Positions 1 to 64,000 of a DNA stretch of 64,000 bases are shown here, in pieces. This DNA is from Ceratodon purpureus (lineage: Eukaryota > Streptophyta > Bryopsida > Pseudoditrichales > Ditrichaceae), in assembly GCA_014871385.1 (NCBI GenBank), contig CM026421.1:18072158-18136157 (forward strand), in the 5' to 3' direction. The notes below the pieces were generated by a model. It had not been told where the DNA came from. It was given only the letters and a program-made list of their open reading frames with translations, and did not search any database. Each line of letters starts with the position of its first letter. Within the stretch, counting starts at the first letter, position 1. The translations under genes and the position numbers were made by a program.

Positions 1-84
1 CACTTACAACCGTATATTGTTAGTAAGGTCCTATTACAAAGTACAATGACATCAATGAATTCAGAAAAAATGAAACTTTATTAC

Positions 85-2313
85 CTGATAAAGCACACCG
101 GTAAGGCCTTCAAGCGTCAATGTGTACCATGTACGCTTCGGCCCCGCCTGTTTTGCTTTCGCACTGTCGAGGGTAGCTTTAGTTACGATGCCCTCAAAAT
201 ATGCAAAGGGTTGAGGGGCTATGTTCTGAATCCTGTAAAGCTTGTGAACAATGTTTGTCTCAACATGAGATTTCTGATTTCGCCTGCACAATACCAGCAA
301 ACATAAATTTTTTAGTAGATAGCAGATAATGAAAGAAGAAGGAAAAAGAACAAATCCAGAATTACATTTATGCGAAGCTCACCAGTTGACTTCATGGAGA
401 GCCTCCAAGACATATCCGACGTCGCCTTTGGGATCTAGTATGACACTTTCCACATTAAAATGCCAATTCAGGTCCCCCTTGTGATATTGTTCGATAATTG
501 GAAGCCAAGCCTGAAGACGATGGTTTCCGTCCCAAACCATGAACATCTTGTTCGAAAAAACCTTCAGGTCTTCATCTGAGAGAAGAAGGTCCTCGAACTC
601 ATCATTTCTTTGTCGCCACTCGTCGCCCCATTTCTCCATTATGGCAGGTGTGACGTCCTTCGTAAATCCGTGATTATCCTCTAAAGCAACATAGAAGTAA
701 CCATTCCCAGTCAGATACCCACAGTTCCGAAAATGGGAAGCAAGATTAAGGACATCCTTCTTTAGCGAAGGCCGTACAACCGGAAGTGCAATCATTCGAC
801 ATAGAGGGATATTGAGCAGTCCTTTATGTGTGGGCTTCCACTTCAAGTGATCCAGACGAGTCGCGGTGTTCGTTGTTGCGCTCCCAACGAGGTCGTGAAG
901 CTTTAGGTTCACCTGGTCCTGAGTAAGTGGAATATCTGGTTCATCTGTCATAACATAAAAAACACGAAGTTAATCGTTTTCTAATCATGAGAAAAAGTGC
1001 ACGAATTGTTAATATTCGAGCACTGTAGAGGTACTGCCCTTAACGGCAGTACCTTTGGCGAATACGCAAATGTGCCGAAGCTCAGAATTACCAGAAACTA
1101 AAATAGATGAAATGAAAAATTTTAACAGGCCTGAGGGAACAGCCGTTAACGGCAGTACTCCCCAGGGGTATGGAATTACGAGAACGTGCATCACCATTAC
1201 GATGCTGATCCTTCTTAGAAGTATCTGAAGCGGCCTTGAGGTACTGCCGTTAACGGCAGTACCTTTTGGGTGCAAGATAATGAAGAATGAGTGCATGCTT
1301 AACCAGAACCAAAGAGAAACCGAAGCATCGGCGAGGGAGAATAGAATGCAGAAATACTGCCCTCAGAGTACTGCCGTTAACGGCGGTACCTGCGGGGCCT
1401 TCAGAATAGTCTTTACACTGCACCCACCTGCATATGATTAAACCAAAAATTAAAAATCTAGACCCCCTCGAGGTACTGCCGTTAACGGCAGTACCTCTGA
1501 GAGGCTATCCGGGTGCCGAGAGGTTGCACCTCCAAGGCATGAAAGAAGTATTAATTAAAAATATAGTGGCAGCGGAATGGTACTGCCGTCAACGGCAGTA
1601 CCCGGTATCGGCACCAAGAAAAAAAACCGATGGTACCGAGGCCCGAAGCAAAAAGCTTGGAATCGGAAAATGAGGCATGCTAAAAGGTACTGCCGTTAAC
1701 GGCAGTACCCCAGGGTCGCAAAAAATTCTATGTAGAGATCCCCTTCCTCGACAGACCTGCCCTGAAGATTGAAAAAAATATTCGAAGTGATGCAGCACCT
1801 CTGCAAAAATTACATTAATGGAATTATATTTTCAACCCTAAATGCACCGCCGTTAACGGCAGTATCGTAAAGTGTATGCTCGCGCTCAGACATCGAATTA
1901 TTTTGTAGCCAAATTGCTTTGAACTAACAAGAACTAAAACAGTTTTTAGGTACCGCCGTTAACGGCTGTACCTCAGAGTGACTTTTAGATTTCCTAACGT
2001 GACACTGTGATTCGGAAAATCACAAAATATATTATTCGAATATCAGGCAATCAGCGTATTGCAGGAATACTAAAAAATAAGAATTAGGGTTTTGAGAAGA
2101 AATACCTTCCTCCGACACGACGTCTTCACCGGTCGGTGGCTCCTCAGGCTCCTGTCGTTGTCGCTCGTCGTCATCTTCATAATCCTCATTGGTGGCGATC
2201 TCACCAGCGTCGTCGCCGGTGGGCTGCTCCGAGACAGGGTCGACATCGGTTGCGTCGCCCATCTCGACCTCTTCCGAGTCTGGAGCGATTGGTGCAGAAA
2301 GAGTATCCGACAT
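85..2313 (-). CDS. ParB/sulfiredoxin-like domain protein A, spliced, 3' end beyond window
   Basis: I reconstruct three exons on the minus strand: 2313-2106, 944-383 and 283-85. The junctions fit: G/AT joins in phase at 2106/944, TG/G at 383/283, and exon 3 ends on a whole codon before a GT at 84-83, so the gene continues off the left edge. The partial product is 323 residues. Residues 1-70 are strongly acidic. A ParB-N-like layout follows: a conserved Arg stretch, a helix-rich segment, then the signature DGNHR with G209-N210-H211-R212. ParB/Srx proteins bind DNA, nucleotides or both; nuclear DNA binding here is inference. The first ATG lies directly after an AG, so a leader intron (for example 2440-2314) is likely. 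The gene resembles the one at 9543-12858, including an intron after a Gln codon downstream of the domain. The first coding intron holds a palindrome array. Family assignment is moderate; a coding function is fairly sure. Confidence 0.6.
1030..1972. repeat. Nine-copy array of a 24-bp perfect palindrome inside an intron
   Basis: The consensus is GGTACTGCCGTT followed directly by its reverse complement. Copies start at 1030, 1136, 1240, 1367, 1472, 1579, 1686, 1843 and 1949. Most start-to-start steps are 104-107 bp; the exceptions are 127 and 157. The spacer sequences share little similarity, so the palindrome is what is conserved. Copies at 1240, 1472 and 1686 are perfect; the outer ones at 1843 and 1949 are most degenerate. 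All lie in the intron 2105-945 of the ParB-like gene. The centre holds two mirrored CCGTTA cores, which match the plant MYB consensus CNGTTR. In RNA each copy could form a 12-bp stem. A protein-binding site for the host gene's own product is inference. Confidence 0.95.
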
Positions 2314-2537
2314 CTGCGTCAGACAAGGTAATGCTTTTACGCTCTGAATATTGCATGAACCCGAAAACCAAAAGCTTGAACTCAGTAACCAAACCAAAAA
2401 CAAACCAGCAAGAGAAATAAGCATTAAAAATCTTATGGTACCTCTTCTCCGTGATCGGGTGGCTTGGAGCAGAGAGCAAGGGAGAAGACTACAGAAAATA
2501 ATGATCACGATATTGAAGACCAAGAGAAAGAGAAGCT
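2314..2537 (-). promoter_or_regulatory. Probable leader of ParB-like gene A
   Basis: Read on the minus strand this stretch is CT-rich, as plant 5' leaders often are. A plausible donor (AGAG/GTACC, near 2440) and an acceptor (GACGCAG directly before the ATG at 2313) suggest a leader intron of about 127 bp. No clear TATA box was seen. The alternative is that an upstream coding exon at 3271-3005 splices into the same acceptor in phase. Confidence 0.35.
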
Positions 2538-2705
2538 AAAGAAACGACATCTCGCAGTTCGGGAATTGGTGTACACGAGGAGTTTGGCAATTCCTAGAAG
2601 AAGATTTGGCGACGGAGAACCAGCCTTAGGTACTACGAGAAGCCGTGGCGCAGAAAGTAAAAGAAACGACGTCTCAGAGTTTGGGAATGGGCGGAGCACA
2701 CGAGG
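2538..2705. repeat. Diverged 122-bp tandem duplication in the promoter region
   Basis: A block beginning AAAGAAACGAC at 2538 recurs at 2660. It continues through similar sequence (ctcgcag/ctcagag, gggaat, acacgagg) with scattered changes. It lies upstream of the ParB-like gene on its minus strand and is probably a duplicated promoter segment. Each copy has a GACATC/GACGTC core. Confidence 0.6.
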
Positions 2706-3004
2706 TGCTGTGGGAAAACCTAAATCAAAGAATTGGCGACCCAAGAACGGCCCTAGATACTACAGATGGTGACTTCAAACTCCTGAAGTCGGCCCGAATT
2801 GATGGGTGAGGTAACCTATGTCATTTACATGATTACAGCCTACATCGCCCTACCATTAGGTTGTAAAAAATTTCCTCAGCTCAAACACGCGTTATCAATT
2901 CCTTTTTGATCACATTGATAGATTAATCAGCCATTTCATCTTTCACCATTCTCCATTTTAGTGAACATTGATAGAATCAGCAGTCCAATATGTACAGCAC
3001 TAAC

Positions 3005-3271
3005 CTTTGGGATTTTCTTGGCTTTCTTCTTGGGTTCACCTTGTTCGTCTTGTTTTGACCGCCTCTCGTACTGCTTCGTGCTAGTCCTTAGCCTATTCTT
3101 CGCAGAAGACTCTACCTCTGAACTTTGATATTCTAAAACACGCGTTATCCCACTCTTATCAAAACGCTCTGAAGCACTCTTGTTTTTGGCCATTCTACTT
3201 CTTTCTAGGACCCTCTTGGAACTATAACGGAAACTGGTCTTCCTCCTCTTCTTTCTAGTACTGCCTTGCAT
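3005..3271 (-). CDS. Candidate lysine/arginine-rich exon
   Basis: An ATG at 3271 opens 89 codons ending in a good donor (CCCAAAG/GTTAGT, GT at 3004-3003) in phase 0. The residues are highly basic, with clusters such as KKRRK and PKKKAKK that look like nuclear localisation signals. It could be a separate small gene. It could also be a 5' coding exon of the ParB-like gene, because the acceptor at 2314 is in phase 0 too. No domain is recognised. Support is limited to the ORF, its composition and one splice site. Confidence 0.3.
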
Positions 3272-3952
3272 ATCACACTACAGCCATCTATTCTTGCGAT
3301 AATAAACCAAAACACACTATCAGACTGAGACCCGACTCATATACTTGTGACCACTGAGTCCTTCACTTCTAGAAGGGTCCATTGCTTCTATAATCTAATG
3401 CAAAATATTAAGACGCTATTTTAGAGAATAAATAGTAAACCCATTCTATAATCTCACAATCTTTATTAGTGCTCTTACGTTTGACGGCGAAGCCTAATCT
3501 TGTCCAGATCAACGAGTTGAATTTGAGCCATGATATAGTATGAAAGTCAAGTGGACACCAAATTCCAACAGAATTAACTTTTTCTTAATTAGGAGAAACA
3601 AACAGTAAGTGCGCGCCTAAATTCCACTATTATTCCTTACTACATTCCATGATCAAATATGGGGATTGTGGACAAATACCTATCAGGAAGAACACTTACT
3701 AAGAATGATCATGTGGAATATTATCAAGTTGGCAACGATGCAGAATGTGTCAGATCTTCCATGACGGCTCTTTTAATGCTTCTTCTATTTTTTCACTCAC
3801 CTTTACATCCATTTGTCGTTAGAAAATCGTGATCATTAGTTGAGATGAAGAATACTAAACCTTGGATAAATAGAGCAAGAACAATGCACTAATCCTCTCT
3901 CTTCGCATTCTCTAATTCTTGTAGCACCTGCTTAAGGTCTCCACAGAAAAGA
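3272..3952. promoter_or_regulatory. Upstream region of the Mutator-like gene, TATA-like box at 3866-3872
   Basis: About 680 bp without a convincing ORF. ATAAATA at 3866-3872, 81 bp before the ATG, followed by a CT-rich tract at 3893-3915, is a reasonable plant core promoter. I saw no terminal inverted repeat here that matches the region beyond 8376. Confidence 0.4.
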
Positions 3953-6900
3953 ATGGCTAATCTCCCAGCAGACAGAGTGTTAGGCATGGCCGTGCTCAAA
4001 GCACATGGTGTTGGTATTCCACTTACAGTACGTGTAGACGAGGATGGCTTGGCCCTTGTGACGGCACAACGCCTTAGCCTCAGATTTCACTTCAGAGAGG
4101 AGACTATCTGTTTAGAGGAAGAGATTTATGATGATGAGACAAATGAGATTACGCATACGGTAGATCAGGTCTCTGAGAAAGATGATGATGATAACAGGTT
4201 CTGGAACCTTTATCCTGGTAGATACAGAGTATATGGTCTTACAGAGTCCCAGATGCAGGCGTCTACTGAGATTCTAACTCCTCGTAGATCATCCACTGTT
4301 CAGACTCCTCTGCCTCGTGATGTGAAGGTTAAAATAGAGCCTGGCTTGGACACTCCAGATGTAACACCAGTGATCTCCCTCTCCTCAGATGAAGAGACTA
4401 GTCCGCTGAAAGCATCACCTTCTTTGCCTAGAGAGACTGTGGTATCTAGCACGCCAGCTACACTACCACACAAATGTGCCAGTACCTCCCAGACATCAAA
4501 GGAGGAGACTGTCAATGTAGTGCCACTGATTAGGATACTTGCAGAGAGACCCGGGAGGAAAAATGTTCTGAAGAGAATAGATTTCTCCACAGTTCGTCAG
4601 GAGAAGGTTGAGTACTTACCTGCAGTCTTCAACAACAATGTGATCTTCGAGCTCCCTCCTGTTGGTGACGGGGCTTCCAAGACGCAAGCGAAGGCAATGA
4701 AGGGGATGGACAAGCGCTACGACGGCCACATTTGGACGAAGACAATCACTACCAACATCACTAACGAGTTCGGCCTGTCATTCCGCTATTCCAGCTGCGT
4801 TGGTTGGCTGCGCTGCGTCAACAAAGAATGTGAATTTCTCAACCGTCGACCTCGGATCGTCGAGGTAAACGAGACTGAGTTTGAGGGTAGTACCCTCCAA
4901 GCTTTTACAGTGAATCAGCCACCCCCAGCGGATGCAACACTTGTCTGCAAGGTATGTAAAGAACCTCATGCATGCATCGCTACATGCGGAGCCAAGATTT
5001 ATTACGTTCTAGGTAAATCCAATCAGACAAGGGCATGTATCCATCAAGGAACACATAATCATCCAGTGAAGGTTGAGGACTATAGAGACACTAAGGAGGA
5101 GATCAATAGCTTGATTGAAGAACAGGTGGAGAATACTCCCCGGGCTACGAAGAGCGCCGTTGTCCTGGAGGCCAGCAAGATCCTGATTGGGAACTACCTT
5201 CTACAGCCTGAGGATGCACCACCGAAGAAGCTGAGCATGGAGGAGCTCATTCCTGTACTTGACCGGTGCAAGGACATGGCTTCCCCCAATATCCGCAACA
5301 AGGTGATGACGTTCAAGCGAATTGGAAAGTACGGAGTGATGGACGCCATCACCAAACTCCGTTGGATCAGTTTGTGGGCCTTCGTCCAGGAGAACAAGTT
5401 CCCGGGCCAAGGAGCTGACAGAGAGAAGGTCTTCGTCTTCAAGATGTCAGAAGTTGGGCCAGGTAGTGGTGTTGACTTGGTCAGAAGAATGCAACCAGGT
5501 GGGGATCTTGACAATGCTTGGATTATGTTCGACCACGTTAAGCGGGTACGGGATTGGTCCACGATGGCTTGCCATGTATATGACGCCACCTACTGCCGCG
5601 TCATGACGATTGCAAGTTGCGACATGCAATCCGAGGACACTGAGGCCCAGCTGGTTTTCTGGAAGAACCTGAACAGCGTTATGGAGAGGAATGGCGTTGC
5701 AGCGCCAAACTTCAAGGGTTTCATGGCAGACAACGCACAAGCAAACTGGAATGCGGTTCGGATCCTCTATGGGAATGGCAACAAAGAAGACAAAATGGAG
5801 GATCGGGAAAGGTCATGCTTGTTCCACTGGACCCAAAACATGGTCCAGTACACTGACAAGTACTTCCCCGAAGAGCTCCGGGAACAGCACAAGAAGATGT
5901 GCAACCAGTATAGGACAGCAACGACTTTGACAGAGGCGGACACTCTTTATCACGCGTTGCAGGCATGGTGGATATCTACTGGGGTCCTGGGAGAGAAGGC
6001 ACTAACCAATCTGGGGACTTGGCTCGCATTCTGGCACCACCGCTACCGTCAATGGGGTGGATTCATGTCTACGGTATGATGCTACTAAACCCTGCTGCTG
6101 TACTTGATTTCTGTTTCGGTAAACTTAATCGACACCACTTCTATAATTGATCCTAATTATTAAAATTTCTCAAATTGCAGAAATTTACTGAAGAAGAACT
6201 CACAGAGATGCCGACCTGTAACCTCGCCGAAACAGTTCACAATAAGTGGCTACAAGCATCAGGTAACAACGGCAGCGACCTCTATGTTGCGACTGTCGAT
6301 GATTACGTTCGGGGCTTTCTGCAGGTAGTAAACTACTACCAGTTTCTGAAAGGAGATGTAGGCGGAACTGGACCTTCGAAGAAGGAACTCAAGCTTCGCA
6401 TGGCGGAACGCTTGGCAAAGAAAACAGGAAATCCTAAAGTCCTAAAAGATCCCATGCTGGCTATGCCTGGTGCAGATGAGTTCTGCACCCGTCAGCCTGT
6501 CCTGGCCGGAGCAGAGGTGTTTGGATCACAAAAGCGTAAGGCGGACGTTCCCATCGGAGCTGACGAGGAGTCACACCGACCAGACAAAGTTAACTTCTCA
6601 CGTCCGAGAGGTGTTGGACGCAACGTTCGAGCTCGCACTGTCCAGCTGCCCATCATCGTCGAGAACGCTTCTGAAGAAGAAGAGGCCCAAGAATCACCCG
6701 CCCAAGAAGCTTACTCCCCCCCAGCGTCTCCTGTGAACGAGGTAGGCGTTCGCCATGTCAACGCTGTTGAAGAAACCAAGGTTGATGTGAAGGAGTGGCA
6801 CATTGCAAGACTTCACAAAGCTTCTGCAAAGTGCTGCTGGGCCCAAAGAGCTGGTACAAAAAAGAAGTGCACTGAGAGAATTGTCAGGGGCCCAAACTTC

Positions 6901-7665
6901 ACTGCTGCACCGACCTACACCGGAGTTTGGACAAACTATCGCAGGAATACGGTTGAGAGGACAGAGTTTTTCTTCTGCTCCGATGATATTGAGCGCTGCG
7001 TGAAAGGCTCAAGGCGCAAGTGGGTTGCACACTACTCCAAGGACCTCGAAGTGCCGCCGATTCCAGAGGTGTGGCCCGTAAAACTAGGTACTAACCTTAA
7101 GCTCACAGAGATCCTCGCCCTTGAAGCTGCAGGATTCCAACTCCCGCCGAAGAAGCCAGTCTCCCCAAGACGTCTCTTCTCGTCTGCTCCGCCTCCTGCA
7201 AACCTCGCTTCGTTGCCGATTCCAGCAGAGGCTGACCGCTACCCCGGTAAGCGAGATGGGAAGATGGTAAAACGCACAGCAACTCGACCGAACCCGGCGC
7301 AGCGACTCTCCATGGGCTCCTCTCAGTCCCTCAAGGCTCGCCTCCGTTCCATCACCATGATACCTCATCCAGGCCATGGTTGCATCATCGGGCTGGATTC
7401 GGGCGTTGCTCCAAACATCACACAGTACAACATCACCATCACCTCTTACCCGAGTTGCACTTGTCCAGCTTTCAGGAAGACGATGACTAAGTTTCGAGGT
7501 AAGATACAGTTTTCATACTGTAAACATATTTATTACATCCTTTTAAAGGTCTGCAACCGTAATCCGGAGGCCGAGCTTTTCATCCATGCGCCTACCTTTA
7601 GTTTCAACGAATTCAAGCTAGTCCTAGAGAGCGGAATCTTGACACACCCCTTGGCCAAAATCTAG
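3953..7665 (+). CDS. Mutator-like (MULE) transposase or domesticated relative, two exons
   Basis: Exon 1 is 3953-6073 and exon 2 is 6181-7665. The 107-bp intron has GT at 6074 and a T-rich stretch ending TTGCAG at 6180, and joins in phase 0 for 1201 residues. Residues 1-110 are an unrecognised N-terminal region. A SUMO-attachment motif VKIE (126-129) is followed by a SUMO-interacting motif VISLSSDEE (140-148). About residues 282-374 form a Cys-rich WRKY-GCM1/FLYWCH-like finger ending in HNH. The MULE core shows D544 (VYDATY), D593 (MADNAQ), the typical CLFHW at 622-626, and E724 in exon 2 (NLAETVHN). A SWIM finger C1133-x-C1135-x18-C1154-x-H1156 lies near the end. MULE transposases cut and paste DNA in the nucleus. 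The frame is intact. No terminal inverted repeats were found by eye, so it may be a resident or domesticated copy. Confidence 0.82.
6074..6180 (+). other. Intron of the Mutator-like gene
   Basis: A 107-bp, AT-rich GT-AG intron. It separates the second catalytic Asp and the CLFHW motif from the presumed catalytic Glu. Unlike the introns of the two ParB-like genes it holds no palindromes. Confidence 0.8.
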
Positions 7666-7923
7666 GAGGCACTATACTATTATGGTCTCAAGTATGCATA
7701 GTGGACAGTGGTTCATGCGGATACTTAGCTTGAGGTGATTGAATTTTTCCTTGTACTGAGTCAGCAATACAAATCTCGTATTGTCTATTTCAATATAAAG
7801 GTTTTGTCATTCACATTTATTACATTGTGTTACAATAGCATTCAATCAACAAGTGGCATTTGTTATTTATATCAACGCACAATTGGACTGTACTCATTCC
7901 ATGAATACATTTAAATATAGATT

Positions 7924-8376
7924 TTATTCCTTGAACTTAATGCGTTTAGGCATCCCCTTCGCATTTTCAGCACAATCATGAACAACCTCCTGCACTACAG
8001 GACAAGCTACATCGACATTCATTGATTGTTCCCCAATTTGCAGTTGTCGTAGGCGGGGACGTTTCAACAGTGGAATAGCTTCACTCTTTCCACGTAATGC
8101 CTCCCTAGAATAAGTCCCCGGTGGAATCTTCCCGACCTTGGAGTATGCATGAGGTGCCAAAGGAACAACCGGTTGCTCTAGGGGAACTTCGAGAACACCT
8201 GGCTTTTCTACAACCACTATGTCCCCTAGCACGTCTACTTTTACTTCCACGCCGTCATTTCCAGAATGCCCTAAATTACATCCATTCAACTCATCTTCCC
8301 CCTCGACCTCCACATACGGATGAAATGGGCCAACGACATCACCAAGTGAGATAGTGGTTTCCCCGGCAACTTCCAT
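7924..8376 (-). CDS. Small protein of unknown function, convergent with the MULE gene
   Basis: A 150-codon ORF from the ATG at 8376 to a TAA that overlaps an AATAAA motif. The N-terminal half is acidic and rich in Val, Gly and Glu. The C-terminal half has basic clusters (KRPRLRQ, PKRIKFK) that could direct it to the nucleus. It faces the transposase gene tail to tail about 260 bp away. A TATATA stretch near 8500 could serve as promoter on the minus strand. Second genes of this kind occur in some Mutator elements, so it may be an accessory gene of the same element; this is inference. No family is recognised. Confidence 0.45.
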   Translation of the reverse strand: MEVAGETTISLGDVVGPFHPYVEVEGEDELNGCNLGHSGNDGVEVKVDVLGDIVVVEKPGVLEVPLEQPVVPLAPHAYSKVGKIPPGTYSREALRGKSEAIPLLKRPRLRQLQIGEQSMNVDVACPVVQEVVHDCAENAKGMPKRIKFKE

Positions 8377-8930
8377 TTCACAACACGCTCTTCTTGGAAC
8401 TTAATTCAAGAAGAGCACGATCAAAGAGGGTGAGACCTTCTACTGCCACTACTTAAATATCGAGAAGGTAGATGCTCGGCGCCCTTAAATAGTGGGATAT
8501 ATAAGAATGATTAAATATTATACCACTCCATGGCATGAATAGGTTTGTTATGACTGATTTAATTAATTTCTGGACAGGATACCCTAACCATCAATTGAGA
8601 GTGAACTAGAAGCTCTTTCAAATGATAAATATTAAAAAATGAAAAGATTCTAAAATAAGAAGACGAATTATAAAAAATAAGGATATTAAAAAGATAAAAT
8701 ATAAAATATAGAAGATAAAAGATTATAAAAATAAATAAATTAATCGATTAAAATAAATAGGAAATAAAAACACATAAAAGGAAAATTATACATATATAAA
8801 GAGTGCAAAAATAGGACAAAATTATAAAAAAAGTAAAAAGGATAAATGATTAAATGAAACTTAAAAAAAAGGAATTAATGATTAAAAATTTGAAAAAACA
8901 AAAAAGATAAAAGATAATTATATATGTATG

Positions 8931-8932
<2 letters not shown>

Positions 8933-8984
<52 letters not shown>

Positions 8985-8986
8985 TT
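8933..8986. repeat. (TA)n microsatellite
   Basis: An almost pure TA dinucleotide run, interrupted only at its ends. Confidence 0.9.
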
Positions 8987-9079
8987 TAATTCGATGAAGA
9001 AAAAGAGAACAGTGTAAAATAAAATAAAATAATGAATATACAAAAAAGAACAATAAAAATATAAAAGGTTAAGAATTAA

Positions 9080-9236
9080 AAATAAATAAAAAACGTATAA
9101 AAATAAAAAGAATAAATGATAAAAAAGAGTTAAATCAGAAAAGGTTAAAAAAATTAAAATAAATAAAAAACGTATAAAAATAAAAAGAATAAATGATAAA
9201 AAGAGGTTAAATCAGAAAAGGTAAAAAAAATTAAAA
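9080..9236. repeat. Two tandem copies of a 77-bp A-rich unit
   Basis: The landmark cgtataaaaat occurs at 9094 and 9171. The flanking ~77 bp are nearly identical in the two copies. Confidence 0.75.
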
Positions 9237-9542
9237 TAAATAAATAAAAGATAATAAATGCAACTTAAAGATGTGCCTTTATTACCAACCGTATATAGTA
9301 TTTCAAAATAAAAATTCGAAGGGAATAATTTAAATGGAAAAAAAAATAAAAAAATATATACATTAGAAGAAAAACAATAAGACATGAAGAGAACAGTAGA
9401 AATGTAGTAATGTGAAGAAAAATGACCTAGGATTCGAAACTCAGTTAGTCAATCATTACAACATTAAATGTCGGGGCAGAGGACCTAGATTGAAAATTAA
9501 TAAAAATAGTGAATTCAGTCCACGGTCATAGGGTCATATTTA

Positions 9543-12500
9543 TTACCAAAAATAGTAATATTTTTTTAATTTTCTAAAAATATTCTGAGAATATTCGAAT
9601 CTACTAATAATAGTTTTTATTATTAGTAATAATATTACTGTTTTTAGATTTAGTCCTTCATTTTCTGCTCGTAGCTCACCAAATCTCCGCTCGCCGCTCT
9701 CCGCTCGCCGCTCGCCGCACGCATACAAGCTACCCCCCAACAGTTCGATGTAGAATTCCATCCGCAGCTCCCGAGCATTCAGTCGTAGGTGAGCTTCCTT
9801 GTACAATCCGTACACTGTGTAATAGTTTGTATTAGGAGCTTTATAGACTGACTTCACCTTCTTTCTGTCGTCGCTCCTACCTGCACGCACCAGAAATACT
9901 AGGTACAACTCATCCTTCCCTGAGTTTCGAGTAGTATGATCATTAAGGCGTTCGTTCTTCGCAGGGATGTATCTAGATGGAATCACCTCGTATTGTTTCA
10001 TGTACTTCTCTCCGTATGCTATTGCTTGGGCATTTCTATGCTGTGAAGCACTAATCCAAACCCAGACTTCTGGATCGGAGACAGCTGGAGATTTCAGAAG
10101 AAGCAGCTTCTTCATAAACGGCTTAAAGAATGGGTTCTCGACAGTGTCATCCTTGGTGGAATGGCCCGGGGTATCTCTCAAATCCAGTAATGCCAAACCA
10201 AGTCTCGGTTCACTATCATAGCGCCACTGCTGCCCGAACTCCATTTTAACAGCATTGAATAACCGCGTACGAATCCTTCCTTTCAGGGCAACGAAATTAC
10301 CTTTCACCTCCAGGAACTTCTTGAAGAACGGAAAAACATTGGGCCATTTATCTGTCAAATCACGTGACCTCTTAAACATCCCCTTCTTCTCAGCACGAAA
10401 ACCATAAAATCCCTTATCTGGTCGGTCTAGAAGGACATTCAATGTCGCGCTAGAGATACCGTGTTCATCCTTCCACTCGTGCCACTTCTCTCGGTTGATG
10501 GTCATGTCCTTGTTGCAAAGGCCAAGAGATGGCATAATGTCATGGAGTTCTTGGATGCATATCCGCTTCCGCTTCTTCTTGGCCATCCAGTCGCCAGATG
10601 AGTAGTGATGTGGCAACACCGTGCCACGAGTTTTGTGTACGGATACCTTGGGGTATTTATACTGCCAATTCTTTGTCAGCATCAGTAAGTGGGTTACCAA
10701 TGACCTCGTCTCCTCCTCGGTCATGAAGCCCATACCACGGAAGAAGCTGCGTTGGAGCTGAAACGACTTTCCGCCTTTGAAGCCCTTCTTCTGGTTGAAC
10801 CTCTCGCAAGTCTCCGGATCTATCAACTCTCCTGTGCTGTGCTTCGTGATGAACTCCTTCCACAGATTAAAATGATCGTCGGGAGCGGTGATGATAACCA
10901 TCTCGTTCTTAATATCAGCCGGCCCCTGCACTTGCTTTCCGTCCTTGCTGGGGTCGATGTTCTGGAATCGCTTTATAAGCAACTCGACGAATTTCTACAA
11001 AATGCATACTTTTAGATTAGAGATATCATGTTTCATTTATTTATGTATAGAAATAAAATGCACTTGTCCAACTATTTCGCTATACAATCCATCACTACAT
11101 GGAACTGTATCACTATAGGAACCCCTGAACATAACAGATTACAACCATAGTCACCCAGAAACTATTCAATCTGTTGAATCAGACAGTTCTACAATTACAG
11201 AAATCCGTTAACCATACAGCAAACCATAGAAGTAAGAGTTCATTAATTCATAAGAGAAATAACAAATTTAGCTCACTGTGAGCTAAACGCGACCTTTGTA
11301 TTCATTGTAAACTCAAGCAGTTGATTTAACACACAGTGAACCAATTTGAAAATAATCACTCCACACAATCATCTTGAAGAAATCTCGTGTTAGTTTCATG
11401 TTCACTTACCTGATATTTCTTGGTGTTGTATAGAGCCCCATTATGGCGGTTGTTGTCCTTCATATTAGTAGGTTTATCTTGGCTTATCCAGACATTCCGC
11501 GCACTAAGTATGTTAGTACCCCATGTCGGTTGCGCGTGATTAAGATGGTTGCACATATTATAGAACTCCGAGATTCTGACCAGAATCATAGCTTCTTTGC
11601 TCCACACAATGTATGCGTCCCAGTACTCGAGCTCTTTCTTCCTCTTCTCCCCGCAACCTGAAATCTGTAACTCCTGCGAAGCTACTATACTATGTTGACC
11701 ATTGATAATCATAAATTTCCCATCTTTAATCTCCCCCCAAGACTTCGGCTTCTCTGGCAGGAGTTCTAGTTTGTCTGTCACTGGCATCAGACAGACCTTT
11801 TGTCTCTGGTTAATATCTCCCATCCTTACAAGCTCTTCTTTAACCGATTTAACGATCTCTCTCTCTAGGTCTCGGACGATATACTCATCCTTGGCAATGT
11901 GGCACTGTTTCACATTAACTGGGAACGTGGTCTTCATGTCGAAGACATATGCGGATTCACAATCATCCCAGAATGTCTTCTGTATCTCTGTGAATTTCTG
12001 ATAATCCGGCACGTCCTTGTCCTTAGCCTTAGCCTTCGTCTTCTTTGTTTCTTCTGTCTGCGTGAGAACAGATCCAGAGCTCCCTGCCTTCCCTGTCTGC
12101 TTCCGTTTCTTCCTTGAGGTGGAGGCTTCTTGAATATCAGTGGCCGGGCGCTTGCTTCCACGTGAACGCGAAGGTGCTGGAATTGGTGATGCGCGTGGGT
12201 GTTGAATGCTCCCTCTTGATGGAGCAGCGGAGTCCTCGCGCACAACAACTAATGCTGAGCTCTGTAACGGAACTGTGCTGATCTTGGAGGCGGATTTGTC
12301 AGTTATATAGTGAGTAAGTGTCAAGAAAACTCGATTCAGCCTATGCCCAAAGGATACGGCACTCAAGTGTGTTCCATCTTTATTTTTCCAGGCGGTCTTC
12401 TCTAGGTCGAGTATAAGGTCTTCGCATGATGTTCCAATCATGCTTTTAATTAGCGGATCCCCGTCAAATTGAGCATGTTCAGCACCGACTTCGATTACTA

Positions 12501-12858
12501 ACGAGTGGACGTGTGACAAGTCACACTCGGAATCTCGGTCTACAGCACCGACCACGAGTACAATGTACTTCCCATGATGTTCCTCGATAACCTTCAGACG
12601 CTCATGTACAGACAGGTCCAGATACCTAGGACTGTTCTTTTCTTTATGCAAGATTCTCACAAACTTGTGGTACCGGGACACGGCCAGAGACCAACCCTCG
12701 ACTTCGGACTTGAACTGCCACAGGGATCCGTAGGAATTCTCCAACGACGGCTCAATGAAAGGAGTCGCTGGATCGGGGTTCTTGAACCTCTCTAGGAACG
12801 GATCGAGGTGACTCATGTCGTATCCATCTGGCATTAGCACTGGGGTATCCATCGTCAT
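9543..12858 (-). CDS. ParB/sulfiredoxin-like domain protein B, two coding exons
   Basis: Exon 1 is 12858-11410 and ends CAG/GTAAGT. Exon 2 is 10994-9543 and starts after TTGTAG. Both junctions are phase 0, giving about 966 residues. The first ATG lies directly after TTTCAG, implying a leader intron. A classical bipartite nuclear signal (KRP... to ...RKKRK) lies at residues 236-253. From about residue 300 comes a ParB-N-like layout ending in NGQHSIVAS, with G387-Q388-H389 where ParB has its G-x-x-R signature; the terminal Arg is replaced, so catalysis or nucleotide binding is uncertain. Exon 2 encodes a Lys/Arg-rich region without a recognised domain. The last ~60 residues (after a GC-rich CCGCTCG repeat at 9684-9718) look non-coding, so the true 3' end may differ. 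It resembles gene A (85-2313) in layout and in an intron after a Gln codon. Confidence 0.65.
11267..11287. repeat. Single perfect TTTAGCTC-N5-GAGCTAAA palindrome in an intron
   Basis: A perfect copy with ACTGT in the centre. It lies inside the intron 11409-10995 of ParB-like gene B, about 1.7 kb from the main array. Confidence 0.85.
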
Positions 12859-13019
12859 CTGAAATCATTCACACAAAACTTCATTAGTTTAACAAGTTTC
12901 TCGATTATGTATCTCTTGTATCAATCCACATCAATCATCAACATGGAGAATCAGACAATATGACCAGTATGAATGAAATTAGCTTACTGCAATGGAAATA
13001 TTGAAGGTTGACTGCAAGA

Positions 13020-13814
13020 TTTAGCTCACTGTGAGCTAAATTCGTACAAATAAGTATGCATCACTACTCTCGAAGTTCTCTAGCTTTTAGTAGATCTCAA
13101 ATCAAATTGAGCGACTGTTAGTACATAACTTCTTGAGTCAGGCAAAAGTCATCAAAGTTTATCGTACAAGTGCATTGGATTTAGCTCACAGTGAGCTAAA
13201 GAGGTCATAAGGGCATATAAATTAGTTTGTTGAGACCAAACATATCGTTTAGGTTCATATGTTAGCGTACATTGATCTTTGTACGGAAAGTAACACTACG
13301 TTTTAGCTCACAGTGAGCTAAATCCACTAAGTTACACTACGATTTAGCTCACTGTGAGCGAAATCTTCAAAGTTGCACTAGTATTTAGCTCACAGTGAGC
13401 TAAATCCACTACGTTGCACTACGATTTAGCTCACTGTGAGCTAAATCTGTTAAGTTGCACTGGAATTTAGCTCACAGTGAGCTAAATCCACTAAGTTGCA
13501 CTATTATTTAGCTCACTGTGAGCTAAATCTTCAAAGTTGCACTTGAATTTAGCTCACAGTGAGCTAAATCCACTAAGTTGCACTACGATTTAGCTCACTA
13601 TGAGCTAAATCTCCTAAGTTGCACTGGAATTTAGCTCACAGTGAGCTAAATCCACTAAGTTGCACTACGATTTAGCTCACTATGAGCTAAATCTTCTAAG
13701 TTGCACTGGAATTTAGCTCACAGTGAGCTAAATCCACTAAGTTACACTACGATTTAGCTCACTGTGAGCTAAATCTTCTAAGTTTCACTACAATTTTGCT
13801 CACACTGAGCTAAT
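13020..13814. repeat. Palindrome array A: TTTAGCTC-N5-GAGCTAAA, 41-bp register
   Basis: Isolated sites occur at 13020 and 13180. From 13302 to 13794 there are thirteen sites at exactly 41-bp steps (13302, 13343, 13384 and so on). The centre alternates strictly: ACAGT at odd sites, and ACTGT or its variant ACTAT at even sites, so neighbours are mirror images. The 20-bp spacers alternate as well, giving an 82-bp higher-order unit. The last site is degenerate. A 41-bp step is close to four helical turns, which would put all sites on one DNA face. It lies in the presumed leader intron of ParB-like gene B. Confidence 0.96.
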
Positions 13815-15171
13815 TCTTATATCTATGTAAAGAATGTAGGTCCATGGGACCCACAACTAATACAGAATATTGTAAAACAATGCAGAACTTGTGAAAACGT
13901 TACTCTATGAAAACAAATTCTGCAATCCGTATGTAGTAAACATATGCTGTAGTAGTGGGACAGAATTGTATAGAAGAAAAAAACAAGTTGTCTACTTTTT
14001 TAAAACACACGGATAAATCCCTTCAGTTTGATTGTTAGGTATAGAGAGAACAAAAATATGTGAAGTCCAAATTTATAATGACATTACACTCAAATCGATT
14101 CGTAGAAACATAACAGAATTAAATCATTTACATTCACAACAGTCACTGTCCTCAGCAATAAAGTTACCCGAGGAGGAGAATTCATACAAATAACAAATAC
14201 ATATTCATTTCAAAGTTCCTAGAAATTAGCGCATATACTTATGATCCACAAACGACAGAATACTCAACATTCTGAACATCCTAATTTAAGCATTAGATAA
14301 GGCTACCCTTTATCACTGTAGTAAGTTTATTCTATACATATACAAGTTCATATGAAGGTTAACGACAAAGTCTGCAGCAAGTAAAATGCTTACCGCTCTT
14401 CTCTAGCTCTGACGTCTACAGGTCCACGGTAACACACGCCTTGGATTCCTTGAAGATTGCAACCTGCATTACGTTGAGAAAGGAAATGCAACGACTTCAT
14501 CAGCCAACAACAGGGTTCAGTAAACATAGAAGGCACCGAAAATAATAATTATCTAGAACCAACAACGAAATGTTGTGATACCGAAACTAAAAAACAAGAA
14601 AAGAGATGACAGGATCAATGCAACAGCTTACAGGTCTGTAAAATGGGAATTTATCAAGGAGACAACGTCAAAAGAGAGGCTGGAAACCCTGCAGAGGACT
14701 GAAGTAACAAAGTGATATTCAGTTCCACGCAAGAAATATGCATCACGCATAATGCACAAAACCGACATTGTCACACAAACCAAAAGCTTGAAAAACAACT
14801 AACAATTGTCACACAAAAAAACAAGCGTAACAAACAGGTGCAACAAGTGTTTCAGCAAACCGAAGGTTACACAACAAACATACATCGAAGTGTAAATATA
14901 CAAGCTACAACAAGAATTGTAACCAACGACGATGTTACTCTCACCTTACACCCAAACAACAAAGCACCCACAAAGACACACAGTCTCTAGGGAAGTACGA
15001 AAATTCAAGAACAGAATCGAACTCACCAAAACAGGCCGTTTTGTCGACTGAAGCGGCGCGTCCACCTCGTCTCCAGAGATGTCTTGAACTAACAAATAGA
15101 AAAACAACAAGGTGGACGTTGAAACTGCACACAAAACTCGATCAGAGTAGATGAAACCTAGGGTTCGAGGG

Positions 15172-15195
15172 CTAAATTCGCTGTGATCTAAATTT
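15172..15195. repeat. Degenerate palindrome relic near gene B promoter
   Basis: GCTAAATTCGCTGTGATCTAAA resembles a site of the TTTAGCTC family with several changes. It is isolated, between the arrays upstream of genes B and the DUF7869-like gene. Confidence 0.4.
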
Positions 15196-15600
15196 TAGAA
15201 AACGTAGAGAGCCGACGGCGCTTGCAACTATCACCAACAACTACCCTGTAACAAAACAAAACTGGAGTACTACAACTACAACAAAGTCTAGAAGAAACCA
15301 CCTAATCGACAGTATGATCTAGAAACCCTAAATGCGAACCAGGTAGCGTATCGCGATTACAACCCAGGCACGCCATGTCTCCATATTGAAAGAGACGACG
15401 AAGGAAGCTCACGAGGGAAGAAGGACGCGGGAGTTCGGAAGATCATGTCGTGGGCTGTTCACGAAGTGATTTCGTGGGCAGCCCTGCAAACGAATGGCGG
15501 CTGCGGGCAGGAACCCTAGCCATAGAGGGCATGCCACGTGCCATTGACGTAGTTCTTCTGAGCCCTCATTAATGACTCATCTCGGTTATAAGGTGACTAC

Positions 15601-15949
15601 TCACCATAATTATACATATTTTTTTTTTTTTTTAATTTGAACATGTGCCATATATTATATTTATTTTTAAAATTTAGAATGACTTTAAAAAATCAATTAA
15701 ATTGGGAACCTCTTAAATAGCATGCATTAAATGAATTATTTTTGTGACAGTTAATGAACGTACTTTTCTTATAAAAATGAAATTTTAACTAAAATATGAA
15801 CTTGTATACTCTACTAACAAAAAAAGGCTATATAATGCTATAATTACGGTTATTCTACTTTTTTCAACACTTTAAGCTAAAATGTTTGCAATACTTTACT
15901 TATTCACACAATTAAATAAATAAAAACTAATAATATTTAAAATTCAATC
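15601..15949. other. AT-rich intergenic DNA
   Basis: A T run at 15620-15633 and otherwise featureless AT-rich sequence. No gene seen. Confidence 0.6.
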
Positions 15950-16492
15950 GAAGAAGAGTAGAAGAATAAAAAGCGAAAAAGAGGAGATAGATAGGGAGAG
16001 GAATAGAAGGATGAAAAACCAACGGAAAATATGGATGACCAATAAAGGAATAAAAAAGATGAAATGATAGAATAGGAGACCAATAAAATATTAAGAAAAT
16101 ATTAATATTAGAAAATCAATGGTGAAGAATAGAAGAATTCAAATAAATTTAAAAAAATTGAGATAGATAGGGAGGGGAATAGAAGGATGAAAAAACAACG
16201 GAAAGGATGGATGACCAATAAAGGAATAAAAAAGGTTAAAGGATAGAATAGAAGACCAATAAAATATTAAGAAAATAATACTATTTGGAAATCAATGGTA
16301 GAAGAATAGAAGAACAAAAAAAACAAAAATAAAAAAAAAGATATATAGAGAGGCGAATAGAAGGATGAAAAACCAACGGAAAGGAGGGATGACCAATAAA
16401 GGGATAAAAAAGGTAAAAGGATAGAATAGGAGACCAATAAAATATTAAGAAAATAATACTATTTGGAAATCAATGGTAGAAGAATACAAGAA

Positions 16493-16527
<35 letters not shown>

Positions 16528-17360
16528 TATATAGAGAGGCGAATAGAAGGATGAAAAACCAACGGAAAGGAGGGATGACCAATAAAGGGATAAAAAAGGT
16601 AAAAGGATAGAATAGGAGACCAATAAAATATTAAGAAAATATTAATATTAGAAAATCAATGGTGAAGAATAGAAGAATTCAAATAAATTTTAAAAAATTG
16701 AGATAGATAGGGAGGGGAATAGAAGGATGAAAAACCAACGTTAAGGAGGGATGACCAATAAAGGGATAAAAAAGGTAAAAGGATAGAATAGGAGACCAAT
16801 AAAATATTAAGAAAATATAGAAGGATGAAAAATTGAGGGAGTGGTTGGATGACCACTTAGAGGATAAAAAAGGAAAACACATAGAATAGAAGACCAATAA
16901 AACTATAAGAAAATACAATTATTTAAAAATCGATGGAAGAAGAAGAGGAGTAAAATAAAAATATCAAATAAAAAAAAACTAGTTAAGGAGAGGAATATAA
17001 AGATGAAAACATAATGGAAACGGTGGATGACCACTCAAAGAATCAAGAAGGAAAATATAAAGAATAGAAGACCAATAAAACGACTAGAAAATAGTAAAAT
17101 TTAAAAATCATTTGAAGAATAAAAAGAAAGGGATGAAATAAAGAGAAAAAGAAATAGAAGGATGGAAAACTAAGAGAAAGGATGGATGACCAATAGAAGA
17201 ATAAAAATGTAGGAGGATAGAATAGAAGACCAATAAAATATTTAGAAAATGATAATTGTAAAATGGTCAATGGAAGGATAACAAGATTAGAAAAGGCTGA
17301 AACGGTGAGAGAGAGGTAGAGAAGGATGAAAAATTGTGAGTCGGGAAGGATGACTAGTGG
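15950..17360. repeat. Minisatellite of ~178-bp units, decaying to the right
   Basis: The landmark GATGACC recurs at about 16033, 16210, 16388, 16574, 16750, 16849, 17026, 17184, and as gatgact at 17349. Steps are 176-178 bp in the first part (186 where an A-run of about 30 has expanded at 16494-16525), then irregular. Units share gagatagatagggag, aatagaaggatgaaaa and ccaataaaatattaag. Minus-strand ORFs here are low-complexity by-products. Confidence 0.85.
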
Positions 17361-19500
17361 ACCACAAAAATAAAGAGATATACTACAAAGGATCCCAATC
17401 GCAAAATAGAAAGAGAATAGGATAGAATAGATGCCCAATATAATAATTAAAGTGAATTTAAAAAAATAAAAATAAAATAAATGGAAGAATAGTAGACGAA
17501 AAAAATTTGATAAAATAGAGAGGGAGAGGAATGGAATGTAAGGTTGGATGACTCATGTAAGAACAACTGAAAGAGAGGAAACTATAATCGATGACCAAGG
17601 GATTAATAAATTTAGGATAATGGAATACAATAGATGACTAATAAAATAAAAAATAAAATAAAAAAGGAAGAGATTATAAGAATAAATACTTAATAAAATA
17701 GGGTGAGAGACGAATAGAATAATGATAAAGAATTCGACACAAGTGATGACCAAAAATTCAATAAAAGAATTGCAAAAATTAAACAACGAATATTAACCGG
17801 AAAATACAATTTTTGTAGGATTAAACGAGGAACTTATGAAATAAGCATAGATATTATATTTTAAGGATTATGTTCATGATTTATTGAGCAAAGGTTTCAC
17901 TAACATGGAAATAATTAACTAACTATGGGATTCCCTGTTGTAAAAATGGAATAAATGACTTTAGGCACTGTGTGTAACCTTCGCAAGCAAAATTTTTGGA
18001 AAACAAATTCGGATCAACGTCTTAGATGAAAATGTAATGATGTTTATTTCTAATTCTTATCGTAATGAATTGCACAATTCTCTTATGCCCTGTCCTTTCA
18101 TATACAATATAATAATATTCATAAAAATTATACAAGAAATTTCACAATTAAAATAGGAAATGAAGAAGTACTAGGAATTTGAACTTGTATAAGTAGTTAT
18201 AAATTCCATCAATATTAGAAAAAATTAGACTTACTATCAAGAGCAAGAGCAGTGTCATGGTACGTGTCCAAACGAGAACATTTCGCATATCTATCGAAAA
18301 AATACGGCACTTCCATGCAATATGTTATAATTTATAGATTATATATACTTTATATATTCAGAAGGCACGCGTAGTATACAGTATTGTAAATTTATGTATG
18401 AACTAATCTCTGTAACATGAAAATTGAATGAAACAAAGTCAATTAACAAAAGAATATCTTCACCCAAAAAAGTTGAAGACTTTTTTTTTACCATGCACTA
18501 TAATCTGTAAATGACGAGCGTAACAGGTATAGGGTACAAGATATAGGACCTAGGGTATAGGGTAACTAGGGTTTAGGGTCTAAGGTCGGGGTTCAGGGTT
18601 TTGGGGCGTTGATGCATTTCATCAATACAGCTGTAATCTATTGTTTTCTGTAGATTTAAATGGAATATGTGTGTACTGACCTCGTCTACCCTATTGCTCT
18701 GTCTGTTCATATTCATGAGGTTTGCCACATGTAGTGTGTTAAATGATTATTCACGTATCACATATTATGTAAACTAACACATTAGTCATGGTTATATTAT
18801 AATTATTTCCCATAATAACGATGAATTGAAATTGTGGTTATAAACATTTAAGTTTGGTAGAAGTGGAACGGTACTAACTTTGTTATATTTGCTTGCAATG
18901 TAAAGTATCGAATAAACCGTAATGGATCTCTAACTTCTTAGGAAGAAATATTTTAGAATTTTGTTTTTTTGTAAAAAATAAAATGACTTTAATTTTAAAC
19001 GTGGTTAATTTCTTGAAATTATTTAATTCCATTCATGTTCCCTTTTATTAATAGTTCAATTATTTTTGAATCTTTTGGAAATCCTATATCAAAGAGTATC
19101 GTATTTTTTCCCCTGGATTTTCCCACAGTATTATTTTATTATCTAGCAGTAATTGCAACATGATCTTTTATTTTTATACAAGTTAATCATTTAGACCTCT
19201 ATAGTTCGAGTATGTGATGTTTTAGGCATCGACGGTTTATAATACAACTAATAGAGATCCACAGAAACGTTTCCCAGGTTCATCATATTATTTCCCGCCA
19301 ACATACAACAGATCCATCGTTTCCCCATAACTAATTTGCTATCTAAACAGATCCGTAGTGACTTATTTGTCATAGTATCTTGACCTCACAAGTTCCCCAC
19401 TTTAAAGAGCATAAACCAAGAAGGTCATTATGTCATGAATGCAAAATTAGGCCGGATCTACTAATAAGAACCTCACATCACGAAAGTCTCTCGCAGCACA
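17361..19500. other. AT-rich intergenic DNA without genes
   Basis: More degenerate relatives of the minisatellite reach about 17.75 kb. Beyond that I see no coding region, RNA gene or terminal repeat, apart from the telomere-like stretch at 18.53 kb. Confidence 0.5.
18528..18606 (+). repeat. Degenerate interstitial telomere-like repeat
   Basis: About ten imperfect 6-8 bp units end in AGGG or AGGT, including one exact plant telomere unit TTTAGGG. Units such as ATAGGG, CTAGGG and TCAGGG surround it. Confidence 0.6.
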
Positions 19501-19699
19501 ACAATGCCTCTCTCTTTAATTAGGCTTAGTCGTTGAAAGCATCCATGTTGAGGTTCTGCCTACTCCATAGCGTGGAATAAAGTTGTGCAAAGGTACCGCC
19601 GCCTAAAATGGTGTGGATAACAATGGGAAAGGACAAAGTGGATGTGTGCTGCATCTCCGTAATAGGCCAACAGTGACAATTTGATAAAAGGAATTCTTC

Positions 19700-20036
19700 T
19701 TTCCCGCCTAAATGGGAATTCACGTTGGTTCCCGCTTTTTTCAGAGAGCCGTTTGAGAATGCTTGGTGTCCAGGGTCATCACTTCGTGGGTCCTCAGACT
19801 CTCGCCTTTCTTTCCTGAGACTCTACTTGGAATCCGAGTGACGCGGTGTTTTGGTCTTGTAGAATTCTCTTCCTGACTCTGAGATTGCAGATTTCGTAGC
19901 AGCATTCTGTTTGTGTTCTCAGCTTTCAGGCCCCTGGTAGACTGAGATCGAAGTCCCTGGTTACGTCTGTATTGGGTTTGCTGTGCTGATATGAATTGAC
20001 AGTCGTTTCTACAGAGCATCGAGGGACTCCTTATTG
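19700..20036 (+). promoter_or_regulatory. Probable 5' leader exon of the DUF7869-like gene
   Basis: A strong donor TTATTG/GTGAGT lies at 20036/20037. It pairs well with the acceptor TTCTTTCCAG at 21713, giving a 1677-bp intron that contains palindrome array B. The sequence upstream is CT-rich on the plus strand. The exon start is not defined, and no clear TATA box was found. Confidence 0.45.
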
Positions 20037-20452
20037 GTGAGTGTCTATGCATACAGACTTGTTGGTACCGTTTCAAATTCATTCGGTGATTGCCTTTGTG
20101 AATACCTTAGGTTCTGTAATCATTGTATGGAATAGTGTTGGACCTATTTTGGTTTCTGTTTGGTATGTAAGCGTATACCGTAGGTTGTAATGATCTGGAT
20201 TATAAATCAGATTCAAGGGTCTTGACAGAATTAGTGAGTGTACCCAATTGCTTTCAGAATTAATGTACGAATTCGTTGATTAAATTCCTAAATTTTCGGG
20301 AAATTCATTACGAGTTTTACTAACATATAACTTTCAATGCTGAATTCTTCTTATTGTATTTGACATATATATGTATTGCTTCTTGCGATCTAAGTTTGAC
20401 ACACTAGGCGCTGAATCTATGTATACGAAAGTGGTGTTTCCGCTGAATTGGA

Positions 20453-20893
20453 GTTCGTTTACAGTGGGCTAAATTGGAATTAGCTCACAATGAGCTAAAT
20501 TGGACTTAGCTCACTGTGAGCTAAATTGGACTTAGCTCACTGTGAGCTAAATTGGACTTAGCTCACTGTGAGCTAAATTCGACTTAGCTCACCGTGAGCT
20601 AAATTCGGGTGAACTCACTTTGAGCTAAATTAGACTTAGCTCACTGTGAGCTAAATTGGACTTAGCTCACTGTGAGCTAAATTCGACTTAGCTCACCGTG
20701 AGCTAAATTCGGCTGAACTCACTTTGAGCTAAATTAGACTTAGCTCACTGTGAGCTAAATTAAACTTAGCTCACTGTGAGCTATGTTGCATTTAGCTCAC
20801 TTTGAGCCAAATCTGGCATATCTCAGAGATAGCTCAATTTCATTTACCTCACAGTGAGTTAACTTTGATTTAGCTCACTGTGAGCTAATTTGG
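20453..20893. repeat. Palindrome array B: same core, 26-bp register
   Basis: About sixteen sites with the form CTTAGCTC-ACTGT-GAGCTAAA follow at 26-bp steps (20479, 20505, 20531, 20557, 20583 and so on), with degenerate ends. Sites with ACCGT centres and sites reading GAACTCACTTTGAGC recur every fourth unit, giving a 104-bp higher-order repeat. Spacers are five to seven bp and unrelated to those of array A. It lies in the presumed leader intron of the DUF7869-like gene. Confidence 0.95.
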
Positions 20894-21206
20894 AGTAGAC
20901 TAAGAGTATTAGGATATGACTGAGGCAGTTAACGAAGACATGCAAATTGGATTATAATATGCTGTGTTTATGGTAAAACAAAAGTCAAGTACCCTGTGAT
21001 ACACTACGGTTCAGTATATACAAAGAAGATACTGCAAATAATCAATTAAGATGAGTTCCCAAATAAATTGTATTGCACGCCAACCCACAATAAATTAGGT
21101 GGGAGGAAGAAGTATATGTTAATAGAAGAAACTGCTAAATATGAGATTGAATGTGTTTTTTAAACGTGTAGTCAGACGTCATCTGGTCGTAGTGATTTTA
21201 ATTAAA

Positions 21207-21276
21207 CTTAGCTCATAGTGAGCTAAATGAATTTAGTTCATAGTGAGCTAATTTGAGACTAGCTTATTGTGAGCCA
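21207..21276. repeat. Three degenerate palindromes
   Basis: Sites at about 21207, 21232 and 21257 have ATAGT or ATTGT centres and one or more arm changes. The step is about 25 bp, as in array B. Confidence 0.7.
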
Positions 21277-21489
21277 AGTAATCGTTCGCCTATTCCTGTT
21301 ATCTTTCAATTCAACAACAGTAAGCTCTCAACACCTTTAGTCAATACGGGATAATGGTAATCTAACATACAGGGAACATGATACCTGGATTGAAGATTGT
21401 TCATTAAGTTTTAGTAATTGGGTGAATAAGCTACATACATGAGCAGTCGACTATTATTGTATTTTTAAACCTCCATGAGAAGTACAGAA

Positions 21490-21510
21490 TTTAGCTCACA
21501 GTGAGCTAAA
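21490..21510. repeat. Single perfect palindrome 204 bp before the main exon
   Basis: A perfect TTTAGCTC-ACAGT-GAGCTAAA in the leader intron of the DUF7869-like gene, separate from array B. Confidence 0.85.
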
Positions 21511-21747
21511 TTATATATGTTCAAATGTACGCGAATGATATTGTATGCTTGCATTCTCTGCTGTGATTTTTAGTAACACAATATATGGAAGTTGTAGACT
21601 CTGTAGTAATCAATATATTAAGTTTAACCAAAGCGAGAAGTATATATTAAGTTTGTAAGCTCCTGAGACTTATTTACTGCCTCTAACCCCTTCGTGATAT
21701 TAATTCTTTCCAGGTTTCGAAGAGCGTACCTGGTATCTCATTCTCGA

Positions 21748-24567
21748 ATGGAGTCATTCTCAGGCGCTGACGAGTTTCTGGCACCACAGTTTCCAACCTT
21801 ACCGGACGATGTCGTTACTTGCGAAGGATTGCCTCGGTCGTCTTGGATCACAAAAGCTGTTACGCTAGTGAACGAGTATGGCTCTATTGTTGCCAAAGGA
21901 ATTTGCCACAGCATCGACTCAGACCTTGTCATCGGAAGTGATGGAGCTCCGCTTGGAGATGATCAAGTAGCTGTTCAGATTGCAGAGTCCTTGTGTGAAG
22001 ATGATGTACCATCGGAATGGATGTTTTCATTACGTGCTTGGCATATCCGGAATGTATTCGTAAATGGTGCATCTCTCTACGATCACGATCAAGTGGCTAT
22101 CTACAATGCTGCTGTTTCTTCAATGCGGGGGAGGAAGCGTGTAGGAGTACGACCTTATGATAGTTCCAGAGTCCAGAGGGTTCCAAATCACCTTCCGAAG
22201 GCAGAGATGAAGTTATCTCCTGAGGCTATCGCTTCTGTATCCAGCGAAAGATGTTGTAGGTTGAACTGTGTTCAGTTTTATCCACGACTAAAGATTGAAG
22301 CCCTACGAAATCAGTTCTGGAGAGATGGCACTGTGTACTTCAAGAAGCACACTCAACTTGATGTTCATAGGCAAATGCACACTGACGTCGCTGGGAATCG
22401 CGTCGTTACACTTGAAGGTATTGATGTATGTCAAGTTGCTTGGTACAAGATACTTGGAGTATCGCGCACTAGCTTTTTCCGGCACCAAAGCCTTGCTGAT
22501 GAAGGTGTAAGAGCAGAGCATCATGGAAATCTGGGGACTAAAAAGCCTCGTACTTACACCGTTCAAGCAAAAGCAACCTTGGGTTGTTTGCTTGAGAGCG
22601 TCGCAGATCAGATGCCCCATAGATCAAGAACCTTGGAGAATGGAGAGAAGGTAGTGTCAATGGCCCTTCCACCATCATGGAAATGGAAAGACTCTTTGCC
22701 CCAAGTGAATATAGTGAACGGTCAACTGGGGCTGCGGAAGGTTTCCCTCTCAGGGATCAGCAATATCAGGCGGCGATCCTTCCCAGAGTTTTCGGTGAAG
22801 AGACCAGGAGATAATTTTGCACGTTGCGGTACATGTGATAAACTAAAATCGTTGAAATTAGCCAGTACGAAAGGTTCAAGAGCTGCGGATTTATGGGGAA
22901 TGAAACTCCAGGAACACCTCGCTGCGCAACGAGCGCACAGAGAGTTGTACTACGCGAATCGATACAACTCTATCACAGAGCCTGACAATGTTGTCACTGT
23001 GATTCATGATAAAATGGATCACTCCAAAACTGCGTCCCCTGCGTACTCTCACAAGAACAAGGCCATTGATTCCTATTTTAAGTTACCGTTGCAAGTGACT
23101 GGAATGATTGCTCACGGACATGGTGATATACGATATGCTCACTATGGTTTGGATATATATCCTAGTGACTCAAATCACACCGTAGGGAGTCTTGCTAAGC
23201 TCTTACGTGACCTTGAGTCTACACCAATGGCATGTTCAGGAGAGTTGTTTTCTGGTGATCGCATTGCACCTCTCTTTGAGGCCGTTTTGAATGGAGCCGA
23301 CATTTGCAGGTCATCCCTTCCTCCGATTCCAAGAACAGTTGTCCCAGCAAAGCCTCTTCCTCCAATTCTAAATGTCCAGCTAGACAATGCCTGCTCTGAT
23401 AATAAAAACAGATATATGTTGTGTTTTTTTTCTCTTCTTGTGGCTCGAGGTATCTTTCGAGAGGTTTATGTGAACTTCATGCTTGTTGGACATACGCATG
23501 ATGATATTGATGCTCTGTTTGGGCGTTGGAGTATGAAGCTTAGGAAAAATGACTACCCTACGATACCTTTGCTCATGAAATCGTTTATGGATGCCGAAAC
23601 GGAGCCTGTTATCCCTCACTTTATTGAAGAAGTGCCAGATTTCAAAGGATTTATTGAAGGTCATATTGCTTCAGGAGATGAGGCTTTGGAAGGACATACC
23701 AATGCACAACAATTCAAATTCTATAAACATGCCAATGGATGGCCGATGATGCAGTATAAGATTGTTTGCACCGATAGTGACTGGCTTCCAAAGGAGAATG
23801 GTGGCATTAAGTTGTGGAGTGAGCTTGCTGATGGAAGGCCAAGCTTGCCATTAGGGAGTCCAAATGCATTACCAGCGCAGTGCATGAAGAACAAGGACGA
23901 GATCGTTAGGGGAATCGGAGGTTTTATCAATCATTGGGATACCATGGCCAATGAAGACTTGTCAGGCGAGTTTCGGAGAAGAAATGAAGGGATTTCACAG
24001 TATTGGAAGGGGGTGCATCAGGCACTTACAGAGGATATTATATCGCCTTCTACGTTGAGGGATGGGTTCTGGCCGCTATCTCGGTTTGCTCCGTCAGCTG
24101 AAGATGAGTACCTTGATGACGGCACCGTGCGTGACGCTTTCGGTATAGATGAGCCCTTCATCGGGCAACACCGTGATAGACCAAACGCATCATTTCGGGT
24201 GGCTCGTGATGTTTTTGAGGGATATTTTCTTATTGTACGCCCTGCTGATGATGATTCACGACCCTTCTGGGTAGCTAGAGCAATGTCGAATCCTTTTGAA
24301 GACTCAATTAATCATCCCAATGCTATTAAAGTCCAGTACTGGAAACCAGTGTCTACCAAGGTAGATGTCGTAGAGTGTTATGTCGGATGGAACTCTGGAA
24401 GATCCTTCCTATGGGAAGCAGATGAGGATCACACCCCTGAGTGGATTGATACCGATTCACTTATGACTAGTTGGAAATCAAAAATTAAACCTGGGAATCT
24501 AAATCCAAAAGTTCGCATTCCTGTACTTCAAAGAAATGTTATCTCAAATAGTTTGGTGAGGTTCTAG
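21748..24567 (+). CDS. DUF7869-like transposase-like protein, 939 residues
   Basis: I start at the ATG at 21748, the first in an exon that begins after TTCTTTCCAG (21713). The reading frame also extends upstream, but only across the presumed intron end. The 939-residue protein is a single intact exon. It has an early Cys motif (C169-C170-x3-C174), a later CxxC (C360, C363), and a core with spaced acidic residues: D421 and D424 (HDKMDHSKT), D546 (VQLDNACSD), and H582-T-H-D585-D586-x-D588. This order is what I recall of the DUF7869 family, thought to have an RNase H-like fold related to transposases; that is recollection, not a search. The C-terminal ~120 residues are Trp-rich and may be a beta-rich reader module. 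The gene is flanked by palindrome arrays B and C that share their core with gene B. Confidence 0.7.
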   Translation: MESFSGADEFLAPQFPTLPDDVVTCEGLPRSSWITKAVTLVNEYGSIVAKGICHSIDSDLVIGSDGAPLGDDQVAVQIAESLCEDDVPSEWMFSLRAWHIRNVFVNGASLYDHDQVAIYNAAVSSMRGRKRVGVRPYDSSRVQRVPNHLPKAEMKLSPEAIASVSSERCCRLNCVQFYPRLKIEALRNQFWRDGTVYFKKHTQLDVHRQMHTDVAGNRVVTLEGIDVCQVAWYKILGVSRTSFFRHQSLADEGVRAEHHGNLGTKKPRTYTVQAKATLGCLLESVADQMPHRSRTLENGEKVVSMALPPSWKWKDSLPQVNIVNGQLGLRKVSLSGISNIRRRSFPEFSVKRPGDNFARCGTCDKLKSLKLASTKGSRAADLWGMKLQEHLAAQRAHRELYYANRYNSITEPDNVVTVIHDKMDHSKTASPAYSHKNKAIDSYFKLPLQVTGMIAHGHGDIRYAHYGLDIYPSDSNHTVGSLAKLLRDLESTPMACSGELFSGDRIAPLFEAVLNGADICRSSLPPIPRTVVPAKPLPPILNVQLDNACSDNKNRYMLCFFSLLVARGIFREVYVNFMLVGHTHDDIDALFGRWSMKLRKNDYPTIPLLMKSFMDAETEPVIPHFIEEVPDFKGFIEGHIASGDEALEGHTNAQQFKFYKHANGWPMMQYKIVCTDSDWLPKENGGIKLWSELADGRPSLPLGSPNALPAQCMKNKDEIVRGIGGFINHWDTMANEDLSGEFRRRNEGISQYWKGVHQALTEDIISPSTLRDGFWPLSRFAPSAEDEYLDDGTVRDAFGIDEPFIGQHRDRPNASFRVARDVFEGYFLIVRPADDDSRPFWVARAMSNPFEDSINHPNAIKVQYWKPVSTKVDVVECYVGWNSGRSFLWEADEDHTPEWIDTDSLMTSWKSKIKPGNLNPKVRIPVLQRNVISNSLVRF

Positions 24568-24586
24568 ACCCTTGAAGTATAATTCA

Positions 24587-25200
24587 TTTAGCTCGATGTG
24601 AGCTAAATACTACGGTGCTCTGAAGTTTAAGTATAATTCATTTAGCTTGATGTGAGCTAAATACTGCAGTTCTAGGAAGTTCAAATAGAATTCATTTAGC
24701 TTGATGTGAGCTAGATACTACGGTGATATGAAGTTAAAATATAAATCATTTAGCTCGATGTGAGCTAAATACTTCGGTGCTCTGAAGATTAAGTATAATT
24801 CATTTAGCTTGATGTGAGCTAAATACTGCAGTGCTCTGAAGGTAAAGTATAAATCATTTAGCTTGATGTGAGCTAAATACTACGGTGCTCTGAAGTTTAA
24901 GTACAGTTCATTTAGCTTGATGTGAGCTAAATACTGCAGTGCTCTGAAGGTAAAGTATAATTCATTTAGCTTGATGTGAGCTAAATACTACGGTGCTCTG
25001 AAGTTGAAGTACAATTCATTTAGCTTGATGTGAGCTAAATACTGCAGTTCTAGGTAGTTAAAGTATAATTCATTTAGCTTGATGTGAGCAAAATACTATT
25101 GTGCTATGAGTTAAAGTTTACTTCATTTAGCTAGATGTGAGCTAAGAACTACGGTGCTATGAAGTTTAAGTATCTTTATTTAAGCTTGATATGAGCTGAA
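24587..25200. repeat. Palindrome array C: 54-bp register just after the stop codon
   Basis: Twelve sites start 20 bp after the stop codon at 24567. The first ten are at exactly 54-bp steps (24587, 24641, 24695 up to 25073); the last two are shifted and degenerate. The arms match arrays A and B, but the centre is GATGT and the left arm usually ends in T (TTTAGCTT). Spacers mostly alternate between ACTACGG and ACTGCAG forms, suggesting a 108-bp higher-order unit. It is probably in the 3' untranslated region. Confidence 0.95.
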
Positions 25201-25880
25201 TCGTAGGACAACTTCTTTGTATAATGAAGTTTGTCATATTAGGAGGATAAGTCGTTACTATTTGTATGTTGTAAACGTTATTGGATTATATTATGTGCAC
25301 TATGATTTTTAGACAAACTGCTGTGATATGAGGGCAGAAACTGTCTAATTTGTACATCATTTTTAAGCTTCAAGGTTGTGAAGTTTAATATTAATTATAA
25401 ATTCCAGACAGTATACTGCTCACATGCAGTTCAAATATGTTGTGTTGTCGTGGAAGACTTTATATTCTCTAATTTTATTATTACAGAGTCATTTCCCATT
25501 CATGATAACATCGTGCAAATTGCCATTCTACATTTGTTGGAATTGTTCTAGCAACAGTCATTATGAGGAATTAGTTGACTCTGAGCTAACCCTGGAACCT
25601 CTCACACTTTACAGTGACATGTATGATATTTTGACATGCTTAAATTGCTTAAATTGCTTAAAATGTCCTATTATGAAGCAATAAGCAACAATAATTTATA
25701 TTGCAACTCCTACTGTATGATGCAATGTGTAAAAAATGGTTGATTAAAAGAACACTGTATGGATTTTTGGTCCCAATATAATGAAAGTCCCATTATAGTT
25801 GATACAATTTTAGGTCTATTTTAAGCACTATATTAATTTGGGACTTCCAAAAGTCCCATTTTAATGAATATGGTGTTCGT
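25201..25880. other. Spacer between palindrome array C and the 5.2-kb tandem array
   Basis: No convincing gene. It holds three short ttgcttaaa repeats near 25640-25670. A perfect inverted repeat GGGACTT-ccaa-AAGTCCC lies at 25840-25857, just left of the array boundary. Confidence 0.5.
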
Positions 25881-25942
25881 TGCTTTGAATCCCACAACGT
25901 ATACTCACAACCCTGAATTGCAGACTTTACCGGCCCCTTCGA

Positions 25943-26476
25943 TCATTCTTTAGGATTGCTCTGCTTCTTCCCGGGCTTCTTCCTCTGCTCCTGCCGCTGC
26001 TCCTTCTTCCCGGGCTTCTTCCTCGGCTCCTGCCGCTGCTCCTTGGCAAACTTGTTGTACAAACCCTTGTTAGCGGCCTCGACCAGGACGGCTTTACTCA
26101 CGCCAAAGTAATCTTGCAACATGGGCGCCAGGTCGTGCGAGGTGCACAGCTCGAAACTTGTTGTCGAGCCATCGCGAGCCCGCTGCAGCTTCCGGGCGAT
26201 GGTCGATTGCAGCGCTTGCTCCAGTGTCAGTCCATCCCTTCCCTGGAAAGAAAGGAACGCACAGGCTTGCTCCGGGGAGAAATACACCGACGACATGTAG
26301 AAGTTCGCCGTTGGATCCTGTAGGAGACGCCGGCGCGCTCCCTCATCTTTCCCAAACACCATCAGGTCATGGATAAAATACTTCAACATGTTATACAAGT
26401 TCTTGTCCGCCTGCAGCGCTTGCAACCGCCCGGCGTACTCTACGTCTGCTGCGTCCAATTCCAACTCCTTCTTCAT
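25943..26476 (-). CDS. 177-residue protein of unknown function, copy 1
   Basis: An intact ORF, clearly GC-richer than the surrounding AT-rich DNA. Residues 1-140 look like a compact, mainly helical domain; the stretch LLQDPTANF at 51-59 followed by SPEQACAFLS resembles no family I can name with confidence. The tail from 145 is strongly basic, built from two 13-residue repeats of EQRQExRKKPGKK. This copy has EP at 150-151 and PG at 155-156, where the others have DQ and RE. A perfect inverted repeat TCCTCTAA/TTAGAGGA lies about 100 bp upstream (26579-26606). The frame is preserved in all five copies, while neighbouring sequences are decayed, so it may be functional. It could also simply be too young to have decayed. 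Confidence 0.5.
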   Translation of the reverse strand: MKKELELDAADVEYAGRLQALQADKNLYNMLKYFIHDLMVFGKDEGARRRLLQDPTANFYMSSVYFSPEQACAFLSFQGRDGLTLEQALQSTIARKLQRARDGSTTSFELCTSHDLAPMLQDYFGVSKAVLVEAANKGLYNKFAKEQRQEPRKKPGKKEQRQEQRKKPGKKQSNPKE

Positions 26477-28049
26477 GCTCGCTCCAACACCAAGGACGAC
26501 GACAACAACAACAAAAAAACTCCCCTAAAAAAAAAACCTAAATTAGTGGGACTGATTCTTTAGACTGTGATGTTCAATTCCTCTAATTTATATCTAATTT
26601 AGAGGACAACAGTACGTGGAAACGTAAAAGCAAATGTAAAAGTGCCATATTCCAATTCTGCAAGGTAAAGTAAAAGTTAACCAAAGCATATAATTATGTA
26701 AAATAATATATAAAGGAAGAGATCAATATAAACTAAAAAGTTGATAAGGGGACTACATTCACTACATATAGTACTCCCGACAAGGAATTGAGCACTTCTA
26801 AGTAATGCCAAAAAGTCATCCTATATCCAAAAATCTTTATGGTAATGGACACGTAGTAAAAAACTATTGCTTATAGAAAACACAACCGCATGCTCTAAAG
26901 TTATCAAAAAAGTACTCAACATCGATATTCCTATATTAAAGAAGATCATACAATTAAGTTGAATACTCAATATATTAATGATATACATGCGGCTTGGTTT
27001 TGAAGATGCCAAATCTTGGAATTGAGTTGTGACCATTGGGCCCTCTACTTCATTGCAGAAAACAATTGTGAGAATCCTACCGTGTTTTTTTTTAACATTT
27101 GTCTTTCAAGTAATAATTATTGTTTAGAAGTATAAAAATACAGTATTTTTTTTTTCAAAAAACGTTTGAATAACATTATGTATGTGATTTTGTGATAAAG
27201 ACGTTGTGGAGTTGATGGGTCTTATTATGATGTTCAAGAGTTCAAAGATTAACTATGTTGATTGATTGACCGCTATTGAGCATTCGCTAATGGGCCATAT
27301 CAAATGGTTTGTACATGACCTATTTAATATTAATGTTTGGAAAGGAGAAAAGTGCCCAAAAGCACTTGGAGTCCAATTTAGGGAGTCCTCTCTATATGTC
27401 AAAAGTGTACTTTACAAATGATCAAGTTGATACAATTCTTGCGTCTCAGGTGCTCTATTTCTTCCTTTAAAATTGAATTTGAACCTAATTTGTTTAAAAG
27501 TTGATTTAATTGATTTCAAAACATAAATCAAGATCCAATTTTGGTAGTGAATCTGTTAAAATATCATTATACTAATCCATCTGCTAAAATTTGCCCTTTT
27601 TAAAAATCTTTTTTTAACCACTTCAGCTTTTTGATGCATACACGTACTATTATCAGAACGTTGATATATAATCAAATGCGTATTTGTACTTTTTTTATTT
27701 GTATTCCGTAAGCTTATTTTTTTCCACCAGCTTGGCCATCTAGTTTCAAAACATATCCAATTTTTGCACAACAGGCATATGAAGACCCTCGGGAAGCAAC
27801 TGTCCTCGAAAATAATTGCTAAAAATAGGACAGTTGTTCGCCAAGCAGCTCAATAGAAGTATAAAGAACGAGAGTTGTTAAAGCTAGCGTATTTGAAAAT
27901 AAGTCTACCAAAGTAACCGTGAGCAACTATGATGTCCTTAAAAACATAAGTTATCAAAGTTATTATGTTAGACAAATTAACCCAATAAAAGCACGAAAGT
28001 TAAATAATACTTTTCATAAAATCAATCTGTTGATTCTATTCGTGTCCAT

Positions 28050-28600
28050 TTGTTTTTCCATTTCAAAATAACAAGCGGTACTTGCAATGGACATACGTCT
28101 TGTGATCTGTTCTCAATTGATCAGTTCCTGATTTACTCTTGTAGTCACTATGGACAGCATTGTAGCGACAATCTGATCCCCAATGGAGTTAAACATTATG
28201 TAAGAGACGACATGAAGTACTGGAATGCGAGTCCCGACTCCGAGTTAAACTATGGTCACGGTTCTGAATCCTTTGAAGGTTCGCTAATTGTACTTTTATT
28301 TCATACATGATGAAGTATTATTTTGTGTGTCTTGATGAATTCATGCGGTGCCCAAGAGGTTTATTGGAAGCGATCATTGTTTGGAGCCGAATTCAAGGTT
28401 CTCTATTACAGACTGTGTCTTGCTGCTTGCGCAAAGATTTATGGTGTAAGCACCTATCCCCGGACCCCCCCAAAGGTGGACACCCCAAATTCTTGCTGCA
28501 GTGGAGATTTGATCACCCTATAATTACCTATAATGTATCCCATGCGTACATGCAGAAGGGTGTCCGGCTATCTAGGTCAACCTATATTGGTCACTTCTAA
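28050..28600 (+). pseudogene. Fragments of an unrecognised spliced gene, copy 1
   Basis: Two protein-like stretches follow each other: about 80 codons from 28058 (with NGHTSCDLF, HYVRDDMKYWN) and about 60 codons from 28323 (EVYWKRSLFGAEF, LYYRLCLAACAKIYG). They read like exons of one gene but no family is recognised. In copy 1 the first frame is open; in the other copies a 4-bp difference (ACTT after GGAGTT) closes it. I treat it as a relic. Confidence 0.3.
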
Positions 28601-28917
28601 AATTTGTAGTTATTATTGTAAGTGCTTATAAATATCCTAAAAATGGGGAAACTTCGTTTTTTCTTATTGTTAATCACTGAGAAATAGTAAGCCACTCATT
28701 CCACCTCTACAAGTATAGTAAATTCCTCAAGTGTACGAAAATAAGTGTTGCTACCCTAATGAGTTTTGTTGATTCTACACTTTTTTCAGAGTCACTTTTA
28801 ATTGTGATCTGGGGAGCAGCCCGACCGTTTGCATGTCTGTGGATGTACTTCTTCAGAATTGTCCTTCAGCATTCATACGATATTAATATTCTGACGTGAC
28901 CTAGCCACTTGTACGTT

Positions 28918-29040
28918 ATTGCTACAAACTTTTTTTTTTATTTTTTTTTTTCTTTTTTTTTAGCAAATGAACGAATTTTATTGCAAAGAATATAAAGTAC
29001 AACCCTCATCGGACAAAAGTCCAGGGATTGCTACAAACTT
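28918..29040 (-). mobile_element. 5'-truncated LINE 3' tail, copy 1
   Basis: A 95-bp insert (28932-29026) starts with a long T-rich run on the plus strand, meaning a poly(A) tail on the minus strand. An AATAAA signal lies close to it. It is flanked by perfect 14-bp direct repeats ATTGCTACAAACTT at 28918-28931 and 29027-29040. This is the signature of target-primed insertion by LINE machinery. A SINE-type passenger cannot be excluded because only the tail remains. Confidence 0.75.
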
Positions 29041-29162
29041 GAAACTTGATGGTGAAGTTGAAGAGCTTAATTATGGACTCGGAAACTTTACCTAGTTTTC
29101 TGAAGCTCTCATGGATTATATCGAGCAGGACTTATCCATGATGTCCACTGGTCCTCCACTGA

Positions 29163-29474
29163 TCAGGACTCTATCTGCAAAATAGCTAAATTAATTCGGT
29201 TGCGATACTGGAATCCTAAAGTGTGGGCTGCCTTCCTAACATCCCTTTTCCCAAGTCTTATGAGATCGCAAATGAGTTCACAATGTCCAGCAGGTTCATG
29301 AATCCATTTTGGAAGTTGCAGCGAGCTCTCAAAATTGGCTCAGAGGCAGCTGTGGTTAAGAGTGCAAAAGAAGTGGCCGGTTTTAATTACAGCGTGATCA
29401 AGCCAAGGAGAACAGACTCGATAATGAGTACCAAGGACTTTGGGAATGGCCGAAGATCTGCGAAGTCACGTAAG
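29163..29474 (+). pseudogene. Cytochrome P450 (CYP704-like) relic, copy 1
   Basis: One open stretch reads GCLPNIPFPKSYEIANEF, then RFMNPFWKLQRALKIGSEA, then FNYSVIKPRR. This order matches the plant CYP704/CYP86-clan region GCL..PFA.AFD.AN..T..RF.DP.WK.KR.LNIGSEA..F.Y.VI..RR. Just upstream, in another frame, DSICKI matches the preceding P450 segment. The frame breaks, and no heme-binding Cys motif was found in the unit. It ends at a donor-like CAC/GTAAGT. A decayed exon fragment is the best reading. Confidence 0.65.
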
Positions 29475-31071
29475 TGAATTTTTGTCAACTTAAACCAGAT
29501 CAATTAGTGGTGGCTACCACCATGACTTCAGGATGAACAGGGCACTGGCCAATCACTGCGTGTCCGAGAACAACATTGTTTTGGTAGCACGTCAGTAATT
29601 TGTGACTTAGGAACACGGTCTGTTCAAAGACATCACCCTACAAGATTATTTTATACGGATCCAAAGTTCCAATTTCCGGTAAATTGACTAAAGAGACTCG
29701 TCCTAAGCTTCTAAATTTGCTGCAGAAATACAGATGGGATGTTTTTTGGTCGTGAGACTTGCAAGGATCATGTTTATATGTAAGATGCGGGATTGTGACG
29801 TGCCACGAATGTTGTCCTAGAAATGAGTTTTAGCTAGCAACGACCGCCAGAGATAATTGCTTCGCAGCTACGACAAGCTGCAGATTTATGTGCCATGATG
29901 CGATTTTATATGCTGATATAAGACATTGTATTGTAGTGAGCTGTTTCAGCACTTATTTGCGCCATACTAAGACGATTTGTTGACAATCATTCACTCATGC
30001 GACGGCTCACATTCCAGCGGCATCCACTCTCAATCAGCTCTCATTCTCCCAATCATGGATCACAATTACAGAATGACTCTAATTACATGCTTATATAACG
30101 GAGCTCAGGGTACCACCGTTCTCGCTCAAACAATGATTAATGTTTCACTACACTCTGCAAAGACATAATATATATATTACGAGACCATGCATGGAACCCG
30201 GCTGCAGCTATCCTTGAATTTAGAAAGTTTACGATGACTTCAGTTAAGTGAGTAGTTCAGAACTTCAGATCCTGCGGAACTTTTATTCATCTCAATATAG
30301 AAACTCTGATTGGGTCACGACGCACCATCTTGAGACTATTGTCTGTAGAACTGTGGACAAAGCGCCGGCCTGCAGCTATGCAACACAAACGCACTGTCAG
30401 GCTGAGTGCATCACGCATAATCATACATGCAGATCATTGCTGGGGAACGTATGTATTTATGAAGCATCGTAACTTCACAATTAATCGACTGTACAGTTAA
30501 ATCTATCAAGCCTCTCAATCCTACCACAAAGAATCATCTACATAAAAATTTCCATTGAGCTCAATGGCCATGAAGCATCAGGAAGTCTCGGCAACATGCA
30601 ACTTCCTGCTGAGAAGCCATGGAAGCTAGCACGAGCTGGACTAATCCATGAGAGGCCTACATTAGTAACATAACACATCATATTTCCCGCACATAGAAGC
30701 AGAAAAAATAATGCTTGCTCTAACATATATGTATGAGCTAAATTATGTACAGGCTACAGCTGGTCAAGATCCGGACCAACAACAGTCTAGTCCATCTTGG
30801 TTTCCAAAGGAATGTTCAATCACTCCCGATCCACATGTAACCGATCGATACAAGTCGGCTTGAAACCCAACGTTCAATTAAGTCCAGGTGTTCAGGACTC
30901 TGCTTGCTTCCACATTATCCTCGCTACATCGCAACCCTCGATCGGACTCCTGCACTCAACAATGATCCCCCCTCTCCACGAGTCCACATGCCAAGTTCCC
31001 ACTCTGCATGGATCCATGCCCTAATTACCTCAGCGCTGTGCTGATCTGATGGCGATGGAGGCATCTAACAC

Positions 31072-32980
31072 GTTGCTTTGAATCCCACAACGTATACTCA
31101 CAACCCTGAATTGCAGACTTTACCGGCCCCTTCGATCATTCTTTAGGATTGCTCTGCTTCTTCCCGGGCTTCTTCCTCTGCTCCTGCCGCTGCTCCTTCT
31201 TCTCGCGCTTCTTCCTCTGGTCCTGCCGCTGCTCCTTGGCAAACTTGTTGTACAAACCCTTGTTAGCGGCCTCGACCAGGACGGCTTTACTCACGCCAAA
31301 GTAATCTTGCAACATGGGCGCCAGGTCGTGCGAGGTGCACAGCTCGAAACTTGTTGTCGAGCCATCGCGAGCCCGCTGCAGCTTCCGGGCGATGGTCGAT
31401 TGCAGCGCTTGCTCCAGTGTCAGTCCATCCCTTCCCTGGAAAGAAAGGAACGCACAGGCTTGCTCCGGGGAGAAATACACCGACGACATGTAGAAGTTCG
31501 CCGTTGGATCCTGTAGGAGACGCCGGCGCGCTCCCTCATCTTTCCCAAACACCATCAGGTCATGGATAAAATACTTCAACATGTTATACAAGTTCTTGTC
31601 CGCCTGCAGCGCTTGCAACCGCCCGGCGTACTCTACGTCTGCTGCGTCCAATTCCAACTCCTTCTTCATGCTCGCTCCAACACCAAGGACGACGACAACA
31701 ACAACAAAAAAACTCCCCTAAAAAAAAAACCCTAAATTAGTGGGACTGATTCTTTAGACTGTGATGTTCAATTCCTCTAATTTATATCTAATTTAGAGGA
31801 CAACAGTACGTGGAAACGTAAAAGCAAATGTAAAAGTGCCATATTCCAATTCTGCAAGGTAAAGTAAAAGTTAACCAAAGCATATAATTATGTAAAATAA
31901 TATATAAAGGAAGAGATCAATATAAACTAAAAAGTTGATAAGGGGACTACATTCACTACATATAGTACTCCCGACAAGGAATTGAGCACTTCTAAGTAAT
32001 GCCAAAAAGTCATCCTATATCCAAAAATCTTTATGGTAATGGACACGTAGTAAAAAACTATTGCTTATAGAAAACACAACCGCATGCTCTAAAGTTATCA
32101 AAAAAGTACTCAACATCGATATTCCTATATTAAAGAAGATCATACAATTAAGTTGAATACTCAATATATTAATGATATACATGCGGCTTGGTTTTGAAGA
32201 TGCCAAATCTTGGAATTGAGTTGTGACCATTGGGCCCTCTACTTCATTGCAGAAAACAATTGTGAGAATCCTACCGTGTTTTTTTTTAACATTTGTCTTT
32301 CAAGTAATAATTATTGTTTAGAAGTATAAAAATACAGTATTTTTTTTTTCAAAAAACGTTTGAATAACATTATGTATGTGATTTTGTGATAAAGACGTTG
32401 TGGAGTTGATGGGTCTTATTATGATGTTCAAGAGTTCAAAGATTAACTATGTTGATTGATTGACCGCTATTGAGCATTCGCTAATGGGCCATATCAAATG
32501 GTTTGTACATGACCTATTTAATATTAATGTTTGGAAAGGAGAAAAGTGCCCAAAAGCACTTGGAGTCCAATTTAGGGAGTCCTCTCTATATGTCAAAAGT
32601 GTACTTTACAAATGATCAAGTTGATACAATTCTTGCGTCTCAGGTGCTCTATTTCTTCCTTTAAAATTGAATTTGAACCTAATTTGTTTAAAAGTTGATT
32701 TAATTGATTTCAAAACATAAATCAAGATCCAATTTTGGTAGTGAATCTGTTAAAATATCATTATACTAATCCATCTGCTAAAATTTGCCCTTTTTAAAAA
32801 TCTTTTTTTAACCACTTCAGCTTTTTGATGCATACACGTACTATTATCAGAACGTTGATATATAATCAAATGCGTATTTGTACTTTTTTTATTTGTATTC
32901 TGTAAGCTTATTTTTTTCCACCAGCTTGGCCATCTAGTTTCAAAACATATCCAATTTTTGCACAACAGGCATATGAAGAC
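31072..32980. repeat. 5.2-kb tandem repeat, copy 2, left part
   Basis: The first 1909 bp of the second unit, interrupted at 32980 by the LTR retrotransposon. It holds the second 177-codon ORF and the AT-rich segment. Confidence 0.95.
31136..31669 (-). CDS. 177-residue protein of unknown function, copy 2
   Basis: Same ORF as at 25943-26476. The tail here has DQ and RE at 150-151 and 155-156, as in copies 3-5, but keeps Cys72 as in copy 1. This makes it intermediate between copy 1 and the right-hand copies. Start, stop and length are unchanged. Confidence 0.5.
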   Translation of the reverse strand: MKKELELDAADVEYAGRLQALQADKNLYNMLKYFIHDLMVFGKDEGARRRLLQDPTANFYMSSVYFSPEQACAFLSFQGRDGLTLEQALQSTIARKLQRARDGSTTSFELCTSHDLAPMLQDYFGVSKAVLVEAANKGLYNKFAKEQRQDQRKKREKKEQRQEQRKKPGKKQSNPKE

Positions 32981-33415
32981 TGTTAACCGGAGATTCCCCA
33001 ATCTCCCCTTCCCTTAGTTTCCCTTAGTCTCTTTACAGTTTTCATCCTTACCTTAGACAGTCATCGAGTCGACTTGGATGAATTCTGTCACCAGCCGACT
33101 GGATGAACTCTGTCACCAGCCGACTGGATGACTTCCGCCAGTTCAGGAGGTTTAAGAGGCAAGGTTAGGGTTTCCTGTAATCATTCTACACTAGAGCAGG
33201 TAGAGTCAGAGAGGTCTGAGAGCTGTTAGGAACTGCTGTACTATGGTTTTGGGGCTGTTTTGACCCATTTTATGCAGTTTTGACCTCTTTTTGCACTTGT
33301 ATTGTACATTTCCAGCAACTTATGAGTGTTTGGAGCACTTAGCTTAGTTGGGTTTTGTTGGGTTTTGATGGGATTGTGAAGGCTAGGGTTTAGTTGGTAA
33401 ATCCTCCCTTTACCA
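32981..33415 (+). repeat. 5' LTR
   Basis: 435 bp from TGTTAACCGG to CTTTACCA. It differs from the 3' LTR at only two positions: G33066 versus C45386, and C33296 versus T45616. Near the start it has a short tandem repeat (gtcaccagccgactggatga) with two GCCGAC cores. Confidence 0.97.
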
Positions 33416-33430
33416 TTGGCGACCATGCTT
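33416..33430 (+). other. Primer-binding site
   Basis: TTGGCGACCATGC directly follows the 5' LTR. The TGG is as expected for pairing with a tRNA 3' CCA end. I cannot name the tRNA with confidence. Confidence 0.6.
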
Positions 33431-34552
33431 TAGTTCGTACCATGTGATCTCCTGCTTGTTGTAGGCTGTTCCACACACTTTAGAGGTCCTGAAGTACTGA
33501 AATCGGGTCTGCAGAGGTGCAGCAGTTACTGTCGGGAGTCTAGAGGGGTGCTGAGATGCTGTCACTGAAATTCCGAGGTGCTGAACAGTCACTGGTGGGT
33601 TAGTTGTAGTCACTGTAGTGGTAGATCGGGTCGGAAGGTGCTGCCCAGCCACTGGCAGAGGTCCAGGAACCAATCGGGAGGTGATCTGTTGCAGTAGAGG
33701 GGGACAGTGAAGCAGAAAGTTTCAGGTGTTTTCAGGGATAGGAAACACTGGTGCACCGACAGATGCAGTCCAGCACGTGTCCAGGGAGCAGTAGCAGCGG
33801 ATCGGTTCTGTTGCAGGCTGGTGGGCGCAGGTGCTGTGAAGATTGAAGGACCAGGATTTCAGGCAGTCGACCCGCTTGAACAGAGGGCTGTTCACCACTC
33901 GAAAAAGGGGATAGGGCGGCTGTACGTCAGATCTGAAGTCCAACTGTACAAGGGGTGAAAGGTAAGTAACCCGTAATTCTAGCATTTTGAAATTCAAAAC
34001 CTCAGATCCGAAAATTTAGGATCTTGAAATTTGAAATTTGAATTGTGGATCTCGAATTGGGACCTCGGTCGACTGTGCGAATCTCGATTCGGGACCTCAG
34101 TCGACTGTGAGACTTCGTTTTCGGATGTCAGTTGAAGACTTCGCACCTGTACCTAAGGGGGGCAGAACGAGTCCAATCTGACTGAAAACAGCTGCTGAGA
34201 ATATTTGGCAGAAGGGGAATTTGTGTCCGAATTAATCACAGCTGCAACCACTGGACTGAACTTCTAAAGATCAGTGCAGTGCGAAAAAGGGGATAGAAGT
34301 AGCTAAAACAGTGATGCAGTGAATTGCTGTAATCCATTTCTACTTGCTGGGAAACTGCTTGTTGTTACTAACCCGACTATACAGCCGACTTGCTGGGGTC
34401 AGTTAGTGCTAAAGTGGCAGATATAAAGAAAGGGTAGCTGACGGACTGGAGCCTGGAGGAAGCCAAGCAGAGCTGACCAGACCAAAAGCAGAGCAGTAGC
34501 TGCAGACATCAGGGAGCCAACAGTCGGCTGGTGCAGTCCAGCAGTCACATCC
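33431..34552 (+). other. Retrotransposon untranslated leader
   Basis: About 1.1 kb without a long ORF in the gag direction. It contains a possible splice donor (GAAAG/GTAAGT near 33961), a short direct repeat gggacctc-gtcgactgtg at 34059 and 34091, and two copies of the purine motif GAAAAAGGGGATA (33901, 34283), which matches the polypurine tract. Confidence 0.55.
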
Positions 34553-37500
34553 ATGGAGGACGGTGACCAGCCTGACTTGAGAGAGAGACAAGCTATGGAG
34601 CGCTACAGACGCTACATGCAACGGGAGGAGCGGACGACAGAGCCGACTCCAGCAGAAGGACAGGGCCGACTTAGTTCGCAGGGCAGTGCGGCTAAACAGG
34701 TCGGGGAGCTTATCGACATGGAAGTGGAACACGACATGTCATCATCCGATGGGAGGACGAGGGAGAGCAGATTTGGAGGGGAGACACAGTTCGAAAAAGG
34801 GGATAGGCTGAGTCGGCAGCCAGACCCGACTAGCGTTCCCTGGAGGTACCAGGACATGAAGAGAACAGCGTCATTCAGGAGGGACTTCTCTACTGCCGTG
34901 GATGACTACAACACCTTCCGTGAAGAGCGACGACAGACGCAGGAAGTTTTTGCAGAACCGACCCAGTGGCCCAGTACAGTCACTGGCAGAGTCGACTTGG
35001 AAACCGAACCGACTCAACTGCGCAGCCGACCTGTATCGCCAGTGCGCCTGCCAAAAACTCCAGAGACACTGCCAGCTGCATTCCAGAACCTGAAGCAGAA
35101 GTTGGAGGAAACGAAGACTCGATCAGCTCAGGAGCAGGGTCTTGTACACCCGACAGAAGGTGGCCTGGGTAAGAACGTGCACTTCCTGGATGAGTTCAGG
35201 CTTCAATCAGAATGGGAGCAGGAAGAGGAGGACCGGAAGGCAGTTGAAGCATTCAGAGCCGACCTGTTAGCCAAACGGGAACGGGCCCGACAGCACCACC
35301 CGACACACACTCACAATCGACCCGACTCAGGCAAATACCTCCAGCAGCTTGAAGCCTTGCAGCATACTGCACCTTCGGGTGTAGCGTCGTTGCATCACTG
35401 GCATACCGAGCCGCAGTGGCCGCCAGAGCAGCATCGTACTTCGCTGGAAGTGGAGTTCAACCGACGGGTACAGGAGGCAGCTCAACAGTTAGCAGCTCAG
35501 CAACTGGCAGCACAACAGTCGGCAGCCCAACAGCTTGCTGCCCAGCAGAAGGAACAAGAACGGCTGGAACGGGAGAAGCAGGAACTAGCACAGTTACAGG
35601 ACCTGTGGGAGGAGCAGCGAAGGTGGCAAGAGCAGGCACAGACTGTGGGGAATGCTGCACGACCCCCCTATTTATCCAGTTCAACACCAGAGGTGACGGT
35701 GGATAAAACTGTACCTGGACCACTTCCGGCAGTGACTTCCTCGACCGCACATCGACTCCCAGGATACGTGGATCACCTTACTGGTGACGTGTACCAATCT
35801 GCGCAGCTGACCCAGTCAGCCGGGTATCCTGGACGAATGGCAGAACCGACTTTTGCGGATCCTATCCATGCAGCTACCCACGTGGGGCGATCTACAGTTG
35901 TCCCACCATTTACCGCCCCGGTCAGCTACAGTACTACCGCCATTCCCGAAGGTTCACACACTGCCCCAGCTGGTTCTCACTTTCCAGTACATTATCCAGC
36001 ACCATCGGCAGCACCTCCTCGTACATTGCCCCCGGTTCGCACAACCGACTTCACCTCAGCACCACCTCGACCGCCGGTCAGTGCACAGAGGAAGCAGTTA
36101 CCGTACCGGGCCTACAAGGAGGGAAATGACCCCGACGCTCATCTCAGGTATTTTGACAAATGTGCCTGGTTTAATGGTGAGACTGATGAGACAGTAATCA
36201 TCACACTGTTTGGGACGACCCTGGTCGACAAAGCTCAGCGCTGGTTTGATGACTGGCTGGACCATCACCCTTACTGCACATGGGAGGAGGCAAAGGAAGC
36301 GTTCAAGCTGCGTTATCGGGAGCAGGATTCTGATGAGCAGGTCTATATGACGCTGCGAACATTCAAGCAGGGTGAAGGGGAGAAGGTTCAGGATTATTAC
36401 AAACGGTTTATGAAGCTGGTCAAGTGTCTGCAGACTGATGTGGGCGAAGGCTTCAAGCTCACCTACTTTAGAGCAGGGTTACTTGACTATCTGAAGGTGA
36501 CAACCAGTGGGTCTACAGCCAATACCTTGACTGAGTTGAAGGAGTTAGCCCGACGCTGTGAGACCAACTGCACCGACGCCTCGGGTAAGAAGCTGTATTT
36601 TACAGCTAAGAAGACGGAGTCGACTACCAGTCAAGCAGCAGCTACCTCAGCCCAGACAGAAGGAGTCGAGACTGTAAACCGACGGTTTTGCACGTGTTGT
36701 AAGAAATTTGGGCATGAAGACATTAACTGCTTTGTCAACCCGGCCAACCCCAACAATAGGTTACCCAGGTCTGACGGGAAGCCTACCGTCGGAGTCCATG
36801 AAGTGTCGACTACACAGCCGACTAGTGGCTCTGGGAGGCCTGTCACCAGCCGACCAGGAGGGTACCAGAATGGAGGATCGGGCAGGATTGATGGCTGTTT
36901 CCTTTGCCTAGGAACTGATCATCAGATGCGAAATTGTCATTTACGTTTGAAGTTTCAGCAGTTATTAGCTGCCGAAAAACAAGGAACTAACACTGTGGGT
37001 GTCAATAGTGTGGAATTGCAGGAGATCGATGACCCAGAGGTGGCCACAATATTGACCAGAGCAGCTCGCGAACGAGCTGGACTGCCCCTCGAGGACAAGG
37101 AGGTGAAGGAACCTGAGCCTCGGCAGCCAAAAACCCAAGCTGATTGGGAAAAGGAAGAGCGGCTTAGGAAGGAATTCATCGCTTTCACAGAGGAGATTAA
37201 CCGAGAAAACGAGCTGGCCCGACAGGCTGAAGAGGCACTGCAGAAGGCCGACACAGCCGACTTGGAGACCAATACTCCTGACGGGCCAGTTCTAGACGGA
37301 GACTGGGTCGGATTCCCCGACCCCGACTGTCTGCAGGAGATACCCAAGAAGCCCTTGGAGGTAGCCACGGAGGAGCCGATCAGTTCACAGCCGCAGGCAT
37401 TGGCCAAAACAGTCAGTCGACAGATCTTGCAGACACCAATCACAGTGTCTTTAGGGGAACTGCTGGAAGTGGCCCCCAACCTTACGGAATATGTCAGGGC

Positions 37501-40500
37501 CAAAGTTTTTCCTCAACTTCATGGTCCGCCTAAGACACCAGCCGACTCGACTCAGCCCCCTGCGCTACTGAAGATGCCACAGCCGACTGCACGCCCGACG
37601 TCGACTTCAGTACCAAAGCTGCGTTCCACCGACTCGCAGGTACATCCCAATCTTGTTGTTGGAGCAGTAGATATTGATCGCGGCCTTCCGGTTATTTCTG
37701 TGCAGGTCGGGCAGTCAACGCTGGAGAACGTGCTGCTGGATGGAGGCTCTGGAGTCAACCTCATTACAGAGGAGGAAAGGATCCGACTCGGACTCAAGGA
37801 TCCATCTCCAGCGCCCTATCGATTACGTATGGCTGACCAGGCAGTGGTGGAACCAGTCGGCCTGATCCGGAATGTCCGTATTCACATCCACGGCATTCCG
37901 TACAACATCAGTCTGACCGTCATTCGCAACAAGGAGGTCAATGAAGCCTACAGTATGTTGCTGGGTCGACCCTGGCTCATTGATGCAAAGGTCACTCACG
38001 ACTGGGGGAACAAGTTGGTAACTATTCGAGGCAATGGTACTGTCAAGACTATCTCTATCAATCAGAGGACGGGTCCCCTGCCCAAATTGCCAGAAGTACT
38101 GGTGTGCTATAACTTAGCGGAGGGACTCACTGATGAAGAGGAGGATCGTTTTTTACAGACCGAGGAGGATATATTCGCAGTCGGGACTATCACCCTGCCT
38201 GAGAATTTAAGAGTGCCCTTACCTGGCCCCGCCGACTTACAACGAGCCGACCACCGCCAAGCCGACTTTGCCGCAGCCGACTTACGAGCCGACTTGGACA
38301 CAGCCGACTTAGCGCCCCCGACTCTTCCTGATCCCGACACTGCTACTTACCCCGACCACTTTTATACCTTTTCAGAGGGCGAGATGCCGGTCGATGAGAC
38401 ACCAGTACGGGAGAAGTTGGGAGAGATGAAGGTGGCAGGATGGAACTTGACTGAAGAAGAGCAGTTGAGGAAGATTAATGTCGGTACTGAGGAGGAACCG
38501 AAGATTCTGAAGATCAGTACACAACTGGAACCAGCATTAGCACAGGCAGCAGAAGCCTTACTGCGAGAGTACACTGACGTGTTTGCATGGACATACAAGG
38601 ACCTGAAGGGGATCCCTCCGTCAGTGGCGCAGCATCGGATTGTGCTGGAGAAGGATGTTCCCCCGATTCATCAGGCCAGATACAGGATGAATCCTAACTA
38701 TGCCAGCATCGTCAAACAGGACATTGATAAACTCCTGGCAGCAGGGTTCATCGTTCCAGTCGAAGAGGCGACTTGGCTCTCACCCATTGTTGTTGTGCCT
38801 AAAAATAATGGTCAATTACGTATTTGCATTGACTATAGAAAACTAAATGCTGCCACTAAAAAGGACCCTTATCCTCTGCCCTTTACTGAGGAAGTGTTGG
38901 ATGCTGTGGCAGGTTACGAGCTGTACACCTTCCTGGACGGTCGGTCGGGTTACTACCAGATTAGCATCGCTCCGGAGGACCGACACAAGACAGCTTTCAT
39001 CACTGAATGGGGGGCTTTTGTCTGGCTGGTTATGCCATTTGGGCTGACAAATGCACCCCCGACTTACCAGCGAGCTGTGAACAAGGCATTCAAGGAGTAC
39101 CTGGGAATTTTCATGAAGCTGTTCCTTGACGACTTCACAGTTTACAGTGACATCCCCGATCACTTGTACAAACTGCGGCTCTGCTTTGAGAAGTGTCGGG
39201 AGTATGGCATCAGCTTAAACCCTGAGAAGTGCGCATTTCTGGTGGCCTCAGGTATCCTTTTAGGCCATGTCGTTTCCAAGGCAGGGAAGATGCCCGACCC
39301 AAAGAAGATCGAGGTCGTTCAGGAGATGCCACGCCCCCGACGCACAGCCGACATCCAGACTTTCAATGGATTTGCCCAGTTCAACCGCATCTACATCAAG
39401 TCCTATGCTCACATCATGGAGCCTATCACCCGACTGATGCGAAAAACTGAGGAGTTCGACTGGACCGACCGCTGTGAAGATGCCTGGGTGGAGATCAAAG
39501 AACGGTACACTAATGCACCCATACTGATCGCACCTAGGTGGGATCTGGAATTCCATGTCCACACCGACGCTTCTGATATCGCTGTTGGAGCTATGCTGGC
39601 TCAAAACCAGACAGGGAAGTGTGACCAGCCAATCTCCTATGCATCCCGACTGCTCAATTCTGCTGAGAGAAATTATACTACCACAGAAAAGGAAGCATTA
39701 GCTATGGTGTATGCCTTGACTAAATATCGTCATTATCTGTTGGGTAACAAGCTGGTTTTTTATGTAGATCACATGGCCTTGGTTCATTTGGTTAACAAGC
39801 TCCAAGTGTCGGGGCGCATTGCACGTTGGCTGTTGCTTTTTCAGAAATACGATTTTACTGTGGTGTACAAGCCGGGTAGGACGCATGGCGCAGCCGACTT
39901 ACTCAGCCGACTTCCCAATGGAGAGCCACCCACAGGCGTGCCAGATCAACTTCCCGACGCAGGGCTATTTTATGTCAAACCCGAGTGGCTGCAAGACGTG
40001 ATCGACTATCTGCGAACTGGCGAGCCGACTGCAACTATGACCAAGGATGAGAAGCGGAGGTTGCTGCTGCGAGCCTTACCGTATACCTTGGTTGAAGGCG
40101 TTTTGTACAAGAAGGGCCAGGACCTGGTCCTACGAAGAGTTTTGGATCCTGTACAAGCGGAGACAGTGATGAAGGAGATGCATGACGGCTGTGCAGGTGG
40201 CCATTTTTCCCAGGATATTACATCCAGGAAAATTCTTGATGCTGGTTACTGGTGGCCGACCCTGCACAAGGACGTCTCAGAGTACTGCAGAGCCTGCGAT
40301 AAGTGCCAGCGAGTCGGGGGGTTGGCCAACACGGGACTGGCCCAATTGGTTACCAGCCTACCTGCAGAGCCATTCATGAAGTGGGGTCTCGACTTTGTGG
40401 GCCCTATCAAGCCGGCAGCAGCTCGGACAGGGAACCGGTACATTTTGGTCGCCACCGACTACGCAACAAAATGGGTGGAGGCTAAGGCGCTGCGCACAAA

Positions 40501-41023
40501 TACGGCGGCTGTAACTGCCAAGTTCCTGTACGAACAGATTTTGACCCGTTATGGTTGCCCTCTGACCCTAGTCAGTGATCAAGGGACCCATTTTATCAAC
40601 GAGGCGATTGAGTACTTAGTGCAGCATTTCCTGCTGCAGCATCGGACATCCACCACATACTACCCCCAGGGTAACGGACAGGCCGAGTCGACCAACAAGG
40701 TTCTAGGTCGGCTATTGACAAAGTTGGTCAGTGACAATCGTACTGACTGGGATGAGCACCTGCCAACCGCTTTACTGTCCTATCGGACAGCGTTCAAAGT
40801 CACCACTGGTTACACTCCTTTCCAGTTAGTGTATGGCCTACACCCTCTCATGCCCACAGAGTATACTGTACCTACCCGTAGGACAGACGGTGACATCGAC
40901 TATACTACAACTAGGGTCTTACAGGCCCGCACAGCCGACTTGGAGCAGTTAGACAGTCATCGACTGGTGGCACAGGAACAGTCGGGCAGTCGACAGTGGA
41001 GCCGGTCACTGTGGAGCCAGTAG
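34553..41023 (+). CDS. Gag-Pol polyprotein, 2156 residues, ends at in-frame TAG
   Basis: Translation from the ATG at 34553 gives a charged N-terminal region with a Gln/Ala repeat of five-residue units (about 310-335). A retrotransposon Gag domain lies at about 516-676. Two perfect CCHC zinc knuckles (C-x2-C-x4-H-x4-C) are at 713-726 and 782-795. The protease has DGGSG at D1063. Reverse transcriptase has FLDD with D1526-D1527. RNase H starts with D1672. Integrase has an HHCC finger and D1947, D2009, E2045, the last two with the usual 35-residue spacing. The frame ends with TAG at 41021-41023, just before the integrase GPY/F module, which continues in the same frame downstream. The protein would make a cytoplasmic particle, copy RNA into DNA and integrate it. 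The stop would leave integrase without its C-terminal module. Confidence 0.93.
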
Positions 41024-44000
41024 CATTATAGACAGAAGGATTTTCAAGTGGGGGACCACGTCCTCTGGTACCCGAAAGGTGAGAAGGAACATGCAGGGAA
41101 ATTCAAGTGTCGCTGGTTTGGGCCATATCGGGTGCAGTACCGACTTCCCAACAACACAGCATTATTGGTCACGGAAGCCCACTTTGAGCCCAACCCGATT
41201 ATTGTCAACATCAACAAACTTAAGCCGTACCGGTTTTACTCTGAAGACCAGTTAGTCACTATCGGGCCTAAACAGCTGCCACGTGGTTTAGCCACGTCAC
41301 CAGCCGACAACGCACAGGATCCTGACCCTGAGCACCCGGGTCTTATACCCTCCAACGAGCCTACTTCTCCTCACTTTGCTTCCGACAATCCCAGTTCTAT
41401 GCCAGTTTCCGTAGCTTGCTCTCGGTTAACAGCTCCTGCACCAACAATTATCCAGTCTCACGCCTCCGCCAGCACTGATATTATGGACAGCCCAGCCGGC
41501 CCATCCGACATTCTCTCCATTTGCTGTTTAGCAGTCGAGGTTTTCCCACTGCCTACCGCAGGCCGACTCCTACCCAAGGAGCGTTCTGAGCGACTACATC
41601 CTCAAGTCACTTCACCGACTCAGGAGAGGCAGCCCCCATCTAAGCCTCGTCCAGCGCCTCAGTCAGCATTTATTGAGTTAGGGTTAGGTCATGCGGGGCG
41701 CCCCTCGGGTCATCTTTCCTCTACAGCTCTGGATTCCTCCCTTTTGCGCCCCCCGCAACCCCATTTTACTCCGTCTGCGAGCGCTCCGGACTGCCCACCG
41801 ATCCTTCTCCGCCGACCCGACAGTAGTCGAGATAGCGCGGCCTGCATCACCACCACCTCGCGCGGAGCTTGCTCAGATTCTGTAGTTGGTCTTCAGGGCG
41901 CAACCCCGCATGGGCACTCGGCCTCTGCTCGATCCGAGGCAGGCTTTTCTCCAGCAGCCCTAGCGCCGTCGTTACCAAGACCTCCACCGCTCCAGTTCCC
42001 TCGCTCACGCCACCAACCGCGACTGCTTCCGCAGCCCTCAGGTCCTATTCCTTCTTTGTTCTCTACTTTTCCAGCGTCCCCTGTTCATGGTCTTTCAACC
42101 GGTTGTCGTGTTTCCGCTACTGCCGCTCCTCGGGTTACTACACCCTCGACTTCTAGGGTTTTTCCAGGGTTTTCGGTTTCTGTGAAGCCCGAGCCGGGCT
42201 TACCCGCGTCTGGTGCTGCTCAGCACCACAGGGGAGCTGCTTTCGGTTGCGCCCCCACGTCGTGCTCATTGTTTTGCCGCCACTCCGAGTCTCCGAAGTT
42301 GCATGTGCCTGCTCAACCGACTTCGCAGTTCCCGCCCTCGGTTGGAGAACCTCCGTGCGCCACGAACCTCCAAACAGCCTACAGCGCCGCCACCGCCTCA
42401 CCTTCAGGTACCTCCTCGGATTGTCTCGACTTTCCGGTCCACTGCTCACAGCTTTTCGACTGTGCCACGTCTGTTCCGCCACAGGTCACGCAGTTGTCTC
42501 GTCGTGCTTCCTGCACACGGCCTCGCCGACGGGCTACCCGGGGGACGTTGGAACGTTATTTTTCTCGCGGTGGGCTACCTCGAGCAGGCAGCGCTGAGTC
42601 GATGGAGATTGGCGGCCCCAGTTCTCAGCCAGTCGACACACCCCCTATGGCGGGAGTTGCCGAACCTCCACCGGAGCCGATGTTGGTACCTGCCCTGCCC
42701 CCTGCGCCCACACAGCTAACTGAGACTATGGCAACAGTTACAGTCCCTCTACGCGAGCCGATATTGCCAACTGCCCCGCCAACTGCATCCAACCAGCCGA
42801 CTGCGGCTCTGGCGGCAGCTACACACCCGACCCCAGCCACCGACCCGACACCCCCCGACCAGAGGCGAGGCGCCAAGCGGAAGTTCACAGCACTCGATGC
42901 GCGGATTCCGAAGACTGTCCGCATCCAACGGAACCTCCATCGTCGACTCGACATTACATTCAAACCCCACACCCAGTGGGAAGCATGGAGAGCCTTAGCA
43001 GATGACGATTGGGCAGCCGACACGAGTCTACAGGTATTTTACAATTTCCATTGGCCCGACCCTCGACCTGAGTTAGTCTTGGATTTTGTGGATGGCTTTG
43101 AGTATACTCCGCAGCCCCGAGGCACCAGACGAGCTCCCGGTGAGCAGAGTATCCGTTCCATGGTTCGGGGCAAACCAGTCGAGATCACAGCCTATGTGAT
43201 CCGCACTGCCTTGGGGTTCGAGGAAGGCACCAGCTTACTTGGTCAGAAGGTAGGCTTTGGATTCCATGAGCGTTACTCCCAGCTCGGACTGACGGAGGCC
43301 GACCATGCACACGATGGTAACCGAGTGACAGCATTACCGGACGCCTACCAGGTACGTGTGCGGGCGTTAAGTGACGCCATCGGGTTCAAGCAGCGGTTCC
43401 TTTTTGTCAGCAACGATCTGGTCGAGCACATCTTGGCAGCAGAGAAGGCCGGCCGTCGACAGCGCACCTTCGACTGGTCCTATTTTGTCCTGGCCAATCT
43501 GCGCCGTCATTTAATCTACCTCCACTCTCAGCCGGGGGAGCCACGTCGACTTCGTGGCGCTGCTGTCATCGATGCTATCCTATCCTACTGGTTTCCAGAT
43601 CGAGAGGAGGTCACCGACCCGCCACCAGTGGAATCTAGCTACGACACGATGGATGGTAGCCACGAGGGCATCCCCGTTAGCCCACCGCCCATTCACCCTA
43701 CCGCTGCCCAGCTCCGGGATCGGACCAGTGGCGATGGTCACCGCCCGACCCTAAGTACCTCGGCCGACCAAGCGGACACCGACCCGACTTCCCGGTCACA
43801 GGAGGGTTCTTCTGATGTCGGCCGTCCCACCCGCCGACTCGTCCGACACGGACAGTACATTCGCCAGCCCGCTTTCCCGAGCTGCTCTCCGACCCAGCGG
43901 ACCCCGCCCCGCCGCTCTGCTACCCATGACATTCCAGCATCGCCAAGTTGCAGGTACCCGCTCCGCTCCCGCAATATTCCACGCCGGTATCGTGAGGTAT

Positions 44001-44146
44001 CCTCTGAGCCCGACCTTCCGGGTGCTCCTTTGGCTGCGACCGCTGCGACACCCAAGTCTATCATTCAGCTGGGCAGCTCCACCGGTACTCCACCCGACCC
44101 ACTCTCTCTGCTATCAGAACCCCCCTCACAGCATACAGTGGATTGA
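41024..44146 (+). pseudogene. Integrase GPY/F tail, Pro/Ser-rich linker and plant-transposon domain, same frame as pol
   Basis: After the TAG the same frame stays open to a TGA at 44144-44146. It begins with the integrase C-terminal GPY/F module (FQVGDHVLWYPKG, RWFGPYRV). Some 500 residues rich in Pro, Ser and Ala follow. Around 42,880-43,600 a folded-looking domain (VFYNF, SMVRGKPVEITAYVIRTALGF) resembles what I recall as the putative plant transposon protein domain (PF20167) of Athila-type elements; this is recollection. With no start codon of its own near the TAG, it probably descends from one long polyprotein or a read-through product. Confidence 0.6.
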
Positions 44147-45121
44147 GCTGCTGCATCAGTGCAGCCAACTACCGCTGTCTCCGGCGCCGACACCCAAGCC
44201 TCAGCTCCAGTGGACTGCGCTTCGCCCCCTCAGCTCATGCCTGCACTACCACCCAGGGACCTCACCGTTTACTGTGACCAGGTTTGACCCACGGCTCCAA
44301 CGGCGGCTCCAGCGCAGCCTTCCACTGACGGCAACACCGACGCTGCGATTCCTTCTGCTCGTGTTGACCACTCGTCTGCGACAGCTCCCGCACCACGCCG
44401 ACATGCGGACCCGACTCAACCTCTTTAGCAGCACCAGGCTCCACCTCCGGGTTCGCCTCCTGCACCTCCACTCGGCTGTGCTCCGACCCCAGACCTCCAG
44501 GTTGTTCTTCACAACCTTCAGACCATCGCCAACGCCTTGGTCCAGACCCGTACCGCCGCTCAGCAGCTTGAGCACAGCCGGCAGCAGGTGGCCACGGCAG
44601 TCGCCGACCGTGACCTCCAAATCCATCAGCTTCACCAGCTGATTGCCGCCCGAGATTCTGCTCTACACACTCTTACAGCAACTCATACTAGGTTGCTTAG
44701 CGATCATACCGACCTTCAGCAACAGGTACAGGCCTTACAGGCCGACCTGGCTGCCCGCGTCCCGGTCGCAACACCAGCTCCACCATCGATTCGTCGGTTG
44801 GAGCTGGAGTCTACACTCAGCGCCCGTCTCCAACAGGCTGACATTCTCTTACTTGAGAATCAGCAGTTGAAGACGGAGCTAGCGTTGCACACCCTTCAGC
44901 CCCGAGAACTCAGCCGTGCTGTGAGGGATTATGCTGCTACAAAGCAGCGGGATTTGGAGACTGTGTTGACTGCCTACAGAGCCGACTTGGATCGTCAGCA
45001 CCTTTGGTTGTCCAAGTTTGAGGCGCGCGACCCGACCTTCGAGCCCTGGCTCGACAGCGACGACCCGACTTCTGCACTCCCGACCGAGGCGCCGCCGACT
45101 GTACACCAGCCGACTGACTGA
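44147..45121 (+). pseudogene. 3' coiled-coil region of the retrotransposon, still in the pol frame
   Basis: The pol frame resumes after the TGA at 44144, is closed by TGA at 44285-44287 and TAG at 44426-44428, then stays open to 45121. The last part (from about 44537) encodes heptad-rich, Leu/Gln-rich sequence typical of a coiled coil, with a Leu repeat such as LENQQLKTELALHTL, and an acidic Pro-rich end. It could act as an independent ORF from a GTG or downstream ATG, but shared frame suggests a broken extension of the long polyprotein. Confidence 0.5.
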
Positions 45122-45285
45122 CGGCCCGACTCCTTCGACTGCGACTTTCATGTATTTTTTAGTTTTTTTGGGGGGCACTAGCATTTTTTGACATTTTGAT
45201 TAAGCCTAGAAATTTTACGTTTCTCTAGGCTGGTTCTCATTTCTCAGTTTTCCTCCGTCTCCCACGTTCTGGGGACAGAACTACC

Positions 45286-45300
45286 GGAAAAAGGGGATAA
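45286..45300 (+). other. Polypurine tract
   Basis: GGAAAAAGGGGATAA lies immediately before the 3' LTR. The same core occurs three more times at the 5' end of the element. Confidence 0.85.
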
Positions 45301-45735
45301 TGTTAACCGGAGATTCCCCAATCTCCCCTTCCCTTAGTTTCCCTTAGTCTCTTTACAGTTTTCATCCTTACCTTAGACAGTCATCCAGTCGACTTGGATG
45401 AATTCTGTCACCAGCCGACTGGATGAACTCTGTCACCAGCCGACTGGATGACTTCCGCCAGTTCAGGAGGTTTAAGAGGCAAGGTTAGGGTTTCCTGTAA
45501 TCATTCTACACTAGAGCAGGTAGAGTCAGAGAGGTCTGAGAGCTGTTAGGAACTGCTGTACTATGGTTTTGGGGCTGTTTTGACCCATTTTATGCAGTTT
45601 TGACCTCTTTTTGCATTTGTATTGTACATTTCCAGCAACTTATGAGTGTTTGGAGCACTTAGCTTAGTTGGGTTTTGTTGGGTTTTGATGGGATTGTGAA
45701 GGCTAGGGTTTAGTTGGTAAATCCTCCCTTTACCA
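45301..45735 (+). repeat. 3' LTR
   Basis: 435 bp, two substitutions relative to the 5' LTR, followed by the target duplication AAGAC at 45736-45740. Confidence 0.97.
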
Positions 45736-46875
45736 AAGACCCTCGGGAAGCAACTGTCCTCGAAAAAAATTGCTAAAAATAGGACAGTTGTTCGCCAAGC
45801 AGCTCAATAGAAGTATAAAGAACGAGAGTTGTTAAAGCTAGCGTATTTGAAAATAAGTCTACCAAAGTAACCGTGAGCAACTATGATGTCCTTAAAAACG
45901 TAAGTTATCAAAGTTATTATGTTAGACAAATTAACCCAATAAAAGCACGAAAGTTAAATAATACTTTTCATAAAATCAATCTGTTGATTCTATTCGTGTC
46001 CATTTGTTTTTCCATTTCAAAATAACAAGCGGTACTTGCAATGGACATACGTCTTGTGATCTGTTCTCAATTGATCAGTTCCTGATTTACTCTTGTAGTC
46101 ACTATGGACAGCATTGTAGTGACAATCTGATCCCCAATGGAGTTACTTAAACATTATGTAAGAGACGACATGAAGTACTGGAATGCGAGTCCCGACTCCG
46201 AGTTAAACTATGGTCACGGTTCTGAATCCTTTGAAGGTTCGCTAATTGTACTTTTATTTCATACATGATGAAGTATTATTTTGTGTGTCTTGATGAATTC
46301 ATGCGGTGCCCAAGAGGTTTATTGGAAGCGATCATTGTTTGGAGCCGAATTCAAGGTTCTCTATTACAGACTGTGTCTTGCTGCTTGCGCAAAGATTTAT
46401 GGTGTAAGCACCTATCCCCGGACCCCCCCAAAGGTGGACACCCCAAATTCTTGCTGCAGTGGAGATTTGATCACCCTATAATTACCTATAATGTATCCCA
46501 TGCGTACATGCAGAAGGGTGTCCGGCTATCTAGGTCAACCTATATTGGTCACTTCTAAAATTTGTAGTTATTATTGTAAGTGCTTATAAATATCCTAAAA
46601 ATGGGGAAACTTCGTTTTTTCTTATTGTTAATCACTGAGAAATAGTAAGCCACTCATTCCACCTCTACAAGTATAGTAAATTCCTCAAGTGTACGAAAAT
46701 AAGTGTTGCTACCCTAATGAGTTTTGTTGATTCTACACTTTTTTCAGAGTCACTTTTAATTGTGATCTGGGGAGCAGCCCGACCGTTTGCATGTCTGTGG
46801 ATGTACTTCTTCAGAATTGTCCTTCAGCATTCATACGATATTAATATTCTGACGTGACCTAGCCACTTGTACGTT

Positions 46876-46999
46876 ATTGCTACAAACTTTTTTTTTTTTT
46901 TTTTTTTTTTCTTTTTTTTTAGCAAATGAACGAATTTTATTGCAAAGAATATAAAGTACAACCCTCATCGGACAAAAGTCCAGGGATTGCTACAAACTT
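46876..46999 (-). mobile_element. LINE tail, copy 2
   Basis: Same insertion and same 14-bp duplications (46876-46889, 46986-46999). The T run is uninterrupted here, whereas copies 1 and 4 have an A in it. Confidence 0.75.
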
Positions 47000-47121
47000 G
47001 AAACTTGATGGTGAAGTTGAAGAGCTTAATTATGGACTCGGAAACTTTACCTAGTTTTCTGAAGCTCTCATGGATTATATCGAGCAGGACTTATCCATGA
47101 TGTCCACTGGTCCTCCACTGA

Positions 47122-47433
47122 TCAGGACTCTATCTGCAAAATAGCTAAATTAATTCGGTTGCGATACTGGAATCCTAAAGTGTGGGCTGCCTTCCTAACA
47201 TCCCTTTTCCCAAGTCTTATGAGATCGCAAATGAGTTCACAATGTCCAGCAGGTTCATGAATCCATTTTGGAAGTTGCAGCGAGCTCTCAAAATTGGCTC
47301 AGAGGCAGCTGTGGTTAAGAGTGCAAAAGAAGTGGCCGGTTTTAATTACAGCGTGATCAAGCCAAGGAGAACAGACTCGATAATGAGTACCAAGGACTTT
47401 GGGAATGGCCGAAGATCTGCGAAGTCACGTAAG
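47122..47433 (+). pseudogene. CYP704-like P450 relic, copy 2
   Basis: Same fragment and frame as at 29163-29474, with no visible difference in the conserved stretch. Confidence 0.6.
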
Positions 47434-49094
47434 TGAATTTTTGTCAACTTAAACCAGATCAATTAGTGGTGGCTACCACCATGACTTCAGGATGAACAGG
47501 GCACTGGCCAATCACTGCGTGTCCGAGAACAACATTGTTTTGGTAGCACGTCAGTAATTTGTGACTTAGGAACACGGTCTGTTCAAAGACATCACCCTAC
47601 AAGATTATTTTATACGGATCCAAAGTTCCAATTTCCGGTAAATTGACTAAAGAGACTCGTCCTAAGCTTCTAAATTTGCTGCAGAAATACAGATGGGATG
47701 TTTTTTGGTCGTGAGACTTGCAAGGATCATGTTTATATGTAAGATGCGGGATTGTGACGTGCCACGAATGTTGTCCTAGAAATGAGTTTTAGCTAGCAAC
47801 GACCGCCAGAGATAATTGCTTCGCAGCTACGACAAGCTGCAGATTTATGTGCCATGATGCGATTTTATATGCTGATATAAGACATTGTATTGTAGTGAGC
47901 TGTTTCAGCACTTATTTGCGCCATACTAAGACGATTTGTTGACAATCATTCACTCATGCGACGGCTCACATTCCAGCGGCATCCACTCTCAATCAGCTCT
48001 CATTCTCCCAATCATGGATCACAATTACAGAATGACTCTAATTACATGCTTATATAACGGAGCTCAGGGTACCACCGTTCTCGCTCAAACAATGATTAAT
48101 GTTTCACTACACTCTGCAAAGACATAATATATATATTACGAGACCATGCATGGAACCCGGCTGCAGCTATCCTTGAATTTAGAAAGTTTACGATGACTTC
48201 AGTTAAGTGAGTAGTTCAGAACTTCAGATCCTGCGGAACTTTTATTCATCTCAATATAGAAACTCTGATTGGGTCACGACGCACCATCTTGAGACTATTG
48301 TCTGTAGAACTGTGGACAAAGCGCCGGCCTGCAGCTATGCAATACGAACACACTGTCAGGCTGAGTGCATCACGCATAATCATACATGTAGATCATTGCT
48401 GGGGAACGTATGTATTTATGAAGCATCGTAACTTCACAATTAATCGACTGTACAGTTAAATCTATCAAGCCTCTCAATCCTACCACAAAGAATCATCTAC
48501 ATAAAAATTTCCATTGAGCTCAATGGCCATGAAGCATCAGGAAGTCTCGGCAACATGCAACTTCCTGCTGAGAAGCCATGGAAGCTAGCACGAGCTGGAC
48601 TAATCCATGAGAGGCCTACATTAGTAACATAACACATCATATTTCCCGCACATAGAAGCAGAAAAAATAATGCTTGCTCTAACATATATGTATGAGCTAA
48701 ATTATGTACAGGCTACAGCTGGTCAAGATCCGGACCAACAACAGTCTAGTCCATCTTGGTTTCCAAAGGAATGTTCAATCACTCCCGATCCACATGTAAC
48801 CGATCGATACAAGTCGGCTTGAAACCCAACGTTCAATTAAGTCCAGGTGTTCAGGACTCTGCTTGCTTCCACATTATCCTCGCTACATCGCAACCCTCGA
48901 TCGGACTCCTGCACTCAACAATGATCCCCCCTCTCCACGAGTCCACATGCCAAGCTCCCACTCTGCATGGATCCATGCCCTAATTACCTCAGCGCTGTGC
49001 TGATCTGATGGCGATGGAGGCATCTAACACGTTGTTTTGAATCCCACAACGTATACTCACAACCCTGAATTGCAGACTTTACCGGCCCCTTCGA

Positions 49095-49628
49095 TCATTC
49101 TTTAGGATTGCTCTGCTTCTTCCCGGGCTTCTTCCTCTGCTCCTGCCGCTGCTCCTTCTTCTCGCGCTTCTTCCTCTGGTCCTGCCGCTGCTCCTTGGCA
49201 AACTTGTTGTACAAACCCTTGTTAGCGGCCTCGACCAGGACGGCTTTACTCACGCCAAAGTAATCTTGCAACATGGGCGCCAGGTCGTGCGAGGTGCACA
49301 GCTCGAAACTTGTTGTCGAGCCATCGCGAGCCCGCTGCAGCTTCCGGGCGATGGTCGATTGCAGCGCTTGCTCCAGTGTCAGTCCATCCCTTCCCTGGAA
49401 AGAAAGGAACGCACTGGCTTGCTCCGGGGAGAAATACACCGACGACATGTAGAAGTTCGCCGTTGGATCCTGTAGGAGACGCCGGCGCGCTCCCTCATCT
49501 TTCCCAAACACCATCAGGTCATGGATAAAATACTTCAACATGTTATACAAGTTCTTGTCCGCCTGCAGCGCTTGCAACCGCCCGGCGTACTCTACGTCTG
49601 CTGCGTCCAATTCCAACTCCTTCTTCAT
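49095..49628 (-). CDS. 177-residue protein of unknown function, copy 3
   Basis: Same ORF. Ser replaces Cys at residue 72; the basic tail matches copy 2. The protein is identical in copies 3, 4 and 5. Confidence 0.5.
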   Translation of the reverse strand: MKKELELDAADVEYAGRLQALQADKNLYNMLKYFIHDLMVFGKDEGARRRLLQDPTANFYMSSVYFSPEQASAFLSFQGRDGLTLEQALQSTIARKLQRARDGSTTSFELCTSHDLAPMLQDYFGVSKAVLVEAANKGLYNKFAKEQRQDQRKKREKKEQRQEQRKKPGKKQSNPKE

Positions 49629-52074
49629 GCTCGCTCCAACACCAAGGACGACGACAACAACAACAAAAAAAACTCCCCTAAAAAAAAAACCCTAAATTAG
49701 TGGGACTGATTCTTTAGACTGTGATGTTCAATTCCTCTAATTTATATCTAATTTAGAGGACAACAGTACGTGGAAACGTAAAAGCAAATGTAAAAGTGCC
49801 ATATTCCAATTCTGCAAGGTAAAGTAAAAGTTAACCAAAGCATATAATTATGTAAAATAATATATAAAGGAAGAGATCAATATAAACTAAAAAGTTGATA
49901 AGGGGACTACATTCACTACATATAGTACTCCCGACAAGGAATTGAGCACTTCTAAGTAATGCCAAAAAGTCATCCTATATCCAAAAATCTTTATGGTAAT
50001 GGACACGTAGTAAAAAACTATTGCTTATAGAAAACACAACCGCATGCTCTAAAGTTATCAAAAAAGTACTCAACATCGATATTCCTATATTAAAGAAGAT
50101 CATACAATTAAGTTGAATACTCAATATATTAATGATATACATGCGGCTTGGTTTTGAAGATGCCAAATCTTGGAATTGAGTTGTGACCATTGGGCCCTCT
50201 ACTTCATTGCAGAAAACAATTGTGAGAATCCTACCGTGTTTTTTTTTAACATTTGTCTTTCAAGTAATAATTATTGTTTAGAAGTATAAAAATACAGTAT
50301 TTTTTTTTTCAAAAAACGTTTGAATAACATTATGTATGTGATTTTGTGATAAAGACGTTGTGGAGTTGATGGGTCTTATTATGATGTTCAAGAGTTCAAA
50401 GATTAACTATGTTGATTGATTGACCGCTATTGAGCATTCGCTAATGGGCCATATCAAATGGTTTGTACATGACCTATTTAATATTAATGTTTGGAAAGGA
50501 GAAAAGTGCCCAAAAGCACTTGGAGTCCAATTTAGGGAGTCCTCTCTATATGTCAAAAGTGTACTTTACAAATGATCAAGTTGATACAATTCTTGCGTCT
50601 TAGGTGCTCTATTTCTTCCTTTAAAATTGAATTTGAACCTAATTTGTTTAAAAGTTGATTTAATTGATTTCAAAACATAAATCAAGATCCAATTTTGGTA
50701 GTGAATCTGTTAAAGTATCATTATACTAATCCATCTGCTAAAATTTGCCCTTTTTAAAATCTTTTTTTAACCACTTCAGCTTTTTGATGCATACACGTAC
50801 TATTATCAGAACGTTGATATATAATCAAATGCGTATTTGTACTTTTTTTATTTGTATTCCGTAAGCTTATTTTTTTCCACCAGCTTGGCCATCTAGTTTC
50901 AAAACATATCCAATTTTTGCACAACAGGCATATGAAGACCCTCGGGAAGCAACTGTCCTCGAAAAAAATTGCTAAAAATAGGACAGTTGTTCGCCAAGCA
51001 GCTCAATAGAAGTATAAAGAACGAGAGTTGTTAAAGCTAGCGTATTTGAAAATAAGTCTACCAAAGTAACCGTGAGCAACTATGATGTCCTTAAAAACGT
51101 AAGTTATCAAAGTTATTATGTTAGACAAATTAACCCAATAAAAGCACGAAAGTTAAATAATACTTTTCATAAAATCAATCTGTTGATTCTATTCGTGTCC
51201 ATTTGTTTTTCCATTTCAAAATAACAAGCGGTACTTGCAATGGACATACGTCTTGTGATCTGTTCTCAATTGATCAGTTCCTGATTTACTCTTGTAGTCA
51301 CTATGGACAGCATTGTAGTGACAATCTGATCCCCAATGGAGTTACTTAAACATTATGTAAGAGACGACATGAAGTACTGGAATGCGAGTCCCGACTCCGA
51401 GTTAAACTATGGTCACGGTTCTGAATCCTTTGAAGGTTCGCTAATTGTACTTTTATTTCATACATGATGAAGTATTATTTTGTGTGTCTTGATGAATTCA
51501 TGCGGTGCCCAAGAGGTTTATTGGAAGCGATCATTGTTTGGAGCCGAATTCAAGGTTCTCTATTACAGACTGTGTCTTGCTGCTTGCGCAAAGATTTATG
51601 GTGTAAGCACCTATCCCCGGACCCCCCCAAAGGTGGACACCCCAAATTCTTGCTGCAGTGGAGATTTGATCACCCTATAATTACCTATAATGTATCCCAT
51701 GCGTACATGCAGAAGGGTGTCCGGCTATCTAGGTCAACCTATATTGGTCACTTCTAAAATTTGTAGTTATTATTGTAAGTGCTTATAAATATCCTAAAAA
51801 TGGGGAAACTTCGTTTTTTCTTATTGTTAATCACTGAGAAATAGTAAGCCACTCATTCCACCTCTACAAGTATAGTAAATTCCTCAAGTGTACGAAAATA
51901 AGTGTTGCTACCCTAATGAGTTTTGTTGATTCTACACTTTTTTCAGAGTCACTTTTAATTGTGATCTGGGGAGCAGCCCGACCGTTTGCATGTCTGTGGA
52001 TGTACTTCTTCAGAATTGTCCTTCAGCATTCATACGATATTAATATTCTGACGTGACCTAGCCACTTGTACGTT

Positions 52075-52199
52075 ATTGCTACAAACTTTTTTTTTTTTTT
52101 TTTTTTTTTTCTTTTTTTTTAGCAAATGAACGAATTTTATTGCAAAGAATATAAAGTACAACCCTCATCGGACAAAAGTCCAGGGATTGCTACAAACTT
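52075..52199 (-). mobile_element. LINE tail, copy 3
   Basis: Same insertion, target duplications at 52075-52088 and 52186-52199. The poly(T) run is the longest of the copies. Confidence 0.75.
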
Positions 52200-52321
52200 G
52201 AAACTTGATGGTGAAGTTGAAGAGCTTAATTATGGACTCGGAAACTTTACCTAGTTTTCTGAAGCTCTCATGGATTATATCGAGCAGGACTTATCCATGA
52301 TGTCCACTGGTCCTCCACTGA

Positions 52322-52633
52322 TCAGGACTCTATCTGCAAAATAGCTAAATTAATTCGGTTGCGATACTGGAATCCTAAAGTGTGGGCTGCCTTCCTAACA
52401 TCCCTTTTCCCAAGTCTTATGAGATCGCAAATGAGTTCACAATGTCCAGCAGGTTCATGAATCCATTTTGGAAGTTGCAGCGAGCTCTCAAAATTGGCTC
52501 AGAGGCAGCTGTGGTTAAGAGTGCAAAAGAAGTGGCCGGTTTTAATTACAGCGTGATCAAGCCAAGGAGAACAGACTCGATAATGAGTACCAAGGACTTT
52601 GGGAATGGCCGAAGATCTGCGAAGTCACGTAAG
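52322..52633 (+). pseudogene. CYP704-like P450 relic, copy 3
   Basis: Same fragment as in copy 1, same frame and same end at a donor-like GTAAGT. Confidence 0.6.
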
Positions 52634-54294
52634 TGAATTTTTGTCAACTTAAACCAGATCAATTAGTGGTGGCTACCACCATGACTTCAGGATGAACAGG
52701 GCACTGGCCAATCACTGCGTGTCCGAGAACAACATTGTTTTGGTAGCACGTCAGTAATTTGTGACTTAGGAACACGGTCTGTTCAAAGACATCACCCTAC
52801 AAGATTATTTTATACGGATCCAAAGTTCCAATTTCCGGTAAATTGACTAAAGAGACTCGTCCTAAGCTTCTAAATTTGCTGCAGAAATACAGATGGGATG
52901 TTTTTTGGTCGTGAGACTTGCAAGGATCATGTTTATATGTAAGATGCGGGATTGTGACGTGCCACGAATGTTGTCCTAGAAATGAGTTTTAGCTAGCAAC
53001 GACCGCCAGAGATAATTGCTTCGCAGCTACGACAAGCTGCAGATTTATGTGCCATGATGCGATTTTATATGCTGATATAAGACATTGTATTGTAGTGAGC
53101 TGTTTCAGCACTTATTTGCGCCATACTAAGACGATTTGTTGACAATCATTCACTCATGCGACGGCTCACATTCCAGCGGCATCCACTCTCAATCAGCTCT
53201 CATTCTCCCAATCATGGATCACAATTACAGAATGACTCTAATTACATGCTTATATAACGGAGCTCAGGGTACCACCGTTCTCGCTCAAACAATGATTAAT
53301 GTTTCACTACACTCTGCAAAGACATAATATATATATTACGAGACCATGCATGGAACCCGGCTGCAGCTATCCTTGAATTTAGAAAGTTTACGATGACTTC
53401 AGTTAAGTGAGTAGTTCAGAACTTCAGATCCTGCGGAACTTTTATTCATCTCAATATAGAAACTCTGATTGGGTCACGACGCACCATCTTGAGACTATTG
53501 TCTGTAGAACTGTGGACAAAGCGCCGGCCTGCAGCTATGCAACACAAACGCACTGTCAGGCTGAGTGCATCACGCATAATCATACATGCAGATCATTGCT
53601 GGGGAACGTATGTATTTATGAAGCATCGTAACTTCACAATTAATCGACTGTACAGTTAAATCTATCAAGCCTCTCAATCCTACCACAAAGAATCATCTAC
53701 ATAAAAATTTCCATTGAGCTCAATGGCCATGAAGCATCAGGAAGTCTCGGCAACATGCAACTTCCTGCTGAGAAGCCATGGAAGCTAGCACGAGCTGGAC
53801 TAATCCATGAGAGGCCTACATTAGTAACATAACACATCATATTTCCCGCACATAGAAGCAGAAAAAATAATGCTTGCTCTAACATATATGTATGAGCTAA
53901 ATTATGTACAGGCTACAGCTGGTCAAGATCCGGACCAACAACAGTCTAGTCCATCTTGGTTTCCAAAGGAATGTTCAATCACTCCCGATCCACATGTAAC
54001 CGAACGATACAAGTCGGCTTGAAACCCAACGTTCAATTAAGTCCAGGTGTTCAGGACTCTGCTTGCTTCCACATTATCCTCGCTACATCGCAACCCTCGA
54101 TCGGACTCCTGCACTCAACAATGATCCCCCCTCTCCACGAGTCCACATGCCAAGCTCCCACTCTGCATGGATCCATGCCCTAATTACCTCAGCGCTGTGC
54201 TGATCTGATGGCGATGGAGGCATCTAACACGTTGTTTTGAATCCCACAACGTATACTCACAACCCTGAATTGCAGACTTTACCGGCCCCTTCGA

Positions 54295-54828
54295 TCATTC
54301 TTTAGGATTGCTCTGCTTCTTCCCGGGCTTCTTCCTCTGCTCCTGCCGCTGCTCCTTCTTCTCGCGCTTCTTCCTCTGGTCCTGCCGCTGCTCCTTGGCA
54401 AACTTGTTGTACAAACCCTTGTTAGCGGCCTCGACCAGGACGGCTTTACTCACGCCAAAGTAATCTTGCAACATGGGCGCCAGGTCGTGCGAGGTGCACA
54501 GCTCGAAACTTGTTGTCGAGCCATCGCGAGCCCGCTGCAGCTTCCGGGCGATGGTCGATTGCAGCGCTTGCTCCAGTGTCAGTCCATCCCTTCCCTGGAA
54601 AGAAAGGAACGCACTGGCTTGCTCCGGGGAGAAATACACCGACGACATGTAGAAGTTCGCCGTTGGATCCTGTAGGAGACGCCGGCGCGCTCCCTCATCT
54701 TTCCCAAACACCATCAGGTCATGGATAAAATACTTCAACATGTTATACAAGTTCTTGTCCGCCTGCAGCGCTTGCAACCGCCCGGCGTACTCTACGTCTG
54801 CTGCGTCCAATTCCAACTCCTTCTTCAT
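54295..54828 (-). CDS. 177-residue protein of unknown function, copy 4
   Basis: Same ORF, protein identical to copy 3. Confidence 0.5.
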   Translation of the reverse strand: MKKELELDAADVEYAGRLQALQADKNLYNMLKYFIHDLMVFGKDEGARRRLLQDPTANFYMSSVYFSPEQASAFLSFQGRDGLTLEQALQSTIARKLQRARDGSTTSFELCTSHDLAPMLQDYFGVSKAVLVEAANKGLYNKFAKEQRQDQRKKREKKEQRQEQRKKPGKKQSNPKE

Positions 54829-57276
54829 GCTCGCTCCAACACCAAGGACGACGACAACAACAACAAAAAAAACTCCCCTAAAAAAAAACCCTAAATTAGT
54901 GGGACTGATTCTTTAGACTGTGATGTTCAATTCCTCTAATTTATATCTAATTTAGAGGACAACAGTACGTGGAAACGTAAAAGCAAATGTAAAAGTGCCA
55001 TATTCCAATTCTGCAAGGTAAAGTAAAAGTTAACCAAAGCATATAATTATGTAAAATAATATATAAAGGAAGAGATCAATATAAACTAAAAAGTTGATAA
55101 GGGGACTACATTCACTACATATAGTACTCCCGACAAGGAATTGAGCACTTCTAAGTAATGCCAAAAAGTCATCATATATCCAAAAATCTTTATGGTAATG
55201 GACACGTAGTAAAAAACTATTGCTTATAGGAAACACAACCGCATGCTCTAAAGTTATCAAAAAAGTACTCAACATCGATATTCCTATATTAAAGAAGATC
55301 ATACAATTAAGTTGAATACTCAATATATTAATGATATACATGCGGCTTGGTTTTGAAGATGCCAAATCTTGGAATTGAGTTGTGACCATTGGGCCCTCTA
55401 CTTCATTGCAGAAAACAATTGTGAGAATCCTACCGTGTTTTTTTTTAACAATTGTCTTTCAAGTAATAATTATTGTTTAGAAGTATAAAAATACAGTATT
55501 TTTTTTTTCAAAAAACGTTTGAATAACATTATGTATGTGATTCTGTGATAAAGACGTTGTGGAGTTGATGGGTCTTATTATGATGTTCAAGAGTTCAAAG
55601 ATTAACTATGTTGATTGATTGACCGCTATTGAGCATTCGCTAATGGGCCATATCAAATGGTTTGTACATGACCTATTTAATATTAATGTTTGGAAAGGAG
55701 AAAAGTGCCCAAAAGCACTTGGAGTCCAATTTAGGGAGTCCTCTCTATATGTCAAAAGTGTACTTTACAAATGATCAAGTTGATACAATTCTTGCGTCTT
55801 AGGTGCTCTATTTCTTCCTTTAAAATTGAATTTGAACCTAATTTGTTTAAAAATTGATTTAATTGATTTCAAAGCATAAATCAAGATCCAATTTTGGTAG
55901 TCAATCTGTTAAAGTATCATTATACTAATCCATCTGCTAAAATTTGTCCCTTTTTTAAAATCTTTTTTTTAATCACTTCAGCTTTTTGATGCATATACGT
56001 ACTATTATTAGAACGTTGATATATAATCAAATGCGTATTTATACTTTTTTCATTTGTATTCCGTAAGCTTATTTTTTTCCACCAGCTTGGCCATCTAGTT
56101 TCAAAACATATCCAATTTTTGCACAACAGGCATATGAAGACCCTCGGGAAGCAACTGTCCTCGAAAAAAATTGCTAAAAATAGGACAGTTGTTCGCCAAG
56201 CAGCTCAATAGAAGTATAAAGAACGAGAGTTGTTAAAGCTAGCGTATTTGAAAATAAGTCTACCAAAGTAACCGTGAGCAACTATGATGTCCTTAAAAAC
56301 ATAAGTTATCAAAGTTATTATGTTAGACAAATTAACCCAATAAAAGCACGAAAGTTAAATAATACTTTTCATAAAATCAATCTGTTGATTCTATTCGTGT
56401 CCATTTGTTTTTCCATTTCAAAATAACAAGCGGTACTTGCAATGGACATACGTCTTGTGATCTGTTCTCAATTGATCAGTTCCTGATTTACTCTTGTAGT
56501 CACTATGGACAGCATTGTAGCGACAATCTGATCCCCAATGGAGTTACTTAAACATTATGTAAGAGACGACATGAAGTACTGGAATGCGAGTCCCGACTCC
56601 GAGTTAAACTATGGTCACGGTTCTGAATCCTTTGAAGGTTCGCTAATTGTACTTTTATTTCATACATGATGAAGTATTATTTTGTGTGTCTTGATGAATT
56701 CATGCGGTGCCCAAGAGGTTTATTGGAAGCGATCATTGTTTGGAGCCGAATTCAAGGTTCTCTATTACAGACTGTGTCTTGCTGCTTGCGCAAAGATTTA
56801 TGGTGTAAGCACCTATCCCCGGACCCCCCCAAAGGTGGACACCCCAAATTCTTGCTGCAGTGGAGATTTGATCACCCTATAATTACCTATAATGTATCCC
56901 ATGCGTACATGCAGAAGGGTGTCCGGCTATCTAGGTCAACCTATATTGGTCACTTCTAAAATTTGTAGTTATTATTGTAAGTGCTTATAAATATCCTAAA
57001 AATGGGGAAACTTCGTTTTTTCTTATTGTTAATCACTGAGAAATAGTAAGCCACTCATTCCACCTCTACAAGTATAGTAAATTCCTCAAGTGTACGAAAA
57101 TAAGTGTTGCTACCCTAATGAGTTTTGTTGATTCTACACTTTTTTCAGACTCACTTTTAATTGTGATCTGGGGAGCAGCCCGACCGTTTGCATGTCTGTG
57201 GATGTACTTCTTCAGAATTGTCCTTCAGCATTCATACGATATTAATATTCTGACGTGACCTAGCCACTTGTACGTT

Positions 57277-57399
57277 ATTGCTACAAACTTTTTTTTTTAT
57301 TTTTTTTTTTCTTTTTTTTTAGCAAATGAACGAATTTTATTGCAAAGAATATAAAGTACAACCCTCATCGGACAAAAGTCCAGGGATTGCTACAAACTT
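57277..57399 (-). mobile_element. LINE tail, copy 4
   Basis: Target duplications at 57277-57290 and 57386-57399. The A interrupting the T run is shared with copy 1, so the uninterrupted runs of copies 2 and 3 may be secondary. Confidence 0.75.
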
Positions 57400-57521
57400 G
57401 AAACTTGATGGTGAAGTTGAAGAGCTTAATTATGGACTCGGAAACTTTACCTAGTTTTCTGAAGCTCTCATGGATTATATCGAGCAGGACTTATCCATGA
57501 TGTCCACTGGTCCTCCACTGA

Positions 57522-57833
57522 TCAGGACTCTATCTGCAAAATAGCTAAATTAATTCGGTTGCGATACTGGAATCCTAAAGTGTGGGCTGCCTTCCTAACA
57601 TCCCTTTTCCCAAGTCTTATGAGATCGCAAATGAGTTCACAATGTCCAGCAGGTTCATGAATCCATTTTGGAAGTTGCAGCGAGCTCTCAAAATTGGCTC
57701 AGAGGCAGCTGTGGTTAAGAGTGCAAAAGAAGTGGCCGGTTTTAATTACAGCGTGATCAAGCCAAGGAGAACAGACTCGATAATGAGTACCAAGGACTTT
57801 GGGAATGGCCGAAGATCTGCGAAGTCACGTAAG
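57522..57833 (+). pseudogene. CYP704-like P450 relic, copy 4
   Basis: Same fragment and frame as in copy 1. Confidence 0.6.
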
Positions 57834-59494
57834 TGAATTTTTGTCAACTTAAACCAGATCAATTAGTGGTGGCTACCACCATGACTTCAGGATGAACAGG
57901 GCACTGGCCAATCACTGCGTGTCCGAGAACAACATTGTTTTGGTAGCACGTCAGTAATTTGTGACTTAGGAACACGGTCTGTTCAAAGACATCACCCTAC
58001 AAGATTATTTTATACGGATCCAAAGTTCCAATTTCCGGTAAATTGACTAAAGAGACTCGTCCTAAGCTTCTAAATTTGCTGCAGAAATACAGATGGGATG
58101 TTTTTTGGTCGTGAGACTTGCAAGGATCATGTTTATATGTAAGATGCGGGATTGTGACGTGCCACGAATGTTGTCCTAGAAATGAGTTTTAGCTAGCAAC
58201 GACCGCCAGAGATAATTGCTTCGCAGCTACGACAAGCTGCAGATTTATGTGCCATGATGCGATTTTATATGCTGATATAAGACATTGTATTGTAGTGAGC
58301 TGTTTCAGCACTTATTTGCGCCATACTAAGACGATTTGTTGACAATCATTCACTCATGCGACGGCTCACATTCCAGCGGCATCCACTCTCAATCAGCTCT
58401 CATTCTCCCAATCATGGATCACAATTACAGAATGACTCTAATTACATGCTTATATAACGGAGCTCAGGGTACCACCGTTCTCGCTCAAACAATGATTAAT
58501 GTTTCACTACACTCTGCAAAGACATAATATATATATTACGAGACCATGCATGGAACCCGGCTGCAGCTATCCTTGAATTTAGAAAGTTTACGATGACTTC
58601 AGTTAAGTGAGTAGTTCAGAACTTCAGATCCTGCGGAACTTTTATTCATCTCAATATAGAAACTCTGATTGGGTCACGACGCACCATCTTGAGACTATTG
58701 TCTGTAGAACTGTGGACAAAGCGCCGGCCTGCAGCTATGCAACACAAACGCACTGTCAGGCTGAGTGCATCACGCATAATCATACATGCAGATCATTGCT
58801 GGGGAACGTATGTATTTATGAAGCATCGTAACTTCACAATTAATCGACTGTACAGTTAAATCTATCAAGCCTCTCAATCCTACCACAAAGAATCATCTAC
58901 ATAAAAATTTCCATTGAGCTCAATGGCCATGAAGCATCAGGAAGTCTCGGCAACATGCAACTTCCTGCTGAGAAGCCATGGAAGCTAGCACGAGCTGGAC
59001 TAATCCATGAGAGGCCTACATTAGTAACATAACACATCATATTTCCCGCACATAGAAGCAGAAAAAATAATGCTTGCTCTAACATATATGTATGAGCTAA
59101 ATTATGTACAGGCTACAGCTGGTCAAGATCCGGACCAACAACAGTCTAGTCCATCTTGGTTTCCAAAGGAATGTTCAATCACTCCCGATCCACATGTAAC
59201 CGAACGATACAAGTCGGCTTGAAACCCAACGTTCAATTAAGTCCAGGTGTTCAGGACTCTGCTTGCTTCCACATTATCCTCGCTACATCGCAACCCTCGA
59301 TCGGACTCCTGCACTCAACAATGATCCCCCCTCTCCACGAGTCCACATGCCAAGCTCCCACTCTGCATGGATCCATGCCCTAATTACCTCAGCGCTGTGC
59401 TGATCTGATGGCGATGGAGGCATCTAACACGTTGCTTTGAATCCCACAACGTATACTCACAACCCTGAATTGCAGACTTTACCGGCCCCTTCGA

Positions 59495-60028
59495 TCATTC
59501 TTTAGGATTGCTCTGCTTCTTCCCGGGCTTCTTCCTCTGCTCCTGCCGCTGCTCCTTCTTCTCGCGCTTCTTCCTCTGGTCCTGCCGCTGCTCCTTGGCA
59601 AACTTGTTGTACAAACCCTTGTTAGCGGCCTCGACCAGGACGGCTTTACTCACGCCAAAGTAATCTTGCAACATGGGCGCCAGGTCGTGCGAGGTGCACA
59701 GCTCGAAACTTGTTGTCGAGCCATCGCGAGCCCGCTGCAGCTTCCGGGCGATGGTCGATTGCAGCGCTTGCTCCAGTGTCAGTCCATCCCTTCCCTGGAA
59801 AGAAAGGAACGCACTGGCTTGCTCCGGGGAGAAATACACCGACGACATGTAGAAGTTCGCCGTTGGATCCTGTAGGAGACGCCGGCGCGCTCCCTCATCT
59901 TTCCCAAACACCATCAGGTCATGGATAAAATACTTCAACATGTTATACAAGTTCTTGTCCGCCTGCAGCGCTTGCAACCGCCCGGCGTACTCTACGTCTG
60001 CTGCGTCCAATTCCAACTCCTTCTTCAT
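59495..60028 (-). CDS. 177-residue protein of unknown function, copy 5
   Basis: Same ORF, protein identical to copies 3 and 4. This part of copy 5 is free of the indels seen further right. Confidence 0.5.
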   Translation of the reverse strand: MKKELELDAADVEYAGRLQALQADKNLYNMLKYFIHDLMVFGKDEGARRRLLQDPTANFYMSSVYFSPEQASAFLSFQGRDGLTLEQALQSTIARKLQRARDGSTTSFELCTSHDLAPMLQDYFGVSKAVLVEAANKGLYNKFAKEQRQDQRKKREKKEQRQEQRKKPGKKQSNPKE

Positions 60029-62475
60029 GCTCGCTCCAACACCAAGGACGACGACAACAACAACAAAAAAAACTCCCCTAAAAAAAAACCCTAAATTAGT
60101 GGGACTGATTCTTTAGACTGTGATGTTCAATTCCTCTAATTTATATCTAATTTAGAGGACAACAGTACGTGGAAACGTAAAAGCAAATGTAAAAGTGCCA
60201 TATTCCAATTCTGCAAGGTAAAGTAAAAGTTAACCAAAGCATATAATTATGTAAAATAATATATAAAGGAAGAGATCAATATAAACTAAAAAGTTGATAA
60301 GGGGACTACATTCACTACATATAGTACTCCCGACAAGGAATTGAGCACTTCTAAGTAATGCCAAAAAGTCATCATATATCCAAAAATCTTTATGGTAATG
60401 GACACGTAGTAAAAAACTATTGCTTATAGGAAACACAACCGCATGCTCTAAAGTTATCAAAAAAGTACTCAACATCGATATTCCTATATTAAAGAAGATC
60501 ATACAATTAAGTTGAATACTCAATATATTAATGATATACATGCGGCTTGGTTTTGAAGATGCCAAATCTTGGAATTGAGTTGTGACCATTGGGCCCTCTA
60601 CTTCATTGCAGAAAACAATTGTGAGAATCCTACCGTGTTTTTTTTTAACATTTGTCTTTCAAGTAATAATTATTGTTTAGAAGTATAAAAATACAGTATT
60701 TTTTTTTTCAAAAAACGTTTGAATAACATTATGTATGTGATTTTGTGATAAAGACGTTGTGGAGTTGATGGGTCTTATTATGATGTTCAAGAGTTCAAAG
60801 ATTAACTATGTTGATTGATTGACCGCTATTGAGCATTCGCTAATGGGCCATATCAAATGGTTTGTACATGACCTATTTAATATTAATGTTTGGAAAGGAG
60901 AAAAGTGCCCAAAAGCACTTGGAGTCCAATTTAGGGAGTCCTCTCTATATGTCAAAAGTGTACTTTACAAATGATCAAGTTGATACAATTCTTGCGTCTT
61001 AGGTGCTCTATTTCTTCCTTTAAAATTGAATTTGAACCTAATTTGTTTAAAAGTTGATTTAATTGATTTCAAAACATAAATCAAGATCCAATTTTGGTAG
61101 TGAATCTGTTAAAGTATCATTATACTAATCCATCTGCTAAAATTTGTCCTTTTTTTAAATCTTTTTTTTAATCACTTGAGCTTTTTGATGCATATACGTA
61201 CTATTATTAGAACGTTGATATATAATCAAATGCGTATTTATACTTTTTTCATTTGTATTCCGTAAACTTATTTTTTTCCACCAGCTTGGCCATCTAGTTT
61301 CAAAACATATCCAATTTTTGCACAACAGGCATATGAAGACCCTCGGGAAGCAACTGTCCTCGAAAAAAATTGCTAAAAATAGGACAGTTGTTCGCCAAGC
61401 AGCTCAATAGAAGTATAAAGAACGAGAGTTGTTAAAGCTAGCGTATTTGAAAATAAGTCTACCAAAGTAACCGTGAGCAACTATGATGTCCTTAAAAACG
61501 TAAGTTATCAAAGTTATTATGTTAGACAAATTAACCCAATAAAAGCACGAAAGTTAAATAATACTTTTCATAAAATCAATCTGTTGATTCTATTCGTGTC
61601 CATTTGTTTTTCCATTTCAAATAACAAGCGGTACTTGCAATGGACATACGTCTTGTGATCTGTTCTCAATTGATCAGTTCCTGATTTACTCTTGTAGTCA
61701 CTATGGACAGCATTGTAGCGACAATCTGATCCCCAATGGAGTTACTTAAACATTATGTAAGAGACGACATGAAGTACTGGAATGCGAGTCCCGACTCCGA
61801 GTTAAACTATGGTCACGGTTCTGAATCCTTTGAAGGTTCGCTAATTGTACTTTTATTTCATACATGATGAAGTATTATTTTGTGTGTCTTGATGAATTCA
61901 TGCGGTGCCCAAGAGGTTTATTGGAAGCGATCATTGTTTGGAGCCGAATTCAAGGTTCTCTATTACAGACTGTGTCTTGCTGCTTGCGCAAAGATTTATG
62001 GTGTAAGCACCTATCCCCGGACCCCCCCAAAGGTGGACACCCCAAATTCTTGCTGCAGTGGAGATTTGATCACCCTATAATTACCTATAATGTATCCCAT
62101 GCGTACATGCAGAAGGGTGTCCGGCTATCTAGGTCAACCTATATTGGTCACTTCTAAAATTTGTAGTTATTATTGTAAGTGCTTATAAATATCCTAAAAA
62201 TGGGGAAACTTCGTTTTTTCTTATTGTTAATCACTGAGAAATAGTAAGCCACTCATTCCCACCTCTACAAGTATAGTAAATTCCTCAAGTGTACGAAAAT
62301 AAGTGTTGCTACCCTAATAAGTTTTGTTGATTCTACACTTTTTTCAGACTCACTTTTAATTGTGATCTGGGGAGCAGCCCGACCGTTTGCATGTCTGTGG
62401 ATGTACTTCTTCAGAATTGTCCTTCAGCATTCATACGATATTAATATTCTGACGTGACCTAGCCACTTGTACGTT

Positions 62476-62595
62476 ATTGCTACAAACTCTTTTTTTTTTT
62501 TTTTTTCTTTTTTTTTAGCAAATGAACGAATTTTATTGCAAAGAATATAAAGTACAACCCTCATCGGACAAAAGTCCAGGGATTGCTACAAACTT
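62476..62595 (-). mobile_element. LINE tail, copy 5
   Basis: Target duplications at 62476-62489 (last base changed to C) and 62582-62595. The T run is shorter than in the other copies. Confidence 0.7.
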
Positions 62596-62711
62596 GAACT
62601 TGATGGTGAAGTTGAAGAGCTTAATTATGGACTCGGAAACTTTACCTAGTTTTCTGAAGCTCTCATGGATTATATCGAGCAGGACTTATCCATGATGTCC
62701 ACTGGTCCTCC

Positions 62712-63022
62712 ACTGATCAGGACTCTATCTGCAAAATAGCTAAATTAATTCGGTTGCGATACTGGAATCCTAAAGTGTGGGCTGCCTTCCTAACATCCCT
62801 TTTCCCAAGTCTTATGAGATCGCAAATGAGTTCACAATGTCCAGCAGTTCATGAATCCATTTTGGAAGTTGCAGCGAGCTCTCAAAATTGGCTCAGAGGC
62901 AGCTGTGGTTAAGAGTGCAAAAGAAGTGGCCGGTTTTAATTACAGTGATCAAGCCAAGGAGAACAGACTCGATAATGAGTACCAAGGACTTTGGGAATGG
63001 CCGAAGATCTGCGAAGTCACGT
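62712..63022 (+). pseudogene. CYP704-like P450 relic, copy 5, with extra frameshifts
   Basis: Same fragment, but a missing G after CCAGCA and a missing CG after TTACAG break the conserved frame that is open in copies 1-4. Confidence 0.55.
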
Positions 63023-64000
63023 AAGTGAATTTTTGTCAACTTAAACCAGATCAATTAGTGGTGGCTACCACCATGACTTCAGGATGAACAGGGCACTGGC
63101 CAATCACTGCGTGTCCGAGAACAACATTGTTTTGGTAGCACGTCAGTAATTTGTGACTTAGGAACACGGTCTGTTCAAGACATCACCCTACAAGATTATT
63201 TTATACGGATCCAAAGTTCCAATTTCCGGTAAATTGACTAAAGAGACTCGTCCTAAGCTTCTAAATTTGCTGCAGAAACAGATGGGATGTTTTTGGTCGT
63301 GAACTTGCAAGGATCATGTTTATATGTAAGATGCGGGATTGTGACCTGCCACGAATGTTGTCCTAGAAATGATTTTAGCTAGCAACGACCGCCAGAGATA
63401 ATGCTTCGCAGCTACGACAAGCTGCAGATTTATGTGCCATGATGCGATTTTATATGCTGATATAAGACATTGTATTGTAGTGAGCTGTTTCAGCACTTAT
63501 TTGCGCCATACTAAGACGATTTGTTGACAATCATTCACTCATGCGACGGCTCACATTCCAGCGGCATCCACTCTCAATCAGCTCTCATTCTCCCAATCAT
63601 GGATCACAGTTACAGAATGACTCTAATTACATGCTTATATAACGGAGCTCAGGTACCACCGTCTCGCTCAAACAATGATTAATGTTTCACTACACTCTGC
63701 AAAGACATAATATATATATTACGAGACCATGCATGGAACCCGGCTGCAGCTATCCTTGAATTTAGAAGTTACGATGACTTCAGTTAAGTGAGTAGTTCAG
63801 AACTTCAGATCCTGCGGAACTTTTTTCATCTCAATATAGAAACTCTGATGGGTCACGACGCACCATCTTGAGACTATTGTCTGTAGAACTGTGGACAAAG
63901 CGCCGGCCTGCAGCTATGCAACACAAACGCACTGTCAGGCTGAGTGCATCACGCATAATCATACATGCAGATCATTGCTGGGGAACGTATGTATTATGAA

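Follow-up and report, generated by a model that had tools for sequence, protein, structure and literature searches.

A large, apparently autonomous DNA transposon of the moss Ceratodon purpureus with a presumed DUF7869 transposase and a ParB-like protein that probably binds its own palindromes

In bacterial ParB-parS partition systems and KorB operator systems, the gene of the DNA-binding protein has several palindromic sites in its surroundings, and a GERR-type CTP-binding motif is typical of the ParB/parS partition systems. Among transposons, 4-bp target-site duplications (TSDs) are found in Sola, Chapaev, Academ, and Ginger, and the TSD of MULEs is about 8 to 11 bp; we know of no Sola, Chapaev, Academ, or Ginger element with ParB-like or NIF proteins. 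PIF/Harbinger elements typically have 3-bp TSDs, and in zebrafish Harbinger3_DR a Myb-like protein binds a 9-bp subterminal motif and interacts with the transposase (PMC9710019). In Galileo (P superfamily), tandem repeats contain many binding sites for the transposase (PMC3688188).

According to our analysis, the window (the whole 64,000-nucleotide stretch of C. purpureus DNA analyzed) contains part of a large DNA transposon of the class II type with terminal inverted repeats (TIRs), for which TIRs, a TSD of fixed length, and empty sites were all found. As in PIF/Harbinger, one TIR element encodes two proteins, here a presumed transposase and a separate, probably DNA-binding partner; however, a Myb/SANT/MADF protein is found there, whereas the moss element combines a ParB-like protein and a NIF phosphatase module with DUF7869 in 21.6 kb, and its TSD is 4 bp instead of 3 bp. 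No Myb/SANT/MADF domain was detected by Pfam in the exons tested, a ParB fold being predicted in its stead. With Galileo it shares tandem repeats with many presumed sites for an element-encoded protein, although the THAP-domain sites of Galileo lie within long TIRs, whereas the moss element has short TIRs and carries its 21-bp palindromes within inferred introns or in flanking sequence. The predicted ParB N-domain fold and the several palindromes near the gene of the ParB-like protein itself recall ParB-parS and KorB, but the moss element is eukaryotic, has an NGQHS motif and no recognized HTH, and showed no ParA-like domain in the Pfam-scanned exons, a scan that could miss a gene made of short exons; the remaining ORFs of at least 120 aa in the full copy are of low complexity, antisense, or overlapping. 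TSD length and presumed DDE-type transposition are shared with Sola, Chapaev, Academ, and Ginger, while the 4-bp TSD differs from that of MULEs. The presumed transposase is a member of DUF7869, which Pfam calls a domain of unknown function. Features of the locus are collected in Table 1.

Table 1 Features of the transposon copy and its surroundings, in positions of the window
Feature	Position	Strand	Basis or remark
Right part of nested MULE-like insertion, not part of the element	1..9738	+	Insert borders
Window portion of the transposon copy, right 16.1 kb	9739..25877	+	Alignment with other copies
ParB-like gene, inferred coding exon 2, interrupted by the nested insert	9739..10994	-	Copy alignment, insert borders
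Single palindromes near array A	11267-11287, 13020-13040, 13180-13200	.	Pattern search
ParB-like gene, inferred coding exon 1 (483 aa)	11410..12858	-	Phase-0 donor CAG/GTAAGT after 11410
Palindrome array A, 41-bp register, 13 units	13302..13814	.	Pattern search, TRF, unit comparison
Palindrome array B, 26-bp register, 16 units, one strongly decayed	20479..20889	.	Pattern search, TRF, unit comparison
Further sites near array B	21207-21227, 21232-21252, 21490-21510	.	Pattern search
DUF7869 gene, 939 aa, predicted DDE/RNase H-fold transposase	21748..24567	+	PF25273, E 7e-45
Palindrome array C, 54-bp register, 12 units, imperfect	24587..25200	.	About 680 bp from the right end
Right TIR, GTCCCATTTTAATGAATATGGTGTT	25853..25877	+	Inverted match 24/25 to left ends
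Right TSD copy, CGTT	25878..25881	+	Left copy immediately before C1:18057835
Unoccupied equivalent of the insertion site (CGTT), 5.2-kb tandem array	49030..49033	+	Likewise 31071, 54230, 59430

A full copy read from the genome measures 21,625 bp and ends in 25-bp TIRs (AACAYCATATTCATTAAAATGGGAC), the left and right of which match in inverted orientation at 24 of 25 positions (left end read in eight copies including that of the window, right end in eight); copy C6:95.81 has a right end matching at only 22 of 25. A 4-bp TSD flanks all seven copies with both ends readable, nine having been examined. The terminal 133 bp of the window copy has 40 genome matches, 39 of which extend to the last base, and positions 9738 to 25877 align to a copy on contig C6 and 9738 to 24997, the end of the compared stretch, to one on C5 (95.7 to 96.7%). 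The copy alignment, the TIR, and these genome matches place the right end of the element at 25877, beyond the boundary of 25200 given in the first-pass annotation. On the left, an 18.6-kb nested MULE-like insertion (C1:18063267-18081895) with a 9-bp duplication, AACAGTTCG, splits the ParB-like gene at 9738; the gene does not extend to 9543, and the copy alignment and the insert borders assign everything left of 9739 to the insertion. Truncation of the window copy on this side is ruled out, since a search with the NIF module located the missing part beyond the nested insertion, with the left end at C1:18057835, 14.3 kb outside the window, and a matching TSD. Because this end lies outside, no long inverted repeats were found within the window alone. 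Empty sites are available for two insertions, as four tandem-array units for the window copy and as 40 repeat copies for C6:95.81. The ends, terminal repeats, target duplications, and empty sites that the first-pass annotation had recommended seeking thus exist, and the TIRs, TSDs, and unoccupied targets establish the mobility that it had suspected.

For the DUF7869 protein, an RNase H/DDE fold is predicted; among its conserved acidic residues, D421, D546, and D586/D588 may form the catalytic site, and we infer that the protein is the DDE-type transposase of the element. An annotated relative in C. purpureus, KC19_VG078600, matches at 96% over 82% of the searched region, and 12 copies at 99 to 100% identity occur among the matches listed; viral contigs yielded no relatives either of this protein or of the palindrome. 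In the ParB-like protein, the predicted ParB N-domain fold spans residues about 307 to 440, and NGQHS occupies the position of the nucleotide motif, the GERR-type motif being absent. Coding exon 2 gave no noteworthy Pfam or PDB sequence match, a sequence-profile search of the PDB with the protein returned nothing convincing, Pfam and NCBIfam applied to 56 ParB-like proteins retrieved only families matched by one to three members each, and no relatives were found in the searched genome contigs and viral contigs. Nine of the 11 full-length ParB-like copies at 98 to 100% identity among the matches listed are free of internal stops, and two have one.

That the two genes recur as neighbors, as had been anticipated, is confirmed by the genome, in which a ParB-like gene lies within 30 kb of 43 of the 47 merged DUF7869 loci among the matches listed. 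All 43 pairs are divergent, two of them having one ParB gene in common. An FCP1/NIF-type phosphatase module follows the ParB-like gene in 38 of the 43, probably on the same transcript, so that of the proposed two-gene system the joint presence of both genes in one element stands, while the restriction to two does not.

The pattern TTTAGCTC-N5-GAGCTAAA, with up to three mismatches, occurs 46 times in the window, always between 11267 and 25200, against 0.41 expected (100 dinucleotide shuffles, largest count 2); in the whole genome it occurs 3532 times and a reversed control pattern not once. The reported palindromes are therefore real, and TRF (41 bp at 13294-13813, 26 bp at 20442-20894, 54 bp at 24575-25201) and unit comparison bear out three arrays differing in register and spacer. 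The unit of array A is an odd palindrome of 21 bp with 10-bp arms (TTTAGCTCACWGTGAGCTAAA); of the 16 units in array B, 10 have arms matching at 9 of 10 positions, and the arms of all 12 units in array C match at only 6 to 8. Over 16 arm positions, mismatches per site amount to 0.005 in array A, 0.078 in B, and 0.025 in C (based on 12, 16, and 10 units), against 0.15, 0.21, and 0.15 in the spacers of the same units, which agrees with the earlier view of the palindrome core as the shared element. CRISPR/TIGR-type guide arrays have unique spacers separated by constant repeats; since the spacers here are repeated and not unique (0.15 to 0.21 mismatches per site to the array consensus), a guide-RNA reading was excluded.

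Arrays had been placed to either side of the DUF7869 gene as well as in the introns of the ParB-like gene. The former holds, array B lying inside the inferred 5' leader intron and array C directly behind the stop codon, but array A precedes the ParB ATG, within an inferred 5' intron, and the intron between the ParB coding exons has only the palindrome at 11267. As expected from the first reading, other copies carry the sites too: the exact palindrome is nearby in 30 of 30 ParB loci (the best 30 of 91 matches). Palindromes of a similar kind also accompany relatives from other lineages, one of them in a second genome that is probably from a plant, and differ there by changes matched on both arms, as would seem fitting for a site evolving together with its protein.

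We consider it probable that the element is a large, apparently autonomous cut-and-paste transposon of moss, with a DUF7869 transposase and a ParB-like protein that binds the element's own palindromes. The transposase would cut at the TIRs and insert into staggered 4-bp targets, and the second, divergent gene would supply the ParB-like protein together with the NIF/FCP1-type phosphatase module behind it, to which we attribute a presumed role. The palindromes would serve as cognate sites for a dimeric protein that the element itself encodes; the most probable candidate is the ParB-like protein, whose binding is likely. Once bound, this protein would form a coat on, or bridges between, the arrays of both leader introns and the one close to the right end, and such binding could mark the element's own DNA, possibly for the transposase, regulate both promoters, and help unite ends and transposase.

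The same transposon could instead have a DUF7869 transposase that itself binds the internal and subterminal palindromes for end recognition and specificity, the ParB-like and NIF proteins serving otherwise, for example in anti-silencing or replication timing. We regard this as rather unlikely, though it is the strongest competitor: arrays flank the DUF7869 gene, one of them close to the right end, three exact half-sites are found no more than 130 bp from the left end, a DUF7869 gene of 49% identity in another genome has such sites on both flanks, and the Galileo transposase offers a precedent (PMC3688188). However, array A, whose palindromes are the most nearly perfect, belongs to the ParB leader, some 7 kb away from array B and remote from both ends, and ParB loci of other lineages carry matched palindromes of their own, on contigs too short for DUF7869 proximity to be visible. 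It is improbable that the palindromes act at the RNA level, folding into hairpins within the introns and UTRs of the two transcripts and affecting splicing, stability, or small-RNA silencing. Self-complementarity, the matched arm changes, and the location of 52 of the 54 sites of the single full copy read outside the inferred coding blocks (8,790 of 21,625 bp) would suit hairpins, but one exact palindrome falls within inferred coding exon 3, the half-sites sit close to the left end, and array C pairs poorly.

Still less credible are passive, functionless satellite-like repeats expanded in introns, since the arms stay conserved against diverging spacers, spacer and register differ among the three arrays, single sites occur outside arrays, and other lineages have similar palindromes with matched changes; in their favor are the tandem arrangement, the unit number that varies among copies, and spacings of about 84 or 124 bp that often separate the remaining palindromes of ParB copies at about 74% identity and resemble a decaying 41-bp array. 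These spacings equal two or three 41-bp units, and the idea of register-free palindromes in older copies was dropped. That two neighboring host genes spread by segmental duplication is contradicted by the precise TIR ends, the TSDs, and the unoccupied sites, and is most improbable even though both genes resemble intron-bearing plant genes and some copies have no partner among the matches listed.

With its ParB-like protein and palindromes, the element probably represents a new cut-and-paste superfamily of DNA transposons, and Pfam assigns its presumed transposase to DUF7869 alone. The name DUF7869 occurs in none of 5.39 million papers, and no description of such a transposon was found in the literature searched, most subscription papers being outside the search. 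As a serious possibility short of a preference, this new superfamily may have recruited the ParB-like protein, parS-like 21-bp palindromes, and FCP1-type phosphatase as a self-marking system in which palindrome and protein co-evolve as a matched pair; if so, the element would label its own DNA at dozens of sites. For DUF7869, a likely and concrete function emerges, that of the transposase of an element with defined ends; a ParB-like protein appears as part of a eukaryotic transposon; and natural pairs of protein and site become available whose members seem to have diverged in concert. Many copies are nearly identical, and the element may have been mobile recently and might be developed into a tool for moss genetics. 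Since contig C6, taken to be the V sex chromosome, carries 55 of the 78 ParB loci listed, the element also bears on the growth of moss sex chromosomes.

The element, a 21.6-kb DNA transposon, could be delimited by aligning its copies. The full copy C6:72.89 (contig and megabase) is bounded by the inverted repeats AACATCATATTCATTAAAATGGGAC and GTCCCATTTTAATGAATATGGTGTT. The ends of seven further copies were examined in short stretches, and both ends were readable in six of the eight, the window copy being counted apart; one copy with N at its left end and one whose right end lies outside its stretch were set aside. All six readable copies show a 4-bp target-site duplication (CTAG, CATG, AATT, CTTC, AATA, and TATA), and terminal inverted repeats with a 4-bp duplication were also found for the window copy, where CGTT directly precedes the left end. 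Genome-wide, the right-terminal 133 bp gives 40 matches, of which 12 are identical and 39 reach the last base. There is good support for transposition through cutting at the terminal inverted repeats and insertion into targets staggered by 4 bp.

The search for empty sites was successful for two insertions. The left flank of the window copy matches the same 5.2-kb tandem array as its right flank, and the array units at 31071, 49030, 54230, and 59430 are continuous across the insertion site, being four natural empty sites of this copy. For copy C6:95.81, the joined flanks have 40 matches over the full 240 bp at 97 to 99%, and these are unoccupied sites. That the left part of the window copy is missing was rejected, since a NIF exon and the left end were found on C1, outside the window, which spans C1:18072158-18136157. 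The ParB-like gene of this copy is split at 9739 by a nested insertion, which looks MULE-like and is no part of the element; its open reading frames (ORFs) at 3893 to 6079 and 6157 to 7665 have no Pfam match. The tandem array carries minus-strand ORFs of 193 to 205 aa, one of which was tested and had no Pfam match at 0.01, and a young Ty3/gypsy retrotransposon sits inside the array, whose sequence is back from 45736.

Coordinates of the features (bare numbers are window positions)
Feature	Position	Length	Remarks
Full copy C6:72.89	C6:72886450-72908074	21,625 bp	
Window copy, left end	C1:18057835		
Window copy, NIF exon	C1:18059509		
Window copy, right end	25877		5.2-kb tandem array starts there
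Nested insertion	1-9738, part of C1:18063267-18081895	18,629 bp	9-bp duplication AACAGTTCG; GC-rich, similar inverted ends
Purine-rich tandem repeat	15909-17354		Unit of ~176 bp; between the divergent ParB-like and DUF7869 genes
5.2-kb tandem array	25878-64000		Aligned pieces 98.7-99.7% identical between units
Ty3/gypsy LTR retrotransposon	32981-45735		LTRs 435 bp, 99.5% identity

The DUF7869 protein of the window matches PF25273 (E 7e-45), and its closest annotated relative is KC19_VG078600 of Ceratodon purpureus; contig C6 is taken to be the V chromosome. Pfam gives nothing significant for the ParB exons. Whole-genome searches gave at least 91 matches to ParB exon 1 in at least 78 merged loci (at least 11 full-length copies at 98 to 100% identity) and at least 51 matches to DUF7869 in at least 47 merged loci (at least 12 full-length copies at 99 to 100%), all of them lower bounds because scoring covered 88 of 575 candidates for ParB and 49 of 1772 for DUF7869. 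The expectation that the two genes recur as neighbors was borne out, as a ParB-like gene lies within 30 kb at 43 of the 47 listed DUF7869 loci, divergent in all 43 pairs, two of which share one ParB gene. The other four loci are C7:17.36, C12:13.43, C6:83.92, and C6:57.07 (nearest listed ParB at 41 kb); conversely, of the 78 ParB loci, 44 lie no more than 30 kb from a listed DUF7869 gene. In one copy (G000:C6:84405914-84413354), DUF7869 is present as a tandem triplet whose second and third members comprise residues 173 to 939 at 99%. The length of the purine-rich repeat is copy dependent, and its region shows strong strand asymmetry (GC skew of 0.49 at 16001 to 18000).

Left of ParB, the full copy holds further exons on the same strand, one of which matches the NLI interacting factor-like phosphatase family (NIF; PF03031, E 6.7e-14), while the others have no Pfam match. 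The NIF exon has at least 150 matches in the genome (150 of 856 candidates scored). NIF lies behind ParB on the same strand in at least 38 of the 43 pairs, at 3.6 to 4.9 kb in 36 of them; this is a lower bound because 78 of the 150 NIF rows were used, the omitted 72 being mostly at or below 47% identity. The two-gene mobile system of the first-pass annotation therefore holds as a mobile gene pair but not as a system of two genes only. Since phase-matched splice sites can be assigned between exons 1-2, 2-3, 3-4, and 4-5, it is plausible that the ParB to NIF exons form one long gene; one run, by its cutoffs, gave sites for 3-4 and 4-5 but none for 1-2 or 2-3.

The palindromes (8-bp arms, 5-bp center) are far above chance in the window, with 46 matches at up to three mismatches versus 0.41 expected. 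As first described, they form three tandem arrays with registers of 41, 26, and 54 bp, each with its own spacer, and the palindrome core is indeed their common element, the spacers being less conserved than the arms in every array. The full copy contains 54 sites at ≥12/16 (mean of 1.8 and maximum of 5 in 20 mononucleotide shuffles), whereas its flanks (2,375 bp) contain none; two of the 54 overlap inferred coding blocks, one being an exact site in exon 3. Further copies carry palindromes as well, at least one exact palindrome lying within ~1.5 kb of ParB in all 30 loci examined (the best 30 of 91 matches). Unit number differs between copies, and ParB copies of ~74% identity have fewer palindromes, often spaced by two or three 41-bp units.

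Genome-wide, 3532 sites belong to the palindrome class, and in 2293 of these the center reads GANTC. The GANTC type is a property of a second subfamily of the same architecture, seen at G000:C1:300000-315200, where divergent DUF7869 (~46%) and ParB (28%) genes and NIF (46%) accompany arrays of TTTAGCTCGASTCGAGCTAAA. Relatives also occur in AVDCRST_MAG81, a record named as a cyanobacterial metagenome-assembled genome (MAG), whose contigs, probably plant contamination, carry DUF7869 (49%, L001) and three ParB-like genes (L004 to L006). L001 has 10 sites of the window class at ≥12/16 (0.25 when shuffled), five on either side of the DUF7869 gene. L004 has four sites of type TTATCCTCGASTCGAGGATAA and none of the window class, and L005 and L006 have sites of type TTCAGCTCGASTCGAGCTGAA. 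TTATCC sites are likewise found in the C12 ParB lineage of C. purpureus (40% to the window ParB), which groups with L004 in a six-row tree (support 82/84), a modest grouping drawn from few rows. DUF7869-like sequences of 24 to 25% identity on contigs of Bacteroidetes MAGs (L002:5457-6251 and L003:2722-3411), possibly eukaryotic contamination, have one and zero palindrome sites, not above chance.

All these palindrome types share an inner CTC-N5-GAG and differ symmetrically, as expected of a dimer-bound site or a hairpin. An element-encoded protein probably binds them, and we put the chances as even that this is the ParB-like protein; DUF7869 likely carries out transposition. DNA transposons with terminal inverted repeats are already known as a kind, and in the searchable part of the literature, including PMC9710019 and PMC3688188, there is no description of this family of transposases, of the accompanying ParB-like or NIF module, or of the palindrome system. 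FCP1-type enzymes have RNA polymerase II tails as their substrate, and our guess from this analogy is that the phosphatase might influence transcription of the element.
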